A DNA stretch of 64,000 nucleotides, from the NCBI RefSeq assembly GCF_001542905.1, contig NZ_LOAJ01000003.1, forward strand, positions 1 through 64,000, written 5' to 3'. The DNA comes from Halorubrum aethiopicum (GTDB lineage Archaea; Halobacteriota; Halobacteria; Halobacteriales; Haloferacaceae). The translations under genes and the position numbers were made by a program. Positions 1 to 64,000 of the stretch are shown here, in pieces. Position 1 is the first letter of the stretch. Each line of letters starts with the position of its first letter. The notes below the pieces were generated by a model that worked only from the letters and a program-made list of their open reading frames with translations, did no database searches and was not told where the DNA came from.

Positions 1-191
1 TGAGTTGGAGGGCCAGTTGTTCAAAAGTATCCCCGTCTACAAAATGAAAGACGAAAGCTGTCAGCGCTCAAGTCGTGGAGCGGACTCGCATCGGTCCCGT
101 ATCGTTTGATGTCCTCAGTCTTGTCGATTCGGTCGGAAATCCGAATACAGGAACTGAAAAATTGCACTCTGATTTCGACATCGAAGAGACG

Positions 192-435
192 CACCCCTAT
201 CGACTTGTTCAACAAAACCACCTGCATGCAGAGGGTCACCTCTATCGATTTGTTTAGCGAGGAGTCACCCACAGGAGATCGGTATTGAACCAGTGGAGAG
301 AAGTTCCTTCTCCGCCCTAGTGAGGGGTTTCCATCTCTGATCAAGATTGAGCATAGGACCGCTCCTACACGTAGCCGGGTTGATTCACCGCGACCGTGTC
401 GCCAGGACCACACACCCACCCCTATCGATTTGTTC
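192..435 (+). repeat. Left ORB-like repeats (three copies)
   Basis: Copies at 192-213, 237-257 and 417-435 share the pattern CACC(C/T)CTATCGA(C/T)TTGTT. All three read in the same direction, opposite to the copies on the other side of the AT-rich element. They are the expected binding sites for the adjacent Orc1/Cdc6 protein. Confidence 0.8.
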
Positions 436-485
436 TAACGAGAAAGGGTGGGGAGGGGGAGTCAATCACGGGGGAACCGAGGTGG

Positions 486-555
486 ATATGGTTCATCAGA
501 ATAATATCCTTCGGCTAAATCCATCTTTATTAGCTCGATTCTTGTTATAATCGGT
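486..555. other. AT-rich candidate duplex-unwinding element
   Basis: A visibly AT-rich stretch in a GC-rich neighbourhood, with runs such as AATAATAT and CTTTATTAG and ending in TTGTTATAAT. It lies exactly where the ORB-like repeats switch orientation, between the copies at 417-435 and 571-590. In characterised haloarchaeal origins this is the position of the duplex-unwinding element. Function is inferred from position and composition. Confidence 0.65.
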
Positions 556-570
556 GTGCAGAGAGGGGAT

Positions 571-1066
571 TGAACAAATCGATAGGGGAGAGTGTAGAGT
601 AGTTAGCCGAAGAAACAGAAGGAACAACAAGACACCTCTCACCACAGTGTACAAGCAGCCCGATCCTGGTCTTCGTCCCTTGGTTTCTCGACCCTTGTTT
701 AAATACTCTATCAGGAGGAGAATAGAGCGAATAAGAGCAGTTAGAACAAATCGATAGACGTGTGTTCTACTAGCTAGCTAGTAGCTAGAAGTAGAAAGAA
801 GAGAAAGAGAAGATGAAAGCAGCTCTCGATCCCGTGCTAATCGTGACGTAGATGGAGCGTTAGCCCGTTCGAGAATTCTCTCACCCCACCCACCGTATTG
901 GTTAGAACAAATCGATAGGGGTGAGAGGGTGTTCGGGAGTTCTCCTGGATCGGTCGAGACGAAGGGGTCCTAACAAATCGTCGGGGGTCGCAGAGGACAA
1001 CGGTGTAACCCTCCGATATCCTCGTTCTGAACGTCATACCGGTAGAAAAGAAATCGACAGGGGAAT
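571..1066 (-). repeat. Right ORB-like repeats (five copies, inverted relative to left set)
   Basis: Copies at 571-590, 744-762, 905-925, 971-990 (diverged) and about 1045-1066 (diverged). The first three read GAACAAATCGATAG followed by GGG or a variant, the reverse complement of the left set. The copy closest to the initiator gene overlaps its probable TATA region, so Orc1/Cdc6 could regulate its own transcription; that last point is inference. Confidence 0.75.
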
Positions 1067-1097
1067 CTTTTAGTATCCTGATAGAGTGGGTCTCGGT
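1066..1097 (+). promoter_or_regulatory. Leaderless promoter of the Orc1/Cdc6 gene
   Basis: The AT-rich box TTTAGTAT at 1068-1075 is centred about 26 bases before the ATG at 1098. That is the standard spacing for a haloarchaeal leaderless transcript. It favours the ATG at 1098 over the in-frame GTG at 1086. Confidence 0.55.
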
Positions 1098-2423
1098 ATG
1101 CCCACGGATCCTGGTCCCGAGGAAACCTCCGAGTCCACGGGTTCTATCAAAGATCTCATTCTCGAGCAGGAAGAAGCCGCGAGTCTCATCAAGAACCGGT
1201 CACTCCTCGAACCGAACGAGATCGTCGACGAAGAACGTATCGTCGGTCGTGACACCCAACTCACCGATATCACTCAGCACCTCCGTGTCGCGATAAGTAA
1301 CGAGCGGCCACCGAACCTTCTCCTCTATGGCCCCTCCGGGACCGGGAAATCGCTCATCATCAACGCCGTCTGCCAGAACATCGTCGAACTCTGTGAAAGT
1401 CGTGACATCCGGTTCGGTGTCATCCAGATGAACTGCCAGAACGTGGGCACCCTCGGTGCAGCCGTCTACGAACTGGCGCGAAAGGTATCGAACGACATCG
1501 GAACGACTGTCGACGTTCCGGAACACGGGGTTCCAAACAAGAAAAAATGGCGCGAACTCTACCGTCTGATCAACGACCACTACGATACAGTCGTATTCAT
1601 TCTCGATGAACTCGACATGCTCGTCGGTCGTCGCGACAAGGACGAACCAGCCTTCTCCCGCCTTCTCTATCAGCTCTCTCGTGCTGGAAGCACCGATGAG
1701 ATCACCGCCCAAGTTTCTGTTACCGCCATCACGAACGACACAAAGATGATGGAGAGTGTGGGAAGTCGCGCTCTCAGTTCCTTTACCCCCGAGGACGTTC
1801 ACTTTAGTGACTACGACGCCAACCAGCTCCGGGAAATTCTCCGGGCTCGGGAAGATGCTTTCCACGAGGATGCACTCAGCGACGACGTCATCCCGCTTGC
1901 AGCAGCATTCGCTGCCCAAACCAATGGGGATGCACGGAAGGCGATCGATCTGATGCGAACAGCGGGGTCGATTGCAGAAAAAACAGGTGCAGACGAAGTC
2001 CGTGAGGAGCACGTTCGAGAGGCTCAAGATAAGGTTGAGAAGAACCGCGTGTTGGAGGTGACACGTGGGATTAGTACGCAGAAGAAGCTCTGTCTGTTCG
2101 CGACTGCAGCTGTGGCCCGTGAGGCCGGAACTGGTGCAGCAAAGAGCCCGATTGGATACCGGGTGTATCAGTACTTGACAGGTACCCTGGATTCGGATCA
2201 GTACCACCAGGAGACGTACGTGAATAAGATGAAAGAACTCACGACGTATTCGTTGGTCGAGACAGAACGGAAGAGTCAGGGGCCACACTCAGGCAGCTAC
2301 CTCGAGTTCACGTTTGGTGAGAACCCGGAGACCATCATCGAGACGCTCCGAGAAGATTCGCGGCTAGACGACGTCCACGGGGACGAACTCCGCACCGTTG
2401 TGAACGCGCAGCTCAACCAGTAG
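1098..2423 (+). CDS. orc: Orc1/Cdc6 replication initiator
   Basis: AAA+ initiator that binds origin repeats and loads the MCM helicase. From the ATG at 1098 the protein is 441 residues, a usual Orc1/Cdc6 length. Walker A is GPSGTGKS (about 78-85), Walker B is FILDELD (about 167-173), followed by a sensor-1 strand ending in AITND. A C-terminal winged helix (segment beginning GYRVYQYL) provides DNA contacts. A GTG at 1086 would add four residues, but the TATA spacing supports 1098. The gene sits between two sets of ORB-like repeats, which indicates that it is the cognate initiator of this origin and that the replicon is replicated by Orc-type initiation. The number of orc genes elsewhere on the replicon is unknown. 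Confidence 0.95.
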   Translation: MPTDPGPEETSESTGSIKDLILEQEEAASLIKNRSLLEPNEIVDEERIVGRDTQLTDITQHLRVAISNERPPNLLLYGPSGTGKSLIINAVCQNIVELCESRDIRFGVIQMNCQNVGTLGAAVYELARKVSNDIGTTVDVPEHGVPNKKKWRELYRLINDHYDTVVFILDELDMLVGRRDKDEPAFSRLLYQLSRAGSTDEITAQVSVTAITNDTKMMESVGSRALSSFTPEDVHFSDYDANQLREILRAREDAFHEDALSDDVIPLAAAFAAQTNGDARKAIDLMRTAGSIAEKTGADEVREEHVREAQDKVEKNRVLEVTRGISTQKKLCLFATAAVAREAGTGAAKSPIGYRVYQYLTGTLDSDQYHQETYVNKMKELTTYSLVETERKSQGPHSGSYLEFTFGENPETIIETLREDSRLDDVHGDELRTVVNAQLNQ

Positions 2424-2433
2424 GCTGTTGCTC

Positions 2434-2553
2434 GAACAAGTCGATAGGGGTGAGGGTGTTATCGATGACTCAGCTCCATCGGTGACAGGAACAAGTCGAT
2501 AGGGGTGGGTCTACAGATCGTGGTGGCCGCTCACACAACAAATCGATAGTGGC
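2434..2553 (-). repeat. ORB-like repeats downstream of the initiator gene (three copies)
   Basis: Copies at 2434-2454, 2489-2509 and 2537-2553 (the last diverged) carry GAACAAGTCGATAGGGG or ACAAATCGATAG. They have the same orientation as the right-hand set upstream of the gene, so the initiator gene is bracketed by binding sites. Confidence 0.75.
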
Positions 2554-2798
2554 GACCGTCCAAGAGTTCACGTCATCGAGATTCTGGTGAACATAATGAA
2601 TCTGTATGGTTTGTTCGTGATGGTCGGTCTTGAGATGACATCTGTGATGCTGACCCTCAGGTCCCGATGCTGATGACGAAGACGGGTGTTGACTGGGATA
2701 TGGAGTCCCCCCACGTGTGAGGGTCGGTCACTCTTGAACTCGGGCCAGATTGGCCGCCGTCAACGTCGTTGACTGACGCGATCCTTAATGTGGCTTAA
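2554..2798. other. Intergenic stretch, no recognisable feature
   Basis: Between the downstream origin repeats and a degenerate coding remnant. No credible open frame, repeat or RNA was seen. Confidence 0.5.
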
Positions 2799-3020
2799 GA
2801 CGGCCGTCTCGAAGTCGTACGAGATTGCTGGAACTGTGGCTGGCGGGAGAAGCGTCGGCTCCGCATTGAGGCAATCAACACGATCGCCGGCGATGCAGTC
2901 GCGAGCAAGCGGGTGTCACTTTTTGAGGAGATCTCCGATGACCTCGCGACGCTCGAAGAGATCAAAATCGTTGTCGAAATGCTGGCAAGTATTTGGGAGA
3001 TGGTAAGGAGTGGGATATAG
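2799..3020 (+). pseudogene. Remnant of a small haloarchaeal Cys-containing protein
   Basis: An open frame of 73 codons that begins directly after an in-frame TAA and has no start codon near its N-terminus. The translation starts DGRLEVVRDCWNCGW and continues into a charged helical region rich in Glu and Ile. The CWNC pair and acidic, GC-codon composition look like a real haloarchaeal zinc-ribbon-type protein whose N-terminal half has been lost. I recall similar tails in small haloarchaeal plasmid or virus proteins but cannot name a family. It may instead be the C-terminal part of a frameshifted gene. Confidence 0.4.
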
Positions 3021-3099
3021 AATAGATAGTACATACTCAATTGGAAGCTTAGACTAAGTAAAGGTTATAACATTCCCGTCAGGTGATGTGAGTATCTAG

Positions 3100-3327
3100 A
3101 TGACTCAGAAGACAATTGGACAGAACACCGGCCAATCAGGCCGGGTGAATCTGTCGGGACCAGAACTCGCCCAATTCGATGCGGAAGTTGGGGACGCTAT
3201 CAAGGTCGATGTCGCCGAGTCGAAGGGGATCGCCAAGGCGATCATCGAGAACAGCACGGAGTGTGAATTCGTAATCGTCTCGAAACCAGAAGCTGATTCC
3301 TCACAAACGGAGAAAATCGATGAGTAG
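3100..3327 (+). CDS. AbrB/SpoVT-like small DNA-binding protein
   Basis: 75 residues. The sequence RVNLSGPELAQFDAEVGDAI followed by a short beta-rich stretch resembles the swapped-hairpin AbrB/SpoVT fold used by antitoxins and transition-state regulators. A Shine-Dalgarno-like AGGTGATG lies just upstream of the ATG. The gene overlaps the start of the DUF499 ATPase gene by 8 bases, so it is the first gene of the defence operon. A regulatory role for the operon is inference; it could also be an antitoxin-like component. The family assignment rests on pattern only. Confidence 0.6.
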   Translation: MTQKTIGQNTGQSGRVNLSGPELAQFDAEVGDAIKVDVAESKGIAKAIIENSTECEFVIVSKPEADSSQTEKIDE

Positions 3328-6300
3328 TGAGTACCCCTCTCTCTTTGAGAGCTGCCAGCCAAGAGACGATGTCTTAGACGGCTCGCTCCAGGAGGAACAG
3401 TTCGCTGCGAAACTCTCGACTGTCGTCCACAACCCTGAGAAGGCAGCACCAGTCTATCGAGATCCCGACTCGTTCTACGATATGACCTATCCCACGGAGG
3501 GTCTCCGCACGCTGCTCTCCAATCTCACGGGGCGTTTCTTGGCGACGACAAAGTACGACCCCGGATCGTATACTTCGAGCATTCTCTGTCTCGACACACG
3601 GTTCGGTGGTGGGAAAACGCACGACCTCATCGCCTCCTACCATCTTGCTGAGAACCCCGTAGATATTGACGACCTCTCGCACTACCTGCTGGACGGCGAC
3701 GAGGAGCTTGCGGCCGACTATCAAGATGCGGTGGCAGAGGGCCTCGATATTGCGACGGGGGTCTTCATCGGAACGAAGGCTGATAGCAAGGATGCCCGCC
3801 ATGCCGACGACGATCCGGATGCTCCGAATACCCGGACGATGTGGGGTGAACTCGCGTACCAGCTCTATGGGCTCGATGGCTACGAGTACCTCAAGGACTA
3901 CGACCAAGACCGGGACGCCCCCGGTGAGGGGACCCTCTCGAAACTCTTCGCTCAGCACGACCAGCCGGCCCTCATTCTGATCGACGAAATCGCCGACTAC
4001 ATGAACAAAGCCGCGGGCACGCCTGTCGGCGACAAGACGCTCGCCGATCAGACGCTTTCGTTCGTGATGGCGCTCCTCGAAGCGGCTGCCGAATCGGAGC
4101 ACGTCACGGTCGTCTACTCTATCGCGGATACGGCCTTTGGTGAGCAGGCTGACCGGGTTCGTGATGGCGTCCGTGACCATATCGAGGAGGTCAATGAGAT
4201 TGGCCGGCGGCAGCACAAGACGGTCACGCCGACCGACGAAAACGAGATCGGACAAGTCCTTCAGCACCGACTCTTCTCGGAAGTTCCAGAAAACGCCGCG
4301 CACGAAGCCGCCGACTCATACTTCCAATTCTATGACCAGGAAGACCGGCAGTATCCACAGGAAGCCACCGACGCTGGCTACGTGGATGTCCTCGCTCGCG
4401 AATACCCCTTCCATCCCTCCTTAATCGACGCTCTCACGGACAAGATCGATACGATCCCTCGATTCCAGCGCACGCGTGATGCCCTCCGCTTACTTGCTCG
4501 AGCCGTCTACTACCTCTGGAATCACCAGCCCGACAGTTACGACCGCCACTGGATTCGGATCTACGACCTCACAGTCGCTGATGACGATCCTGGCGGTGGG
4601 ATTCAGACGATCCTTCGTGAGCGCCTATTCGACTTCGTCGATCTCGGTCCCGCAGTGACCGCCGACATCTACGACGACGATGGTACCGCGCACGCCCAGC
4701 TTGAGGACCGCAAGTGGACCGAAAACGGCATCCCACCGCTCGGTACCCATCTGACAACGACGGTTCTCTGGCACAGTCTCGCGTATGGTGAGCAGGCAGC
4801 TGGCCTGACACACGCGGATTTGAACCTTGCCATCGGCCATCCCGATCTGAACTTCGACGACTACGATGCCGCACTATCCGCACTCCGGGGCGACGATATG
4901 GACGTCGCCTGTTACTTCCTCTACGAGGAAGAGCGCCTCCGGTTCAAGCAAGAACCAAACCTGATCCGAATTATCGACCAGCGGATCGAGTCTACCCCCG
5001 AAGCGAGCGCTCATTCGCGTTTCGAGAACCGTCTCACCTCGAAGGAAATCGGGGATGGTGGCTTCCAGCCGGTGGAGTTCCCTGAATCGCCGGCGGATTT
5101 ACCGGATACCCCGGATACGCCGAAGCTCGCGGTGATGCATCCAGACAGTGCGGCTGTCGAAGACGGCGGCGATACGCCACCGAACCGTGTGACACAGCTC
5201 TACGAGCAGCAAGCCGCAAAACACGACGGGGAGACAGAGACGCGTATCTACAAGAACTACGCTCTGTTCCTCGCTCCTGACAACGACCGAATGGATGCAG
5301 CGATCGACGAGGCTCGGCGTCTCGAGGCTATAGAGGCCCTGCTTGATAGCCCTGAACAGAAAGCCGACCTCTCCTCGGAACAAATCGAGGAGCTTCGAGA
5401 ACGGAGCGACGAGGCACAGCTGATGCTCGGAGAGCTCGTTCGGAACGTCTACCGGCACCTCTACTACCCGGACCGGGACGGGCTCACCCACATCACCATC
5501 GGTGCAACCGAATCCAACGGCGGGACGACACTGGTCGACGCTGTCCAGACAACGCTCGAGGATAAGATCGTGAAACGCGACGCCGGCGCTCGTGGGTCCG
5601 CTCACGTCCAACAGAAACTCTGGCAGCAGACCCAGGACGCTATGTCCACCGAAGCGCTAGTCAACCAATACGCGAAGAAGCCGGGTCTGGACTACCTCTT
5701 CAGCACGAAACCGATTCGAGAGACTGTCTCTTCTCTCGTTAGTGACCACGGATACGCATACTGGGATGGCGAGTCTGGGACGGCGTACTGGGCCGGGACG
5801 ACAGAGCCGTCGACGTGGCCACACCCGGAACCGTTCGCGGAATCCCCCGATGTCGAGACCTCGATTCGGGACAGCGATGTCCAGATCGGGGGCGCCTTCG
5901 TCGTTTACCGAGAGATCGACGCGCTCGTCGACGACCACCTCGACGAAATCGACCGGCCAGAACAGACGGTTGCCACTTGTGCTGAGTGTGGGGCGGAGGT
6001 TGAAAACCCAGAAGGCAGCGAACCCTACTACTGTGAGGAACACCAGTCCGATACGACCTGTCGTTCCTGCGGCAAAGAGGTCGATAGCGAGCAGCTGCTG
6101 GATGAACGCGGTCGTTGCCAGGAGTGCCAACCCGAGGAATCCTGGGAGGCGAGCAAGAAGATGATGTCCGCTTCGCGGGCCTTCTCAGAGGTTCGTCGCG
6201 ATGCGGAATCGAAGGCCGGGACTGACCGGACGCCGCTGATCGAAGAAGTGACAATCCAAGTCGGTGGAGAGGATCCCTTCCAGGCGGCCAAGTTCGTCAG

Positions 6301-6619
6301 CCAGCGTCCCGGATTCAAAGCCCGTGAGGACGCGGTGACGGTCCGAATGCAGTACGAAACCCGGACTGACGACGGGACGTACAGCGCGGAATTCACGGGG
6401 TCACCGAGCCGATTCCGGGACGTGATTGACCAGCCCGGCTCGTTCGGCGATGATCGAGAGACCATCCAGTTCCGCTTCCAGTTTGACGAGCCCGAACCGA
6501 TCACAAACGAGGGCGACGACCTCCTCGCTGCCCTCGATAATGACCTCGATTCAGGCAACATCGACGTCCGAGTCGAAGGGCGTGGCCCGATTCGGGCGAG
6601 CTCGGAGGTGACGGTCTGA
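3320..6619 (+). CDS. DUF499 ATPase of an Hma-like defence operon
   Basis: 1099-residue DUF499-type P-loop ATPase. Walker A is FGGGKTH (residues 95-101) and Walker B is LILIDEIADY (about 218-227). The Cys-rich part near 887-940 has CxxC pairs (CAEC, CRSC, CQEC) that suggest one or two zinc ribbons. A beta-rich C-terminus follows. DUF499 proteins are found beside DUF1156 methylases and SNF2 helicases in defence islands. In this class the ATPase is thought to act with the helicase and methylase on foreign DNA, but the mechanism is not known to me. It starts inside the AbrB-like gene, and its TGA overlaps the next ATG by one base, implying translational coupling. Confidence 0.85.
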   Translation: MSSEYPSLFESCQPRDDVLDGSLQEEQFAAKLSTVVHNPEKAAPVYRDPDSFYDMTYPTEGLRTLLSNLTGRFLATTKYDPGSYTSSILCLDTRFGGGKTHDLIASYHLAENPVDIDDLSHYLLDGDEELAADYQDAVAEGLDIATGVFIGTKADSKDARHADDDPDAPNTRTMWGELAYQLYGLDGYEYLKDYDQDRDAPGEGTLSKLFAQHDQPALILIDEIADYMNKAAGTPVGDKTLADQTLSFVMALLEAAAESEHVTVVYSIADTAFGEQADRVRDGVRDHIEEVNEIGRRQHKTVTPTDENEIGQVLQHRLFSEVPENAAHEAADSYFQFYDQEDRQYPQEATDAGYVDVLAREYPFHPSLIDALTDKIDTIPRFQRTRDALRLLARAVYYLWNHQPDSYDRHWIRIYDLTVADDDPGGGIQTILRERLFDFVDLGPAVTADIYDDDGTAHAQLEDRKWTENGIPPLGTHLTTTVLWHSLAYGEQAAGLTHADLNLAIGHPDLNFDDYDAALSALRGDDMDVACYFLYEEERLRFKQEPNLIRIIDQRIESTPEASAHSRFENRLTSKEIGDGGFQPVEFPESPADLPDTPDTPKLAVMHPDSAAVEDGGDTPPNRVTQLYEQQAAKHDGETETRIYKNYALFLAPDNDRMDAAIDEARRLEAIEALLDSPEQKADLSSEQIEELRERSDEAQLMLGELVRNVYRHLYYPDRDGLTHITIGATESNGGTTLVDAVQTTLEDKIVKRDAGARGSAHVQQKLWQQTQDAMSTEALVNQYAKKPGLDYLFSTKPIRETVSSLVSDHGYAYWDGESGTAYWAGTTEPSTWPHPEPFAESPDVETSIRDSDVQIGGAFVVYREIDALVDDHLDEIDRPEQTVATCAECGAEVENPEGSEPYYCEEHQSDTTCRSCGKEVDSEQLLDERGRCQECQPEESWEASKKMMSASRAFSEVRRDAESKAGTDRTPLIEEVTIQVGGEDPFQAAKFVSQRPGFKAREDAVTVRMQYETRTDDGTYSAEFTGSPSRFRDVIDQPGSFGDDRETIQFRFQFDEPEPITNEGDDLLAALDNDLDSGNIDVRVEGRGPIRASSEVTV

Positions 6620-7260
6620 TGGCGAGTCGCGGTTCGGAATTTGAGACCTCACCCGCCGAGGGGACAGAGGAGGATCGGCTGGTCCGCTACGGGACGAGTA
6701 TGTTCGGTGGCCGCCCGACGTTCACGCTCGTCCGACGAGAGACAGACGGTGGCGGAGAGTGGACGCTCCACGAACTACTCCCTCGCGAACAGGCTGAAGC
6801 CCGCCGTGATCGCTTGGAGCGGGATGGTCGTTCGCTGAGTATCACACCAGTTGAGGATCTCGTGTCGGACATCGCTGGCGACGACCTCCTTTCCAAGCTC
6901 GACGGCTGGACGTGGGATGAGTGGGCCGGCGCAAAGGTCGCTCGGCTTGACCCGACCCGCGTCCGTGCGCTCCAGGACGTCGTCCGGGAAGCGATCGAAG
7001 GCACGCCAGGAGATTCATCAGAAGTTCTCACTGGGGGGGCTGGGTTCGTGTTCCTACCCGAAACGGCAGGCGTCCGGCTTGCTGTTGCGTTCCGTGGCGT
7101 GAAGCCGATCCAGCGTATCGACCGGATGCGGTCGCTGGCTCGAGGCGTTGCACGGATGAGCGATGAGGAGTGTTACTACTGGTATGCAAAGTGTCGGTCT
7201 CCGTCGAGTCCGAACGGCGAAAAGGCCCTTCGAGTGTTGCTGACGGACCACATCAAATAG
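6619..7260 (+). CDS. Small accessory protein of the defence operon (DUF3780/DUF7680-like)
   Basis: 213 residues, soluble, no catalytic motif seen. The C-terminal segment EECYYWYAKCRSP followed by GEKALRVLL resembles the tail of the small DUF3780/DUF7680-type proteins that accompany DUF499 and DUF1156 genes in anti-phage loci; the comparison is from memory. The N-terminal part is Arg/Glu-rich and may form a beta sheet. It begins on the last base of the ATPase stop and is followed after four bases by the methylase gene, so it belongs to the same transcript. Its role is unknown; an adaptor between ATPase and methylase is a guess. Confidence 0.55.
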   Translation: MASRGSEFETSPAEGTEEDRLVRYGTSMFGGRPTFTLVRRETDGGGEWTLHELLPREQAEARRDRLERDGRSLSITPVEDLVSDIAGDDLLSKLDGWTWDEWAGAKVARLDPTRVRALQDVVREAIEGTPGDSSEVLTGGAGFVFLPETAGVRLAVAFRGVKPIQRIDRMRSLARGVARMSDEECYYWYAKCRSPSSPNGEKALRVLLTDHIK

Positions 7261-7264
7261 AACA

Positions 7265-10156
7265 ATGAACGAGAACGAGTCTAACCCGGATGCTATTGAA
7301 GGACAGAATCTTGCAATAGAGGGGAAACTCCCGCTGAAAGCCGTAGGGATAGAGAACCTGAAGGAGGCAAATCCCAAACATATGCCTCCCCATCGCTACC
7401 TTCACCCTTGGTTTGCCCGCCGCCCTACACCTGCGGCTAGGTTAGCGACTTTGGCCTCAATCCTCCCAGAAGATGTTGATTCCGATCAAATACTTAGCTG
7501 GATTCAAATTGGCCCCAAAGAAGGAATTGAAGGGGATATCTCGGAGTACGTTGAACAAAAGAAAGCTAGTGAGGGCGATAGAAGCGGTTCTCTGGGCGAC
7601 CATTACGGTTATCCACGTCCATTTACACAATCTCCGAATAAAAAAGAGAGAGATGAAATCCATGAAATACTGGAAGAGACGTGGGATGGTGAACTTCCAA
7701 CCGTCTTAGACCCTTGTGCGGGTGGAGGTGTAATTCCATACGAGGCGATCAGATACGGTTTGCCGACTAAAGCTAACGAGCTAAACCCCGTTCCATCGGT
7801 AATATTACAGGTATTGTTGAATTACGCACCAAGCGTTGGGTCATTAAAGGACGATTTAGAGCGGTGGAGTCAGCGTATTGATAATCTCGCGGAGGAGAGA
7901 CTGGAACAGTATTTCCCCTCGGAAGGAGAGCACGACTCCGTTGATTCCTATGTCTGCGCTCATGTCGTTACTTGTCCCGATTGTGGGACAGACATACCGT
8001 TAGTTTCGAAGTGGTCCATTCGTACCCGAAGGAGTGCAGATACGGTTATCTCTGTTCCTGAAGTGGATGAAGATGGCTCGATTGAGTACGATTGCATCAT
8101 TGAACCGACGGAGGAGGAACTAGACGGATTTGATCATAAACAGGGGACAGTTTCTCGAGGTGGTGATGCTGAGTGTCTAAATTGTGGGATAGTCACTGAA
8201 TCAGAGGATATCGTAGATATGCATCAAGACGGGGAGTTCAGTTATGACATATTCTGTGTCCGTTATATGGACTCCTCTGGTAACTACAGCTTCCGAGCAC
8301 CTAATGAAGCTGATTATCAAGCTTTAGAGAGCGCTGAAGAACGTATTGAGTCTGATTTTGATCTTGCATCCTTCTTGACTACTCCTCTCCCAGATGGCGA
8401 AAAGACTCGAGAACCACGGGAACATGGGATTCATGAATGGAGAGATATGTTCACTCCACGCCAGCTGGTTTCTCACTACGAGTATTATAGGGCGTTTGAA
8501 GATAGGAAAGACGAAATTCAAGAAGAGCATCCGGAAGATGAAGCAGAGGCGCTTCTGACTGTTCTCTCCTTAGTCCCGGGTAAACTCGTTGACTATAATT
8601 CCCGCTTTTCACCGTGGCATACTGGGAAAGGATATCCCTCAAACGCAATGGGGGGCAAACACCTGTCCCTTGCTAAATCGTTTGCAGATATCAATATGTC
8701 AGTCGGTGGTATGGGGAGCTATCAATCTGCCATCAGGAAAATAATTGAATCTTATGAAGAACTAGTATCTTATCTTCCCGATGACGCTTCTCCCGCGGAA
8801 CTATCTACGGGGGATGCTGCGAATCTACCTTATCCGGATAACGAGATCGAGGCAGTTGTGATAGATCCTCCCTATTATAGCAGTATCATGTACGCTGAAT
8901 TATCGGATATGTTCTACGTCTGGATGAAGGAATATTTGGACGACGTCTATCCTGACCAGTTCCAGTCAGATCTCACAAACAAGGATGACGAAGCGGTTGC
9001 GAATCCCAGCCGATTTGAAGGTATTGCGGGCGGCTCTGATTCTAAGCGAGAACTGGCAAATAATGAATATGAGCAGAAAATGAGTGAGATATTCTCAGAA
9101 CTATACCGTGTTCTCGAGCCTGGTGGAGTAATGACCGTGATGTTCACTCATAAAGAAACAGATGCTTGGGACACCCTCACTAAATCCTTAATCAACTCCG
9201 GGTTCACAATAACATCAACACACCCGATTTCTAGTGAAATGCCGGCTAGAATCGACACTCAGGATAGCGGATCGGCTGATAGTACTCTGTTGCTTACTGG
9301 ACGGAAGACTACCCAGGGCTCATCCCCACTTGATAGCGATGTACCGACTCTTTGGACCGATGTGCGCGCCGACACAAGGTTAGCCGCGAAAGACGCTGCA
9401 CGAGACCTTCTTGATTCAGGCCTCTCTCTCACGAAGACTGATGTTATCATTTCTGCATTCGGGCCAACTCTAAAAGTGTACGCTGATGCCTATCCTGTTG
9501 TTGATGATCAAGATGAACCAGTACCACCGCGGCGTGCATTAGAGGAAGCGCGTGAAGCGGTGACACAGATTCTTGTCGATGAGTATCTAGAGGGGGAAGG
9601 TCTTGGTGAATTGGACGACATTACAGAGTGGTATGTCCTCTCGTGGCTTGTTCACGAGTCAGATACATTCAACTACGACGAGGGGCACCAATTAGGACTC
9701 GGGATTGGGGTTGATATCGACGATATCAAGCGATCAACCAAACTCTGGCGAAAGCGCCGAGGAGACATCAAATTGCGCGGTTACGACGATAGAGTTCAGG
9801 ATATAACTCTCCCAAAAGAGGACCGGTCTAGCCGGAAACCAGTCGATCCAGATGCTATCTCATTCACAATTGCGCTAGATGCGGTTCACGCGGCGATGCA
9901 TGTTTACGAGAAGCAAGGTGAAGACGTTGCAATTGATTGGCTCAAGGAACGGAATTTCGATACGGATGCTCCGTTCAAAGCCACTTTAAAAGCACTCTTG
10001 CAGGTACTCCCCCAGGATCACTCTGAATGGGAAGCTGCTCGCGACCTCGCCTTAGGCCGGACCCACGATGCGCTTGGTCTGGAATTCACCCCCACCGATT
10101 TTACTGACCCCTCGGAAAACACCCTAGAACAGAGCGAACTCGGTGACCACGCCTAA
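7265..10156 (+). CDS. DUF1156 adenine-specific DNA methylase
   Basis: 963 residues. The N-terminal DUF1156 signature includes HMPPHRYLHPWFARRPT (about 39-55). The SAM-binding motif LDPCAGGG lies at 148-155 and the amino-methylase catalytic motif DPPYYS at 534-539. CxxC pairs near residues 237 and 303 suggest an inserted zinc ribbon. These show an N6-adenine or N4-cytosine methylase of the type found with DUF499 and PLD-helicase proteins; it probably marks self DNA. The codon usage is strikingly unlike its neighbours: the first roughly 700 codons use many ATA, TTA, AGA and AGG codons and are AT-rich, whereas the last third and both flanking genes are GC-rich. That suggests recombinational replacement of the specificity-bearing part. 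Confidence 0.88.
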   Translation: MNENESNPDAIEGQNLAIEGKLPLKAVGIENLKEANPKHMPPHRYLHPWFARRPTPAARLATLASILPEDVDSDQILSWIQIGPKEGIEGDISEYVEQKKASEGDRSGSLGDHYGYPRPFTQSPNKKERDEIHEILEETWDGELPTVLDPCAGGGVIPYEAIRYGLPTKANELNPVPSVILQVLLNYAPSVGSLKDDLERWSQRIDNLAEERLEQYFPSEGEHDSVDSYVCAHVVTCPDCGTDIPLVSKWSIRTRRSADTVISVPEVDEDGSIEYDCIIEPTEEELDGFDHKQGTVSRGGDAECLNCGIVTESEDIVDMHQDGEFSYDIFCVRYMDSSGNYSFRAPNEADYQALESAEERIESDFDLASFLTTPLPDGEKTREPREHGIHEWRDMFTPRQLVSHYEYYRAFEDRKDEIQEEHPEDEAEALLTVLSLVPGKLVDYNSRFSPWHTGKGYPSNAMGGKHLSLAKSFADINMSVGGMGSYQSAIRKIIESYEELVSYLPDDASPAELSTGDAANLPYPDNEIEAVVIDPPYYSSIMYAELSDMFYVWMKEYLDDVYPDQFQSDLTNKDDEAVANPSRFEGIAGGSDSKRELANNEYEQKMSEIFSELYRVLEPGGVMTVMFTHKETDAWDTLTKSLINSGFTITSTHPISSEMPARIDTQDSGSADSTLLLTGRKTTQGSSPLDSDVPTLWTDVRADTRLAAKDAARDLLDSGLSLTKTDVIISAFGPTLKVYADAYPVVDDQDEPVPPRRALEEAREAVTQILVDEYLEGEGLGELDDITEWYVLSWLVHESDTFNYDEGHQLGLGIGVDIDDIKRSTKLWRKRRGDIKLRGYDDRVQDITLPKEDRSSRKPVDPDAISFTIALDAVHAAMHVYEKQGEDVAIDWLKERNFDTDAPFKATLKALLQVLPQDHSEWEAARDLALGRTHDALGLEFTPTDFTDPSENTLEQSELGDHA

Positions 10157-10173
10157 CTCGAAACCTCTCCAGT

Positions 10174-13100
10174 ATGACTAATCTACGTGACCGCGAGTGG
10201 CAGTCGATCTACGAGAGCAAGCCCGAGCAGGGGCGAGCCCACTTAGTCAAGGACTTCTACGAGCCCGCACTGGAACGCAGCCAGCAATACGACCGGATTG
10301 CGGGCTACTTCTCCAGTACGGCACTCGCGGCTGCTGCCAACGGCATTCACGCCCTCGTCGAGAACGATGGTGAAATGCGTCTCATCGTTGGCACCGAACT
10401 CTACGAGTCAGATCGTCCGGTTCTAGAGACGCTCACCGACCGCCTCGAGGAAAACCTCGAGGACCTCGATGACGAACGCCTGGATGCAAATCTCCGTATT
10501 CTCGCGCGTCTCCTCCGCGAGGGCCGGATCCACATCAAGGTCGCCTATCCACGCTCTCCCTCTCACGACTGGGAGATCTTCCATCCGAAAGTTGGACTCT
10601 TCCACGATAGCGACGGAAACACGATTTCGTTCGAGGGCAGTGTCAACGAGACGGTCGGCGGCTGGGCTCGCAACTACGAGCGGTTCAAAGTCCACCGTTC
10701 GTGGGTTCCTGAACAGGCGGACTACGTCGCCGGCGACGAGGAGACCTTCGAGCGACTGTGGAGTAATGAACACCCCTTTGTCGAAGTGTATGACCTCCCC
10801 GAGGCGATCGAAGAGGACATCATCGACTGGAAAGCCCCAGACACCGAGAGCGATCTCCAGGAAGCGATTCAGATCGCGAACGGTACAGCTCCCCCAACGG
10901 AGCGCGACAAAGCGAACATCATTCACGATGGCCCGCTATCGCCCGGTGGGCTCGCACTGGCCGAGGAAGCGAGCACGATTACGCCGTGGCCTCATCAACG
11001 AGTCGTCTCGGACACACTCGTCAATACGTATCCACAGAGCTTCTTGCTGTGTGACGAGGTGGGGCTCGGGAAGACGATCGAGGCCGGTCTTACACTCTCC
11101 CGGCTTGGACTCACCGGCGAGCTTGAAACCGGACTGTTGCTGGTTCCGGCGAGTCTGAAGCGGCAGTGGCAGGAAGAGCTCTGGGAGAAGTTCAACATCA
11201 ACGCCGTCCGATTCGACCGGGACACAGCGGGCGATCACGTATTCCGGGACGTCCGCGGTCGCGACCACTATCCCCCATCGGCAACGGACCTTGACCTCAC
11301 TGGAGAGCGCGAATGGGCGGACAGCCCCATCTGGCGGTTCCTCTACGAACAGCAGTCGACTGATACCGACGCATCGTCGCCGCTGGATGGACCGACGGTC
11401 GTCATTATGTCCTGGCACACGGCTCGTCTCGACGACCGGTGGAATCAGGTCGCTCCCTTAGACCGGGTTTCCGACCGGTCTCGGGACGTCATCCCGGCAA
11501 GCTGTCGCGGGCGCGACCACGATACGGAAGACCGGATGGGCGTGTGGGACGCCGTCATCGTCGACGAGGCGCACAACGCCCGACGTGGCAGTAATTTCTA
11601 CGCTCTTCTCGAACAGCTTCGCGATTATACGCACGCCTACTACCTCTTGACGGCTACCCCGATGCAATTGCACTCTGGCGAACTCTACGACCTGATGCAG
11701 TTGCTGGATCTTCCGGGTGGTTGGGATAACCGGGATACCTTCATGGAGTTCTTCGAAACTCGAGACGGGCTGTCGCAGGCCCTCAACGAGGTTCTCGACC
11801 CAAGTTCAGAGTCCGACGAAGCGGAGGCTTCCTGGGACACGCAAGCCACACTCGATGGACTGGAACACCAAGATCGGCTCCCGATGGACCGACCATTCTC
11901 CTCAAAAGTCTTCCAGCAGCTTGCAGACGAACTCGAGATCAATGAGGACAGACAGGACCGTGCCATTGCCAAAGAGCGCGTGCTGACTGCGTGCCGGCTC
12001 GCACGAGCCTATGGAGACGCCTACGACGGCTATCTCGACCATGTCGACGACGCGATGGCAGATTATGACATCGACCGCTTCGAGGCGAGCGAGGATACGA
12101 AACTCAAACGGCTCCTCTATCCTGAAGACGCCGACGAGTGGTTGATGGCGTCCCGTAGCGACCGACAGGACGCACTTGACGAACTTTCCCCGGGCGGTTG
12201 GCGAGTCATCCGCGATGTTCTCGCAGAGTCCACGCCCGTCGACGCGCTCATTCACCGGAATACACGGGATACACTCCGGAAGTACGAGGCGGTCGGTCTC
12301 CTCGATACGACCGTTCCGAACCGAAATCCCGAACAACGGAAAATTGAACTCACCGAGGAGACACGGGCGGTCTACGACCAGATCGACGAGTACACACGTG
12401 AGTTCTACAAGCGAGCCCAACAGACTGACGAAGCCCAAACACGCGCCATCGGGTTCGTGATGACCACGTACCGGCAGCGACTCACGTCGAGTGTCTATGC
12501 GATCAGTCAGAGTCTGAAACACCGGCTTGAGACACTCCGGGCGCAACGAACCGTGCTTGCCGGACGGGAGCGCGCCCGTGATCGGGACTATGGTGATGCG
12601 GAGCAGGTCGTCCTCGAAACGCTACAAAACGCTGATCTCGACGACGGAGACGTTCTGGATGAACTCGACGCTAGTAGCGACGACTTGGACCTCTCTGAAC
12701 TCATCCCGAGCGTGACTGAAGAGGGGAAACAGCTTATCGAGGAAGAAATCGAGGCCCTGGAAGCGTTTGTCAACGACTTAGACTTGGTTGATACTGACCC
12801 GAAGATTCAGCAGCTGTACGACGACCTCGACGAGCTGGACCGTGCTGGCCACAACCGGGTGATTGTCTTCACGCAGTACGCGGACACAATGGACTTCATT
12901 CGGGACAGTCTGGCGGACCTTCTTGGAGCGACAATCGCGACGTACTCCGGTCGTGGCGGCGAGCTGTACGACCCCGATTCTGAAACGTGGGAGCACGTCG
13001 GGAAAGAGCGCGTGAAGCGTGAATTCTCACGTGATGATGGGCAAGTTGATATCCTCGTCTGTACCGACTCCGCGAGTGAGGGGCTAAACCTCCAGGAGTG

Positions 13101-14121
13101 TGGGGCACTCATCAACTACGACCTACCGTGGAATCCGATGAGGGTTGAACAGCGTATCGGTCGGATTGACCGCATCGGCCAACGATTCGACGAGATTCGC
13201 ATTCTCAATTACAGCTACGAGGATACGGTTGAGACGGACATCTATGATCGCCTTGACGACCGGATTGGCCTCTTCGAAAACGTCGTCGGTGAGATGCAAC
13301 CCATACTCTCCGGCGTCAGCCAACAGATTCGGGATGCGACCTTGAACGCGGACAGCGCTGACGACCAGTCTGCGGTCGAATCAGCTGACCGTGAGTTCTC
13401 TGAAGAACTCGAAGAACGCGACCAGGGCGACCGCGTCGATGTCGGAGAGTCACTCGAGGACGTCGACGACCTCGTCGCTCAGGACGTCGTCGACGAAGCA
13501 AAACTTGATGCGTGGCAGTCCTACAGTCACCCGGATCTCGTCGACGTCGGCGAGGAGGAGTACGAGTATCAACCCCCGTTCGAGACACCGAGTCTTCAGT
13601 CAGTGTTGGTCGATAACGATGCGCTTGCCGAGGCCGGTATTGAATTCACCCCGGTTCACGAGATTGACTTCGAGTACGATGACGGGGACTTCGACTTTGC
13701 GGACAGTACATATCGCCTCTCAGTAGGTGACGCACCGATCGAGGTCCCAGCCGGGAATGGGGAACAGACGATTGCACAGGCTATTGCGACTGGTGCTGAT
13801 GAAGTGGCGGTGACATTCTCGGCTGTGTGTGCTGACGAGTTCCCATCCGTTCAGCATCTTGCGCCAGGTCATCCACTTCTGGTGCAGCTCCTCACAGTAC
13901 TGCAGGATGTGAGTGAGGATCCGTCGCGACTCCAACAGCGAATCGTAACTCGACCCGATCAAGACCAAGAGCCAGTCGTGTGTGCGTGGGGGCGGGACGG
14001 CGTGTTTACCCGGATTGTAGGCGATGGGACAGTGGCTGAAAATGGACCGATGGATTCCCTTCCGACGTGGTGTGATCAATTCCTCAATAACCGAGAGAAG
14101 TCAACAAAGCAGCCACAGTAG
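10174..14121 (+). CDS. PLD-nuclease-like plus SNF2 helicase fusion of the defence operon
   Basis: 1315 residues. The N-terminal phospholipase-D-like domain has HPKVGLF (about 137) followed by an SVNET segment, the HxK-type site of PLD nucleases. An SNF2/RapA-type helicase core follows: DEVGLGKT (294-301), DEAH (464-467), LLTATPMQ, and EQRIGRIDRIGQ (about 992-1003). The C-terminal 250 residues are acidic with no recognised domain. The architecture fits the helicase of DUF1156/DUF499 defence loci and resembles the DISARM helicase and PLD parts combined in one chain. It probably translocates on DNA and may cleave it. It lies 17 bases after the methylase gene and closes the operon. Confidence 0.85.
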   Translation: MTNLRDREWQSIYESKPEQGRAHLVKDFYEPALERSQQYDRIAGYFSSTALAAAANGIHALVENDGEMRLIVGTELYESDRPVLETLTDRLEENLEDLDDERLDANLRILARLLREGRIHIKVAYPRSPSHDWEIFHPKVGLFHDSDGNTISFEGSVNETVGGWARNYERFKVHRSWVPEQADYVAGDEETFERLWSNEHPFVEVYDLPEAIEEDIIDWKAPDTESDLQEAIQIANGTAPPTERDKANIIHDGPLSPGGLALAEEASTITPWPHQRVVSDTLVNTYPQSFLLCDEVGLGKTIEAGLTLSRLGLTGELETGLLLVPASLKRQWQEELWEKFNINAVRFDRDTAGDHVFRDVRGRDHYPPSATDLDLTGEREWADSPIWRFLYEQQSTDTDASSPLDGPTVVIMSWHTARLDDRWNQVAPLDRVSDRSRDVIPASCRGRDHDTEDRMGVWDAVIVDEAHNARRGSNFYALLEQLRDYTHAYYLLTATPMQLHSGELYDLMQLLDLPGGWDNRDTFMEFFETRDGLSQALNEVLDPSSESDEAEASWDTQATLDGLEHQDRLPMDRPFSSKVFQQLADELEINEDRQDRAIAKERVLTACRLARAYGDAYDGYLDHVDDAMADYDIDRFEASEDTKLKRLLYPEDADEWLMASRSDRQDALDELSPGGWRVIRDVLAESTPVDALIHRNTRDTLRKYEAVGLLDTTVPNRNPEQRKIELTEETRAVYDQIDEYTREFYKRAQQTDEAQTRAIGFVMTTYRQRLTSSVYAISQSLKHRLETLRAQRTVLAGRERARDRDYGDAEQVVLETLQNADLDDGDVLDELDASSDDLDLSELIPSVTEEGKQLIEEEIEALEAFVNDLDLVDTDPKIQQLYDDLDELDRAGHNRVIVFTQYADTMDFIRDSLADLLGATIATYSGRGGELYDPDSETWEHVGKERVKREFSRDDGQVDILVCTDSASEGLNLQECGALINYDLPWNPMRVEQRIGRIDRIGQRFDEIRILNYSYEDTVETDIYDRLDDRIGLFENVVGEMQPILSGVSQQIRDATLNADSADDQSAVESADREFSEELEERDQGDRVDVGESLEDVDDLVAQDVVDEAKLDAWQSYSHPDLVDVGEEEYEYQPPFETPSLQSVLVDNDALAEAGIEFTPVHEIDFEYDDGDFDFADSTYRLSVGDAPIEVPAGNGEQTIAQAIATGADEVAVTFSAVCADEFPSVQHLAPGHPLLVQLLTVLQDVSEDPSRLQQRIVTRPDQDQEPVVCAWGRDGVFTRIVGDGTVAENGPMDSLPTWCDQFLNNREKSTKQPQ

Positions 14122-14406
14122 CTGGCTAGTTTTGTAAGCATGGACTTCCCAGATGAACCAATAGATGCCAAACACTGCCCTCGAAGCAAATCTCCGCGCT
14201 ATCGGAGACGGTGCGAGACTGGAACAGTTGTGCTCGCTTGCGGGTGAGCGCGTGCTTCGATTACACAGCTTCTCGCCCGGTAACTCCCGTCGAGATGAAT
14301 ACGACGGCCCGCTTGCTGGCTCGGCTTCCAGTCCGACGATGTGATCGACGGTCCCGACACGGCTCACCTCAATGACGAAGCGATCTGTGGTGGCTGTCTC
14401 AGTCAT
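14101..14406 (-). CDS. Hypothetical protein, possibly degraded at its C-terminus
   Basis: Starts with MTETATTDRFVIEVSRVGTV, an acidic haloarchaea-like opening, at an ATG that overlaps the upstream gene's TGA by 8 bases, which suggests coupling. After about residue 40 the translation turns basic and Ser/Arg-rich and ends in an aromatic tail that overlaps the 3' end of the helicase gene in antisense. That change hints at a frameshift, so the real product may end earlier. Function unknown. Confidence 0.4.
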   Translation of the reverse strand: MTETATTDRFVIEVSRVGTVDHIVGLEAEPASGPSYSSRRELPGEKLCNRSTRSPASEHNCSSLAPSPIARRFASRAVFGIYWFIWEVHAYKTSQLLWLLC

Positions 14407-14731
14407 GGTCTTCGGAATCCTGTTGTCCTTCGAACCCAGTACGGACTGCATCGGTAGTCGCCAGTAGTTCATCGAGGAATGCTGTGATGAGATCATCCGG
14501 GTCGCGAGGAAGGCCGTCCGGTGGCTCTTCCCAGAGTTCGACTGTAAATTCCCACGCTTCCGTTGCCTGTCCCTTACTGGCGATAACCATCAGAATCGCC
14601 TGCTGATAGATCACGATCGTCCGCTGGTCGTCGACGTCGAGATACTCGATTGCGGCTGCCTCGAGTGCTGCCGGGAGATTCACCGGCTCATCCACCGTGT
14701 AATGCTGGACCGGCTCATTCTCATCCGTCAT
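14399..14731 (-). CDS. Hypothetical acidic protein
   Basis: 110 residues from the ATG at 14731; the frame is open further upstream but only to a TTG. It begins MTDENEPVQHYTVDEPVNLP and has an even mix of acidic and hydrophobic residues typical of a folded haloarchaeal protein. No motif was recognised. It overlaps the next minus-strand gene, so the two are likely a small operon convergent with the defence operon. Confidence 0.6.
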   Translation of the reverse strand: MTDENEPVQHYTVDEPVNLPAALEAAAIEYLDVDDQRTIVIYQQAILMVIASKGQATEAWEFTVELWEEPPDGLPRDPDDLITAFLDELLATTDAVRTGFEGQQDSEDHD

Positions 14732-14959
14732 AGCCGATCTTACTACCCGTTCGTACAAGTATGCGCGTGGCTTCGGCGACAGCTCGTCCGCTTCGCTGAC
14801 GATGCGGGTATGCGAACCGACTGTATTGATGAGTTGTTCGGAGAGAGTGGATCGCTATAGGGATGTACGCCAGTATGACGAGCTTCTGTCGACAGCTCTG
14901 TCCTCCCTGCAATCTGGACGAACTGGGGATTTTAAGCTCTCAGCAGCGAGAGTATAGAT

Positions 14960-15922
14960 ATGTCGTTCAGTGAGAACTGGCACACGCTCCTCGAAGCGGC
15001 CGAGGAGCGTTCTCCGGAGGCCACTCTCATCACACCGCTTTCTCACACCCAGTTTCGTATTACCGACACACAGGAATACCGCGTCATCATCGAAATTCTG
15101 GACTCGGATGAATCTCAGCCGCTCCAGCGCGACCAGTTCGAAACGCTCTATCGCCGAGTCCAGGATGCGGGCGGCGGCTTTGAGCTTGACCGCCTTCCGC
15201 CGGATGCCGAACCCTATGCTGCCGTGCTAACGCTTCATCCGCAATTCGAGATTGACGAGGACGCTGGGATCCTCGTTGAAACGGACGCCTCGACTGCCAC
15301 CCAGGTGATTGGTGAGGGCCCGACCGAGACTGACGATAGAACTGAGCCGGATGTCGGCGTCTATGCTGATGCACTCCTGTTGATCGATGAATTAGAACGC
15401 CACGATCCGACCAGCATGGACACGCTGGATACGGAGACACTCATCGACCTTTACACGCTACTCTCGGACGTGCAACGTGGCGCGAACGACCTTCGGAAAG
15501 ACATCGCCGATACCCTCCTTGATCGAGTCCATCACGACCAGCCAGTTCATGCTCAGTATGGCTCCGTCCAACGAACTTCGCGCCGGTCGAAGTCATTGAA
15601 GGACGACACAGAGGTGCTCGCTGCGTTGGAGGACGCCGGCATCGATCGGGATCGTGTCCTCGGCGTCGACCCGGACAAGGTCGATGACGCGCTTGACGTG
15701 ACTGACCTCCACGAGCAGGACGTCTACGATATCGACGAGCGGGCGTACGTCAGGAAAGCCGACGTCAACGAGGACGTGAAAGAGACGCGATTGCAGGGAT
15801 TAAAGGACCGACTCGCGGCCACTGAAAGCGAGGAGGCAGATGTCCTTCGCAGCGAGATCGAGGACCTGGAAGACCGGATCGACGAACTCACGAGCTTTCG
15901 AACAGGTTCCGAGGTGCAGTAA
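14960..15922 (+). CDS. Hypothetical protein with C-terminal coiled coil
   Basis: 320 residues, very acidic, soluble. TTTAAG at 14931-14936 sits about 27 bases before the ATG, so the transcript is probably leaderless. The N-terminal 150 residues are alpha/beta in character. The C-terminal 60 residues (LQGLKDRLAATESEEADVL and onward) have heptad spacing of a short coiled coil. No domain was recognised. It stands alone between the defence operon and the DUF7509-like gene, so a relation to defence is possible but not shown. Confidence 0.7.
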   Translation: MSFSENWHTLLEAAEERSPEATLITPLSHTQFRITDTQEYRVIIEILDSDESQPLQRDQFETLYRRVQDAGGGFELDRLPPDAEPYAAVLTLHPQFEIDEDAGILVETDASTATQVIGEGPTETDDRTEPDVGVYADALLLIDELERHDPTSMDTLDTETLIDLYTLLSDVQRGANDLRKDIADTLLDRVHHDQPVHAQYGSVQRTSRRSKSLKDDTEVLAALEDAGIDRDRVLGVDPDKVDDALDVTDLHEQDVYDIDERAYVRKADVNEDVKETRLQGLKDRLAATESEEADVLRSEIEDLEDRIDELTSFRTGSEVQ

Positions 15923-15995
15923 CTGAGTATCGTTCTCGGGTGACTCTCGCAGCAGCTCCGGCGACGAGGTCTTCCCGAGCTGACCGCGAGTCCGA

Positions 15996-16664
15996 TCAGT
16001 CCAGACGGTCGAGCGATCCATAGAGCTCCTCGTTCTGAATGTGGGTACAGAACTGTGCGCAGAGCCGACAGCAGTCCGCGGCATCGGTGAACGTCCGGAC
16101 ACTGGCGTCCCAGCGCGCGTGGACGGCGCCAAGCATCGCACTCCGAACTGCTGGTTCGGTCGCGACCATGACCCGTCGCGCACGTGTTGGTGGCGTTGCA
16201 TCGGCTGCCGGCCCCTGCATTCCAGCTGTTGACAGCATATCCTCGAGGACGCTCCCGATCTCGATCCCGACACCGAGATTATCGCCGACCTGTGGAGCGA
16301 TGAAGACCGTTGCATTACTCGCCTTCGCAAAGGCGATACTCTGTGTGGCGGCATCCATCTCGTCGAGCGGAATCCCGACGTCGATTGCGAGAAAAGCATT
16401 GAAGCCGCGGTCGCGGAGGCAGTCCCGCGTCTCCTGCAGGAGCCGCAAGACCTCGTCTTCGGCGTACTCGCCGCTGGTCTCGTCCCACGTCGCAAATGAC
16501 GGAGCATCGGTTTCGACATCGGCGCCCGCCGGCAGCAGCGCGTCGACGTCGAATGTCCGATATGGGCCCATCAGATAGACGAGAAACTGTTCCCGCCGGA
16601 CTGGAGCGAGCGCATCTGAATTACCGGCGGCACGAGGGAGATTGTCGATAATCCGTTGCCGCAT
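15996..16664 (-). CDS. DUF7509-like haloarchaeal protein
   Basis: 222 residues. The opening RQRIIDNLP, then QFLVYLMGPYRTFDVDALLP, and the later stretches NAFLAIDVGIP and VGIEIGSVLE match my memory of the haloarchaeal DUF7509 family, whose fold resembles nucleotide-binding or deoxyribosyltransferase-like proteins. A near C-terminal cluster CCRLCAQFCTH has four cysteines and could bind metal. The ATG at 16664 lies about 30 bases from the AT-rich box ATATAAATAT at 16691-16700. Divergent from the wHTH gene at 16777. Function unknown. Confidence 0.6.
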   Translation of the reverse strand: MRQRIIDNLPRAAGNSDALAPVRREQFLVYLMGPYRTFDVDALLPAGADVETDAPSFATWDETSGEYAEDEVLRLLQETRDCLRDRGFNAFLAIDVGIPLDEMDAATQSIAFAKASNATVFIAPQVGDNLGVGIEIGSVLEDMLSTAGMQGPAADATPPTRARRVMVATEPAVRSAMLGAVHARWDASVRTFTDAADCCRLCAQFCTHIQNEELYGSLDRLD

Positions 16665-16776
16665 TCGACTCGTCGATTCGGAACGGTAGTATATAAATAT
16701 CCGTGTTCTCAGGAATATTATAGTCGAGAACGACTAAGTACGTGGCGTCCCAACGTAGGACTCGAGGCACCCCCAA

Positions 16777-17169
16777 ATGTCCGAAACCGATCGCCAGCCA
16801 ACAGAGGAGGTTCGCCAGCCGGAGCCACCCCTTCCCGAGGATAGCGGGCTGACACTCGAGGAGTACCTCGCCATGCAACAGGCGATCGGCCACCCGACGC
16901 GGTTCCGGATCCTCCGCACGCTCGTCGCCAACGACGAACTGAGTGCTGCCGATCTCAAGACCGCGGTCGATGTCGAATCTCACAATTTCCACTACCATCT
17001 CGACGAACTGGTCGACGTCGGGCTTGTCGACAAGCGCCAGCGACGGACCGCTGACAGCCAGGGCTTTTACACGTACTATCGGCCGACGGCAATGGGGCGG
17101 GGTATTCTCGATCACGGTGTCGAGGAGCTGATGCGCCGTGAACGGGAGTTCAACGACGCCTATTCGTAA
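16777..17169 (+). CDS. ArsR-like winged-helix transcriptional regulator
   Basis: 130 residues. The core IGHPTRFRILRTLVANDEL, then NFHYHLDELVDVGLV, is an ArsR-type winged helix-turn-helix with recognition helix and wing. The N-terminal 25 residues are a Pro/Glu-rich tail. No metal-binding cysteines, so the signal is probably not a metal ion. Divergent from the DUF7509-like gene across a 112-base spacer with TATA-like boxes for both directions. Target unknown; it may regulate itself and its neighbour. Confidence 0.8.
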   Translation: MSETDRQPTEEVRQPEPPLPEDSGLTLEEYLAMQQAIGHPTRFRILRTLVANDELSAADLKTAVDVESHNFHYHLDELVDVGLVDKRQRRTADSQGFYTYYRPTAMGRGILDHGVEELMRREREFNDAYS

Positions 17170-17487
17170 GCTGTCGTAGGGTTCTCTGTCTGTGTCGTTC
17201 CCAATGCCCTTCGGAGCTTCTGCTGGGTTTCAGTACTTCATATCGCTAACTAACTTGCAATCCGTCTCGTGGCTACCATGGAGCTTCACTACCACGAGTA
17301 CCGATCCATCGATTACTCAGGCCGTCGTCGTCACTATCCCACTGGTCACCTCCTGTTCCTGTCTGGGGTCGTGTAGATAGCCGAACGACCATCGTACCTC
17401 GGTCTGGCGGGAATCCGAGGCTGTCCACCACCCCGGTTTCTCATATCGGAATGGCTGGACAATGTCGATATCGCACACCATTAGCAT
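17170..17487. other. Intergenic stretch before the partition repeats
   Basis: About 320 bases after the wHTH gene. No gene, repeat or hairpin recognised; it becomes AT-richer as it approaches the 9-bp repeats at 17488. Confidence 0.5.
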
Positions 17488-17822
17488 AATGTGAATAATG
17501 TGGATAATGTAAGCTCCGTACAGTGTATAATCAGCGCCTGAGGTGTAGCGATAATTGTGATGGCTGTGTGCGAAATGTAGATAATGCAAATCGTGTAGAT
17601 TACGTTTGACTGGTGGAGATAAGGGCAAATTGGGATTGTGCTCACAATTAGAATAATGTACAAAATGTAGATTGTGTAGATAGCGCGCCCAATTTGTCTG
17701 ACGCAGAATTAAGGTGGGCGAACTTCATTAGCCGCGTATGAGCAAGGCAAAACTCACATTATTAACGAAATGTGCGCAACCTTCAAAATCTACACAATGT
17801 AGATTGTCCACAAAATGTACAA
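17488..17822 (+). repeat. Candidate partition centromere: clusters of tandem 9-bp repeats
   Basis: Four clusters of perfectly phased 9-mers with consensus near AATGTAGAT. Three copies at 17488-17514 (AATGTGAAT, AATGTGGAT, AATGTAAGC), three at 17574-17600, three at 17655-17681 and four at 17787-17822. All read in the same direction. The last cluster occupies the promoter position of the downstream parA gene (27 bases upstream of its ATG), so binding there should also repress transcription. A fifth cluster follows the operon at 19245. Iterated short sites around a ParA operon are how partition centromeres look; binding by the operon's small protein is inference. Confidence 0.75.
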
Positions 17823-17849
17823 AATTCAACCATCGCGGGGTGCTGACCC

Positions 17850-18722
17850 ATGAGTGCTGACGAGTTTGAAGGACTCCCCGGAGCAGCTGTCTCGTTGCTC
17901 AAGGGGGGCGTAGGAAAATCCACGATCGCGCTCAACATCGCTGATCGACTCGCTGATCGCGGCCATGAGACGGTACTACTGGATCTGGATAAGGACGGGC
18001 ACATGACGACCCAGCTTGGGTACGACGATGCGTACGACCGCGATGCGAACCTCGGTGACGCCCTTATCGATGGTGAAGACCCCGAAGACCTGCTTATCGA
18101 GACGGACTTCGGCGTTCACCTCCTCCCGTCAAGCAACGAACTCGAGAACGTCGAGACGAGGCTGAAGGACGAGCGGTTCGCAGACGTCAAACTTCGGCGA
18201 AACGTTGTCGATCCACTCATTCAAAACGGATACGACTACGTGATAATTGATGCCGCCGGCGGCCGTGGGAAACTTTCCGATAACGCCCTCATCGCTGTCC
18301 AGCGCGTCATTATCCCGCTAATTCCGCGTGCTGGCTCGATCAACGGCCTCAATAAGATGATTGAACGCCAGATCTCTCCAATCCGGGAGAATATCGGGTT
18401 AGACATCCTCGCAGTCACTCCGAATATGATCCGCGAAACGATGGGGCAACACAACGAGCATCGGACTCTCGTCGAAAATCTCAACCGAGAGTTCGGTTCG
18501 TTCGTCCCTGAGTACGCTCGTGTGGATCCGGAGATCTTCGATGCTCTCAACGATTCGGGACGCACCATCGATAGTATCCCGAAGCCAGGGATTCGTGAAC
18601 GGACTGCGATTTCCCGCGCCTTCAAGCAAGGAATGCCCGTCTCGGAATTCGACGAGGATTGCGACCAGATCCCGAATTTCGACCACTTAGCGGACCTCGT
18701 GGAGGAACACAGCCATGCCTAA
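17850..18722 (+). CDS. parA: ParA-type partition ATPase
   Basis: 290 residues. The deviant Walker A is KGGVGKST (18-25), followed by VLLDLDKDGHMTTQLG and a second acidic strand DYVIIDAAGG, diagnostic of ParA/Soj/MinD ATPases. Such proteins form dynamic patterns on the nucleoid and move plasmid copies apart together with a centromere-binding partner. It overlaps the next gene by 8 bases. The promoter region is covered by 9-bp repeats, which suggests autoregulation by the partition complex. The combination of origin and parA within 20 kb supports a plasmid or secondary replicon. Confidence 0.92.
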   Translation: MSADEFEGLPGAAVSLLKGGVGKSTIALNIADRLADRGHETVLLDLDKDGHMTTQLGYDDAYDRDANLGDALIDGEDPEDLLIETDFGVHLLPSSNELENVETRLKDERFADVKLRRNVVDPLIQNGYDYVIIDAAGGRGKLSDNALIAVQRVIIPLIPRAGSINGLNKMIERQISPIRENIGLDILAVTPNMIRETMGQHNEHRTLVENLNREFGSFVPEYARVDPEIFDALNDSGRTIDSIPKPGIRERTAISRAFKQGMPVSEFDEDCDQIPNFDHLADLVEEHSHA

Positions 18723-19200
18723 TGAGGACGACCGTTTCGGGGACGTCGCTGAACAGCTCAAACAAACGGAGGAAGGAGTAGACTCGGACGACGACGAACG
18801 TACTGACACCCAGGATGAACCACAATCGGATGAGGAGATAACTACTGAGGACACAGAGTCGGAGACTGAGTCCACTCCTGAGCAGGATGAGGAGGATGAA
18901 GACGAATCCACCGGTGGACCGGCCTTCTCCTTTGACGAGACCGATATGCACGGCTTCTATGTCCGGGAGGAGACGTGGAATGGCGTCACCCGGATGCGGT
19001 CCTCGGTAACTGCCGCGTGCTCTATGTTTGATGTTCCCGAATTTGAGGGAAGAGAGTTTCAAGATGCGTGTCTCCGGGTGATTGCGGACCACGGTGATGA
19101 GGTCGCCCTTCAGATTCTCCGGGAGCGTGGTATCGAAGCCGATGAGGAACGTGTACAGGAAGTTGTGGAGATGCTGAGCGAGCAAGCTACGAACGACTAG
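18715..19200 (+). CDS. Acidic ParA partner, candidate centromere-binding protein
   Basis: 161 residues. The first 70 residues are an extremely acidic low-complexity tail. The C-terminal 90 residues (from AFSFDETDMHGFYVREETW) look folded and helical, ending in repeated acidic helices. No ParB domain or ribbon-helix-helix motif was recognised. Its overlap with parA and the 9-bp repeats on both sides of the pair make it the prime candidate for the site-binding adaptor that replaces ParB. That role is inferred from position only. Confidence 0.7.
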   Translation: MPNEDDRFGDVAEQLKQTEEGVDSDDDERTDTQDEPQSDEEITTEDTESETESTPEQDEEDEDESTGGPAFSFDETDMHGFYVREETWNGVTRMRSSVTAACSMFDVPEFEGREFQDACLRVIADHGDEVALQILRERGIEADEERVQEVVEMLSEQATND

Positions 19201-19499
19201 CATCGGATTTGGTAGATTTCCTCCACCACTCAGATTTTGCGCATATTGTACATTATGTAGATTGTGTAGTAACCTATCTGCTTGCGGTCTTGCGATTATT
19301 CTCGGAACTGGGTTCGAACGGCGGTCGCGGTTTTGGTATAGCGTTATATGATTTATACCGTTGGCCAAGTCCGTATTTCGGAGGATAGAACTCCTCTACA
19401 TGGGGAAAATTGGATATGAGACTCTTGTCACTGTTGGTTATGATTAGTATAGTAATCACGACCACTTTGAAGTACCCCGACGCCGTCGGTGAAGCACGA
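19201..19499. repeat. Downstream copy of the 9-bp repeat cluster
   Basis: Bases 19245-19271 contain three phased 9-mers (ATTGTACAT, TATGTAGAT, TGTGTAGTA) in the same orientation as the upstream clusters, closely matching the triplet at 17655-17681. The rest of this gap is AT-rich with no credible gene. Confidence 0.65.
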
Positions 19500-19589
19500 A
19501 TGCTGCAACCGCCTCACGACGGCGCTTCCCCCGGGGTAGAGGCACCGAGACCGGGCCCGCAGGACGGTGGAGGGCCGGTGAATGCCTGA
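19500..19589 (+). CDS. Possible 29-residue peptide coupled to the integrase gene
   Basis: ATG at 19500 opens a 29-codon frame rich in Pro and Gly, whose TGA overlaps the integrase ATG by eight bases. Such an overlap permits translational coupling. No Shine-Dalgarno sequence is evident. It may be a leader peptide or a chance frame. Confidence 0.3.
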   Translation: MLQPPHDGASPGVEAPRPGPQDGGGPVNA

Positions 19590-20817
19590 TCGAGCACTTT
19601 CGACGCCGCTCGAAGATAGCTTCGAGCGTTACCTCCAGGACAAGGGGAAAGGCCGCGGTGGGGACGGTGGGAACTATCGACGTAACGCTGCACGCGAGCT
19701 CGCGCGGTTCGCCGAGTGGGCCGCCGGCGACCGCGGCGCCGACGACTGGACCGGGATCGTCCCCGACGGCGTCGACCGGGAATCGACCTTCGACGATCTC
19801 GACGAACGCGTGTTCCGGGAGTACGCCCGGCATCTCGGTGGGGATCGGGGACTCAAGCAGAACACAGTACAAACCTATTACCGCTATATCTCTGCGTGGT
19901 GTGGCTGGTGCGTCAACGAGGGGTATCTTGAGGCCCACTACGCGCAGCGGGCGAGTGCGATGGCGCCGCTGCCGGAAGACGACGGCCGCAAGCCCGGTGA
20001 CCAGCAGGCTTGGACGTCCGAACAGCGCCACGCCCTCACCCGCCACGTCGACGAAAAGGCTCGCGACGCCGTCGAGGCGTACACGACACTCCCGGAGGAT
20101 ACTGGCCCCCTCGACAAGCAGCGAGCGCGCTACGCGGCGCTGAAGGCGGCTCGTAACCGAGCTCTGGTGTTCGTCCTCGCGTACACAGGTGTCCGGGTCG
20201 GGGAACTCCTACGGGACCCGAATGACCCACGCCGGCGCGGCGTTCGCTGGGAGGACTTTTCCCTCGACGACGGGAGTATGGACGTCTACCGGAAGAAACA
20301 GCAGTGGGACGCCGCGAGTCTTCCCGATCCGGTGATTTCTCCGTTGCGGAGCTACCGTCAGCTGGTGGACCCGCCGACGGACCGCTGGCCGGTGTTTCCG
20401 ACGTTCGACCAACGGACGCTCGCAGAGCTCGTCCGGGAAGAGCTAGCCGAACGAGGGGAACACCCAGAAGTAATCGACGAGCGACGTGAGGCACACGCCC
20501 GGGACCTCTTGCTGGCGCTCGATGAGAATATTCGGCCGCCGTCGATCACGACGGACGGCGCACGGTCGATTCTCCAACGACTCTCGGAGGCCGCGGAGAT
20601 CGACATCGACCATCCGAAACACGATTATCTTGCTCCGCACGGTGGCCGTCGTGGCATGGGCGAGGTTCTGGTCCGGGCATTCGGATATACTGTGGCGGCC
20701 CGATATCTCGATAATTCTGAGGAGATGGTTCGTGAGCGGTACTCGCATATCGAGGCTGGTGAGTTAGGTGATGTCGCTACTGAGGCCCTCGAGGAGATCG
20801 ATAGTGTACCGCAATAA
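19582..20817 (+). CDS. Tyrosine recombinase (XerC/D-like integrase)
   Basis: 411 residues. An N-terminal SAM-like core-binding domain (about 10-130, with QNTVQTYYRYISAW) is followed by the catalytic domain. Catalytic residues visible are R205 (TGVRVGELL), H353 and R356 (HGGRRG), and the nucleophile Y387 (RERYSH). All core residues of the family are present, so the enzyme should be active. It is placed just after the partition operon, which fits dimer resolution or integration of the replicon; no attachment site duplicate was found in the window. The C-terminal domain carries an insertion of about 60 residues between the Arg and the HxxR motif. Confidence 0.9.
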   Translation: MPDRALSTPLEDSFERYLQDKGKGRGGDGGNYRRNAARELARFAEWAAGDRGADDWTGIVPDGVDRESTFDDLDERVFREYARHLGGDRGLKQNTVQTYYRYISAWCGWCVNEGYLEAHYAQRASAMAPLPEDDGRKPGDQQAWTSEQRHALTRHVDEKARDAVEAYTTLPEDTGPLDKQRARYAALKAARNRALVFVLAYTGVRVGELLRDPNDPRRRGVRWEDFSLDDGSMDVYRKKQQWDAASLPDPVISPLRSYRQLVDPPTDRWPVFPTFDQRTLAELVREELAERGEHPEVIDERREAHARDLLLALDENIRPPSITTDGARSILQRLSEAAEIDIDHPKHDYLAPHGGRRGMGEVLVRAFGYTVAARYLDNSEEMVRERYSHIEAGELGDVATEALEEIDSVPQ

Positions 20818-20849
20818 CTTATTTCGAGTGAGAGGGGTAGACCGTCGCG

Positions 20850-21503
20850 TCAAACCGCTTTGACAGTGAACAGCGAGTCGTCACTGAGGACGACCTGTAT
20901 CCGGCGGTGCCAGGCGTCAGCGAAAGCCTCTCGTTGCTGTTCAGTTGCCGATTCGTCGAGAATCCCTTGGAGGTTCCCGATTGCGGGTCCACCGTCAGGA
21001 ACGTCGCTGACGTGGTAGGTCACTTCGACGGTCTCGTCCGTGTCGGTTCGCCGGAACCGGAACGTCGGCTCTGCCGTGTCCGGGTCGAACGCGTCGAAGA
21101 CGAGGAGGTCGCGGCGGCCGCCGTAGCCGCCGGCGAGCCCGCTGAATCCGTCGTCTTCGGTCGCGCCAGTAACGTACGAGATGATGCGGCTCATCACGCC
21201 ATACGCAGCATCGTCCTGCGGGCCGGCCGCCTGCACCTCGATTTCGCTCCGAACTGGATAGTCGTCGGGATACAGGGCGTCGAGCCCCAACTGGACGATC
21301 CGGTAGGCGCCCGAGGCAGTCGGACAGGAATGTCCCGCCTCTTTCACCGCGTCTCTATAGGTGATGACGAACGGGTCACCCGGTTCGAGAACGCCGAGGG
21401 CCTCCGCGACAGGGTCGCGAATTTCGATCGGATCGACGTCGTAGTCTACCTTCCAATTGGTTCTAGTCTGGGTCTCGGCGGTCGCAGTCGAGTTTGATGT
21501 CAT
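20850..21503 (-). CDS. FmdE-like protein
   Basis: 217 residues. The segment EAGHSCPTASGAYRIVQLGL is the GHxCP opening of the FmdE family (formylmethanofuran dehydrogenase operon subunit E-like), a small domain whose Cys and His can bind metal. Haloarchaea lack methanogenesis, so the role must differ. The gene lies 28 bases downstream of the CPG-motif P-type ATPase on the same strand, which suggests a metal-binding accessory. A second-domain stretch with GGYGGRRDLLV has no known match to me. Confidence 0.55.
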   Translation of the reverse strand: MTSNSTATAETQTRTNWKVDYDVDPIEIRDPVAEALGVLEPGDPFVITYRDAVKEAGHSCPTASGAYRIVQLGLDALYPDDYPVRSEIEVQAAGPQDDAAYGVMSRIISYVTGATEDDGFSGLAGGYGGRRDLLVFDAFDPDTAEPTFRFRRTDTDETVEVTYHVSDVPDGGPAIGNLQGILDESATEQQREAFADAWHRRIQVVLSDDSLFTVKAV

Positions 21504-21531
21504 GAGTGGTGGTGATGATCGTATCTAGTGG

Positions 21532-23451
21532 TCAGTGGCGAAGCAGTCGCATCCCGTTGAGGATGACCGCGAGGACGCTGGCCTCGTGGACCAACATTCC
21601 CGCGGCGAGGGTGACGTAGCTGGTGAGCACGCCCGCGAGCAGGACGGTCACGGTCAGCACTGCGAGCCCGACGTTCTCGAGGACGTTCCAGCGCGTCGCC
21701 TTGCTGAGTTTGACCGCGTAGGGGATGCGGTCGAGGTCGTCGGCCATCAACGCCATGTCTGCCGTTTCGATGGCGGTGTCCGTCCCGGCGGCACCCATCG
21801 CGATGCCAACGTCGGCGGTCGCCAGCGACGGCGCGTCGTTGATGCCGTCGCCGACCATCGCGACCACGTGGCCGTCGGCTTGGTAGGCCTCGATGACTCT
21901 CTGCTTGTCCTCGGGGAGGAGTTCGGCGCGGTACTCGTCGATGCCGACCTCCTCGGCGACGGCGGCGGCCGTCCGCTCGTTGTCGCCGGTGAGCATCACC
22001 GTCTCGATGCCGACGTCCTGAAGCGCCGTGACGACCCCAGGAGCTGCCTTCCGGAGCTCGTCCCGCAGCGCGATTGCGCCGATGATGTCCCCGTCCCGGA
22101 CGACGTGGACGACAGTTTCGCCGCGCTCCTCACGCTCGCGGACGTAGTCGGCGATCCGACTGGGGACGTTAATGTCGCGGTCCTCCAGCAGTGCGCGATT
22201 GCCGACAACAACTTCGGTGCCCTCGGTATGGGCGATAACGCCCTTACCAGCGACCACGTCGAAATCGTCCGGACCGGGAATCGACTGAAGGCTGGCGTCC
22301 GTCTCGTCCGCCTGGGCGACCGCCGCCCCACCGTCCGTCGCAGCAGTCGGGCGCTCGCGGGCTGCGTCAACGATGGCGTCAGCGAGGTGGTGTTCGCTCT
22401 TCTTCTCGGCGGTTGCCGCGAGCGAGAGGACTTCGTCATCGGCGACGCCGAATCCCTCGACGTCGGCGACGGTGGTTTCGCCCTTGGTGAGGGTGCCGGT
22501 CTTGTCGAAGGCGACGAGGTCGATCTTGCCGGCGCGTTCGAGGTGTTCGCCGCCCTTCATCAGCACGCCCGATCGGGCGGCGTTGCCGATGGCCGAGACG
22601 ATGCTGACTGGCGGCCCGATCACCAGCGCGCCCGGACAGCCGATGACCAACAGCGTCAACGACAGGATCGCGTTCTGCGTGACTGCATATGCGCCGATGG
22701 CCAGCACGATGACGGCCGGCGTGTAGTACTTCGCGAACCGGTCGATGAGACTCTCCGTGGGCGACTGGGCCTCTTGGGCCTCCTCGACGCGACGGATGAT
22801 ACGTTCGAGCGTCGTGTCCGAGCCCGCACCCGTCGTCCGGATTTCTAGCGCGCCCTCCTGGTTGACCGTCCCGGCGTAGACTTCGTCGCCGTCGGCCTTG
22901 TGGACGGGGGCGCTCTCGCCGGTGACCGGCGCCTGGTTGACGGCGCTTTCGCCGTCGACGACCTCGCCATCGACCGGAATCTTCCCGCCCGGCCTCACGA
23001 CGACGACCTCGCCCTCTTCGACTTCCCGGGCGGGAACCTCTTGGAGTTCCCCGTCGCGACGGACGGTCGCCGTGTCGGGCGTCATCTCCAGGAGCTCCTG
23101 GAGGGCCGTCCGGGTCTTCCGCATGGTCCGGCCCTCAAGGTAGCTGCCGAGGCTGAACAGGAAGACGACGGCGGCAGCCTCCCAGTACTCCCCGATGACG
23201 ATGGCCCCGATAGCGGCCAGCGTCACCAGCGACTTGATGCCGAGTGTCCGGTTCGTGACCTCGTGGTAGGCGGTCTTGGCGATGTCGTAGCCACCCACGA
23301 TCGTCGCGAGGACGAGGATGGCGGCGCTTGCCATCTCGAAACTCGTGAGGTAGCCCAGACTCCAGCCACCGCCGTACAGCAGACCGCTCGTCGCCGTGAC
23401 GATGGCCTTCCGGTGTTTCCGGTAGTACTGCGTGATCGATTGAATGTTCAT
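21532..23451 (-). CDS. P1B-type heavy-metal ATPase with CPG motif
   Basis: 639 residues from ATG at 23451; the frame extends upstream but that part overlaps the HMA gene in another frame. Transmembrane metal motif is CPG (272-274, in VIGCPGALVIG) rather than CPC, CPH or SPC. The phosphorylation site is DKTGT with D316, and TGDN plus GDGINDAP hinge motifs are present. The conserved HP dipeptide of the nucleotide domain reads HH here (SEHHLADA). There is no N-terminal metal domain; an HMA protein is encoded separately four bases upstream. Expected to export a soft metal ion across the membrane; the ion cannot be told from this motif. Confidence 0.88.
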   Translation of the reverse strand: MNIQSITQYYRKHRKAIVTATSGLLYGGGWSLGYLTSFEMASAAILVLATIVGGYDIAKTAYHEVTNRTLGIKSLVTLAAIGAIVIGEYWEAAAVVFLFSLGSYLEGRTMRKTRTALQELLEMTPDTATVRRDGELQEVPAREVEEGEVVVVRPGGKIPVDGEVVDGESAVNQAPVTGESAPVHKADGDEVYAGTVNQEGALEIRTTGAGSDTTLERIIRRVEEAQEAQSPTESLIDRFAKYYTPAVIVLAIGAYAVTQNAILSLTLLVIGCPGALVIGPPVSIVSAIGNAARSGVLMKGGEHLERAGKIDLVAFDKTGTLTKGETTVADVEGFGVADDEVLSLAATAEKKSEHHLADAIVDAARERPTAATDGGAAVAQADETDASLQSIPGPDDFDVVAGKGVIAHTEGTEVVVGNRALLEDRDINVPSRIADYVREREERGETVVHVVRDGDIIGAIALRDELRKAAPGVVTALQDVGIETVMLTGDNERTAAAVAEEVGIDEYRAELLPEDKQRVIEAYQADGHVVAMVGDGINDAPSLATADVGIAMGAAGTDTAIETADMALMADDLDRIPYAVKLSKATRWNVLENVGLAVLTVTVLLAGVLTSYVTLAAGMLVHEASVLAVILNGMRLLRH

Positions 23452-23455
23452 GGTG

Positions 23456-23671
23456 TTAGGCTGGTTGGGGCGTGTACCCCTGGTTTTCGATGGTCTGTGC
23501 GAAGGCGTCGGGATCAGCGACGCTGTCGTCATATTCGATCTCGACGCGGCCGGTCGCGTAGTGAACCTCGACGTGCTGGACACCGTCGACGTTCGATAGG
23601 GCGCGTTCGACGGTGCTCGCACAGGTCGGGCAGTCGAAGTCGAGGACGCGGAACTGGGTTGTGTCGCTCAT
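23456..23671 (-). CDS. HMA-domain metallochaperone
   Basis: 71 residues, one ferredoxin-like HMA domain. The metal site is DFDCPTCAST, the CxxC loop. It ends four bases before the CPG-type ATPase gene, so the two are co-translated. In most P1B ATPases this domain is fused to the N-terminus; here it is a separate polypeptide that probably hands the ion to the pump. Confidence 0.88.
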   Translation of the reverse strand: MSDTTQFRVLDFDCPTCASTVERALSNVDGVQHVEVHYATGRVEIEYDDSVADPDAFAQTIENQGYTPQPA

Positions 23672-23853
23672 TACAGTTTGAGGTAGTGCCCGTACCCCAA
23701 TAAGTATTTTTTAGATGATATGTTTGAATACAGATATAGGTGATTGGAACAGTCAAACGGGCTGTCTAGGGCTTTCGGTATCGCGGACCCAGCGACCTGA
23801 GTTCTAAGCAGCGTCCCGCTAGCTTTTCCCACCTGCTCATACTCAGTTCTCGT

Positions 23854-24378
23854 ATGAGTAGTTCCGGTACCGACCACCGGCTTGAGGACATCGCGGTGCG
23901 AGACACCCGGGTTTCGGATGCCATCGATGAACCGATGCGGGCGATGATCCTCGATATCCTCTCCGAGGAGGCGCTGACCGCAACTGAGGTCCACGGCCGT
24001 TTGGAGGACCGCGGCGTCGACCGCACGGAGAACACGGTTCGTCATCACATCAACGAGTTACGGGATGCCGGTCTCGTCGACGTCGTCCGCTTCGAGGAAG
24101 GGCGCGGTGGGACGACGAAGTACTACCACGCGAATACGATCGTCCTCTCGTACTCGCTGCCAGAGTCAGCTGATGACGCTGTTGAGGAGATGATCGAGGC
24201 CGTTCAACCCCAGATCAGGGACTCACTCGATACTCTCACAGAAGACCACGACGACGCGATAGCGGAGATCGTCGCAGATATGCAGCCGTGTGAGCACTGT
24301 CAGACCCAGAAGTACGAAACCTACGTGCTCCTGACTGTCCTCCGCCGGGCGTTCGTTCGTGCGCACCGAGATTCTTGA
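23854..24378 (+). CDS. ArsR-type metal-responsive regulator
   Basis: 174 residues. The winged helix-turn-helix covers about residues 25-95 (MRAMILDILSEEALTATEVH, then NTVRHHINELRDAGLV). A C-terminal CEHCQTQKY provides a CxxC pair that could sense a thiophilic metal. Divergent from the HMA chaperone and ATPase genes across a 182-base spacer, so it most likely controls their expression. The start ATG follows a GTATGAG context; no alternative start is near. Confidence 0.82.
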   Translation: MSSSGTDHRLEDIAVRDTRVSDAIDEPMRAMILDILSEEALTATEVHGRLEDRGVDRTENTVRHHINELRDAGLVDVVRFEEGRGGTTKYYHANTIVLSYSLPESADDAVEEMIEAVQPQIRDSLDTLTEDHDDAIAEIVADMQPCEHCQTQKYETYVLLTVLRRAFVRAHRDS

Positions 24379-24398
24379 GCTTGCGCCCTGTACCGCTG

Positions 24399-25055
24399 TC
24401 AAGGCCTCACTTCACCGTGTGTTTTAGTTATCCGGCGATATCCCTCATACACAGCTGGCAATCCGAGGGGAAGTGCGAAGACTCCGAACCCGAGTAGGAT
24501 GTATCCGGCTACGTGCCGGCGTCGCACAGCTAGAACTGTCGCGGCGACGCCGACGAACGCAATCAGATAGGCAAGATTACTCCAGAGCACGTTGTACGAG
24601 GAGCAGTATAGCCAGCAGACGACCGTGTAGGAGGGAGCGTTCCAGGTCGGCGGATGAAGCTTCGGCCAGAAAAACCGGCAGTATGTCGTCCAGCTGAGCA
24701 TCGCGAGCGCCGGAAGTCCAGCAAGCCACATCGGTGTTCCGAACGGCATCCAGTCTCCGAATCGTCTATAGCCAGCGAGGAACAGCGCGGGAAAGCCGAT
24801 AATCCACAGCCAGATACCGATAGTGTAGGTCACCGGCCAGTGTTCGATCCGGGGCTGTGCAATCGGTAATCGTAGAGACTCGGGCAGCGTCGCCCACGGG
24901 AACGAGGGATCGGGAACGGGATTCGTGAGGAACGCGACCAGACAGAGTCCAGTCCCGATGAGGAGCCCGTATAACCCCACCGTCGTGTATCGGTCAAGCC
25001 ACGCTGGAAGTTGCGGACGGGGAGACTGTTGACGGTGGTCGGGGTAGCCGGTCAT
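24399..25055 (-). CDS. Hypothetical membrane protein
   Basis: 218 residues with about five or six transmembrane helices (for example GLYGLLIGTGLCLVAFL, IGIWLWIIGFPALFLAGY and LAYLIAFVGVAATVLAV). Several aromatic and Cys residues lie in a middle loop (TTYCRFFWPKLHPPTW). No family recognised. It follows a convergent regulator gene and precedes the SHOCT gene on the same strand; it may belong to the metal stress set. Confidence 0.65.
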   Translation of the reverse strand: MTGYPDHRQQSPRPQLPAWLDRYTTVGLYGLLIGTGLCLVAFLTNPVPDPSFPWATLPESLRLPIAQPRIEHWPVTYTIGIWLWIIGFPALFLAGYRRFGDWMPFGTPMWLAGLPALAMLSWTTYCRFFWPKLHPPTWNAPSYTVVCWLYCSSYNVLWSNLAYLIAFVGVAATVLAVRRRHVAGYILLGFGVFALPLGLPAVYEGYRRITKTHGEVRP

Positions 25056-25081
25056 CCTTCAGCTTTGATGTCTCGTCGTAA

Positions 25082-25453
25082 TCAGGTATCTCGTTCGAGT
25101 GCTTCGCGTCGCTGTTCGTATTCCTCGTCAGTCAGCTCCCCGCGAGCGTAGGCAAGCCGAAGCTCTTCGAGTGCCTGGTCCGAATCACTCGCAGCTCCCG
25201 TAACTGCGCGATAGATGAGGTACCCACCACCGACGAGGGCAGCGAGGAACAGCAGCTGCATCACGATGCCGACGATGAACATCCAGCCAGGCATCGTCCC
25301 GTCGCCCCACATGTGACCGCCCCACATCCCGCCCATCATCGGACCAAACCCCATCATCCCGAAGCCCATGAAGAACAACGGGACGATGAAGACGGCACCG
25401 ATGATAACGAGGAGGAGCGTAACAAGTCGCGTATCGTCTGAATTTGTCGGCAT
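25082..25453 (-). CDS. SHOCT-domain membrane protein, Met/Gly/His-rich
   Basis: 123 residues. One transmembrane helix at about 10-30, then a linker rich in Met, Gly, His and Trp (with GMMGFGPMM and GGHMWGDG), a second helix, and a C-terminal SHOCT motif (LEELRLAYARGELTDEEYEQ). SHOCT tails are short oligomerisation modules. The Met/His-rich part could bind copper. It lies 26 bases upstream of the hypothetical membrane gene. A paralogue lies at 29352-29747. Confidence 0.8.
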   Translation of the reverse strand: MPTNSDDTRLVTLLLVIIGAVFIVPLFFMGFGMMGFGPMMGGMWGGHMWGDGTMPGWMFIVGIVMQLLFLAALVGGGYLIYRAVTGAASDSDQALEELRLAYARGELTDEEYEQRREALERDT

Positions 25454-25635
25454 ATTGTGATCCCTCCCTGAGTTGGGGTTCTCAGATTATACTACGCACT
25501 AACTATTCAATGCGGTTGTGCCTTTGACCTACGTGTTCCACCCGCCACAATTCTTTTGAATACCTACTCATCACGGCTCTGACCCGAACTATCTGAAGGA
25601 AAACTGCAATAGATGATCCCTTCGAACTGATACCT

Positions 25636-27027
25636 ATGGTAGCGACGATGATTGATGGCATCTCCGAAGCTCTACGTATCGGAGTGGGCTTCCTCTGGAC
25701 GGCAGCGTGGGCGATCATCATGGGCCTCACGATCACGAGCCTCGTCCAAGTCTACGTCTCCAAGGAGCGGATGGCGCAGGTCCTCGGCGATGGCGATCTG
25801 AGCGGGCTCACCAAGGCGACTGCGTTCGGCGCGGCCAGTAGTGGCTGTAGTTTCGGCGCCGTCGCCATCGGGAAGGGGTTGTTCAAGAAGGGGGCGCACG
25901 CGGTGAACTTCCTCGCGTTCATGTTCGCGTCGACGAACCTCATCGTCGAACTCGGGTTGATGATCCTGATTCTGCTCGGCTGGGAGTTCCTAGTCGCAGA
26001 GTTACTCGGCGGACTCATTCTCATCGCCGTGATGGCCGTCATCGTTCACCTCACGCTCCCGGAGAACCTCTTCGATGAGGTGCGAGAGACGCTCAACGAG
26101 CGCGATCACGAGGCGGGCGTCACCGAGGATCCAACCTGCGGGATGGAAGGCAAAGACGAGTACACGCTTACGACTGACGGCGGTGAGACGCTCAAGTTCT
26201 GCTCGGAGGGGTGTATGGAGACTTACCGCCAGGAGATGTCGAGTCGCGGTGGGTGGCGTGACGAGTTGCTGTCGTGGGGTGGCTGGTACAAAGTCGGGAA
26301 CCAGTACCGCAAGGAGTGGTCGATGATCTGGAAGGACGTCATCGCCGGCTTCCTCATTTCGGGGTTCGTCATCGTGTTCGTCCCCCAGTGGGTGTGGAAC
26401 ACCCTGTTCATCCAGGGCGACGGGCTACTTGTGACTGCCGAGAACGCGATTATGGGCGTCGCCATCGCCGTTATCAGCTTCGTCGGCAGCATGGGCAACG
26501 TCCCGTTCGCGGTCGCGCTTTGGGGCGGTGGCATCAGTTTCGCTGGCGTCATCGCGTTCGTCTATGCCGATCTCATCACGATTCCCGTGCTGAACGTCTA
26601 CCGGAAATACTACGGCTGGAAGGTGATGCTGTACATTCTCGGCGTCTTCTTCGCCACGATGGCGTTCACCGGCTTCCTCATGGAGCTGCTGTTCGACGCC
26701 CTCAACATCGTCCCTGATCTGGCGGGCGGCGAGACGGCGACCGAGCAAACGTACTTCGAGCTCAACTACACGTTCTACCTCAACCTCATTGCGTTCGCGC
26801 TTTCCGGCTTTCTCCTGTACGTGTATCGTCGCGGCCTTGGTGCGCCTGGCCAGTACCGTGATCCCGTCTGTGGGATGCGGACTGACGACAGCGAGCCATC
26901 GACGACCCATGACGCTGAGACGTACTACTTCTGCTCACAGACCTGTAAGGAGACCTTCGAAGAAAACCCCGACGAATACGCCACCGGCCACCCGATGGTG
27001 ATGGAAGGCCATGACCACGACCATTAA
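25636..27027 (+). CDS. Permease (DUF318/SO_0444-like) with two YHS domains
   Basis: 463 residues. The first half has four to five helices with the conserved ASSGCSFGAVAIGKGLF motif; the second half has four more. An internal YHS metal domain (DPTCGMEGKDEY, then FCSEGCMETY) lies between the halves. A second YHS domain (DPVCGMRTDDSE, then FCSQTCKETF) is at the C-terminus before a His tail (EGHDHDH). Permeases of this class export divalent metals or arsenicals; the paired YHS domains suggest copper, zinc or another soft metal. It is divergent from the SHOCT protein across 182 bases. No ligand can be fixed from sequence. Confidence 0.85.
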   Translation: MVATMIDGISEALRIGVGFLWTAAWAIIMGLTITSLVQVYVSKERMAQVLGDGDLSGLTKATAFGAASSGCSFGAVAIGKGLFKKGAHAVNFLAFMFASTNLIVELGLMILILLGWEFLVAELLGGLILIAVMAVIVHLTLPENLFDEVRETLNERDHEAGVTEDPTCGMEGKDEYTLTTDGGETLKFCSEGCMETYRQEMSSRGGWRDELLSWGGWYKVGNQYRKEWSMIWKDVIAGFLISGFVIVFVPQWVWNTLFIQGDGLLVTAENAIMGVAIAVISFVGSMGNVPFAVALWGGGISFAGVIAFVYADLITIPVLNVYRKYYGWKVMLYILGVFFATMAFTGFLMELLFDALNIVPDLAGGETATEQTYFELNYTFYLNLIAFALSGFLLYVYRRGLGAPGQYRDPVCGMRTDDSEPSTTHDAETYYFCSQTCKETFEENPDEYATGHPMVMEGHDHDH

Positions 27028-27273
27028 TTCGCGTTCGTGTCCAGTCGGCAAGGGGAACTCTGCCGGGCAAGACCGCCCAGCCTCTTCACCGAGTCCGCGT
27101 ATCGATGACGCCGTATCGCTCGGTGCATCTGTCCAGTGGATGCTGTTCGCCAGTATAGCTTCCCCCGAGACAAGTCCGCGAAAGAACGCTCCGACTCGTT
27201 ACTCTCGTCCCCTTCAACTGGGGCGACCGGGCGCTAATCACACCACGGAGCAACCCCTCCCGAGGTGATTTAA

Positions 27274-28740
27274 ATGACAGCTGATATCGCAATCCACGAC
27301 GCATTCGTGCTCACAGTCGACGCGCAGAATCGGCTCTACGAACGCGGCACAGTACTCATCGAAGATGGGGCCATCACCGAGGTCCGGACTTCCCGGGGCG
27401 ACGACGCGAACACAGCAGCTGACTGCATCATCGACGGTGCAGGAAAACTGGTGATGCCAGGACTGGTCAACGCCCACACGCATCTCGAGTTGACGCCGAT
27501 GGTCGGCGCGTTCAGCGACCTCAGCATGGCCGAACTCATGGGGAATATGACGGCTATCTACGGGGAAATCGCAGACGGAGAGTACGACTACCTCACCGGA
27601 GCCGGGTACGAACTCGCGGCGCTCAATTTCCTCGCCGGCGGCGTCACCACTGTCAACTCCCAAGATGTCCGGCCGAGCGCGGGCGCCGAAACGTTCGGCG
27701 AAGCGGGACTTCGCGGATTTTTCGGACCGGCACTCTCCGATCTCTTCTGGGACGTTCCCGTCGACGAGCAGTTCGACCGCGCTCGCGAATTCATCGACGA
27801 GTACCACGAGACGTACAACGGCCGAATCCGAGCGACGATTAACCCCCACGACGACTGGTCGTGTACCCGCACGCTGTGGGAGCGCGCTGCGGACCTCGCG
27901 GACGAATACCCCGACCTGCTCGTTCACACGCATTTGCTTGAGCTTGAGGAGAGTAACACGATGGCGCGGTCGAACGGTGCGAAAGACTCGCTCGACCTGC
28001 TCGACGACGTCGGCCTCCTCGACGAACGACTGGTGGCTGCTCATTATCGCATGGCCGACGACCAGGACATCCGACGGACCGCAGACGCGGGTGCAGCGGT
28101 CGCACATTGTCCGTCGATATTCTGCTACTGGAACCCGGGCCCCGACGTGCAGTGGACGCCGGTACCGGAACTCCGGGCGGCGGGCGTCGACGTTGGACTG
28201 GGTATCGACGACCACTACTGGCACGATTCGTACAACCTGTTCGGCGAGGCGCGGCAGGCTCGACTCGCGGCGAACCTCAAGCGCTCGGCCGGGCAGTTCC
28301 ACTCGATGGAGTTAGTGCGGATGCTCACCATCGAAGGGGCACGCGCGCTGGGCGTCGGTGACAAAATCGGGAGTATCGAGCCCGGCAAGCGGGCCGACGT
28401 CATTTTGCTCAACCTCGACCAACCCAAATTCACGCCGGTGACGAATATTCCCGCGCACGTCGCCAACAACGCAGTCCCCGGCGACGTCACGACGACCATC
28501 GTAGACGGCGAGATACTGCTGCGGGATGGCGACGTGAGGACGATGGACGCCGACGCCGTACGCGACCGTGTGCAGACGGCTATTGAGCGCTTCAAGTCGG
28601 AGACAGACTGGGACCTCGATAGCGGTGGGAGTGACCCACCGGGCGCGATGAGCGTTGCCCGCGACCTCCCCAAGCGGGGTCCCGCGCAGTTACTCGGCCG
28701 CCTTGCGTTCCAGTCAATCAAAGATACCTTCCCCCTCTGA
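27274..28740 (+). CDS. Amidohydrolase (TRZ/ATZ, chlorohydrolase-like)
   Basis: 488 residues. TIM-barrel amidohydrolase with HTH metal ligands in VNAHTHLELTP, then VHTHLLELEE, AAHYRMADD, and the Asp in LGIDDHYWHDSYN. Members deaminate or dechlorinate N-heterocycles, for example S-adenosylhomocysteine, methylthioadenosine or cytosine-type substrates. GAGGTGAT lies a few bases before the ATG as a Shine-Dalgarno match. The N-terminal and C-terminal beta sandwich is present (ADVILLN, TTIVDGEILLRDG). No neighbour explains the substrate. It is flanked by 245 bases without a gene. Confidence 0.85.
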   Translation: MTADIAIHDAFVLTVDAQNRLYERGTVLIEDGAITEVRTSRGDDANTAADCIIDGAGKLVMPGLVNAHTHLELTPMVGAFSDLSMAELMGNMTAIYGEIADGEYDYLTGAGYELAALNFLAGGVTTVNSQDVRPSAGAETFGEAGLRGFFGPALSDLFWDVPVDEQFDRAREFIDEYHETYNGRIRATINPHDDWSCTRTLWERAADLADEYPDLLVHTHLLELEESNTMARSNGAKDSLDLLDDVGLLDERLVAAHYRMADDQDIRRTADAGAAVAHCPSIFCYWNPGPDVQWTPVPELRAAGVDVGLGIDDHYWHDSYNLFGEARQARLAANLKRSAGQFHSMELVRMLTIEGARALGVGDKIGSIEPGKRADVILLNLDQPKFTPVTNIPAHVANNAVPGDVTTTIVDGEILLRDGDVRTMDADAVRDRVQTAIERFKSETDWDLDSGGSDPPGAMSVARDLPKRGPAQLLGRLAFQSIKDTFPL

Positions 28741-28887
28741 GGAGAGTGGGAAGCGTATTCTCGGTGCCCCTTCGGGCTTGAAGCGCGAATCCGACTAGAC
28801 GAGGTGGGGGGGAGTGGTGTATAGTTGGTCCCCGTCGATGGAAACTGGAGGGCAGATTTATTGGTACTTCCTTTGAAATTCGGCTAA

Positions 28888-29337
28888 ATGTACGATCGAA
28901 TTCTCCTGTCGACCGATGGAACTGTCGCATCTAAAGAGGCTGCAACGCACGCACTCGAGCTCGCAGCCGCTCACAACGCAGTTCTTCACGTGCTCTTTGT
29001 CGTCGACGAGGATGTCGTGACTGCGTACAGCGGGGACGAGTACGTCGACGAGGCTGAAGGTCCTGAACATGGCCTCGAAGAACACGGCGAGGAGACGCTT
29101 TCGGAACTCCGACGTCGAGCCGCAGAGACTGATGTCGACGTCGATATGTCGATGCAACATGGCCGCCCCGCTGAAACTATCGTGAATCACGCAGACGACT
29201 GTGACGCCGATCTCCTCGTGCTCGGCACCAAACGCCGGCCGGACGAATATCGTGCGTTGCTCGGAAGTGTCACTGACCGCGTTCTCCGATTGACGACGCG
29301 TCCGGCAACCGTCGTGAAAACTGAAGTCAGCGAGTAG
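28888..29337 (+). CDS. Universal stress protein UspA
   Basis: 149 residues. UspA fold from YDRILLSTDGT to LTTRPATVVKTE. The ATP-binding loop LVLGTKRRPDEYRALLGSVT keeps the first Gly and the final GS, but the second Gly of the usual GxxG is Arg, so nucleotide binding may be altered. Single-domain form. Convergent with the second SHOCT gene. General stress role; neighbours suggest metal or redox stress. Confidence 0.9.
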   Translation: MYDRILLSTDGTVASKEAATHALELAAAHNAVLHVLFVVDEDVVTAYSGDEYVDEAEGPEHGLEEHGEETLSELRRRAAETDVDVDMSMQHGRPAETIVNHADDCDADLLVLGTKRRPDEYRALLGSVTDRVLRLTTRPATVVKTEVSE

Positions 29338-29351
29338 GAAACGACCGTCCG

Positions 29352-29747
29352 CTACCGTCCATCATCTGGTGTGAGACGGGCGCGACGGCGGTCGAACTCC
29401 TCGTCGTCGATCTCGCCACGGGCGTACCGCTCTTGGAGAACGGTGAGTGCACTATCCTCGGCGGGGCCGTTCGATTGCGACCGGGATCCCAGCCAGTAGA
29501 CGAGATACACCGGGACGGCGATGAGGAGTGCCATCCACAGGAGCCCGAACAGCATCATCCCCCAGCCCCAGCTACCCCAGCCGGCCATGTGGCCGTCGTT
29601 CCACATACCGTCGTGCCAGCTCCACATCATTGCATCCGAGACGGTCGCGTGTGTTAGCGCCATTCCGGCGACGACGGCCAGAGCCAGCGCTCCAACGACG
29701 ATGAATCCCAGAGAACGAATCCCACGTGCTTGAATTGGATTTTGCAT
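29352..29747 (-). CDS. SHOCT-domain membrane protein, Trp/Met/His-rich
   Basis: 131 residues. N-terminal helix (IVVGALALAVVAGMALTHA), a linker rich in Trp, Met and His (MMWSWHDGMWNDGHMAGWGS), a second helix, and a C-terminal SHOCT (LQERYARGEIDDEEFDRRRA). Same layout as the gene at 25082-25453, so the two are paralogues. It is 28 bases after DoxX on the same strand. Confidence 0.8.
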   Translation of the reverse strand: MQNPIQARGIRSLGFIVVGALALAVVAGMALTHATVSDAMMWSWHDGMWNDGHMAGWGSWGWGMMLFGLLWMALLIAVPVYLVYWLGSRSQSNGPAEDSALTVLQERYARGEIDDEEFDRRRARLTPDDGR

Positions 29748-29775
29748 TGTTGTACTCCCAAAGGTCTCGGCGTGG

Positions 29776-30336
29776 TTAGCCGAGGATGTATTCGAGGGCG
29801 GGGTAGCGCTCGACGAGCGTCTCGCCGCCGACGTCGTAGTTCTCGATGTACTGGTCGAGGCCCAGGATGCGGCCCGCGGCGAACGCGGCGACCGCGAGGA
29901 ACACGAGCATGTACGCGAAGTCGCCGTTGATGAACCCGTGGCCCATGTCCCAGTTCCCGAAGTAGAACATGAGCATCATCAGCGCGCCGAAGAACGCCGC
30001 GAGGCGGACGAGCGCGCCGACAAGCAGGCCGAGGCCGATGAACAGCTCGCCCCACGGCACGGCGACGTTCGCGAACTCAACGAACCACGGCGTCGAACCC
30101 ATCCACGCGAACATCCCCGCGAGCGGGTTGCCGTTCGTCGCCGCAACGTTCGACAGGTAGCCGCCGGCGGCGAACTCACCGGTGATCTTCGTGAAGCCGG
30201 AGTAGGCGAACGCGTAGCCCATCATAAGGCGAAGCGCGAGAACGAACCACGCGCTGAGGCTGTGGACTTTCCCGCCGACGGTCAGCCCGCCGACTCTGCT
30301 CTCAAGCTGGTTCATGCCGGAGTCGAGTGTGGACAT
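29776..30336 (-). CDS. DoxX family membrane protein
   Basis: 186 residues, four helices, with the DoxX pattern LRLMMGYAFAYSGFTKITGEF and later VPWGELFIGLGLLVGALVR. DoxX proteins form quinone- or sulfur-related oxidoreductase membrane subunits, and their role in haloarchaea is not established. It precedes the SHOCT gene and is divergent from the wHTH gene at 30451. Membrane protein of likely redox function. Confidence 0.85.
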   Translation of the reverse strand: MSTLDSGMNQLESRVGGLTVGGKVHSLSAWFVLALRLMMGYAFAYSGFTKITGEFAAGGYLSNVAATNGNPLAGMFAWMGSTPWFVEFANVAVPWGELFIGLGLLVGALVRLAAFFGALMMLMFYFGNWDMGHGFINGDFAYMLVFLAVAAFAAGRILGLDQYIENYDVGGETLVERYPALEYILG

Positions 30337-30450
30337 AATTATTGCACCTTCAACTATCAGTAGGCGAGTAGAGACGATATAATAGCGAGCCGGCGTTCTG
30401 AGTCAGAAAACCGGCGGGCTATATTACCCTCCTGTAGCGAGTACGGACGT

Positions 30451-30801
30451 GTGACTGAGGAGGCCGACCCGTCGGACATCTTCGCCACGCTCGACGACGA
30501 GTACGCCCGCGACATCCTCGTGGCGACGAAGACCGACCGCCTGTCTGCGAAGGAACTCAGCGAGGAATGCGACATGTCACGTCCGACCGTCTCGCGCCGG
30601 GTCACCCGCCTCGTCGAGCAGGGCCTCCTCGAAGAGTACACGCACGTCGACCCGGGCGGCCGGCACTACAGCGAGTACGAAGCGCGTCTCGAACGCGTCG
30701 AAGTGCTCCTGCAGGCGGAGGGGTTCGACGTGCAGATCGACGTCCGGCCGGACCCCGCCGACCGGATCACGTCCATCTTCGAGGAGATGCGGGGAGACTG
30801 A
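30451..30801 (+). CDS. Winged-helix regulator paired with a DUF7521 membrane protein
   Basis: 116 residues from GTG at 30451. CTATATTA at 30419-30426 is about 28 bases upstream, which supports a leaderless GTG start. The wHTH is LSAKELSEECDMSRPTVSRR followed by [13 protein letters not shown]. The C-terminal half may be a dimerisation or ligand domain. It is followed by the DUF7521-like membrane protein after three bases. A similar pair lies at 39849-40501, though diverged. The two-gene unit is common in haloarchaea; signal unknown. Confidence 0.82.
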   Translation: MTEEADPSDIFATLDDEYARDILVATKTDRLSAKELSEECDMSRPTVSRRVTRLVEQGLLEEYTHVDPGGRHYSEYEARLERVEVLLQAEGFDVQIDVRPDPADRITSIFEEMRGD

Positions 30802-30804
30802 CTC

Positions 30805-31080
30805 ATGGAACACACGTTATTCGTCATCGGCAAGCTGTTCACGACCGCCCTGGCACTGGTGATCGCCTACCAGGCCTATCGCGGATACCAACGGAATCAC
30901 ACGCAGTTACTCCTGTACGTCGCCGCTGGCTTCGCGCTGGTCGGTCTTGGTGGCCTCCTCGAAGGCGTGCTCTTCGAGATCCTCGAAGTGTCGATCTTCG
31001 AAGCAGGATTCGTCGCAGCACTCGTCACCGCCGCCGGGATGCTGTCGATTCTCTACGCCCTGTATGCCCCGAACCCCTGA
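30805..31080 (+). CDS. DUF7521-like small membrane protein
   Basis: 91 residues, three transmembrane helices (FTTALALVIAYQAYRGY, LLLYVAAGFALVGLGGLL, GFVAALVTAAGMLSILYALYA). Genes of this type follow wHTH regulators in haloarchaea, as here with a three-base gap, suggesting that the membrane protein and the regulator work together. Family name from memory. Confidence 0.75.
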   Translation: MEHTLFVIGKLFTTALALVIAYQAYRGYQRNHTQLLLYVAAGFALVGLGGLLEGVLFEILEVSIFEAGFVAALVTAAGMLSILYALYAPNP

Positions 31081-31217
31081 GGATTCGGGACGTTCATTCG
31101 AGAAGCGGCCTCTGGGCGTTGTTCCTCATTCGAAGTCGCTATTGTTCGGATTCCCCTTATTCTCGCCAGTGTAGGGTCGCAGCGGGAATTATGTCCGTAC
31201 CGGTCGTACAGTATCGT

Positions 31218-31613
31218 ATGATTCGAACACTCGTGGGTGTCCTTGGCGCTCTCTCAGCGCTGTTCCCGGACAAAATCGTCAAGCTCTTCGAGAAACTCGC
31301 GATTGCGAATCCAAGCGAGGGAACGGTGAGAGGGTGGGTCCGCCCAGCTATCCGGTCTGAGGGCGTTCTGATAGCTGCGATTTCCCTCCTCAACGGGCGA
31401 GCATACGCGTGGCTGATGAATCTTACCGGTGTGTTCGGCGCTATCGTCTTCCTGTTTCCCGATCTGTATCGAAGATTTGCCACCGCGTTCCTGTACGAGC
31501 GTCCGGAGTCGATCGAATGGAACGAGCGATTCTGCTCGGGTATTCGGGCTATCGGCGCACTATACGTCCTTTTAGCGGCGAAGACGTATCTGGAGCGCCA
31601 CAACGATACCTAA
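31218..31613 (+). CDS. Hypothetical small membrane protein
   Basis: 131 residues from ATG at 31218 (MIRTLVGVLGALSALFPDK). The open frame extends 650 bases further upstream, but that part is the shadow of the preceding genes; an ATG at 31191 is the only other choice. Three hydrophobic segments alternate with an amphipathic helix (KIVKLFEKLAIANPSEG). Similar proteins occur widely in haloarchaea as unnamed membrane proteins. Function unknown. Confidence 0.65.
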   Translation: MIRTLVGVLGALSALFPDKIVKLFEKLAIANPSEGTVRGWVRPAIRSEGVLIAAISLLNGRAYAWLMNLTGVFGAIVFLFPDLYRRFATAFLYERPESIEWNERFCSGIRAIGALYVLLAAKTYLERHNDT

Positions 31614-31747
31614 GTCTTCCCGGCATCGTCAGCTGCTGTATCTGAGATTTGGTTCGTTGCGGCTGCACGTATCACTTGGAATCTAAAGTTTAATCTCCAA
31701 GAGACCAGTATAATCGAAGGGGAAATCCGCTAAAGGGAGGGAGTCGT

Positions 31748-31957
31748 ATGTACCTCTGTATGACGACGACCATCACCGTGGAAGGAATGTCGTGCGGCCA
31801 CTGTGAGCAGACGGTCGAAGAGGCCCTTGAAGAGGTCTCTGGCGTGACTTCCGTGACCGTCGACAGGGAGAGTGAACAGGCAAGCGTCGACGGTGAGGCA
31901 GAGGTCACGGCCCTCGTGGCGGCCGTCGAAGACGCAGGATACACCGCTCACGCCTGA
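31748..31957 (+). CDS. copZ: Copper chaperone-like HMA protein
   Basis: 69 residues. GMSCGHCEQTVEEAL carries the MxCxxC copper loop. A Shine-Dalgarno GGAGG at 31736-31740 with seven-base spacing supports the ATG at 31748 rather than the ATG four codons on. It lies 146 bases before the CopB-type ATPase gene and probably delivers copper to it or buffers it in the cytoplasm. Confidence 0.9.
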   Translation: MYLCMTTTITVEGMSCGHCEQTVEEALEEVSGVTSVTVDRESEQASVDGEAEVTALVAAVEDAGYTAHA

Positions 31958-32103
31958 GTATCGTGCGCTGCGGATAGCACAAGTCGCTTCGAGACGACGA
32001 CTAACCGTTGTCTTCGGAGCTTGTCTACGCTGCTCTTGCTGTACGGTTTCAGGGCCGAAGATTCAGGAAGCCGGCGGAACCACCTCAATAGAGAACATGA
32101 CTC

Positions 32104-34386
32104 ATGGACGACCACAAAGATACAACTGAGAATTCCTCGGGAGGAGAGGACCAGCCGGACACCACCAGCCACCAGCACGAACACGGTGAGCACGATGAAG
32201 CGGTCGCGGAATCGGACGAGGAAGGGGTAGAACAGGGACTACTAGAGGAGGAAGCTCACCCTGCTGCGGCAGGTGAGATGGCGTCCCACGAGCAGCACGA
32301 ACACGCCGGACACGAGGGCGACGGGCACGGCCACGGTTCCCACGAAGGACACGGCGAGGGCCATAGCGGGATGCACGAAGGCCACGAACAGATGTTCCGC
32401 CGGCGCTTCTTCGTCTCGACGCTCCTGTCGGTCCCCGTCCTCCTGTACAGCGAAATGCTGCAGGAGTGGCTCGGCTTCTCTGTCCCAGCATTTCCGGGGA
32501 GCGAATGGATCAACCCCGTCTTCGCGGTTATTGTCTTCGCGTACGGTGGGGTCCCGTTCCTCCAGATGGCGGTACCGGAGCTGAAAGACCGGTCACCGGG
32601 GATGATGACGCTCATCTCGATGGCGATCACCGTCGCGTTCGTCTACAGCCTCGCGAGCGTGATTTTCCCCACACAGTCGGCGTTCTTCTGGGAGCTCGTC
32701 ACGCTGATCGACATCATGTTGCTCGGCCACTGGATCGAGATGCGGTCGGTCCGGCGGGCCTCCAGCGCGCTCGACGAGCTGGCGAAGCTGATGCCCGACA
32801 CCGCAGAGCGCATCACCGACGGCGGGGAAACCGAGGAAGTCCCCGTCAGTGAGCTCTCCGAAGGCGACCTCGTGCTCGTCCGGCCGGGCGCGAGTGTCCC
32901 TGCTGACGGCACCGTCGAGGAGGGAGACTCCGACGTCAACGAGTCGATGATCACCGGCGAGTCCAAGCCCGTCTCGAAAGAGCCTGGCGACGAGGTCATC
33001 GGCGGCACCATCAACGGCGACGGGAGTCTCCGTGTTCGCGTCGGTGCGACGGGCGAGGAGACGACGCTCGCGGGCATCATGCGTCTCGTCGAGGAAGCCC
33101 AGCAGAGCAAGTCCAAGACGCAGGTACTGGCCGACCGGGCGGCCGGCTGGCTGTTCTATGTCGCGCTCGGGGCGGCAGTCGTGACCGCGATTGCGTGGAC
33201 GGTAGCGGTGTCGTTCGATGCGACCGTCATCGAGCGCGTCGTCACGGTACTCGTCATCGCCTGTCCGCACGCCCTCGGGCTCGCAATCCCCTTGGTCGTC
33301 GCGATCAACACGTCGCTCGCCGCTCGCAACGGGATGCTCGTTCGCGACCGCATCGCGATGGAGGACGCACGGAAGCTGGACGCCATCATCTTCGACAAGA
33401 CAGGCACGCTTACCGAGGGCGAACACGGCGTCGTGGATATGGCGACCGTCGACGGCGTCGACGAGGACGAGGCGCTCGGACTGGCGGCGGCTGTCGAGAG
33501 TGACTCCGAACACATGATCGCCCGAGCGATCCGCGAGGCCGCCGACGAGCGAGACCTAACTACTCCCGACGCGACCGCCTTCGAGGCGATCAAAGGTCGA
33601 GGGGTTCGCGCAAACGTCGACGGAAACGAGGTGTACGTCGGTGGGCCGAACCTGTTGACCCAGCTCGATAGCGAGATACCCGACCATCTCCAGCGCTTCG
33701 CTGACGAGGCCGGACAGAACGCCCAGACAGTGGTGTATCTCGTTCGTGACGGAGAGCTAATCGCCGCCTTCGCGATGGCCGACGTGATCCGCGAGGAGAG
33801 TTTCCGCGTCGTCGACGCGCTCCACGATCTGGGTATCGAGGTAGCGATGCTGACTGGCGACTCCCAGGATGTCGCCAACGCCGTCGCGGACGAACTGGGT
33901 ATCGACACGGTGTTCGCGGAGGTTCTCCCCGAAGACAAAGACGAGAAAGTGCAGGAACTCCAAGACCAGGGGAAGCTCGTGGGGATGGTCGGCGACGGTG
34001 TCAACGACGCGCCGGCGCTGACGCGAGCCGACGTCGGCATCGCTATTGGAAGCGGCACCGACGTTGCGGTCCAGTCGGCCGACGTCATCCTCGTCCAGAA
34101 CAACCCGATGGATGTGGTGCGACTCGTGAAGCTCAGTAAGGCGAGCTACCGGAAGATGCAGGAGAACATCGTCTGGGCGGCCGGCTACAACGTCTTCGCG
34201 CTTCCGCTTGCAGCAGGCGTGTTGGCACCGATTGGGATTCTGCTGTCCCCCGCTGTGGGTGCGCTCCTGATGTCGTTGAGTACAGTAATCGTCGCGATCA
34301 ACGCCCAATTGCTCCGCCGCGTGGACCTGTCCATCCCCGAGCTTCCAGGCGGGACACCAGCGACTGACGCACAACCTGCAGACTGA
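32104..34386 (+). CDS. copB: CopB-type P1B ATPase (CPH motif)
   Basis: 760 residues. A His-rich N-terminal tail (several HEHG and [14 protein letters not shown] segments) replaces HMA domains. Transmembrane metal motif is CPH (387-389, in [13 protein letters not shown]), the hallmark of the P1B-3 class for Cu(II), with Cu(I) or Ag also reported. Phosphorylated Asp is D431 in [14 protein letters not shown] and [10 protein letters not shown] hinge motifs are present. The nucleotide-domain HP is HM (SEHMIARA). Located in the membrane, it exports copper. Preceded by the copper chaperone gene. Confidence 0.9.
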
Positions 34387-34602
34387 AACGCTCCCGATCG
34401 CTTCGGAGCTTCTTTCCACTGAGTTCGGTTGGTGGACAGCAAATGGCGACACTGCGTAATTTCGGCGGGTATCGCTATGCGGTCAGCGATTCCACAGTTC
34501 TCCCGAGAGGTACGTAGATCGGTATACACAGACGCTTCCTCTGATGGACGACATTGCTGCGTCAGCACTAGGTTTATAGCGCTTGACGGACTTCTTTCCA
34601 AT
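34387..34602. other. Gap between the CopB gene and a tiny ORF
   Basis: No convincing gene. TTTATA at 34573-34578 is the probable promoter box for the tiny ORF that starts at 34603. Confidence 0.4.
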
Positions 34603-34707
34603 ATGAGCCTCGAAGAGACGGTTGACTACCTCGCCGAGGAACTTGACCTCGAGCGAAGTGAACACGTTCGCGAGGTCGGACAGTCGGTCGCCGAGCTTCG
34701 CGACTGA
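34603..34707 (+). CDS. Candidate 34-residue protein, tail-to-tail with the Doc-like gene
   Basis: The ATG has a TATA-like box (TTTATA, 34573-34578) centred 27 bases upstream, the typical leaderless layout. The translation starts MSLEETVDYLAEELDLERS, acidic and helical with good haloarchaeal codon use, and runs to a stop directly beside the end of the Doc-like gene. Such a short protein could be real or a fragment of a larger gene. A link to the Doc-like gene is speculative. Confidence 0.45.
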   Translation: MSLEETVDYLAEELDLERSEHVREVGQSVAELRD

Positions 34708-35595
34708 TCAGAACATTTCTCTGAAGTCCCGTTCGACCAGTCCGTTCTCCAGATACGTGATGAACTCTTGTTTCGTTGGCCCTTGCTGGTCGAGTAGATC
34801 GTCCCGTCCTGCACGTTGGAGGACTGCCTGAGCGAAGTCTGTACAGTGTGATTCGTGTTGCTCAGCGTACTCTGAGAGGGCTTCTCGCCAGTGCATATCC
34901 AGCTCGAACTCGGCTAATCGGATTTGGATCCCGTCTTTCCGTTCGACGAGGTCGACGTCCAGCTCTTCGAGTTGCTTGAAACGGAGGTTGTTCCGGCGGA
35001 CCGTGATGAGCCGCTTGGAATCGACGATGTAGGGGTCGACCCACTCTCGCCAGGTATCGTCGTCGACGTGCGTTCGTGGCATCTCAAAATCCGGCTCCAC
35101 ACTCTCAATACCGAACTGCAGCATCGCGATGCCAGTTCGGTGATTCGCGTTTGGGAGGGAATGTCGTAGGATCAAATTCGACATCACCTCTCCAGCGACG
35201 GTCGGCAGTGGTGCGCCCCAAGATACGTGATCGAGTGCCTGCTGGATCTTTTGTGGTTCGAACTCCTTGTAGAGCCGGAACTCATCCTCATCTCGAACAT
35301 CGACAGCTGCTTCGAGCAATTCTACTAATCGGAATGTGACAACTTGTCCAGCACGAGGGAGATTACGAATACGGTCGCTCAGCCATTCCTGATCGAAGTC
35401 GATATTTTGGGCTGATTCGATCTCTGAATCGCCTTCGTAGAGCACATAGACCGGTGTCTCGAAGGGGTACCCGATGAGCTTTGTCGACTCCTCGGATTGA
35501 TCTCGCTGAGACCGGATCTTTGCTACCGATGCTGAGCTATATTTGAGTGAGAAATTCTCGGACTGTGGGTGGTGATAGAAGACGAGCCGAGCCAT
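34708..35595 (-). CDS. Doc-like Fic-fold protein
   Basis: 295 residues. The motif HSLPNANHRTG (145-155) aligns with the Fic/Doc active-site pattern HxFx(D/N)(A/G)N(G/K)R, with Asn in place of the acidic residue and His in the Lys/Gly position. The catalytic His and the last Arg are kept. The surrounding helices (about 130-165) fit the Fic core, and a helical C-terminus follows. Fic enzymes AMPylate or phosphorylate target proteins; Doc phosphorylates EF-Tu. Here the acidic residue that coordinates Mg is replaced, so activity is uncertain. No Phd-like antitoxin gene is adjacent on the same strand. Could be a toxin or a regulatory Fic protein. Confidence 0.65.
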   Translation of the reverse strand: MARLVFYHHPQSENFSLKYSSASVAKIRSQRDQSEESTKLIGYPFETPVYVLYEGDSEIESAQNIDFDQEWLSDRIRNLPRAGQVVTFRLVELLEAAVDVRDEDEFRLYKEFEPQKIQQALDHVSWGAPLPTVAGEVMSNLILRHSLPNANHRTGIAMLQFGIESVEPDFEMPRTHVDDDTWREWVDPYIVDSKRLITVRRNNLRFKQLEELDVDLVERKDGIQIRLAEFELDMHWREALSEYAEQHESHCTDFAQAVLQRAGRDDLLDQQGPTKQEFITYLENGLVERDFREMF

Positions 35596-35637
35596 CTCAC
35601 TGTGTATTCGTGGGAAGTGGGTAAAGCAGTCCCGCTT

Positions 35638-35900
35638 TTATGATGATTCTACGACGTAGTGGGTGCGTTCACGTCTTCTAAATACTGGCTTTCCCACCCC
35701 CGGTCGCGCCTCGATCTCCCGCAATCCGCGTTGTGTGACCGTGTACACGTTCGTCCGTTTGTCGAGTTCACCCTTCTCCAGGAGGCCTTTGTCGACGAGG
35801 TCATCGAGGTTTGGATAGAGCCGCCCATGATTGATCTCTTGTTCGTAGTAGTCGTCGAGTTCGGACTTGACTGCGAGCCCGTGTGGTTCCTCTTCCTGTT
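35638..35900 (-). pseudogene. Frameshifted PadR-family regulator
   Basis: The middle part (PHGLAVKSELDDYYEQEINHG, RLYPNLDDLVDKGLLEKGEL, then NVYTVTQRGLREIEAR) is a typical haloarchaeal PadR-type winged helix. The frame then shifts at the C/G run 35694-35703: the expected tail WESQYLEDVNAP is read in another frame. The N-terminal sequence before PHGLAV does not look like a PadR start either. It lies next to another broken gene, so the block 35638-36205 is decaying. One or two indels account for it; the function as a regulator is probably lost. Confidence 0.7.
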
Positions 35901-35947
35901 CACTCCTTCCCCTCGTCACGAGTTTACAACTCAAAATCGGGAGGAGG

Positions 35948-36205
35948 TCAGACCCAGTCCGTGAAATCAACTACACGTATTCCACTGAGCTCGTGTCGGA
36001 TGTCGCTCCTGTTCCAGTCAAAGCGAAATAATATACTCTCGACAGCTCGGACCAGCTGCGTATCGTAGGTAGATGCGTTGAGGTGTTTTTCGTGACCGAG
36101 GACGATGCGGTCTCGCGAGGATTTTTCGTCGTCGACGTACTTGATATCCTATTCGTGATAGACGGCAACAGTGTCTTGGCGCCGTGATCGGATTGAATAA
36201 CGCAT
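35948..36205 (-). pseudogene. Gene interrupted by an in-frame amber codon
   Basis: An 86-codon frame from ATG at 36205 encodes MRYSIRSRRQDTVAVYHE, then TAG, then a continuation DIKYVDDEKSSRDRIVLGH that runs uninterrupted to TGA at 35948. Both sides of the stop have the same frame and look like one haloarchaeal protein; a Tyr codon mutated to TAG is the simplest explanation. No family recognised. It precedes the frameshifted PadR gene on the same strand. Confidence 0.6.
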
Positions 36206-36264
36206 TCGAAACAAAGTAATAAGTGAATCCTCGTGAAGCGCCCCGCAAGAGTCGTGAGACACGT

Positions 36265-37041
36265 ATGATAAACCCAACCGTCCTACAACAGGGAAGTGAC
36301 TGGCGGGCACAGGCTGAGGTCTTTGACGAGATCTTTCTCGTCTTCCTCACACTCGGGACGCTCGTCGGTACGATTGTCGTCACGTACACACTGTGGAATG
36401 TGTATAAGTACCGTGACGATGGGAGTGAACCAAAAGCGGACTTCGACGCGCCCACAGTCGGCGAGCTTCCGACAGGACAGGGCGGTCCCAAAGCCAAGAA
36501 GCTCTTCCTGTCGTTCGGGTTGAGCGCGATCGTCGTCATCAGCCTCGTGGTGTACGCGTATGGGCTTCTCCTCTACGTCGAAGAGGGGCCCGACACGAGC
36601 GACGAGGGTGACATTGAGATTCTCGTTGAGGGGTACCAGTTCGGCTGGGAGTACGAGTACCCGAATGGTCACACCACGACCGGCGAGATGATCGTGCCGG
36701 CCGATCAGCGTGTTGACCTCAATGTGACATCACGCGATGTGTGGCACAACTTCGGATCGTCGGAGTTGCGGATAAAATCTGATGCCATCCCCGGAGAGTA
36801 CAGCAATGTCTGGTTTTCTGTAAGTTCTGAACAAGTGGAAAAACAGGGAGGCGAAGCAACGTACAGGGTTGAGTGCTTTGAGCTATGTGGTGCCGGTCAC
36901 TCCGCGATGACTGGTCAAATCACGGTGCTCCCGCAAGAGGAGTGGGAAGAGTGGTACGCTGGAACTCAAAGTGAAAACGCATCTAGCGGCACGAACGCAT
37001 CCAGCATCGACGCCGCGCCCACCGGAGGTGTCCCTGTATGA
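36265..37041 (+). CDS. coxB: Cytochrome c oxidase subunit II
   Basis: 258 residues from ATG at 36265; a GTG at 36223 is also in frame but less likely. Two transmembrane helices (about 20-45 and 80-105) precede a cupredoxin domain. The CuA site is complete: [12 protein letters not shown] gives the two Cys, His and Met, and VWHNFG holds the other His. Accepts electrons from a blue copper protein or cytochrome and passes them to subunit I. Overlaps the coxAC gene by four bases (ATGA-type), so they are co-translated. Terminal oxidase of aerobic respiration. Confidence 0.92.
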
Positions 37042-39536
37042 GTGATCTTCCACCCACGAGCTCGGTGAAACGCTGGCTCATCACGACGAATCACAAGGAT
37101 ATCGGAATTTTATACACGATCACCGCGCTGTTCTTCCTGCTGTTCGGCGGCGTGCTCGCGCTGTTGATCCGCATCCAGCTGTGGGAGCCGACGAGTCAAA
37201 TCTTGTCTGGGCTCGCGTATAACGAAGCGGTCACAGCCCACGGGCTGATAATGGTGTTCTGGTTCCTTTCCCCGTTTGCCTTCGGGTTCGCGAACTACTT
37301 TGTCCCGCTCCAGATAGGCGCCGATGACCTTGCGTTCCCGCGACTGAACGCACTCTCGTATTGGATGTATCTGTTCTCTGGCGTGCTGTTATCAATCAGC
37401 TTCTTTCAGGGCGGCACACTGAGCGCTGGATGGACTATATACGCACCGCTCAACATACCCGCGTACACGCCGAGCATCGGTTCGACGGGAGCGATACTCG
37501 CGCTTGCAATGTTCACTATTGGGGTCACCGCCTCTTCAGTGAATTTCCTTGTGTCAATTCATCACTCCAGAGCCGAAGGGATGGGTATCATGGATATGCC
37601 GATGTTCACTTGGACCATCCTTGCGACGGTGTGGATGATGCTGTTCGCGTTCGCTGCGCTGCTTGCCGCGGGACTTATTTTGGCGTCCGACCGTGTACTA
37701 GGGAGCGTCTACTTCTCGGCCACTGAGGGTGGGTCCCTCTTGTGGGGGCATCTGTTCTGGTTCTTCGGACATCCAGAAGTGTACATCGTCTTTTTCCCTG
37801 CACTTGGTGCGATGTTGGAGTTGTTCCAGACGTTTTCCGGACGCCGGCTTGTCGGCCGAAAATGGGTTATCATTGCTATCTGTCTTGTTTCGGTCCAGTC
37901 GTTCCTCGTGTGGATGCACCACATGTTCCTCACCACGATCAATTTGGAAATCAAGACCCTGATGATGGCAACAACGATCGGAATCTCGTTACCCTTTGAC
38001 CTGATCGTGTTCTCGCTGATCTATACACTGATTAAGGGGCGTATTCAGGTTACGACGCCGTTCCTCTTTGCGTTCGGGGCGCTACTGTTGTTCATTCTCG
38101 GTGGCATTACCGGGGTGTTCCTCGGTGCTATCGTCCTCGACTACGAGTTCCGTGGCACCTACTGGGTGGTCGCACACTTCCACTACGTTATGTTTGGCGG
38201 TGCCACGGCACTAATTGGTGCCGCGTACTACTGGTTCCCAAAAATAACTGGGAAGATGTATAATGAACTTCTTGGGAAGATCCATTTCGTGTTGTTTTTC
38301 ATCGGATTTAATGCCGTCTACTTCTCAATGTTCCTCGGATGGGAAACCCCTCGCCGCGTCTTCGAGTACAACCCTGAGCTCCAGATTTACCATCAGTTCG
38401 GCACAATCGGTGCATTCGTCCTCGGGTTCTCCTTTTTCATCATGTTTTATAATTTTGCGAAGTCGTACGTTTCCGGTCCTGATGCTGGGGCGAACCCATG
38501 GGATTACTCACGGACGGCAGAGTGGGCGGTCTCCTCGCCGCCGCCGCTAGAGAATTGGCCGAACCGGCCGTCGTATGCTTCTGGAAAGCTGGAGTTCGTA
38601 AAAGACTATGTTCCGGACGGTGGTCCTGCGGTAAAGACCGACACGGATGGGAACAGGGCTACTGACGGTGGTGACACACATCCAAAGCATATCAAAAAGT
38701 ACCCATACTGGGATAAGCATCCGAGCCACGCAAGTATCTGGCCGCTTGCTCTTTCGCTAGCTGTTGGTGTGTTATTCCTAGGCCTCACCGGGTTCCGCGA
38801 TAATGTTGTCTTCGAGCTGGGTGAATCGCTCGCATCGACGGGCGTAACAATCTCAAACCCGATATACCCGATACTCATAGTTATCGGATTAGTCGGAGTT
38901 ATATGGACCGGCGTGAAGTGGGGGCTCGAAGACTTTTACGCTCCACCGACCGAGTTTGCAGAGCGATGGCCGTTTGAAAGCGTTGAAAAAGTAAAACTGG
39001 GAGTGTGGTTTTTCATCGCGTCGGACGTGATCGTCTTTGGCGCGTTCCTCTCAGCAGCTATCTTCGTCCGGTACAACGCTGGATGGATGACTTGGGAGCC
39101 GCTGACGGATGCACTTCCAGGACTGATCAACACGTTCGTCCTGCTCACCTCATCGTTCACCGTGATTTTGGCGCTGGTGGCCGCTCGCCGGGAAAGCCGG
39201 AAAGGATTGCTCGCATCCCTCGGTACAACCATTGTACTTGGATTTGCGTTTTTGGGCATCAAACTATGGGAGTGGAACAAAGAGATCTTTGAACGTGGTG
39301 TGACGATTTCGGCCAACGCCCACGGTGACCCGATTCAGGCGTCGATCTACTACGTCACAACGGGGCTCCATGGAGTCCACGTCGTCATTGGCCTCCTGAT
39401 CGCTATCTTCCTGTTCGTCAGGGCGTATCAGGGTCACTACCTCGACGACGAGCGGCCGATCGAATACTTCGGCCTCTACTGGCACTTCGTGGACATCGTC
39501 TGGGTGTTCATTTTTCCGCTGTTCTACCTCTTCTGA
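37038..39536 (+). CDS. coxAC: Cytochrome c oxidase subunit I+III fusion
   Basis: 832 residues. The first 540 or so are subunit [10 protein letters not shown], the two His in VWMHHMF (CuB), a K-channel Lys in [12 protein letters not shown], and HFHYVMFGG for heme a3 and heme a. After a linker with an acidic stretch, the rest (from about residue 640, [20 protein letters not shown]) is subunit III, with seven helices. The I/III fusion is common in haloarchaea. Proton-pumping heme-copper oxidase in the membrane. The copper genes around it (ATPases, chaperone, CtaA) serve its supply and cofactor synthesis. Confidence 0.92.
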
Positions 39537-39848
39537 GAGTCATAAACGCACTCACTGTTTTTCGGCTTTGTTCTGCTCTGTTGAATCCGATGACGGCACA
39601 AGGATCACGATCTCTAAAAAGACGATTACTTCGCGATTCGACGTCGAGGAGTTGGATAGATCCTCTCAGTGGTCTCGATCTATTCCCTCTCTGCTAAGTA
39701 CTAACTCTGAATTCTCTCCGCAGTGTTCTTGAGCCGAGCACAGAGTAGCCCAATTTCGACGTCTTCTGCGGATTCCACTGAGCAGTTCTATCTCAACCGC
39801 CAGTACAGAGTATAACGACTAATCTGGGTCAATCGTTTGCTATCGCGA
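39537..39848. other. Intergenic stretch with a MITE-like element
   Basis: About 310 bases without a gene after the oxidase genes. It contains the inverted-repeat element described separately at 39571-39787. Nothing else was recognised. Confidence 0.5.
39571..39787. repeat. MITE-like element, copy A
   Basis: Ends in imperfect inverted repeats: 39571-39588 (TTCTGCTCTGTTGAATCC) and 39770-39787 (complement of AACTGCTCAGTGGAATCC), 14 of 18 positions matching. No open frame inside. A shorter relative lies at 56008-56122 with the same ends and parts of the interior. Likely a non-autonomous transposable element or a decayed IS end pair. Confidence 0.55.
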
Positions 39849-40127
39849 TTATTTCTGGATATACAGAGAGTATACGATCACTGCGAGGCCTGAAGCGACA
39901 AACAAGCTATTAATGAGTACAACGTGCGCCAACCCAACAGAAAATAACTGATTTGCTATACCGGTCAGAGCGGCTCCTAGTGTAAGAATCCCGAAGCCAA
40001 CGCCCATCATCTGTAGTGACTCCTCACCTGTGTGTCGATACGCTTTAAATGCAATATAGGTAATACTACCACCAAGAATCAGGATGACGAACTTGACGAC
40101 TGCGATCGCCGTTACAATGGCAGTCAT
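39849..40127 (-). CDS. DUF7521-like small membrane protein (second copy)
   Basis: 92 residues with three helices (AVVKFVILILGGSITYIAF, MMGVGFGILTLGAALTGIA, VLINSLFVASGLAVIVYSLY). It overlaps the regulator gene by four bases at an ATGA junction. Layout as in the pair at 30451-31080. Confidence 0.72.
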   Translation of the reverse strand: MTAIVTAIAVVKFVILILGGSITYIAFKAYRHTGEESLQMMGVGFGILTLGAALTGIANQLFSVGLAHVVLINSLFVASGLAVIVYSLYIQK

Positions 40128-40501
40128 ATTTCATCTCCCATCATCGACCAGATGTCTACAAGATGTTTATCGGTAGATCGTGATCTGTGTTGGATATTCA
40201 CTGAAAAATCACCCATATCATCAATAGAAATCATCACATCATTAAATGATCGCTCATAGTAGGTTACTCGTCCTCCCTCGGTTCCGATCGTATCTTGTTC
40301 TTTGACAAGACAAGCAGAACTGAGAAGATCTAACTTACGATACAGCGTTGATTTCGGGATGTCACAAATTTCGCTCAATTCTTTTGCTGTCATGGGTTCA
40401 TGAATTTCTCGAAGAATGGATCGACAATCAGGATCATCAAGTGCATCGAGCACATCCTGTAGTGCCGGCTTATCTTCGGCCGGTACTGAGTTGTCTTCCA
40501 T
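40124..40501 (-). CDS. Winged-helix regulator (second pair)
   Basis: 125 residues. The wHTH ALDDPDCRSILREIHEPMTA, then LSEICDIPKSTLYRKLDLL, is a typical haloarchaeal HTH. The second half (YYERSFNDVMISIDDMGDF) is a dimer or sensor part. First gene of the pair with DUF7521. Signal and target unknown; the position beside the oxidase genes is suggestive only. Confidence 0.8.
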   Translation of the reverse strand: MEDNSVPAEDKPALQDVLDALDDPDCRSILREIHEPMTAKELSEICDIPKSTLYRKLDLLSSACLVKEQDTIGTEGGRVTYYERSFNDVMISIDDMGDFSVNIQHRSRSTDKHLVDIWSMMGDEI

Positions 40502-40680
40502 TGTTCGATTACCGTCTCCTGAAAAATCTTATCTTTCGTAGAATTGGTCATTCTCCAGCAATTCCGTGGAACTCTTGGAACTAGTTATTGATTTGTGTAC
40601 AGAATCGTTTATTACTAAAGCTAATACTCTATCCATTTTAATTCTACTTGTAGGAGCACGTTGTTCTTACAGGCTTCAAA

Positions 40681-41640
40681 TTAGTCATGCTCCGAGTACA
40701 CCTCTAGAAGTTCCTTATACCGATTTTGAATAGTTACTTGACTAACATGGGCGATCTCACTCACGGTTTCCTGAGTATGTTTCTCGTTGGTTAGGTGGGT
40801 TGCTGCATACAGAGCAGCAGCAGCCATTCCTGCCGGATTCTTTCCACTATGAATTCCCTTCTCTGTTGCCACTTCAAGGAGTTCACGAGAGCGGCGTTCT
40901 GCCTCGTCGCTTATGTCAAGTGCTGACGCAAATTGAGGTATATATTGGGCCGGATTTTCGGGCTCAATCTCCAAATTGAGTTCACGTGACAGGTATCGAT
41001 ACGCTCGCTGTATCCGAATCTTTTCAACACGGCTCACCACAGCAAATTCATCAAGTGGTCGTGGAGTTCCATGCTTCCGAGTAGCTGCATATAATGATGC
41101 AGTTGACATCCCCTCAATTGATCGGCCAGGTAGCAGATCCTCTTCTACAGCACGCCTATAGAGCATACTGGCAGTTTCCTGTATCGGTTTTGAAATTCCC
41201 AGAGCAGATGCCATTCGGCTAATTTCACCGAGTGCTTGCTTAAGATTCCGCTCATCCGCATTTTTTGCTCGAAACCGCTCATCCCACATCCGAAGGCGGT
41301 GTAGTTGAAACCGGTTGCGCTCGGGAACTGCGTGTCCGTACGAATCTTGATCCTGCCAGCCAATCTTTGTACTTAATCCTTTGTCATGTATTAGTTGCGT
41401 CATTGGGGCACCGACTCGACCCTTTTCATCCCGATCGTCTGACATGAATGTGCGCCATTCTGGGCCGTGATCGATTGGATCGCTTTGAAAAACCAGGCCA
41501 CAGCTTTCGCAGGCCGCTTCACTACTATCGGCGTTCCGGGTAATCTGACCCTGACATTCGGGACAGATATTGTCGTTGACAGACGTCTCGTCACAGGCAC
41601 TTTCTTCTGCCGGCTGTTCTCGAGTGTGTTCTTTGGACAT
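40681..41640 (-). CDS. tfb: Transcription initiation factor TFB
   Basis: 319 residues from the ATG at 41640; upstream in-frame codons make it longer than the family. Zinc ribbon CPEC (26-29) and CESC (44-47), B-finger region around EWRTF, and two cyclin-like repeats (KPIQETASMLYRRAVEEDLL, RSRELLEVATEKGIHSG). Haloarchaea carry multiple TFBs that set promoter choice, so this replicon-borne copy may give a special regulon, for example for the metal and oxidase genes here. That link is inference. Confidence 0.93.
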   Translation of the reverse strand: MSKEHTREQPAEESACDETSVNDNICPECQGQITRNADSSEAACESCGLVFQSDPIDHGPEWRTFMSDDRDEKGRVGAPMTQLIHDKGLSTKIGWQDQDSYGHAVPERNRFQLHRLRMWDERFRAKNADERNLKQALGEISRMASALGISKPIQETASMLYRRAVEEDLLPGRSIEGMSTASLYAATRKHGTPRPLDEFAVVSRVEKIRIQRAYRYLSRELNLEIEPENPAQYIPQFASALDISDEAERRSRELLEVATEKGIHSGKNPAGMAAAALYAATHLTNEKHTQETVSEIAHVSQVTIQNRYKELLEVYSEHD

Positions 41641-41813
41641 GATAATGTTGACGCATTTGGGTTTCCCCACAACGGCGAGTTTCCTTGATAATTCCATGGA
41701 CATACTCAGGGATGAACATCGGGCGGTGTCCCATTCAGTAGGAATTCGGCCTACCACTTTGTTTCCAAGATATCAACTTGGGATATCGCCATTTAGACTA
41801 TCCACCCACTATT

Positions 41814-42329
41814 ATGTCTCAAGTCCGACTCCGCTGGCACGACGTCCGAACCACGATTTCAAGGATTCCGGTCGAGTACAGGCATATCGCCGGTTTCACG
41901 CTACTAGTGACGTATATCGTGATGCTTCTCGGAGCCTACACTAGTGCAATCGGTGCTGGACTTTCCTGTCCCGATTGGCCAACCTGCTACGGGACGTGGG
42001 TTCCCTTCCTTCAACCCGAGATCATTGCTAACTCGCCATACTCTGCACTACAAATCTTCGCAGAGTGGGCTCACCGTGGACTGGCGATGACGGCCGGAGT
42101 TCTGATCGTCGGCACGACCCTTGGAGCGTGGGTGACACACCGGAATACCCCGACTATCAAATGGTCGGCCACGGCCGCTCTCGCCCTCCTTCCGTTACAG
42201 GTTATCCTCGGAGGATTGACTGTCACGGAAAATCTCCAACCGATTATCGTGACGACCCACCTGGGCGTGGCAATCCTCATTCTCCTCTGTCTCCTGACGA
42301 CCTGCCTCGTCGCATATCTCCGCCACTAA
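41814..42329 (+). CDS. ctaA: Half-size CtaA/Cox15 heme A synthase
   Basis: 171 residues from the ATG at 41814. Four transmembrane helices, the CPDWPTC pair of the extracellular loop, and heme-ligand His residues in EWAHRGLAM and TTHLGVAI. Archaeal CtaA proteins are half the bacterial length and act as dimers, making heme A for the oxidase. The 12 codons before the ATG are open but lack support. It is near the oxidase genes and upstream of dsbA-like and dsbB genes. Confidence 0.88.
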   Translation: MSQVRLRWHDVRTTISRIPVEYRHIAGFTLLVTYIVMLLGAYTSAIGAGLSCPDWPTCYGTWVPFLQPEIIANSPYSALQIFAEWAHRGLAMTAGVLIVGTTLGAWVTHRNTPTIKWSATAALALLPLQVILGGLTVTENLQPIIVTTHLGVAILILLCLLTTCLVAYLRH

Positions 42330-42340
42330 TGACACCTTGC

Positions 42341-42348
42341 GTATAAAA
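42341..42348 (+). promoter_or_regulatory. TATA-like box before the dsbA-like gene
   Basis: GTATAAAA, a good archaeal TATA element, would start transcription near 42372. A 15-codon frame (42379-42426, MREQHGAYEICHLEL) follows and ends six bases before the dsbA-like ATG, so the mRNA would have a leader with a possible peptide. Confidence 0.45.
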
Positions 42349-42432
42349 ATGCCACAGATACCGACGGTTCAGCTCACTATGAGAGAACAGCACGGTGCCT
42401 ATGAAATCTGCCACCTGGAGCTGTGATCACGA

Positions 42433-43419
42433 ATGACTGTTCATACCTGCCCGATCTGTACTGATCAATTCGAAACAGCTGGAGCAGCGCGTGACCACAC
42501 ATGGAACGCTCACAGCGCCTGCCATTATTGTGGTGAACAACTCGGTGACGAAACTGAGGAACAGCTCTACAGACACTGGCTCGCCGCGCATCCGGATTAC
42601 CTCTCACGTGTGGACTACAAACGGGCGGATACAGCCGCTGATTCACACACGTTCTCAGAGCGGCTCTCCGAGGGAGGTGCCGGAGCTGCTGTCGGAGGAC
42701 TGACCCGCCGACAGCTTCTCCTCGCCGGTGGTGGTATCGCCACTGCCGGTGTCGTGATCGGCGCCACCGCTCTCTCTAACAATACGGGTACTGAACCGGA
42801 TGACGGCGCAAATGCTGGAGGTGATGCGGGTGCCGTCACCACTGCCCCAATTCCGGACTCGCCTGGGAACTTCCGGTATGCGACGATGGGATCCGCTGAT
42901 GCCGATGTCACGGTGACATACTTCGGGAGCTGGAAGTGTCCGTACTGCGCCCAGTTCAGTACGGGGATGCTCTCACAACTCGTGACGGACTACGTGGAAC
43001 CAGGTACGATCGCGCTCGAGTTCCGCAATCTCGCATATATCGGTGGCGACCCATTTTTGGGCCCCGATGTACCGGCAGCCGGGCAGGCCGGATTAGCCGT
43101 CTGGAACACTGACCCAGCCTCATACTGGGCATTTCACGAATACGTGTTCCGGAATCAGCCACCCGAGAGCGACCAGTGGGCGACCACCGGAAGATTGGTC
43201 GGGTTTGCTCAGGCCGTAGGCGTCTCTGAGACAGCGTCGATCCGCACGGCGATCCAAGAAAATCAGTACGACGACGCGCTTCGGGCGACTGACAGTGCTG
43301 CAAGCGATGCCAGTGTCGACGCCACACCCACGCTCCTCATCGATGGCACGACGGTCAATCCACTCGGAAACGAAGAACGAGCAAGACAGTTGATCGAAGA
43401 TGCAGCTGAATCAAACTGA
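42433..43419 (+). CDS. DsbA-like thiol oxidoreductase with N-terminal zinc fingers
   Basis: 328 residues in three parts. The N-terminal 60 residues hold two C2H2-like fingers (CPIC...H...H and CHYC...H...H). A TRRQLLLAGGG segment with a following hydrophobic stretch (about 95-118) resembles a Tat motif or membrane anchor. The C-terminal part is a DsbA-like thioredoxin fold with the redox site CPYC (SWKCPYCAQFS) and the cis-Pro loop DATPTLLIDG. The catalytic domain should face outside and the fingers inside. Overlaps dsbB by 20 bases; the pair forms a disulfide-forming system. Confidence 0.85.
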   Translation: MTVHTCPICTDQFETAGAARDHTWNAHSACHYCGEQLGDETEEQLYRHWLAAHPDYLSRVDYKRADTAADSHTFSERLSEGGAGAAVGGLTRRQLLLAGGGIATAGVVIGATALSNNTGTEPDDGANAGGDAGAVTTAPIPDSPGNFRYATMGSADADVTVTYFGSWKCPYCAQFSTGMLSQLVTDYVEPGTIALEFRNLAYIGGDPFLGPDVPAAGQAGLAVWNTDPASYWAFHEYVFRNQPPESDQWATTGRLVGFAQAVGVSETASIRTAIQENQYDDALRATDSAASDASVDATPTLLIDGTTVNPLGNEERARQLIEDAAESN

Positions 43420-43843
43420 GTCATGGACGTCCGACGGTCAATTCTGGCTTGCAGGCGGGGCAGGCGTCGCGACGGTTGCGACCCTGGGAAGCCTCTGGTT
43501 CAGTCTCGGCCTCGATCTCATTCCGTGTACCCTCTGCTGGTACCAACGTATCCTCATGTATCCGCTCGTCGTCGTTCTCGGCGTTGCCGCCCTCGAGAGT
43601 CACAACACGGTCTGGCGAACAGTTGTGCCACTATCCTTGGTGGGTGCTTTAATCGCGGGATATCACTCCGTGCTCCAAGCAACGACGGCTTCATGTACCC
43701 TTGCTGGCCCCTGTGCAGTCGTCCAGTGGCAGGCTCCGATGATCGGACTCACGATTCCGAATCTCTCACTGATCGCGTTCGTGCTCGTGACGATTACAGT
43801 CTTCGCCGGATCGAATCTCGCCGAACCTGTGCGTAATTATTGA
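43400..43843 (+). CDS. dsbB: DsbB-like quinone-linked disulfide oxidoreductase
   Basis: 147 residues, four helices. PCTLCWYQR is the first Cys pair of DsbB. The second periplasmic loop has a Cys pair in TASCTLAGPCAVVQW. It re-oxidises the DsbA-like protein and passes electrons to quinone and so to the respiratory chain. Overlaps the dsbA-like gene by 20 bases. Confidence 0.9.
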   Translation: MQLNQTESWTSDGQFWLAGGAGVATVATLGSLWFSLGLDLIPCTLCWYQRILMYPLVVVLGVAALESHNTVWRTVVPLSLVGALIAGYHSVLQATTASCTLAGPCAVVQWQAPMIGLTIPNLSLIAFVLVTITVFAGSNLAEPVRNY

Positions 43844-44322
43844 TCTCCTCTTCCGCGTAAACGCGAAGAAATCCCGAGTGGTGAGAGTCCCAAGTTTGTA
43901 GTCCAGCCATAGGTAGTCCCACAGCATCGGACTAGTGGATTGCTGGTGGTGCCAAGCCGCCGTCCCTATTCTGGACTGTGTACAGTATCCCTGCGTTGCT
44001 TTTGTCACGGCGGTGTACGGCAGGCGCCAGCAGAATCGGAAGTATTTTATTGTATGCTTTGAGCAGTCGGTATTCGGGCACACTCTTCGAAGATGTTGCG
44101 CTCACCGATTTCGTTTTCGGATATTGCTTTGTTTTGTGGGCGGACAGACCTCCTCTGAAAACTGGCTGGGAATTCGCTATGTTCTGACCGAGTCCTACTC
44201 TTCGGTACAGTTGCCCGTTAATTAACCCTCACCGTGGGAACTCTGGAAAGTCGTTTGAAGATGGTTCGTTGTCTGGTGTGACGGCTCGTATAAATACACC
44301 AACTATACTTAAGACCAATTAT
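43844..44322. other. Intergenic stretch, no clear gene
   Basis: About 480 bases after dsbB. A minus-strand frame ending at 43766 would give a peptide starting MLWDYLWLDYKLGTLTTRDF at 43927, but it lacks a promoter and overlaps dsbB. Otherwise AT-mixed sequence without repeats. Confidence 0.45.
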
Positions 44323-44904
44323 TTACTCAGAAAATGAATTGTACGAAACGCTGTCTTGATCGACGATGGTCTGGCTTTCGGGAACATTTCCGTCCGGCGG
44401 CATACCCCCCTCCGCGGGACCGCCGGGTTCGCCAACGACAATCCGCCCAACCATTCCCAAGGATTTGTGCGGGATACAAAAATAATCGTACGTGCCCGTG
44501 GTCTCGAACGTATGCTCAAACGTTGCCCCCTGTTCACTCAGGATTTCGCTATTGAACGCTTCTGCTCCCTCGGGAATCCGTGTCACCTCTGCTGAACTCG
44601 TTCCTTGTTTGTAGACAGTTGCCGAGTGACTCCCACTCTGGTTTTTGAATGTCACGGTTTCTCCGGGTTCGATGAACAACCCGATGGGATCGAAATAATA
44701 CTCGCTCCCTTCGGTGACCATCATTACCGTGTTTGAGCCACCCGATCCAGCATTCGTTTCTCCTCCTGAATCTCCATTTGTATCCTCTGTCGTCGTCGCC
44801 TCACTCTCACCGTTTCCGTTCCCTGAACCACTGCATCCGGCAAGACTAGTTACACTACCTGTAGCGAGAATCCCAGCGGTCTTGAGAATCTGTCTCCGCT
44901 CCAT
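44323..44904 (-). CDS. Cupredoxin (halocyanin-like), Tat lipoprotein
   Basis: 193 residues. The N-terminus has MERRQILKTAG then a lipobox SLAGCSG, a membrane-anchored exported blue-copper protein. A Gly/Ser/Thr/Glu linker follows. The cupredoxin domain binds type 1 copper through His in SGSHSATV and the C-terminal cluster CIPHKSLGM (Cys, His, Met). Probably carries electrons to CoxB or other oxidases nearby. It is tailed by a short region rich in Gly and Pro. Confidence 0.85.
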   Translation of the reverse strand: MERRQILKTAGILATGSVTSLAGCSGSGNGNGESEATTTEDTNGDSGGETNAGSGGSNTVMMVTEGSEYYFDPIGLFIEPGETVTFKNQSGSHSATVYKQGTSSAEVTRIPEGAEAFNSEILSEQGATFEHTFETTGTYDYFCIPHKSLGMVGRIVVGEPGGPAEGGMPPDGNVPESQTIVDQDSVSYNSFSE

Positions 44905-45092
44905 ACTTAGCGATTAAACACCCCAATATAAGTGGCTAAGGTGGATTCCCAATACATAGGACGCCGCCCTCGTTTGACCTGTCGAAGTCATAAAATTATT
45001 TCTCAGGATAAGTATGATACCTACCGTTTCTCATTTGTTTCACGTGGAAAGACATTCGTATTGAACAGCCAGTGAACGAACAGTTACGTTAA

Positions 45093-45269
45093 TTCTGGAC
45101 CCACATCTTTGCGGTCAGCTTTGGCGTTGGAACAGCGACCAAATTAGTCTTTGAGTTCGAATTCGGAATACACTTCGCTGCGTTCTCAATGACCGCTAAG
45201 GAGCTATTCAGCGGCTCGTTTTTCCTCGAAGAGATGCTGGCCTGTCTAATTGAAACGATGTTGCGTTGG
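45093..45269 (+). pseudogene. cydA: Remnant of cytochrome bd oxidase subunit I (CydA)
   Basis: A 59-codon stretch directly after an in-frame TAA translates to FWTHIFAVSFGVGTATKLVF, then EFEFGIHFAAFS and FFLEEMLACLIETML. This resembles the second and third helices of CydA. No start codon and neither flank continues the protein, so the rest of the gene is lost. A haloarchaeal bd oxidase probably sat here before. Confidence 0.55.
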
Positions 45270-45465
45270 GCCTTCATTTTTAACTGCGACTGTACTGAGA
45301 ACCTGATTGACTCTACATTGATCTCAAAGAGAAATTCTATACGATAGATAGCGACAGCCACATAAACATAACCTTCGTAATGCTACACAATTGATTGGCT
45401 CCTTATTATGATACTCGTTTCATAGAAATATGTACAGTAATACCCAATTGAGATGGAGTGCTGTC
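45270..45465. other. Gap before the SPW-motif ATPase
   Basis: AT-rich spacer between the CydA remnant and the promoter of the ATPase. No other feature seen. Confidence 0.4.
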
Positions 45466-45474
45466 AAAATAATA
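45466..45474 (+). promoter_or_regulatory. Leaderless promoter of the SPW-motif ATPase
   Basis: AAAATAATA is centred about 28 bases before the ATG at 45498, in an otherwise untranslated AT-rich region. It supports 45498 as the start over the upstream in-frame ATG at 45453. Confidence 0.5.
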
Positions 45475-45497
45475 GAACGTATCATTCCCATCACAGT

Positions 45498-47999
45498 ATG
45501 ACTGAAAAGTGTTCCCTGTGCGGCCGACCGATTCAACCTTCCACATTCGAGGCTCCCGGTGACCGCGGGTTCTGTTCGAGTGGCTGCTACGATGTGTACA
45601 CGACACTCGGAGCTGTCGGTTCCCTCGACGACACCCAATCCCCACCTGGGGGCGAAAGTACACAGACAGGAGACGCAGATCCGCCCGAACGAGACGGTTC
45701 TCGGACGTTTCTACGGATCGATGGGATGTACTCTGCGACATGTGAGGCATATCTCGAATCGGTCGCTGAGAGCCAGGCGGGAGTGACCGCCGCTGAAGCG
45801 AGCTACGTTACAGAGACGATCCGCATCGACCACGACCCAGAAACCGTATCGAAGGATACACTGCGTGACGCGTTGAGTACGCTCGGGTACACAGCATACC
45901 TCCGTGACGACGCCTCGACAGAGGCGGATACAGCCGGCGGGACGACGCGCCGGTCACGGGAGATGGGTGGTATTCGAAAGCGGCGAGACGACCAACTCTT
46001 GGGCATGCGGTACTCCGTTGGCTTCCTTTTCGGCGCGTTCCTGTTGGTCCCGTACGTCGCGATTCTGTATCCCGCGCAGCTCGCATCAATATTCGACTGG
46101 CAAGCGCTCGCGATATTCGAGGGTGCGTTCCGGCTGGACAGTCAGGGCGCGTTCGTTTTTCTCCGACTCTACTTCGTGATGACCGGGATCATCCTCGTCT
46201 TCACCGGGCTTCCGGTGTTGCGGGGTGCGTACATCAGTCTGAAAATGCGTCGGCCAAACACCGACCTGTTAGTCGCGATCACTGCGGTGAGTGCGTATCT
46301 GTACAGTACGGCCGCCGTCATCCTCGGACAGAATGATATCTTCTACGACCTCGCGATCGTCGTGACGGCTGCGGTCACCGCGATGGTGTTCTACGAGTCG
46401 TCGATCAAACAGCGCGCACTCAACCGGCTCACCGAGCTCACGATATCGCAGGTCGAGCAGGCGCGGACGTACGACGCAGACGGAACCACTCAGGACGTTC
46501 GCGTCGAGGACCTCGAGGCGGGCGATGTCGTCCTCGTTCGACAGGGGGAACGCGTGCCGGTCGACGGCGAACTCGTCGAAGACAGCTGTACCGTCGACGA
46601 AGCGATCGTGACCGGTGAGTCGCTTCCGGTGGTGAAACGCGCCGGCGACGACGTGATCGGGGGGTCGATCGTCACGGACGGCGCTGCGTTGGTCCGTGTC
46701 GGCCCAGACGTGACGAGCAGTATCGACCGGATAACGACCGCTGTCTGGGACTTACAGAGCGCGACGCACGGGGTCCAGCGGCACGCCGACCAACTCGCGT
46801 CGTACGCCGTGTTCCTCGTCGTCGGAGCCGCCGTCACGGTCGGCAGCGTCGGGGCGCTCGCATTCGGGATGGCCCCGCCCGACGCTGCCCTCCTCGCGCT
46901 GTTGGTCCTCCTCGCCGGCTCGCCGTGGGCGCTCGGACTCGCGACGCCGTTGTCGGTCGCGAAGAGTCTCTCCAGTGCGCTCCGGCGCGGGATCATCATC
47001 TTCGACGAAACGGTCTTCGAACGGCTCCGCGACGTCGATATCGTCGTTTTCGATAAGACGGGGACGCTCACGACCGGAGAGATGGAGGTGATAGAAGCGG
47101 ACGCGCCCGCGGAGTTGCTCGACGCCGTCGCCGCGCTCGAACAACGAGCGTCACACCCCGCCGCGAACGCGATTGTGACGGCGTTCGCCGGCAGAGATGG
47201 AGGCGACGACACGGAGGATCAGTCGGGCTCGGCAGACGACGCGGTCGGAACGGAAGGCGACAATCGGATACGGGAGTTCACGAACCACCGATCCGGTATC
47301 GAAGGCGTGATCGGCAACACGTCGTATCTCGTCGGGAACCTCGATCTGTTCGCGGAACAGGGGTGGACCGTCGACGACGATATCCGGTCGCGGGTCGCCG
47401 ACGCTCAGGGATTCGGTCAGCTGCCGGTCGTGATCGGTCGTGACGGGGCAGCAGAGGGGCTGATAGTCGTCGGGGACGAGCCGCGGGACGGCTGGGACGA
47501 CACCGTCTCTCGGCTCGGAGAACGAGGCACGGAGGTCGTCGTCCTGACCGGCGACGACGAGGAAGCGACGGACTTCTTCAAGCGACACGACGCCGTGACG
47601 CACGTCTTTGCGACGGTTCCGCCGGAGGGGAAGACGGCGACGATCCGGCGACTCAAATCTGACGGGCAGGTCGCGATGGTCGGTGACGGCACCAACGACG
47701 CACCGGCGCTCGCCGCCGCCGATCTTGGCATCTCGCTGGGCGGGGGGACGGCGTTGGCCGCCGACGCCGCCGACATTGCGATTGTCGATAACGACATCCG
47801 CTCCGTCGAAACCGCGTTCGACCTCGCGGGAGCGGCTCGCCGTCGTGTGAAACAGAACAACCTCCTCGCGTTCTCCTACAACGGTATTGCCCTCGCGGCG
47901 TTGGCCGTCGGGTTCTTCAATCCGCTGACGGCAGCGGCCGCGGTCATCGCTGGCGGTGGGTTGATCGCGGTAAACACTCGACGAAAACTCCTCGGGTAG
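45498..47999 (+). CDS. P1B-like heavy-metal ATPase with SPW motif
   Basis: 833 residues. The N-terminal 30 residues contain CSLCGRPIQPSTFEAP and FCSSGCYDVY, a YHS/TRASH-like Cys site. Next is a ferredoxin-like HMA in which the metal loop reads GMYSATCEAYLES, with one Cys instead of CxxC. In the membrane domain the metal motif is SPW (475-477, AGSPWALGLATP), not CPC, CPH or SPC. Phosphorylation Asp is D519 (DKTGTLTTGE); the HP dipeptide (RASHPAANA) is normal. The two lost sulfur ligands in the membrane suggest a different ion or an altered transport role. No operon partner. Confidence 0.85.
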   Translation: MTEKCSLCGRPIQPSTFEAPGDRGFCSSGCYDVYTTLGAVGSLDDTQSPPGGESTQTGDADPPERDGSRTFLRIDGMYSATCEAYLESVAESQAGVTAAEASYVTETIRIDHDPETVSKDTLRDALSTLGYTAYLRDDASTEADTAGGTTRRSREMGGIRKRRDDQLLGMRYSVGFLFGAFLLVPYVAILYPAQLASIFDWQALAIFEGAFRLDSQGAFVFLRLYFVMTGIILVFTGLPVLRGAYISLKMRRPNTDLLVAITAVSAYLYSTAAVILGQNDIFYDLAIVVTAAVTAMVFYESSIKQRALNRLTELTISQVEQARTYDADGTTQDVRVEDLEAGDVVLVRQGERVPVDGELVEDSCTVDEAIVTGESLPVVKRAGDDVIGGSIVTDGAALVRVGPDVTSSIDRITTAVWDLQSATHGVQRHADQLASYAVFLVVGAAVTVGSVGALAFGMAPPDAALLALLVLLAGSPWALGLATPLSVAKSLSSALRRGIIIFDETVFERLRDVDIVVFDKTGTLTTGEMEVIEADAPAELLDAVAALEQRASHPAANAIVTAFAGRDGGDDTEDQSGSADDAVGTEGDNRIREFTNHRSGIEGVIGNTSYLVGNLDLFAEQGWTVDDDIRSRVADAQGFGQLPVVIGRDGAAEGLIVVGDEPRDGWDDTVSRLGERGTEVVVLTGDDEEATDFFKRHDAVTHVFATVPPEGKTATIRRLKSDGQVAMVGDGTNDAPALAAADLGISLGGGTALAADAADIAIVDNDIRSVETAFDLAGAARRRVKQNNLLAFSYNGIALAALAVGFFNPLTAAAAVIAGGGLIAVNTRRKLLG

Positions 48000-48164
48000 C
48001 GAGGCTCGGCCGCCGACAGAACTCGGAGCCGAGTTGTACTACTGACATAGAAGGGTGGCTATCTATCATTCGAGCATCGTTGATCCGATCGGTACGGCCG
48101 TCACCAAAGATCCGAATCGCTTCTGTTTCTAAAGGACTATGCTTGTCTAGACACTACTACAACC

Positions 48165-48350
48165 ATGGAGTTCGACTTCGTGCGCTCGGTGGTTCCGCTC
48201 GCCGTGATCGTCGCCGTCGCAACGGTCGCGCTAACCGCCGTGATGGCACCTTCGACCGTCTTCATGATGGTTCTCCCCTCGATGATCGCGTTCTCGGTGG
48301 TCGCGTACTTCTTCGGGATGAAACACGGCGAATTCCGCGCTAGTCCGTAG
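48165..48350 (+). CDS. DUF7333-like small membrane protein
   Basis: 61 residues with two helices (VVPLAVIVAVATVALTAVM and MVLPSMIAFSVVAYFFG), ending GMKHGEFRASP. It fits the short haloarchaeal DUF7333 family as I remember it. Located between two metal-related genes; role unknown. Confidence 0.6.
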   Translation: MEFDFVRSVVPLAVIVAVATVALTAVMAPSTVFMMVLPSMIAFSVVAYFFGMKHGEFRASP

Positions 48351-48496
48351 CGGCCCTGTCCGGCACCGCCCCCAAACTCACAGTGTCACTCCGTCTGAAG
48401 CGTCCTCATTCGGTTACCACCCCCGGTGGTCCATACTTCGTTTTCAACAAGTCTCGATGAACGATCAGCAGCCGGGGGTCGACGTGGCCGGGATGT

Positions 48497-49699
48497 TTAT
48501 TCGGTAACTCCCGCACTGAGCTCAGACGCGTCCTGCCGGACGGGCGTCGGGGAGTCGATCGAATACACGAGCGTTCCGGTGAACAGTGCGATGCTCCCTA
48601 ACAGGAATATCGAACTGAGCGGCGACGCCGAATCGACGAAGATCCAGTATATCGGCGCCGCGATCGTCGGGCCGGCCGCGATGACAGCGACTTGGGAGAC
48701 GAGGGGGCCACAACACCCACACGTACACGCACCGACGACCGTCGCCGTCCCGGCCGTACTCTGTGTCGCTCCCGCCTGCTGATCGAGACGCCACGAGTGA
48801 GCGACGGCGGCCGCGTTCAACCCCACGAGGACGCCGAGGAGTCCGAGCACGATGACCACACCGGGAGAGATCGCAATGAAAAACGGAACGTCGGGGAGCA
48901 GGACCTCGAGAGTGGGCCATCGCACGATCTGATACAGTACGTTCAGGACCGCCACGGTCGTCTCTTGCGGAGCGCCCTCCTCACTAAAGAAGGATAGGTA
49001 TCCAGTCGTCGCCATAAAGAAGAGGCTCACCATGGCTCCGACGCTGAATCCGAACCGACGCGCCACCGGATCCCGAAGGATCGTCGACAGTGCCGTGCCA
49101 ACGTCGTTCCAGAGAATGTAGCCGACGAGTAGTGGTGTCGCGAGGACGATCCCGTACCCGATCGGGTTGGTGTAGCCGCTGAATCCGGGCAGCAGATACG
49201 GGTACAGTATCCAGCCGCCAAGCAGCATGCCGAGAGCCATATACCGAGGACGTGTCGTCCATCGCACGAGTCCGGTAATGAAACTCGCGACCACGACCAA
49301 CAGGCCGGTTCCGATCGCGAGCGGCTGATACCACGACCGCGGGAACGGCATCGAGCCCGCCTGATACGTCGGATCCGGAGCTAGACCCTCGAAAAGGATT
49401 GCGCCGGTGATAGCAATACCGATACCGATCGCAATTCCGTACAGAGCGGTTCTCGGCGAAATCCGCTTGCTGCGCTTGAGGAAGACGAGAGCACCAACTC
49501 CGAGGGCACCGATACCAGCGATCGCCAACCCGTGCGACTGTGAGAGTGCCGACGACTCAGCACCACCGTGGGCCGAAACTGTCGGGACCAGCGAGAGGAG
49601 ACTGATCCCGACAGCAACTAAGACGAGTAGCCGGATTGACCTTCGCCGAGGTTTCTGTCTATCGGCATCAGCGTTCTCGCTTCGGCCTTTCTGAGTCAT
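48497..49699 (-). CDS. Polytopic membrane protein with a CTCGCCGP cluster
   Basis: 400 residues, about nine transmembrane segments after a signal-like N-terminus (VLVAVGISLLSLVPTVSAHGG). A loop near residue 335-345 holds CTCGCCGP, four Cys in seven positions, a likely metal or redox site. No family recognised. It ends the run of minus-strand genes starting with the CPC-type ATPase, and sits after the multicopper oxidase gene. A membrane component of copper handling is a reasonable but unproven reading. Confidence 0.7.
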   Translation of the reverse strand: MTQKGRSENADADRQKPRRRSIRLLVLVAVGISLLSLVPTVSAHGGAESSALSQSHGLAIAGIGALGVGALVFLKRSKRISPRTALYGIAIGIGIAITGAILFEGLAPDPTYQAGSMPFPRSWYQPLAIGTGLLVVVASFITGLVRWTTRPRYMALGMLLGGWILYPYLLPGFSGYTNPIGYGIVLATPLLVGYILWNDVGTALSTILRDPVARRFGFSVGAMVSLFFMATTGYLSFFSEEGAPQETTVAVLNVLYQIVRWPTLEVLLPDVPFFIAISPGVVIVLGLLGVLVGLNAAAVAHSWRLDQQAGATQSTAGTATVVGACTCGCCGPLVSQVAVIAAGPTIAAPIYWIFVDSASPLSSIFLLGSIALFTGTLVYSIDSPTPVRQDASELSAGVTE

Positions 49700-49846
49700 T
49701 GCGAGGGGTTAGTGACTCACACACAATTATCTGTCTCTCTCGTTTCCCCTCGAGACGCACCTCGTGACCGGCCCGAGGGTCTGCATACGCGTGGAACCGT
49801 CCTGTAGAGTCCTTCGGGACGGTTCAAAAATGCGTATCAGATCGCG

Positions 49847-51004
49847 TCAGTTCGGTTCGTAGCCGGCGTACTCCATGAGCTGACTGAAGATGTCCGAGTC
49901 CATGACGGAGCGGTACACCACGCCGGTAAGCATGCCGCCGGGGTAGAACGACCCGTTCATCACGTGGTTGACCTTGTGGCAGTGCATGAGGTAGATCCCG
50001 GGGTCCGCGTCGGCCGTGAACTCGATCGTGTGCCGTTCCGCGGGGGCGATGTTCGTGACGTCGATGTCGTGTCTGGCGGCTTCCGGAACGACCCCGCCGT
50101 CCTTTTCGACGCGCTGGAAGCGATGGTTGTGGATGTGCATCGGGTGCGACATGTACCCGCCGTTGACGAGGTGAATGCGAACCTGATCGCCCTGATCGAC
50201 GATGATCGGTGACCCCTGTTCGGGATGGAGCGTCCGGGGCGCGCTCTTCCCGTTGACGGTGAAGACATCCGGCGTCCGCGAGGTCGTATCGTACGTGAAG
50301 TTCCCCTCGCCGGCCCATGTCTTCGGGATCCGCGAGTCCCAGTCTTTGATCGTCATGAAGTACTCCCGGTCCGCCGGCTCGTAGCCTTCGGGATCGACTC
50401 GGAAGATTCCGTACATCCCCATGTCGATATGCCGGTGTGTTTGGAAGTGACAGTGGTACAGGTGCGTCCCCGGAACGTTCGCCGGAATTTCGTAGGTGTG
50501 CTTCTCGCCCGCTGGGACCTGTATTCCGGTCGATGTCGGGACGCCGTCGTTCTTCCACGTCTTGGTGACGCCGTGGAAGTGGATCGTGTGCGGTCGGCGT
50601 CCGTTCGTGTTGTCGAGCGTCACTTCCATGTCGTTCCCCTCGGTCGTCCTGAGGATCGGACCCGGGACGCTCGGGTCGTGGTCGTCGGCCTGCCAGGCCC
50701 AGACCCGCGGGAACTCGACCGGGCCGCCCATCGAATCGAGCGGGTGAACGGCGTGTCGCGCCGGCTGCGTCCCCATCGTCACTGACCCGCCCTGCTCGTC
50801 GACGTTGACGACCGTCGGAGGGCTGGTGTAGGGTAGATCCGACGAAGATGTCTGTGCCTCGTTCGGGGAGTTCGTGGCCGCCGTCGGCGCGTTAATCGTC
50901 TTCGATGAACAACCTGCCAACGCCGAAAGGCCTGTCGCGCCGGTCGCGGTGAGGAATTCTCGTCGAGACAGTCCGGTTCCAGGAGCACCGAAGGATCGAG
51001 TCAT
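49847..51004 (-). CDS. Two-domain multicopper oxidase, Tat-exported
   Basis: 385 residues from the ATG at 51004. Signal: SRREFLTATGATGLSALAGC, a Tat motif followed by a lipobox. Two cupredoxin domains with copper ligands: HTIHFHG and HLYHCHFQTHRHIDMGMYG in the first domain, HPMHIHNHRF and HCHKVNHVMNGS in the second. Both domains keep Cys/His pairs that could hold type 1 copper, besides the trinuclear cluster His. This resembles small two-domain laccases or nitrite-reductase-like enzymes. Probably oxidises Cu(I), Mn(II) or phenols outside the cell. Situated in the copper/metal group. Confidence 0.85.
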   Translation of the reverse strand: MTRSFGAPGTGLSRREFLTATGATGLSALAGCSSKTINAPTAATNSPNEAQTSSSDLPYTSPPTVVNVDEQGGSVTMGTQPARHAVHPLDSMGGPVEFPRVWAWQADDHDPSVPGPILRTTEGNDMEVTLDNTNGRRPHTIHFHGVTKTWKNDGVPTSTGIQVPAGEKHTYEIPANVPGTHLYHCHFQTHRHIDMGMYGIFRVDPEGYEPADREYFMTIKDWDSRIPKTWAGEGNFTYDTTSRTPDVFTVNGKSAPRTLHPEQGSPIIVDQGDQVRIHLVNGGYMSHPMHIHNHRFQRVEKDGGVVPEAARHDIDVTNIAPAERHTIEFTADADPGIYLMHCHKVNHVMNGSFYPGGMLTGVVYRSVMDSDIFSQLMEYAGYEPN

Positions 51005-51080
51005 AGTACAGTTGGAACACTCTGTTGTACGGCTAAAGAAGGACCGCGAAATCCCTGTACCTGAGAAAGCGAGCAAACAT

Positions 51081-51098
51081 GTTCGGTATTAGCCGAAC
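51081..51098. promoter_or_regulatory. Inverted repeat upstream of the multicopper oxidase gene
   Basis: GTTCGG-TATTAG-CCGAAC is a perfect 6-bp inverted repeat, 77-94 bases before the multicopper oxidase start on its strand and 71 bases after the CPBP gene stop. It could be an operator for the oxidase gene or part of a terminator of the preceding gene. Confidence 0.35.
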
Positions 51099-51168
51099 AG
51101 GTCTTACAAGCAGACCGGTATTTTCCGCCACGAAAATCGGCATTCGGAGTAAACGGTCTGGGGAACAG

Positions 51169-51894
51169 TTACATTCCGCCCGTGGCGGTCAGATATGCGC
51201 TTGCGAACTGTATCGCATTGTACGCACCGTGTATCACGGCTGGAACCGCGAGGTTGTCCGTGTACTCGTACGCTGCTCCGAGTACGAGGGCCAGAAGGAA
51301 CGCGATACCGATGTACACCAGTTTGCCTTCTCCTGACAACGAAAAGAGATGGATCGACGCGAAGAGGGCGCTTGCGAGGACGATTGCACGGGCCGGATGG
51401 AGAGTTTCACGGAGAGTCCCTTGTACGAGTCCTCGGAAGAGTAGTTCTTCCCCTGGGCCGACCAACAGGAATTGGAGCGGAATAAGTAGGAGGAATACGC
51501 TGGGGTTCTGTTGCCCGACCTCGACGATTTGGTTTTGGGCTGTGCTCAGACCGAGGGCCGCGATCACGGAGGACGCAGCAAAGAGCAACCCCAGGATTAC
51601 GATACTCCCCCCGACGATAACCGCCCCGTCACGTTTGTCAGGCAGACGGACTGGCACGAATCCGAACCCGAGGTCACGGCCTTTGAGATAGAGGACGGTG
51701 ATGCCCCCGAACGTCACCCCTTGAAGGAAGAGTGTACTCACAACCAGCCTGAGTGCTGGACGTGACGCGAGGTCGACTCCGAACAGCCTGACGACTGTCA
51801 CGACGGCCAGAACTATGACTGTCCCCGCGACGTACGATCCATACGTGAGACTGATCGCCGAGGCGACGGATCGGAAACGAGATATCGATGACAT
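51169..51894 (-). CDS. CPBP-family intramembrane metalloprotease
   Basis: 241 residues, about seven helices. Motifs GPGEELLFRGLVQG (EExxxR), FASIHLF (FxxxH) and HGAYNAIQF (HxxxN) define the CAAX/CPBP protease family (Abi). Roles include cleaving peptides and maturation of membrane proteins, and self-immunity to bacteriocins. Ten bases from the small 84-codon frame that follows the CDF gene. Functional link to its metal neighbours is unknown. Confidence 0.85.
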   Translation of the reverse strand: MSSISRFRSVASAISLTYGSYVAGTVIVLAVVTVVRLFGVDLASRPALRLVVSTLFLQGVTFGGITVLYLKGRDLGFGFVPVRLPDKRDGAVIVGGSIVILGLLFAASSVIAALGLSTAQNQIVEVGQQNPSVFLLLIPLQFLLVGPGEELLFRGLVQGTLRETLHPARAIVLASALFASIHLFSLSGEGKLVYIGIAFLLALVLGAAYEYTDNLAVPAVIHGAYNAIQFASAYLTATGGM

Positions 51895-51904
51895 TATTCA
51901 GATG

Positions 51905-52159
51905 TTATCGTAGGGTTCTATCCCACAAGTCGGCTTTGGTTGGTCGATTTCGATGCGGTCCGTCCCCATACGTCTCATAGTTGTGATTTGTTACGACTGA
52001 CCTGGTGGGTACGCCCGTGCTGGTCGGTCCTCTCAACGAGGAACGAGTATAGCTCCCGGTCTTCTTTCGCGTCTCTCGACCGACGCGAAGCACTACATGG
52101 TTCTCGCCAGTTTCGTCTGGTATCTCGAACATTCGACTGAATGCGGTCGTAGCCATCAT
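51905..52159 (-). CDS. Possible 84-residue protein coupled to the CDF transporter
   Basis: The start (ATG at 52159 or 52156) overlaps the CDF stop codon, TAATGATG, a coupling arrangement. It begins MMATTAFSRMFEIPDETGEN, which looks like real haloarchaeal coding sequence, but the second half becomes basic and Ser/Arg-rich and may be out of frame. No family recognised. Confidence 0.35.
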   Translation of the reverse strand: MMATTAFSRMFEIPDETGENHVVLRVGRETRKKTGSYTRSSLRGPTSTGVPTRSVVTNHNYETYGDGPHRNRPTKADLWDRTLR

Positions 52160-53082
52160 TAGTGGGTGTGATTCGTGGTATCGATCTGGTCGTTCCGCTC
52201 GCCGAACTCGACGGTTGCGTGGTCGATGCCCTGGTCCGTGAGATGGTCGTGGACCCGCGACCGGACCGTCTGTTGCTCCTCGATCGTGGTCGCCGTATCG
52301 GTGAGGCGGACGGTCGCGACGGTGAGTTGACTACAGACCTGCCAGACGTGGAGGTCCTCGACCCCGTCGACGCCGTCGAGTGTCGTCAATTCATCTCGGA
52401 GGTCCGCTGGCGACACGGGGCTCCGCTCCAGCAGGATAGCTGTGCTTTCTCGAAGGACGTTCTCGGCCGACGCGAGTACTAGCAGTCCGATGAGTACGGC
52501 AGCCACAGGATCCGCGATAGGGAGATCGAAGACGGCGACAGCGACCGTGGACACGATCACAGCGATGGAACCACCGGCGTCACCGAGCAGGTGATAGAAC
52601 GCCCCGCGCTCGTTGAGGCTCATCTCTCCGCCCTGTAACACGTACACCGAGCCGATGTTCACCAGCAAGCCGCCTGTGGCGATGATCAGCGTTAACTCCG
52701 GGTCGATCGCCACCGGCTCGAGGAACCGCTGGTAGGATTCCCAGAGGATGTATCCGACCATCGGAAGGAGCAAGACGCCGTTCAGGAAGGCCGCAACCGG
52801 CTCCAGTCGGTGGAGACCGTACGACCACGCCTCGCCGCCCTCGAACCGCTCGGCGGTGTAGCTTGCGCCGTACGCCACCGCGTACGCGAGCATATCGAAC
52901 AACATGTGAATCGCGTCGCTGATGAGCGCCACCGAACCGAACAACAGTCCGCCAGCAAGCTCTACGACGAACCCCACAAAGTTGACGACGGCGACGAGTG
53001 CCAGTCGGCGCGTACTATTACTCGTGTCAGACGGAGGATCGCGCTCTGACGACTCTCCGTGTGTATGCTCGTGTACGGTCAT
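52159..53082 (-). CDS. Cation diffusion facilitator (CDF) transporter
   Basis: 307 residues from the ATG at 53082; the frame is open upstream but the short N-terminal His segment (MTVHEHTHGESS) is a better start. Six helices; metal-site motifs SDAIHMLFDM and HLLGDAGGS are the two HxxxD pairs of Zn/Cd/Co exporters. The cytoplasmic C-terminal ferredoxin-like domain (DLHVWQVCSQLTVATVRL) is typical. His residues at both ends suggest zinc. It is directly after the CPC-type ATPase, so it complements zinc or cadmium efflux. Confidence 0.9.
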   Translation of the reverse strand: MTVHEHTHGESSERDPPSDTSNSTRRLALVAVVNFVGFVVELAGGLLFGSVALISDAIHMLFDMLAYAVAYGASYTAERFEGGEAWSYGLHRLEPVAAFLNGVLLLPMVGYILWESYQRFLEPVAIDPELTLIIATGGLLVNIGSVYVLQGGEMSLNERGAFYHLLGDAGGSIAVIVSTVAVAVFDLPIADPVAAVLIGLLVLASAENVLRESTAILLERSPVSPADLRDELTTLDGVDGVEDLHVWQVCSQLTVATVRLTDTATTIEEQQTVRSRVHDHLTDQGIDHATVEFGERNDQIDTTNHTH

Positions 53083-53210
53083 CACTCTACGTTTGCGCTG
53101 CTGTTTCGACTCGGAAGCCACTGTACTTTCGCGGACGGATCTCCTCGACCGATCTCCACCTGTCGACACCGAGCCCTGTGCCGGACACGCGAAGGATCTG
53201 GGGTTTCAAA

Positions 53211-55874
53211 CTACCCATCCGAAGCGGTGGTTTCGTCGTCTGCTGTCGGCGTGATTCGAGAGAGACGCATCGCATTGCCAGTGACCCCGAGCGTCATCCC
53301 GGCGTCACCGATGAGGACGGCCGCCCAAATCGGAACCAAGCCGAACGGGACGCCCAGTGCGAGCAGGCCCTTGGCACCGAGACTCGTCCAGATGTTCTGC
53401 CGAATCACGCTGTTCGCGTCGTGAGAGAGGTCGTAGAGGTACGGCAGCTTCGATAGGTCGTCGCTCATGAGCGCGATATCCGCTGTTTCGAGCGCGGTAT
53501 CCGTTCCGGCCGCGCCCATTGCGACGCCCACAGTCGCCGTTGCGAGTGCCGGCGCGTCGTTGACGCCGTCGCCGATCATCGCGACTCCGTCGTACTTCTC
53601 GTCGAGTTCCGTGATCGCCTCGACCTTCTCATCAGGCAGGAGTTCCGCCCGGAACTCGTCGATGCCGACCTCGGTCGCAATCGCACGGGCGGTCCGTTCG
53701 TTGTCCCCCGTGAGCATGACGATGTGTTCGACACCGAGGTCGTGGAGTCGCTGGATCGCCTGCTTCGCTCCGGGCCGGATCTCATCAGCCACGGCGATGA
53801 CGCCCTCGAGTTCGTCTTCGGTACCAACGAGCACGACGGTCTTTCCCTGTGACTGGAGCTCGGGAACCGTCTCCTCAAGCAGGTCGAGACAGTCGTTGCG
53901 CTCGCATATCCGACGGCTCCTCGTCGTCACGACACCGCCGTCAGTCGTCGCATGGACGTGCTCGAGGTCGAATCCGAGTTCCTCGAAGAGACCAGGCTTG
54001 CCTGCGTAATGTTTCTCGCCGTCGAGATCAGCCTCGACCCCCTTGCCGGTGATACTCTCGAAATCGTCGACCGAAGGGGCATCGACGTCGCTCTCCTCGG
54101 CAAATTCGACGATTGCGTCGCCGATAGGATGTTCCGACCGCGACTCCAGCCCGCTGGCACACCGGAGGACGTCTCCCTCGCTGTTGCCGTTGAGCGGGAC
54201 GATGTCCGTGACCGTGAGTTCGCCCTTCGTGATCGTCCCTGTCTTGTCCATCGCGATCGCTTCGACCGCGCCCATCGCTTCGAGGTGGTTGCCGCCCTTG
54301 ATGAGAACGCCGTTCTTCGCGGCGCTCGTGATCCCCGAGACGACCGAGACGGGCGTCGAAATGACGAACGCGCACGGACACGCCAGCACGAGCAGCGTGA
54401 GTCCGTAGACGATGAACGTCGGCCACGACACGCTGAACAGGAGCGGCGGAATAACCGCTACCACGATCGCGAAGCCGACGACGACCGGCGTGTAGTACGA
54501 GGAGAACCGCTCGACGAACTGCTCGCGTTCCGTCTTGTTCGATTGCGCGTCCTCGACCATCTGGACGATGCGGGAGAGCGTGTTATCGCCCGCTTCGGAG
54601 GTGACCTCGACTTCGAGATACCCCTGCTCGTTGATCGTCCCCGCGTACACCTCATCCCCCGGCGTCTTGTCGACGGGCACGCTCTCACCGGTAATGGGGG
54701 CCTGATTGACGGCACTCTCTCCGTCGATCACGTTCCCATCCATCGGAATTTTTTCTCCCGGACGCACGACGACGATGTCGCCGACCGCCACGTTATCAAC
54801 GGGAAGCGTCACCTCCTCGCCGTCCCGTTTCACCGTCGCTTCGTCCGGAGACAGATCCATTAATTCTCTGAGGGAGTTGCGCGCGCGATCCATCGAATAC
54901 TGTTCGAGGAGTTCGGCGATACTGAACAGGAACGCGAGCGTGGCGGCCTCGAAGTAGAGCGATTCGCCGAAGACGAGGCTCGCGACGATGGCACCGCTGA
55001 TGGCAATGCTCATCAGCAGGTCGATGTCGAGGTTCCGATTGAGCGCGGAGTAGTAGCCGTTACGGAAGATGACCTGCCCGGCGGTTCCGACGGCCACGAG
55101 GAAGAAGAGATCCGCGATGAGCAGCTCGCGACCGACGACCTCGGCTACGAGAGCGTTCTGGCCGGTAAGGAAGAACTCGAAGAAGAGCCCAAGCGCGACG
55201 AACCCACCGCTGACCCACGTTTTGAGCGCGCGAGAGCTTGTCCAAATGCTCTCACGATCTCCGGCCGCGTTTTGACGTTCCGATCCGTCGCCTGCTGTGT
55301 CTGTGACCTCATACCCAGCGCTTTCGATCGCGTCGATGACATCCGCTTCCCCGCCTCTCGACGAATCGTACGTGACAACGACGGTTCTGGTCGTCGGCTG
55401 TGTCTCGTACGTTGTCACTCTGTCGACCCTGTCGAGGGCGTTTTCGATCTTGCCCGCGCACGATGCGCAATCCATCTCCGGGACGGTGAATTTCGAGGTC
55501 AGTTCGCCAGCGTTCTCCACCGCGTATCCCGCTTTCTCAACGCGTTCAGTTATCGCGGTGGCGCTCGTTTGCTCGCGATCGTAGGAGACTGTCAGCGTCC
55601 CCGTCGTCACCTGCGGATCGACGCTGTCGATGCCGTCCAGCTTTCCGACGCTGCTCTCGACCTTTCCGGCACAGGATGGACAGTCCATCTCCGGGACCGA
55701 TAACTGCGCAACGTCCTCACTATCTACCGATGAAACAACATCTTCGTCATCTTGTCCGGTGTGATGACCGTGTTCGTGATCTCCATGATCGTGGTCGTGC
55801 GTATGACCATCCTCGTGGGTCTGACCCCGTGGTTCACCAGTTTCGTCGTGGGATCTTTCGTCAGGTTGGGTCAT
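53211..55874 (-). CDS. P1B-type ATPase with two HMA domains and CPC motif
   Basis: 887 residues. An N-terminal His/Asp-rich tail (HGDHEHGHHTG) is followed by HMA domain 1 (VPEMDCPSCAGKVESS) and domain 2 (VPEMDCASCAGKIENAL), both with CxxC. Membrane motif is CPC (499-501, LACPCAFVISTPVSV), typical of P1B-2 Zn/Cd/Pb or of Cu pumps; FVISTP and LIKGGNHLE resemble the Zn/Cd group. D543 in DKTGTITKGE is phosphorylated; hinge TGDN and [10 protein letters not shown] are present. The nucleotide domain HP (RSEHPIGDA) is normal. First gene of a run with the CDF transporter; likely zinc/cadmium/lead export. Confidence 0.9.
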   Translation of the reverse strand: MTQPDERSHDETGEPRGQTHEDGHTHDHDHGDHEHGHHTGQDDEDVVSSVDSEDVAQLSVPEMDCPSCAGKVESSVGKLDGIDSVDPQVTTGTLTVSYDREQTSATAITERVEKAGYAVENAGELTSKFTVPEMDCASCAGKIENALDRVDRVTTYETQPTTRTVVVTYDSSRGGEADVIDAIESAGYEVTDTAGDGSERQNAAGDRESIWTSSRALKTWVSGGFVALGLFFEFFLTGQNALVAEVVGRELLIADLFFLVAVGTAGQVIFRNGYYSALNRNLDIDLLMSIAISGAIVASLVFGESLYFEAATLAFLFSIAELLEQYSMDRARNSLRELMDLSPDEATVKRDGEEVTLPVDNVAVGDIVVVRPGEKIPMDGNVIDGESAVNQAPITGESVPVDKTPGDEVYAGTINEQGYLEVEVTSEAGDNTLSRIVQMVEDAQSNKTEREQFVERFSSYYTPVVVGFAIVVAVIPPLLFSVSWPTFIVYGLTLLVLACPCAFVISTPVSVVSGITSAAKNGVLIKGGNHLEAMGAVEAIAMDKTGTITKGELTVTDIVPLNGNSEGDVLRCASGLESRSEHPIGDAIVEFAEESDVDAPSVDDFESITGKGVEADLDGEKHYAGKPGLFEELGFDLEHVHATTDGGVVTTRSRRICERNDCLDLLEETVPELQSQGKTVVLVGTEDELEGVIAVADEIRPGAKQAIQRLHDLGVEHIVMLTGDNERTARAIATEVGIDEFRAELLPDEKVEAITELDEKYDGVAMIGDGVNDAPALATATVGVAMGAAGTDTALETADIALMSDDLSKLPYLYDLSHDANSVIRQNIWTSLGAKGLLALGVPFGLVPIWAAVLIGDAGMTLGVTGNAMRLSRITPTADDETTASDG

Positions 55875-56007
55875 TACACGCCGCTAACGACTACAAACTT
55901 ATTAAATTAGCTGCCATTTAGCCCCCCTAATATAATAATCTCTAACAAAAAATAAAATTGAATTATTAATTTATGCGTTAATCCGTTCCTTTTCGGGTTT
56001 TAGTTCG

Positions 56008-56122
56008 GTCTGCTCGGTCGAATCCGATGACGATACGGGAATTCCGATCTCTCGACAGCGCTCCTGAGTCGAGTACAGCGTGAACCGACAACGACGCCTT
56101 CTGTGGATTCAACAGAGCAAAA
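56008..56122. repeat. MITE-like element, copy B
   Basis: Inverted ends at 56008-56025 (GTCTGCTCGGTCGAATCC) and 56105-56122 (complement of TTTTGCTCTGTTGAATCC), 14 of 18 match. The sequence around the ends, including the outer TTTTCGG, matches copy A at 39571-39787, but the interior is about 100 bases shorter. It lies in the spacer after the DUF7350 gene and before the CPC-type ATPase. Confidence 0.55.
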
Positions 56123-56125
56123 AAG

Positions 56126-57187
56126 TCACAATGTCATCTGTATCTCCGGCATATCAACGAAGGCTGTCTCGTATCCCTCATGGCGAGCCGTTTGTGGGGG
56201 CGAATCGACTGTGATCGTCAGCTCATCTCCCGTCTGTACGTCCGAAACTGTTGTCCCGTAGTGATAGCGGAGCTCTGGATTGATGGTTGACTGTAGAATT
56301 CCGTCGAATACTGACGCACCATCGCGCTGTAATATTACAGATAATGACATCATCGGCAGCATCGTCCGATTGTACGGCGTGCGCGGAGACACAGCGAGGT
56401 ACTTCTGTTCCCCGTCACCACCGAAACGCGACGCGTCTTCGAGGACCGTAACCACGAACCTCGCGTCTCCGGTCGTTTCCGAGCCACGCACGTCACCGGG
56501 GAGTGCGTCCGGCGTCGGCACCTGCGAGTCCGGTATCATCTCCATGTCCATTAGATCGACAGCACCCCTCGTGCCTTCCTTGTCGTCGGAGATGTCTGTG
56601 TACGAGATCTCATCGAGCGTCGATTCGCTGAACTCGAATTCGAACTCGAACGAGGCGTTCCCCTGGTTCTCGGCCAGCGATCCGGTCCGCCGCGTCGACG
56701 GCCCGCCGATACTGACCTCGACAGTGTATGTGCCGTCGCCCTGAAGTTGGGCGTTATCGCCGAAGTGAAAGCCCATCGGCTGAGAGAGCATCGGCCACGG
56801 CGCGAATTGATCAATCGATTCCCCATTCTGTGTGATCGTGAGCTGCGGATTGATATCGGGCGGAATGATCCCTGTCTGTGCGTCCCAGACGACCGGCATT
56901 ATATGAACGGAATCCGCCGACTGGATGTCAACCTTCGTGGTCCCGTTTGGCTTCATCAGCCAGAAGCGATGCGGATACGAGTACGTGAGCGCACACTTGT
57001 ACCCATCCTGCTGTTTCATTCCAGCCATTTTCATTCCCTCGTAGTGGGTGGGATGGTAGACTGTATCCGGCCGATTCCCGGCCATTGGTGGGGCAGAAGC
57101 AGAAGGTGTCTCGAACACGCTGGCACACCCAGCGAGGCCGACGATCGAAGTGCTCCCGGCGACCCGGAGCACATCACGACGACGCAT
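56126..57187 (-). CDS. Tp34-like (DUF7350) exported metal-binding protein
   Basis: 353 residues, Tat/lipobox start (RRRDVLRVAGSTSIVGLAGC). Met/His-rich site HPTHYEGMKMAGM near the N-terminus and SYPHRFWLM follow; later HIMPVVWDAQTG and MGFHFGD. These patterns fit the Tp34/P19-like periplasmic iron- or copper-binding family (haloarchaeal DUF7350, from memory). Overlaps the DyP-like gene by 14 bases, so they are a unit. Together they resemble a Efe/Ftr-type iron or copper uptake or oxidation pair. Confidence 0.7.
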   Translation of the reverse strand: MRRRDVLRVAGSTSIVGLAGCASVFETPSASAPPMAGNRPDTVYHPTHYEGMKMAGMKQQDGYKCALTYSYPHRFWLMKPNGTTKVDIQSADSVHIMPVVWDAQTGIIPPDINPQLTITQNGESIDQFAPWPMLSQPMGFHFGDNAQLQGDGTYTVEVSIGGPSTRRTGSLAENQGNASFEFEFEFSESTLDEISYTDISDDKEGTRGAVDLMDMEMIPDSQVPTPDALPGDVRGSETTGDARFVVTVLEDASRFGGDGEQKYLAVSPRTPYNRTMLPMMSLSVILQRDGASVFDGILQSTINPELRYHYGTTVSDVQTGDELTITVDSPPQTARHEGYETAFVDMPEIQMTL

Positions 57188-58487
57188 ACGTCACCTCCTC
57201 CCCGTTGCTGCCGGTTGGGTATACAGGCGGAAGCGCGCGCAAACCCCGCGGGGGCACGAGGTAATTGCCGCGACGCTCCGTCCGGATATACTGGAGGATA
57301 CCGTTGTTGTTTCGCTGCCCGACGGCCGACTTCTCGGAAATATCGGTTCCGTTCATCGCCTCTTTCGTGTCGACGAAGTCGCTGATCCGCCGTTGGAGCG
57401 AGAGGAAATGTACGCCCGCTCGTCCTCCGTCAGTCGAATCAAAGTCACGACGAAGCAGCAGCGGCGAGCCGTCATCGTCGCGAACACGGGCGTTCTTCTG
57501 CGCGTGACCGACGACACCCATCTCGCGGGCGGTTTTATTGGTCGGCTCACACTCATCGACTCCGTTGCTGTCGCCGAGGTTGTCTCCGGCACCCTTGACG
57601 ACATCGTTCTCGGCGTGATATGGGCAGAACATCTTCGCCTCGCGCTGCCAGCGGTCGTCCTGATTGTACCACTGGTTGAGGTTGAGCCGGAGCTTGGAGA
57701 TATGCTGAGTCGTGCCACCGGCGAACGGCCCCGACTGGATCGTCACACGATCTTCACTGGCCTGGTTCTTTGTGAACCCTGATTTGAACCCCATAAACAG
57801 AGGTGCGTCCTCCGGAACTTTGTCGGCTGGAACACCCTCAGCGTCACCTACATTCTCCGCCGGTAACCCGTTCCCGATAAAGCCCGTCCGCCGGTCGGCG
57901 AGTGAGAAGACATCGGTCAATGTAGCCTTAGGCTGATCGACATCGTTGAGGGTCGGTTTGCTCCCTTTGAGAGCTTCTTCGGCACCGATCACCGCCTGCG
58001 CCGTGTTACTCGCGAGATGGACGACCGCATCCGGTGTATCTAATTCGGGCTCCTCGAACGGAGCAAGTGCTTCCGGATCGGAGAGGTCAACGCCATCAGG
58101 AAGTGATTCGTCGAACCGGTCGAAGTATGCCGGAGAATAACTCACCGTGAACAATAATCCGTCTCCGCTTCGCTCGTAGGCGTGTTCAATGCCACGGAGA
58201 GCTGTTTCAACCCGATCGCGGTGGTCTTCGTTCGGTTGTCCGTCTCCTCGGTAATTCAGATAGAGAAGCACCCGATGGCTCGGGGCGATGACGTTTCCGT
58301 GGTCGTCTCGTGAGAGGACCTCATTCCAAGCGTGTTGACGCTGTGGATACGATGAGAGATCATCCGGGGCCGTCGGGATATCGACTTCTTCACGGCCTAA
58401 ACAGGCACTAAATCCTGCTACTCCGCCGATAGCGACGGCCGACTTGAGAAATTCTCTTCGGGGGATTCCCCTCTCGTCAGTCATCAC
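57174..58487 (-). CDS. DyP-type peroxidase-like protein, Tat-exported
   Basis: 437 residues. Tat motif PRREFLKSAVAIGGVAGFSAC. The body follows the DyP fold: SKLRLNLNQWYNQ, VVGHAQKNAR (heme-ligand His region), LLRRDFDSTDGGRAGVHFLS, LQRRISDFVDTKEAMNG, and the C-terminal YLVPPRGLRALPP. The usual catalytic GxxDG signature reads GFIGNG, so the Asp that supports peroxide cleavage is missing. Activity may therefore differ or be lost. It is the first gene of the pair with the Tp34-like protein, as in iron-uptake EfeB/EfeO-type units. Confidence 0.7.
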   Translation of the reverse strand: MMTDERGIPRREFLKSAVAIGGVAGFSACLGREEVDIPTAPDDLSSYPQRQHAWNEVLSRDDHGNVIAPSHRVLLYLNYRGDGQPNEDHRDRVETALRGIEHAYERSGDGLLFTVSYSPAYFDRFDESLPDGVDLSDPEALAPFEEPELDTPDAVVHLASNTAQAVIGAEEALKGSKPTLNDVDQPKATLTDVFSLADRRTGFIGNGLPAENVGDAEGVPADKVPEDAPLFMGFKSGFTKNQASEDRVTIQSGPFAGGTTQHISKLRLNLNQWYNQDDRWQREAKMFCPYHAENDVVKGAGDNLGDSNGVDECEPTNKTAREMGVVGHAQKNARVRDDDGSPLLLRRDFDSTDGGRAGVHFLSLQRRISDFVDTKEAMNGTDISEKSAVGQRNNNGILQYIRTERRGNYLVPPRGLRALPPVYPTGSNGEEVTYASS

Positions 58488-58628
58488 TCGACAGTTGGGA
58501 AGTCACGCTCAAGCCCGTTCTGGTATGATTCTCGAACCCGTCTTCAACGGTTTTACAACGGAATCTATGTTCGGCAATTGAACCAGAATTAGTAATAGAG
58601 AGCGTAGTAAAGGGTTGATCGACCTACG

Positions 58629-59414
58629 ATGTTTGACGCAGTCCTCCGTGTTGATCTTCTTCTCTTTTTGACTATTGGTGTGCTTGGTGGGGCACACTGT
58701 ATCGGTATGTGTGGGCCGCTGGTGACCATGTATGCCGAGCGGATGGCTCCCCGTGGAGACGCCGGGACGGTGAGGTCAGGTACCCCGGGTCAACGTGGAC
58801 ATCTTACCACATATGAGGTTCGTCAACACGCTCTATTTAATTTGGGGCGGACGGTCAGCTACGCGCTCATCGGTGGGGTGTTCGGCGCGCTTGGTGGTTT
58901 CGTGTTTATTTCAGCGGACCAAATAACCGCAATCGCCGATTCCGTCCGGGGCGGCGTCGGTATTTTGATCGGGATATTCATCATCGTATCCGGTGTGAAA
59001 TATCTTCTCGGAGGTGCTGCTGGTCTCGGAATTCCTGGAGTACAGAGAGTAACCAATTGGATCGCTGTTCGCGTTGACCGATACGTAAATACTCCTGGAA
59101 TCGTTGGCCTCGGTGCGCTTCATGGGTTGCTCCCCTGTCCGATACTGTATCCCGCGTACCTGTTCGCATTCGCGACGGGATCTGCTGTATCCGGTTTTCT
59201 CGCGTTAGCGACGCTTGGTATTGGGACGATACCAGCCGTTTTCGCTTATGGAACGCTTATTGAGTCCGTCGATGCCATTCATCGCCGACGACTCCATCGT
59301 CTCCTCGGTATCGCCTTCATTCTGCTGGGATACGTTTTGTTGGGACATGGATTGATGACAATCGGCATCACTGTTCCAACGCCGATGCTTCCACGATATC
59401 AACCGCTGGGGTGA
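58629..59414 (+). CDS. SafE/TauE-like (DsbD-like) membrane protein
   Basis: 261 residues, six to seven helices. GGAHCIGMCGPLVTMY at the N-terminus and LLPCPILYPAYLFAFATGS in the middle are the two Cys motifs of the SafE/UreH-like transmembrane family, close to the DsbD/CcdA core. Such proteins pass reducing equivalents or metals across the membrane and are often next to copper ATPases. Divergent from the DyP-like gene across 141 bases. Likely a copper- or redox-related membrane protein. Confidence 0.82.
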   Translation: MFDAVLRVDLLLFLTIGVLGGAHCIGMCGPLVTMYAERMAPRGDAGTVRSGTPGQRGHLTTYEVRQHALFNLGRTVSYALIGGVFGALGGFVFISADQITAIADSVRGGVGILIGIFIIVSGVKYLLGGAAGLGIPGVQRVTNWIAVRVDRYVNTPGIVGLGALHGLLPCPILYPAYLFAFATGSAVSGFLALATLGIGTIPAVFAYGTLIESVDAIHRRRLHRLLGIAFILLGYVLLGHGLMTIGITVPTPMLPRYQPLG

Positions 59415-59430
59415 CCATGGCTTAATTATA

Positions 59431-60485
59431 GTAGACATTAGAACTATCCGCACGGAGTGCTGTACAGTATCTAATGGATCATCTCGACGAGATCTCCGTC
59501 GAAGAACTCTAAGACGCGCTTGACAACGTCGACGGAAACAAGCCGACGCAACGTTGTTAGCTGCGATCGCGTACAAAAACGGCGTCACACAGACTGAACT
59601 TGCCGAGTGGCACGACACCGGCCGACGAACGATCTACAGCTGGCTCAACCGACTCGATACTGACGAGCCACTTGAACAGGCTGTAACTGATGCTCATCGA
59701 TCTGGTCGAAAGCGAAAATTATCAGAAAAACAGCAGCAAGAATTCGGACACACTGTCCACGCATCACCCAAAGAGATCGGTTTTGACGCGCCGGCGTGGA
59801 CGCCGGTGCTTGTCAAAGAATTTCTCGAAGAAACGTACGGCGTCGAGTATTCACTTCCGAGTTGTCGGCGGTTGTTGAAAGAGGCAGGATTGAACTATCA
59901 AAAGCCACGCCGTTCAGCCACTGAATCCGACGAAGACGATCAAGAAGCGTTTCACGACGAGATCAAAAAAAGCGGCGAGAGATAGACGCCACAGTAGTCT
60001 GTATCGATCAAACCAAGAAATCCGTCCAAGTCGAGCCGCGTGCCGCGTGGTTTCCGCGCGGCACGCGGCCTTCTGTCGAATTATCCGGTCAACGGAAGTG
60101 GACGTGCTTGCTCGGCGCGATCACCGAGGACGGCGATCGCTTTTTCTCACGGCTTCCCGAGTACGTCACCGCCGATCACGCAAAACATTTCATTTTAGCA
60201 CTATGCGACGAATTTGAAGAGGATCTGATCGTCGTGCTCGATAGCGCACCGTATTTTCAGACATCGGCTGTCACGGACCTCGCGGCCCGTGACGACCTCG
60301 CCTTTGTGACGCTCCCATCATATTCGCCGGAGTTGAACCCTGTCGAGGAATGTTGGAGACAGCCCCAAGCAGCTCTCAGCAACCGGTTCTTCGACTCACT
60401 CAACGAACTTACAACAGCGATCGATACCGCTCTTGACCAAATTTCTATCCCAACTGTGTTCGTAGGCTTCCTAATTAATGTCTCA
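59431..60485 (+). mobile_element. Decayed IS630-family insertion sequence
   Basis: Contains a broken transposase and candidate ends with AGACATTA at 59433-59440 and its complement TAATGTCT at 60476-60483. The exact borders are uncertain because only the last eight bases match well. Length about 1.05 kb is normal for IS630. Confidence 0.6.
59474..60480 (+). pseudogene. IS630-family transposase, interrupted three times
   Basis: ATG at 59474 encodes MDHLDEISVEEL then TAA; a missing base near 59550 shifts the frame, and then 59554-59985 encodes the helix-turn-helix part (TQTELAEWHDTGRRTIYSWL). At an A7 run (59967-59973) the frame moves by one; the second half has the DDE residues in VCIDQT, VVLDSAP and NPVEECW. 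An A7 site could support programmed -1 shifting as in some IS elements, but the stop and earlier indel show the gene is dead. C-terminus near 60480. Confidence 0.8.
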
Positions 60486-60648
60486 AAAGACGGTCAACAT
60501 CTTTTCAGCAACTTTCCCTCAGTGTACGCACTTCACCTGCTGCTAATGGGATGAATTCTCCCGATGGCTTTTCGTGAAACTCGACTGAATCGGGATCCTT
60601 CACGATGGTCCCCAAATATTAAATTAGACAAATCTAAATGGTAGTTAT
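60486..60648. other. Gap between IS remnant and DtxR gene
   Basis: AT-rich promoter region. TTAAATTAGA near 60619 may contribute the TATA box of the DtxR gene. Confidence 0.4.
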
Positions 60649-61353
60649 ATGTCTCCGAGTCCAGTTGTCGAGGATACCCTCAAAACGATCTACCATCTCC
60701 AGCAGGAGGAGGATCCACCGGTTGCGACATCCGCTATCGCCGACCGTCTCGACAAGGCACAGGCGACGGTCACGAGTACGCTCGACCGACTTGAAGCGCA
60801 GGGACTGATCGCACGCGAACCGTACCAAGGAAGCGAACTCACTGACGACGGCGAAACCGTTGCAGTCGAAGTACTCCGGCATCACCGGCTCCTCGAAACC
60901 TATCTGGCCGACCACCTCGATTACCCTTGGGAGCAGGTCCACGAAGAAGCCGACAGACTCGAACACCACATCAGCGAGGAATTCGAACGCCGGCTCGCCG
61001 AGACGCTTGAGAATCCTCGGCGAGACCCCCACGGCGATCCAATTCCAGGTGAAGATCTAGAGCCACCGAATCAGGACCCGATGACACCCCTGTCAGCCTG
61101 TGAGGTCGGCGATCGAGTGACCATCACTCGCGTCAGTGATCGCGACGAGGATGATCTTGCGTACTTGGCCGACGTCGGGATCACGCCAGGAACGGCGGTC
61201 CGTATTGTCGATGTCGCCCCGTTCGGCATGATTACTCTGGATGTCGACGACACTGAGCAAGCCATTCCCGAAGGGGTTGCGACGTCAATCAGCGTGACCC
61301 ATCTGAACGACGCCGACGACCCGGCGGGCGTTGAGCACCGGGGTGACGCATGA
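60649..61353 (+). CDS. DtxR-family metal-dependent regulator
   Basis: 234 residues. HTH part VEDTLKTIYHLQQEEDPPVA, TSAIADRLDKAQATVTSTLD; metal-binding/dimerisation region with His in LRHHRLLETYLADHL, EVHEEADRLEHHISEEF; C-terminal FeoA/SH3-like domain (GDRVTITRVSDRDEDDLAYL). A DtxR/MntR/SirR-type repressor that senses Mn(II) or Fe(II). Overlaps the GDT1 transporter gene by four bases. The pair suggests manganese-responsive control of the transporter, though expression data are needed to tell the ion. Confidence 0.9.
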   Translation: MSPSPVVEDTLKTIYHLQQEEDPPVATSAIADRLDKAQATVTSTLDRLEAQGLIAREPYQGSELTDDGETVAVEVLRHHRLLETYLADHLDYPWEQVHEEADRLEHHISEEFERRLAETLENPRRDPHGDPIPGEDLEPPNQDPMTPLSACEVGDRVTITRVSDRDEDDLAYLADVGITPGTAVRIVDVAPFGMITLDVDDTEQAIPEGVATSISVTHLNDADDPAGVEHRGDA

Positions 61354-62090
61354 CGCCGTTTCTGGAGATCGTCGTAATCGCGGCCATCGCGCAGCTCACC
61401 GTCCTGCCGGGCGAGAAGGTCCAGTTCATCATCGCCGGGCTCTCGACCCGGTTCAAGCCACTGCTGGTCGTCGCGGCGGCCGGGACGGCGTTCGCGGGCT
61501 GGACCGTCCTCGAGATCCTGTTCGGTCAGGCGCTCCAGCAGGCGCTCCCGGGCGTCGTCCTCGACGGGATTACGGCGGCGCTCTTCCTGCTGTTCGCGGT
61601 GTTACTCGTCCGGTCAGCCCCTGGAGGGCACAACGTCCCAGTCGAGAGCGCCACACAGACGGACGGTGGCGTCGTCGGGACACGGATCACGGACATCAAC
61701 CCGGAGTTCGAAGCGTTCGGCCACACGATCGGCGGGCAGCTGGGCGAGTTCCTCACCATCTTCGCGATGATGGCAGCCGGGGAGTTCGGCGACAAGACAC
61801 AACTCGTCACCATCGGGCTGGCGGCACAGTACGGGGCTAGTGCTGCCATCTGGGCAGGCGAAATGTTGGTCATTATTCCGGTAAGCCTTGCGAATGCATA
61901 CTTCTTCCACACGTTCTCACACCGGTTCGACGTCCGGAAGGCCCACTACGCCGGGGCGGCCCTGTTTGCGTTCTTCGGGATGGACACGGTTTTAGGGATA
62001 GCAACCGGCCCGGAAGCGGTGTTCGGTCACAACAGCCTCTGGGAGGCAATCGTCAGCGCCGCTTCGGATATCCTCCTCGCGGTCGTGTAA
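61350..62090 (+). CDS. GDT1/TMEM165 family transporter (UPF0016)
   Basis: 246 residues, six to seven helices in two halves. The family motif ExGDK(T/S) is GEFGDKTQLV in the second half; in the first half it is LPGEKVQF, without the Gly-Asp part. Members move Mn(II) or Ca(II) with proton exchange. Overlap with the DtxR gene points to manganese homeostasis. The altered first motif may affect one half of the cation pathway. Confidence 0.8.
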   Translation: MTPFLEIVVIAAIAQLTVLPGEKVQFIIAGLSTRFKPLLVVAAAGTAFAGWTVLEILFGQALQQALPGVVLDGITAALFLLFAVLLVRSAPGGHNVPVESATQTDGGVVGTRITDINPEFEAFGHTIGGQLGEFLTIFAMMAAGEFGDKTQLVTIGLAAQYGASAAIWAGEMLVIIPVSLANAYFFHTFSHRFDVRKAHYAGAALFAFFGMDTVLGIATGPEAVFGHNSLWEAIVSAASDILLAVV

Positions 62091-62259
62091 CCACTTTGAT
62101 GTAAAGATATTTTGATTAAACCAACTTGTCTTCGAAGAAGAAAATTTATCTCATCCGACCGAATATCCAGCGTCAGTCAATCGATCAATGAACAGATTAG
62201 CGTCGAACAGCTGGCGATATGACACGCTCAATCTTGGAGATCTGTCTACAGTAACTTCG

Positions 62260-62682
62260 TTATCTTACTCGAACTGTCCCGACCATCCCCGAACTCTCGT
62301 GTGGGATACAAAAGTACCCGTACGTTCCAGGTTCCTCGAACGTGTGCTCGTAGTTCTCGCCCGGAGCGATGAGCCCCTCGGTGATCCGATTCCTCGCAGC
62401 ACGCTCTGATTCGAAGCCACCACTTGCGAAGTACGCGGCCTCGTCTGGAACCTCCTCTTCATACGCTGTGACCGTGTGATCGATGTCACTCTCGTTCGTC
62501 CACGTTACCGTCTCTCCTGTTTCTACCGTTGCAGTCTTCGGCTCGAACGTGAGGTCGCCGGGCATCGTGACGGTCTGGGCCGACGATGACTGTCCACCTA
62601 GACACCCGGCGGTGGTTAGAGTCGCTAGGGTCGCGGTGCTGAGTCGCAATATCGATCGTCGATTGTAGAACTTCGAGACCAT
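62260..62682 (-). CDS. Cupredoxin (plastocyanin-like), exported
   Basis: 140 residues from the ATG at 62682; CTAATAGGA about 26 bases upstream supports a leaderless start. The N-terminus has a signal and lipobox (TLTTAGCLGG). Blue-copper ligands are His in DIDHTVTAYEEE and the C-terminal CIPHESSGM (Cys, His, Met). An electron carrier outside the membrane. Ends near the GDT1 gene in convergent orientation. Confidence 0.86.
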   Translation of the reverse strand: MVSKFYNRRSILRLSTATLATLTTAGCLGGQSSSAQTVTMPGDLTFEPKTATVETGETVTWTNESDIDHTVTAYEEEVPDEAAYFASGGFESERAARNRITEGLIAPGENYEHTFEEPGTYGYFCIPHESSGMVGTVRVR

Positions 62683-62707
62683 TGTAACGAAAACGAGTGT
62701 TATCCTA

Positions 62708-63958
62708 TTAGAGGACAACGAAGAGATCGGTCACGTACATGATGGCGAGGCCGAACAGGAACGCGAGCAGGTTCGTCGCGCTCGCCACGCGACCGCCGGC
62801 ATCGCGAACCATTCGCGCGATCTCCCAGTCGACCTGCAGGATTGCGCCAACCCCGATCGCGAGGAAGAAGGCCCCGATCGTCGGCGAGTATGCAAGACTA
62901 CCGATCCAGCCCCCGAGGATGACGGGTGCGCCGGCGATCACCCCGAGTGCGGCGAAGTGCTTGAGCGACGGGCGTTCCCCGCGGGCGACCGGCGCGACGA
63001 CAGCCGGACCTTCCGTCACGTTGTGGAGCATGAACCCGATCACGAGGAATGCACCGAGCGAGACGCGCCCGAGTGCGAACGAACTCCCGATAGCAAGTCC
63101 TTCCGCGAGGTTGTGCAAGCCGATTCCTATCGCGACCAGATAGGCGATCCAGAGACCGCTACTCGCCCGACTATCACCAGCGGCGACACGGCCCTCACGC
63201 CACGCACTGATCGCCTGGACGAGTAATAGTGCGCCGAATATCCCGAAGACGACCAAGAGGTTGCCCTCGTATGCGCCTGGAATCCTCTCGGCGAGCTCGA
63301 ACGCCTCAAACCCGGCGTCGAACGCCAAGAAGCCCAGTACGCCGGCCGCAAACAGGAGCACGGCGTGCAGCCACCGATCGCTCATCGTCTTGATGTAGGG
63401 GAACCACAGCATCCCTAAGGCGACTGGGATCACGCCCACGAACAGCCCGATGACTGCAAGCGTCCCGAGCAGCCCGAGGCTAAACCCGGGTGATTGACTC
63501 GGCGCGACGATCGTATTATGGAACGTTGCTCCATCAGATAGTACGAGGGTGACTCCGAGGTCCCACCCCGGATTCCAGTGATACGGAATCACGATCTGTG
63601 CGCTTTCCATCGGGGCGAGCGTTTGGTCACCACCAGCTCCTTCGACTCGGAAATCCCAGTACGCCTCGTCGACGAGAACCTGTGATATCGTCACAGATTC
63701 GGGCCCGTTGTTCGTCACGTGCAAGACGACCGTTTCGTCGCTCGGAAGGGTCGTATGTGTGATCGTCACGTCGGGAAGCGGTGTGCCGCTCTGAACTCCG
63801 GCGAGCGGGGACGTGAACGCGAACACGCCCAAAACGAGTACGAGCAACACAATCGGGAGTAACGCGCTGACCCATCGCGGAAGCCCGAGCGGTTGTGTGA
63901 TCTCTTCGTCAGCCGTTACACCACCGTCCGTCGTCGTGTCTTGTGTCTTATCCGCCAT
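62708..63958 (-). CDS. ZIP-family metal transporter with extracellular N-terminal domain
   Basis: 416 residues. A TM at about 30-50 is followed by an external beta-rich domain (VLHVTNNGPESVTISQVLVD), then eight helices with the ZIP metal sites GLHNLAEGLAIG and LHNVTEGPAV. ZIP proteins import Zn(II), Fe(II) or Mn(II). The extra extracellular domain is atypical. It starts one base after the stop of the upstream gene, which runs off the window, so it is the second gene of an operon. Confidence 0.85.
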   Translation of the reverse strand: MADKTQDTTTDGGVTADEEITQPLGLPRWVSALLPIVLLVLVLGVFAFTSPLAGVQSGTPLPDVTITHTTLPSDETVVLHVTNNGPESVTISQVLVDEAYWDFRVEGAGGDQTLAPMESAQIVIPYHWNPGWDLGVTLVLSDGATFHNTIVAPSQSPGFSLGLLGTLAVIGLFVGVIPVALGMLWFPYIKTMSDRWLHAVLLFAAGVLGFLAFDAGFEAFELAERIPGAYEGNLLVVFGIFGALLLVQAISAWREGRVAAGDSRASSGLWIAYLVAIGIGLHNLAEGLAIGSSFALGRVSLGAFLVIGFMLHNVTEGPAVVAPVARGERPSLKHFAALGVIAGAPVILGGWIGSLAYSPTIGAFFLAIGVGAILQVDWEIARMVRDAGGRVASATNLLAFLFGLAIMYVTDLFVVL

Positions 63959-63959
63959 A

Positions 63960-64000
63960 TTAGACCACCTCGAAGAAGCTCATCCAGCCGAGTTCGGCGA
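63960..64000 (-). CDS. C-terminus of a truncated gene at the window edge
   Basis: Last 13 residues AELGWMSFFEVV and stop, on the minus strand, one base before the ZIP gene. The rest lies beyond the window. The identity is unknown; by position it could be a metal-related protein in the same operon. Confidence 0.6.
   Translation of the reverse strand, partial: AELGWMSFFEVV

Follow-up and report, generated by a model that had tools for sequence, protein, structure and literature searches.

P1B ATPases of the P1B-4 class carry an SPC motif in the fourth membrane helix (M4), and the diversity of the P1B group was reportedly surveyed by Smith et al. in 2014. Among the P1B-1 Cu(I) pumps, CcoI is described as having two copper sites at its N-terminus and two in the membrane (PMC8475189). 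The AfCopA pump has an entry site formed by M158, C380 and C382 and a high-affinity site formed by residues of CPC, of the YN pair in M5 and of MxxSS in M6, and Cu(I) binding suffers when residues of these three motifs are mutated (PMC9433437). We found no account in the open-licence literature of a P-type ATPase with an SPW, TPW or CPW motif.

We analysed such an ATPase in a window of 64,000 nucleotides from Halorubrum aethiopicum (contig NZ_LOAJ01000003.1, positions 1–64,000). From its first ATG the open reading frame spans 45453-47999 on the forward strand and encodes 848 aa; the start used in Table 1 is that of the public annotation in a 99% identical orthologue (2502 bp), and residue numbers count from 45453. 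A preliminary description had reported SPW in place of the Cys motif, intact catalytic motifs and a single Cys in the HMA loop, all of which the translation confirms: the frame reads SPWALGLATP, TGES, DKTGTLT and GDGTNDAP, with GMYSATC as the HMA loop, and every catalytic motif of the P1B superfamily (DKTGT, TGES, HP and GDGxND) is present. The Pfam models E1-E2_ATPase, Hydrolase and HMA each match above cut-off. The genome holds nine E1-E2 ATPase genes, and the SPW ATPase is the weakest of the nine domain-model matches, yet far above the cut-off (132.3 vs 28.1 bits). The window itself has three further P-type ATPase genes, with CPG as the M4 motif (IGCPGALV; 21532-23622, reverse strand), of CPH type (32104-34386) and of CPC type (53211-55874).

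Table 1. Features of the SPW ATPase and its surroundings, in window coordinates. Fractions of 58 refer to xPW loci with context, near-identical loci being counted separately.
Feature	Position	Strand	Remarks
xPW-type P1B ATPase gene	45498..47999	+	833 aa from 45498 start
N-terminal four-Cys site C20xxC23...C41xxxC45, FCS zinc-finger-like	45510..45587	+	
HMA domain	45711..45893	+	PF00403, E 1.3e-7
HMA loop GMYSATC, second Cys alone retained	45723-45743	+	
Arg-rich linker TRRSREMGGIRKRR ahead of first membrane helix	45930..45980	+	mostly missing in CPC relatives
T270, place of Cu(I) entry Met (AfCopA M158)	46260..46262	+	by alignment
C379 in A domain, eight residues ahead of TGES	46587..46589	+	clade-specific
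TGES dephosphorylation loop	46611..46622	+	
SPW at M4 kink, place of CPC	46920..46928	+	
DKTGT phosphorylation motif	47052..47066	+	
Tyr-Asn of M5, retained	47877..47882	+	Y 97/102, N 101/102
MxxSS place in M6, here VIAGG	47943..47957	+	by alignment
COX2 and COX1-COX3 fusion (heme-copper oxidase)	36223-39536	+	COX15 near
Plastocyanin/halocyanin-type blue copper protein	44323..44904	-	6/58
DUF7333 small membrane protein	48165..48350	+	PF24020, E 3.7e-22; 11/58
400-aa membrane protein with CTCGCCGP motif, convergent	48497..49699	-	17/58
Multicopper oxidase	49847..51076	-	11/58

The SPW protein shares its N-terminal Cys site, HMA domain and P1B core with CopA2/CcoI (FixI), slow Cu(I) exporters of high affinity that serve oxidase assembly, and with a haloarchaeal CPC paralogue, L006, to which it aligns with 49% identity; the Cys module ahead of the HMA domain that is a feature of CopA2/CcoI is recognisable by position and Cys pattern. 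The same architecture of N-terminal Cys and HMA is found in the CPC paralogues L006 and L008, on contig C1 of this genome; the window belongs to contig C3. Compared with CopA2/CcoI and L006, the SPW protein has SPW for CPC and SxxC for the CxxC of the HMA domain, has lost MxxSS and the entry Met, and has gained an A-domain Cys and the Arg-rich linker.

When the protein was searched against 391 Halobacteria genomes, 306 had a match of 1e-100 or better, CPC paralogues included. Loci were gathered from these and from a set of named genomes; collapsing identical cores and applying a 480-bit floor reduced their 185 ATPase frames to 135 distinct haloarchaeal relatives, in which the M4 motif ends in either Trp (102) or Cys (33) and nothing else. 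The residue before PW in the 102 Trp members is Ser in 81, Cys in 12, Thr in 7, and Asn and Ala in one each, and P491 and W492 are invariant (102/102), a conservation that is more than chance. Profile scoring placed 118 matches, in at least 113 of the 391 genomes, above the best-scoring CPC row; this genome count is by score, the M4 motif itself having been read in the fetched loci, and the threshold misses a few lower-scoring xPW members (such as G282, G116 and G267). Three further high scorers were checked and all had SPW. None of 15 loci sampled elsewhere in the same phylum, outside Halobacteria (L209-L223), has Trp at this place.

A FastTree phylogeny was built from 133 of the 135 rows, omitting L026_0 (truncated) and L032_0, with the columns of the HMA loop, the M4 motif, residue 270, the M6 motif and the linker excluded. 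The 100 Trp rows form a single clade with support 100 (FastTree local support, not bootstrap), and the tree needs one change for the Trp, six for the first-place Cys and three for the first HMA Cys. The preliminary description had raised the doubt that CPC homologues in the same clade might mark the gene as a degraded copy with lost function; this is not so, none of the 100 rows of this fully supported clade being CPC. In one locus, L107, a CPC-type and an SPW-type gene (1710-4157 and 5004-7484) stand in tandem on the same strand.

To judge by the alignment, the loss of metal ligands extends well past the SPW motif itself. The place of the entry Met is Thr in 91 of the 102 Trp members and Met in none, against Met in all 33 CPC relatives; the Met of MxxSS is likewise 0/102 vs 33/33, and its paired Ser positions hold a mixture of Gly, Thr, Ser, Cys and Ala in the Trp clade. 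Two Met residues of the first membrane helix, present in 33/33 of the CPC group, are mostly gone. When the Cys positions of the SPW protein are set against the helices of its AlphaFold model, no membrane helix contains a Cys. Gains that only the Trp clade shows include the invariant residues Y187 and F196.

The enzyme is under purifying selection, and its function appears to be maintained: ten pairs taken from the near clade give dN/dS values of 0.114-0.211, and the Trp clade as a whole has 72 invariant positions, catalytic motifs included. The AlphaFold model is a confident P1B fold (pLDDT 84.7, pTM 0.81) with a helix broken at SPW, and its best matches among solved structures are tied between the copper pump CopA (4bbj, Z 26.4 with an rmsd of 4.2 across 632 residues) and a zinc pump (4umw, Z 26.3 with an rmsd of 4.5 across 591 residues). 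The protein scores above the cut-off of the general NCBIfam model for heavy-metal P-type ATPases, TIGR01525 (391.3 vs 346.25 bits), and below those of the P1B-1 (Cu+) model TIGR01511 (336.4 vs 397 bits) and of the Cd subfamily model TIGR01512. By these features it belongs to P1B; it has the YN of M5, and its membership of P1B-1 fails on CPC, on MxxSS and on the curated model. With P1B-4 it has in common the Ser at the first M4 place, the second Cys being Trp here, and with the P1B-2 pump ZntA (4umw, 4umv) it shares the fold but not the CPC motif.

The cytosolic cysteines, in contrast to those of the membrane, are largely retained. At the N-terminal site, C41 and C45 are found in 102/102 Trp members and C20 and C23 in 100/102 (two gaps). 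This site had been described as an extra one; it is real, and it is not extra, the CPC paralogues carrying the same (33/33). Its FCCxGC has become FCSxGC in 94/102 Trp members, the CPC paralogues having CC..C, and the two N-termini give different weak, below-cut-off Pfam matches, to the FCS-type finger zf-FLZ for the SPW protein and to PF12156 (ATPase-cat_bd metal-binding domain) for the CPC paralogue. Both HMA cysteines are present in all 33 of the CPC group; in the Trp clade the second is kept in 99/102 and the first in only 10/102 (8/12 CPW members and 2/90 others). C379 is present in 102/102 Trp members and in 0/33 CPC relatives. We also considered whether, within xPW, the first HMA Cys was lost together with the membrane Cys, for which the raw table is 8/4 vs 2/88 (Fisher 9e-8). 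This was rejected: linkage is not shown beyond shared ancestry, because only 0–2 of five independent tree pairs go the same way.

The ATPase gene lies among genes for COX2, a COX1-COX3 fusion, COX15, DsbA-/DsbB-like proteins, a blue copper protein, a multicopper oxidase, DUF7333 and the CTCGCCGP protein. Plasmid pCBA1229 has the same set of neighbours, and Haloarcula marismortui pNG600 has much of it with a CPW ATPase; CPW members whose HMA domain keeps both Cys of CxxC share a neighbourhood with SPW members. In Natronorubrum daqingense, SCO, TlpA and CcdA stand beside the SPW ATPase, and the remaining xPW members have mostly unrelated neighbours. In six of the sampled CPC loci there is a DsbD_2 (TauE/SafE-like) gene nearby. 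The gene for the CTCGCCGP protein is convergent with the ATPase gene, and this is therefore a shared neighbourhood, not one operon. The CTCGCCGP neighbour is missing in 41 of the 58 xPW loci with context (near-identical loci counted separately); the copper surroundings therefore characterise one subgroup, and a metal-resistance region, and not the whole clade. The CTCGCCGP protein matches no Pfam or NCBIfam family and its AlphaFold model is poor (mean pLDDT 46.8). The motif is invariant in 13/13 aligned family members, with family matches in 35 plasmid records; four homologues, taken from plasmid records absent from the listed xPW hits, have cydAB, a cbb3-type oxidase or unrelated genes around them. 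Elsewhere in the window, the metal region encodes an ArsP_1 permease that carries a YHS domain at its C-terminus (25636-27027, forward strand), and there is a DUF7405 protein with a weak C-terminal DyP-peroxidase match (57174-58487, reverse strand).

The explanation that we favour, at roughly even odds, is that the SPW protein is a working P-type ATPase, re-purposed from a haloarchaeal Cu(I) pump of the CcoI/CopA2 type, in which the thiolate route for Cu(I) is gone. Because the membrane residues that grip copper have been replaced, it probably moves or senses something besides bare copper ions. The earlier suggestion of a different substrate or another role holds up in part: an altered substrate or role is supported. 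Against our explanation, the neighbourhood shared by CPW/CxxC and SPW members argues that the role was unchanged by the Cys loss, or that copper is still involved, and with copper-protein and terminal-oxidase genes beside the plasmid group the protein may yet have a copper role.

Tryptophan can bind Cu(I), as it does in CusF, and the protein might still export Cu(I) or Ag(I) for copper proteins outside the cell through Trp (cation-pi), Ser/Thr, Tyr and Asn, the metal perhaps arriving in complexed form. Adjoining copper-protein and oxidase genes, their sharing between CPW and SPW members, and the retained Tyr-Asn and N-terminal Cys all favour such export; we nonetheless think it unlikely, since SPW members no longer have the thiolate and thioether ligands that make up the known route and since the CPC and N/M/S membrane copper sites are both stated to be necessary for copper transport by P1B ATPases (PMC8475189). 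A membrane site emptied of ligands above surviving cytosolic Cys sites and a new invariant A-domain Cys could also belong to an ATPase that transports nothing itself, such as one that regulates a CPC paralogue in response to copper, or one that drives a separate membrane subunit in the way that KdpB drives KdpA. CPC paralogues do occur in the same genome, and the tandem pair of L107 fits such a role. Most members, however, have no membrane partner adjoining and the neighbours vary across the clade, which makes this reading a doubtful one too; moreover, the Pro and Trp of the M4 kink and the Tyr-Asn stay under constraint, which suggests that the membrane site is in use. Decay of a copper-pump copy would account for the lost ligands and for a shortened copy in one genome (G035, locus L026), but it is highly improbable, and we reject it, in view of 102 clade members with intact catalytic motifs, low dN/dS and many invariant positions.

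In the re-purposed pump that we favour, the Cu(I) relay of the haloarchaeal CcoI/CopA2-like ancestor (the entry Met, the CPC Cys, and the Met and paired Ser of MxxSS) has been replaced, with the catalytic core and Tyr-Asn retained and the ATPase cycle presumably still running. Its membrane site may have been rebuilt on Pro-Trp, Ser/Thr, Tyr and Asn, and the cargo would be neither Cu(I) nor Zn(II) as a bare, thiolate-held ion. Cytosolic metal or redox control of the pump might be exerted through the cysteines at its N-terminus, the one left in the HMA domain and the clade-specific one in the A domain, and the work of the plasmid-borne group is probably tied to the maturation or protection of copper proteins and terminal oxidases. 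Somewhat more tentatively, the xPW clade may be an undescribed P1B subclass, with a sulfur-free site on the invariant Pro-Trp in its SPW/TPW forms, a non-thiophilic or complexed cargo and control through cytosolic cysteines.

Substrate choice in P1B ATPases is deduced from a small number of residues in the membrane, and here nearly all of them have changed in an enzyme whose core is still selected. The coexistence of CPW (with CxxC) and SPW/TPW (with SxxC) forms offers a natural test of what the ligands do, and the family is a warning that similarity does not suffice for calling such a gene a copper or zinc pump.
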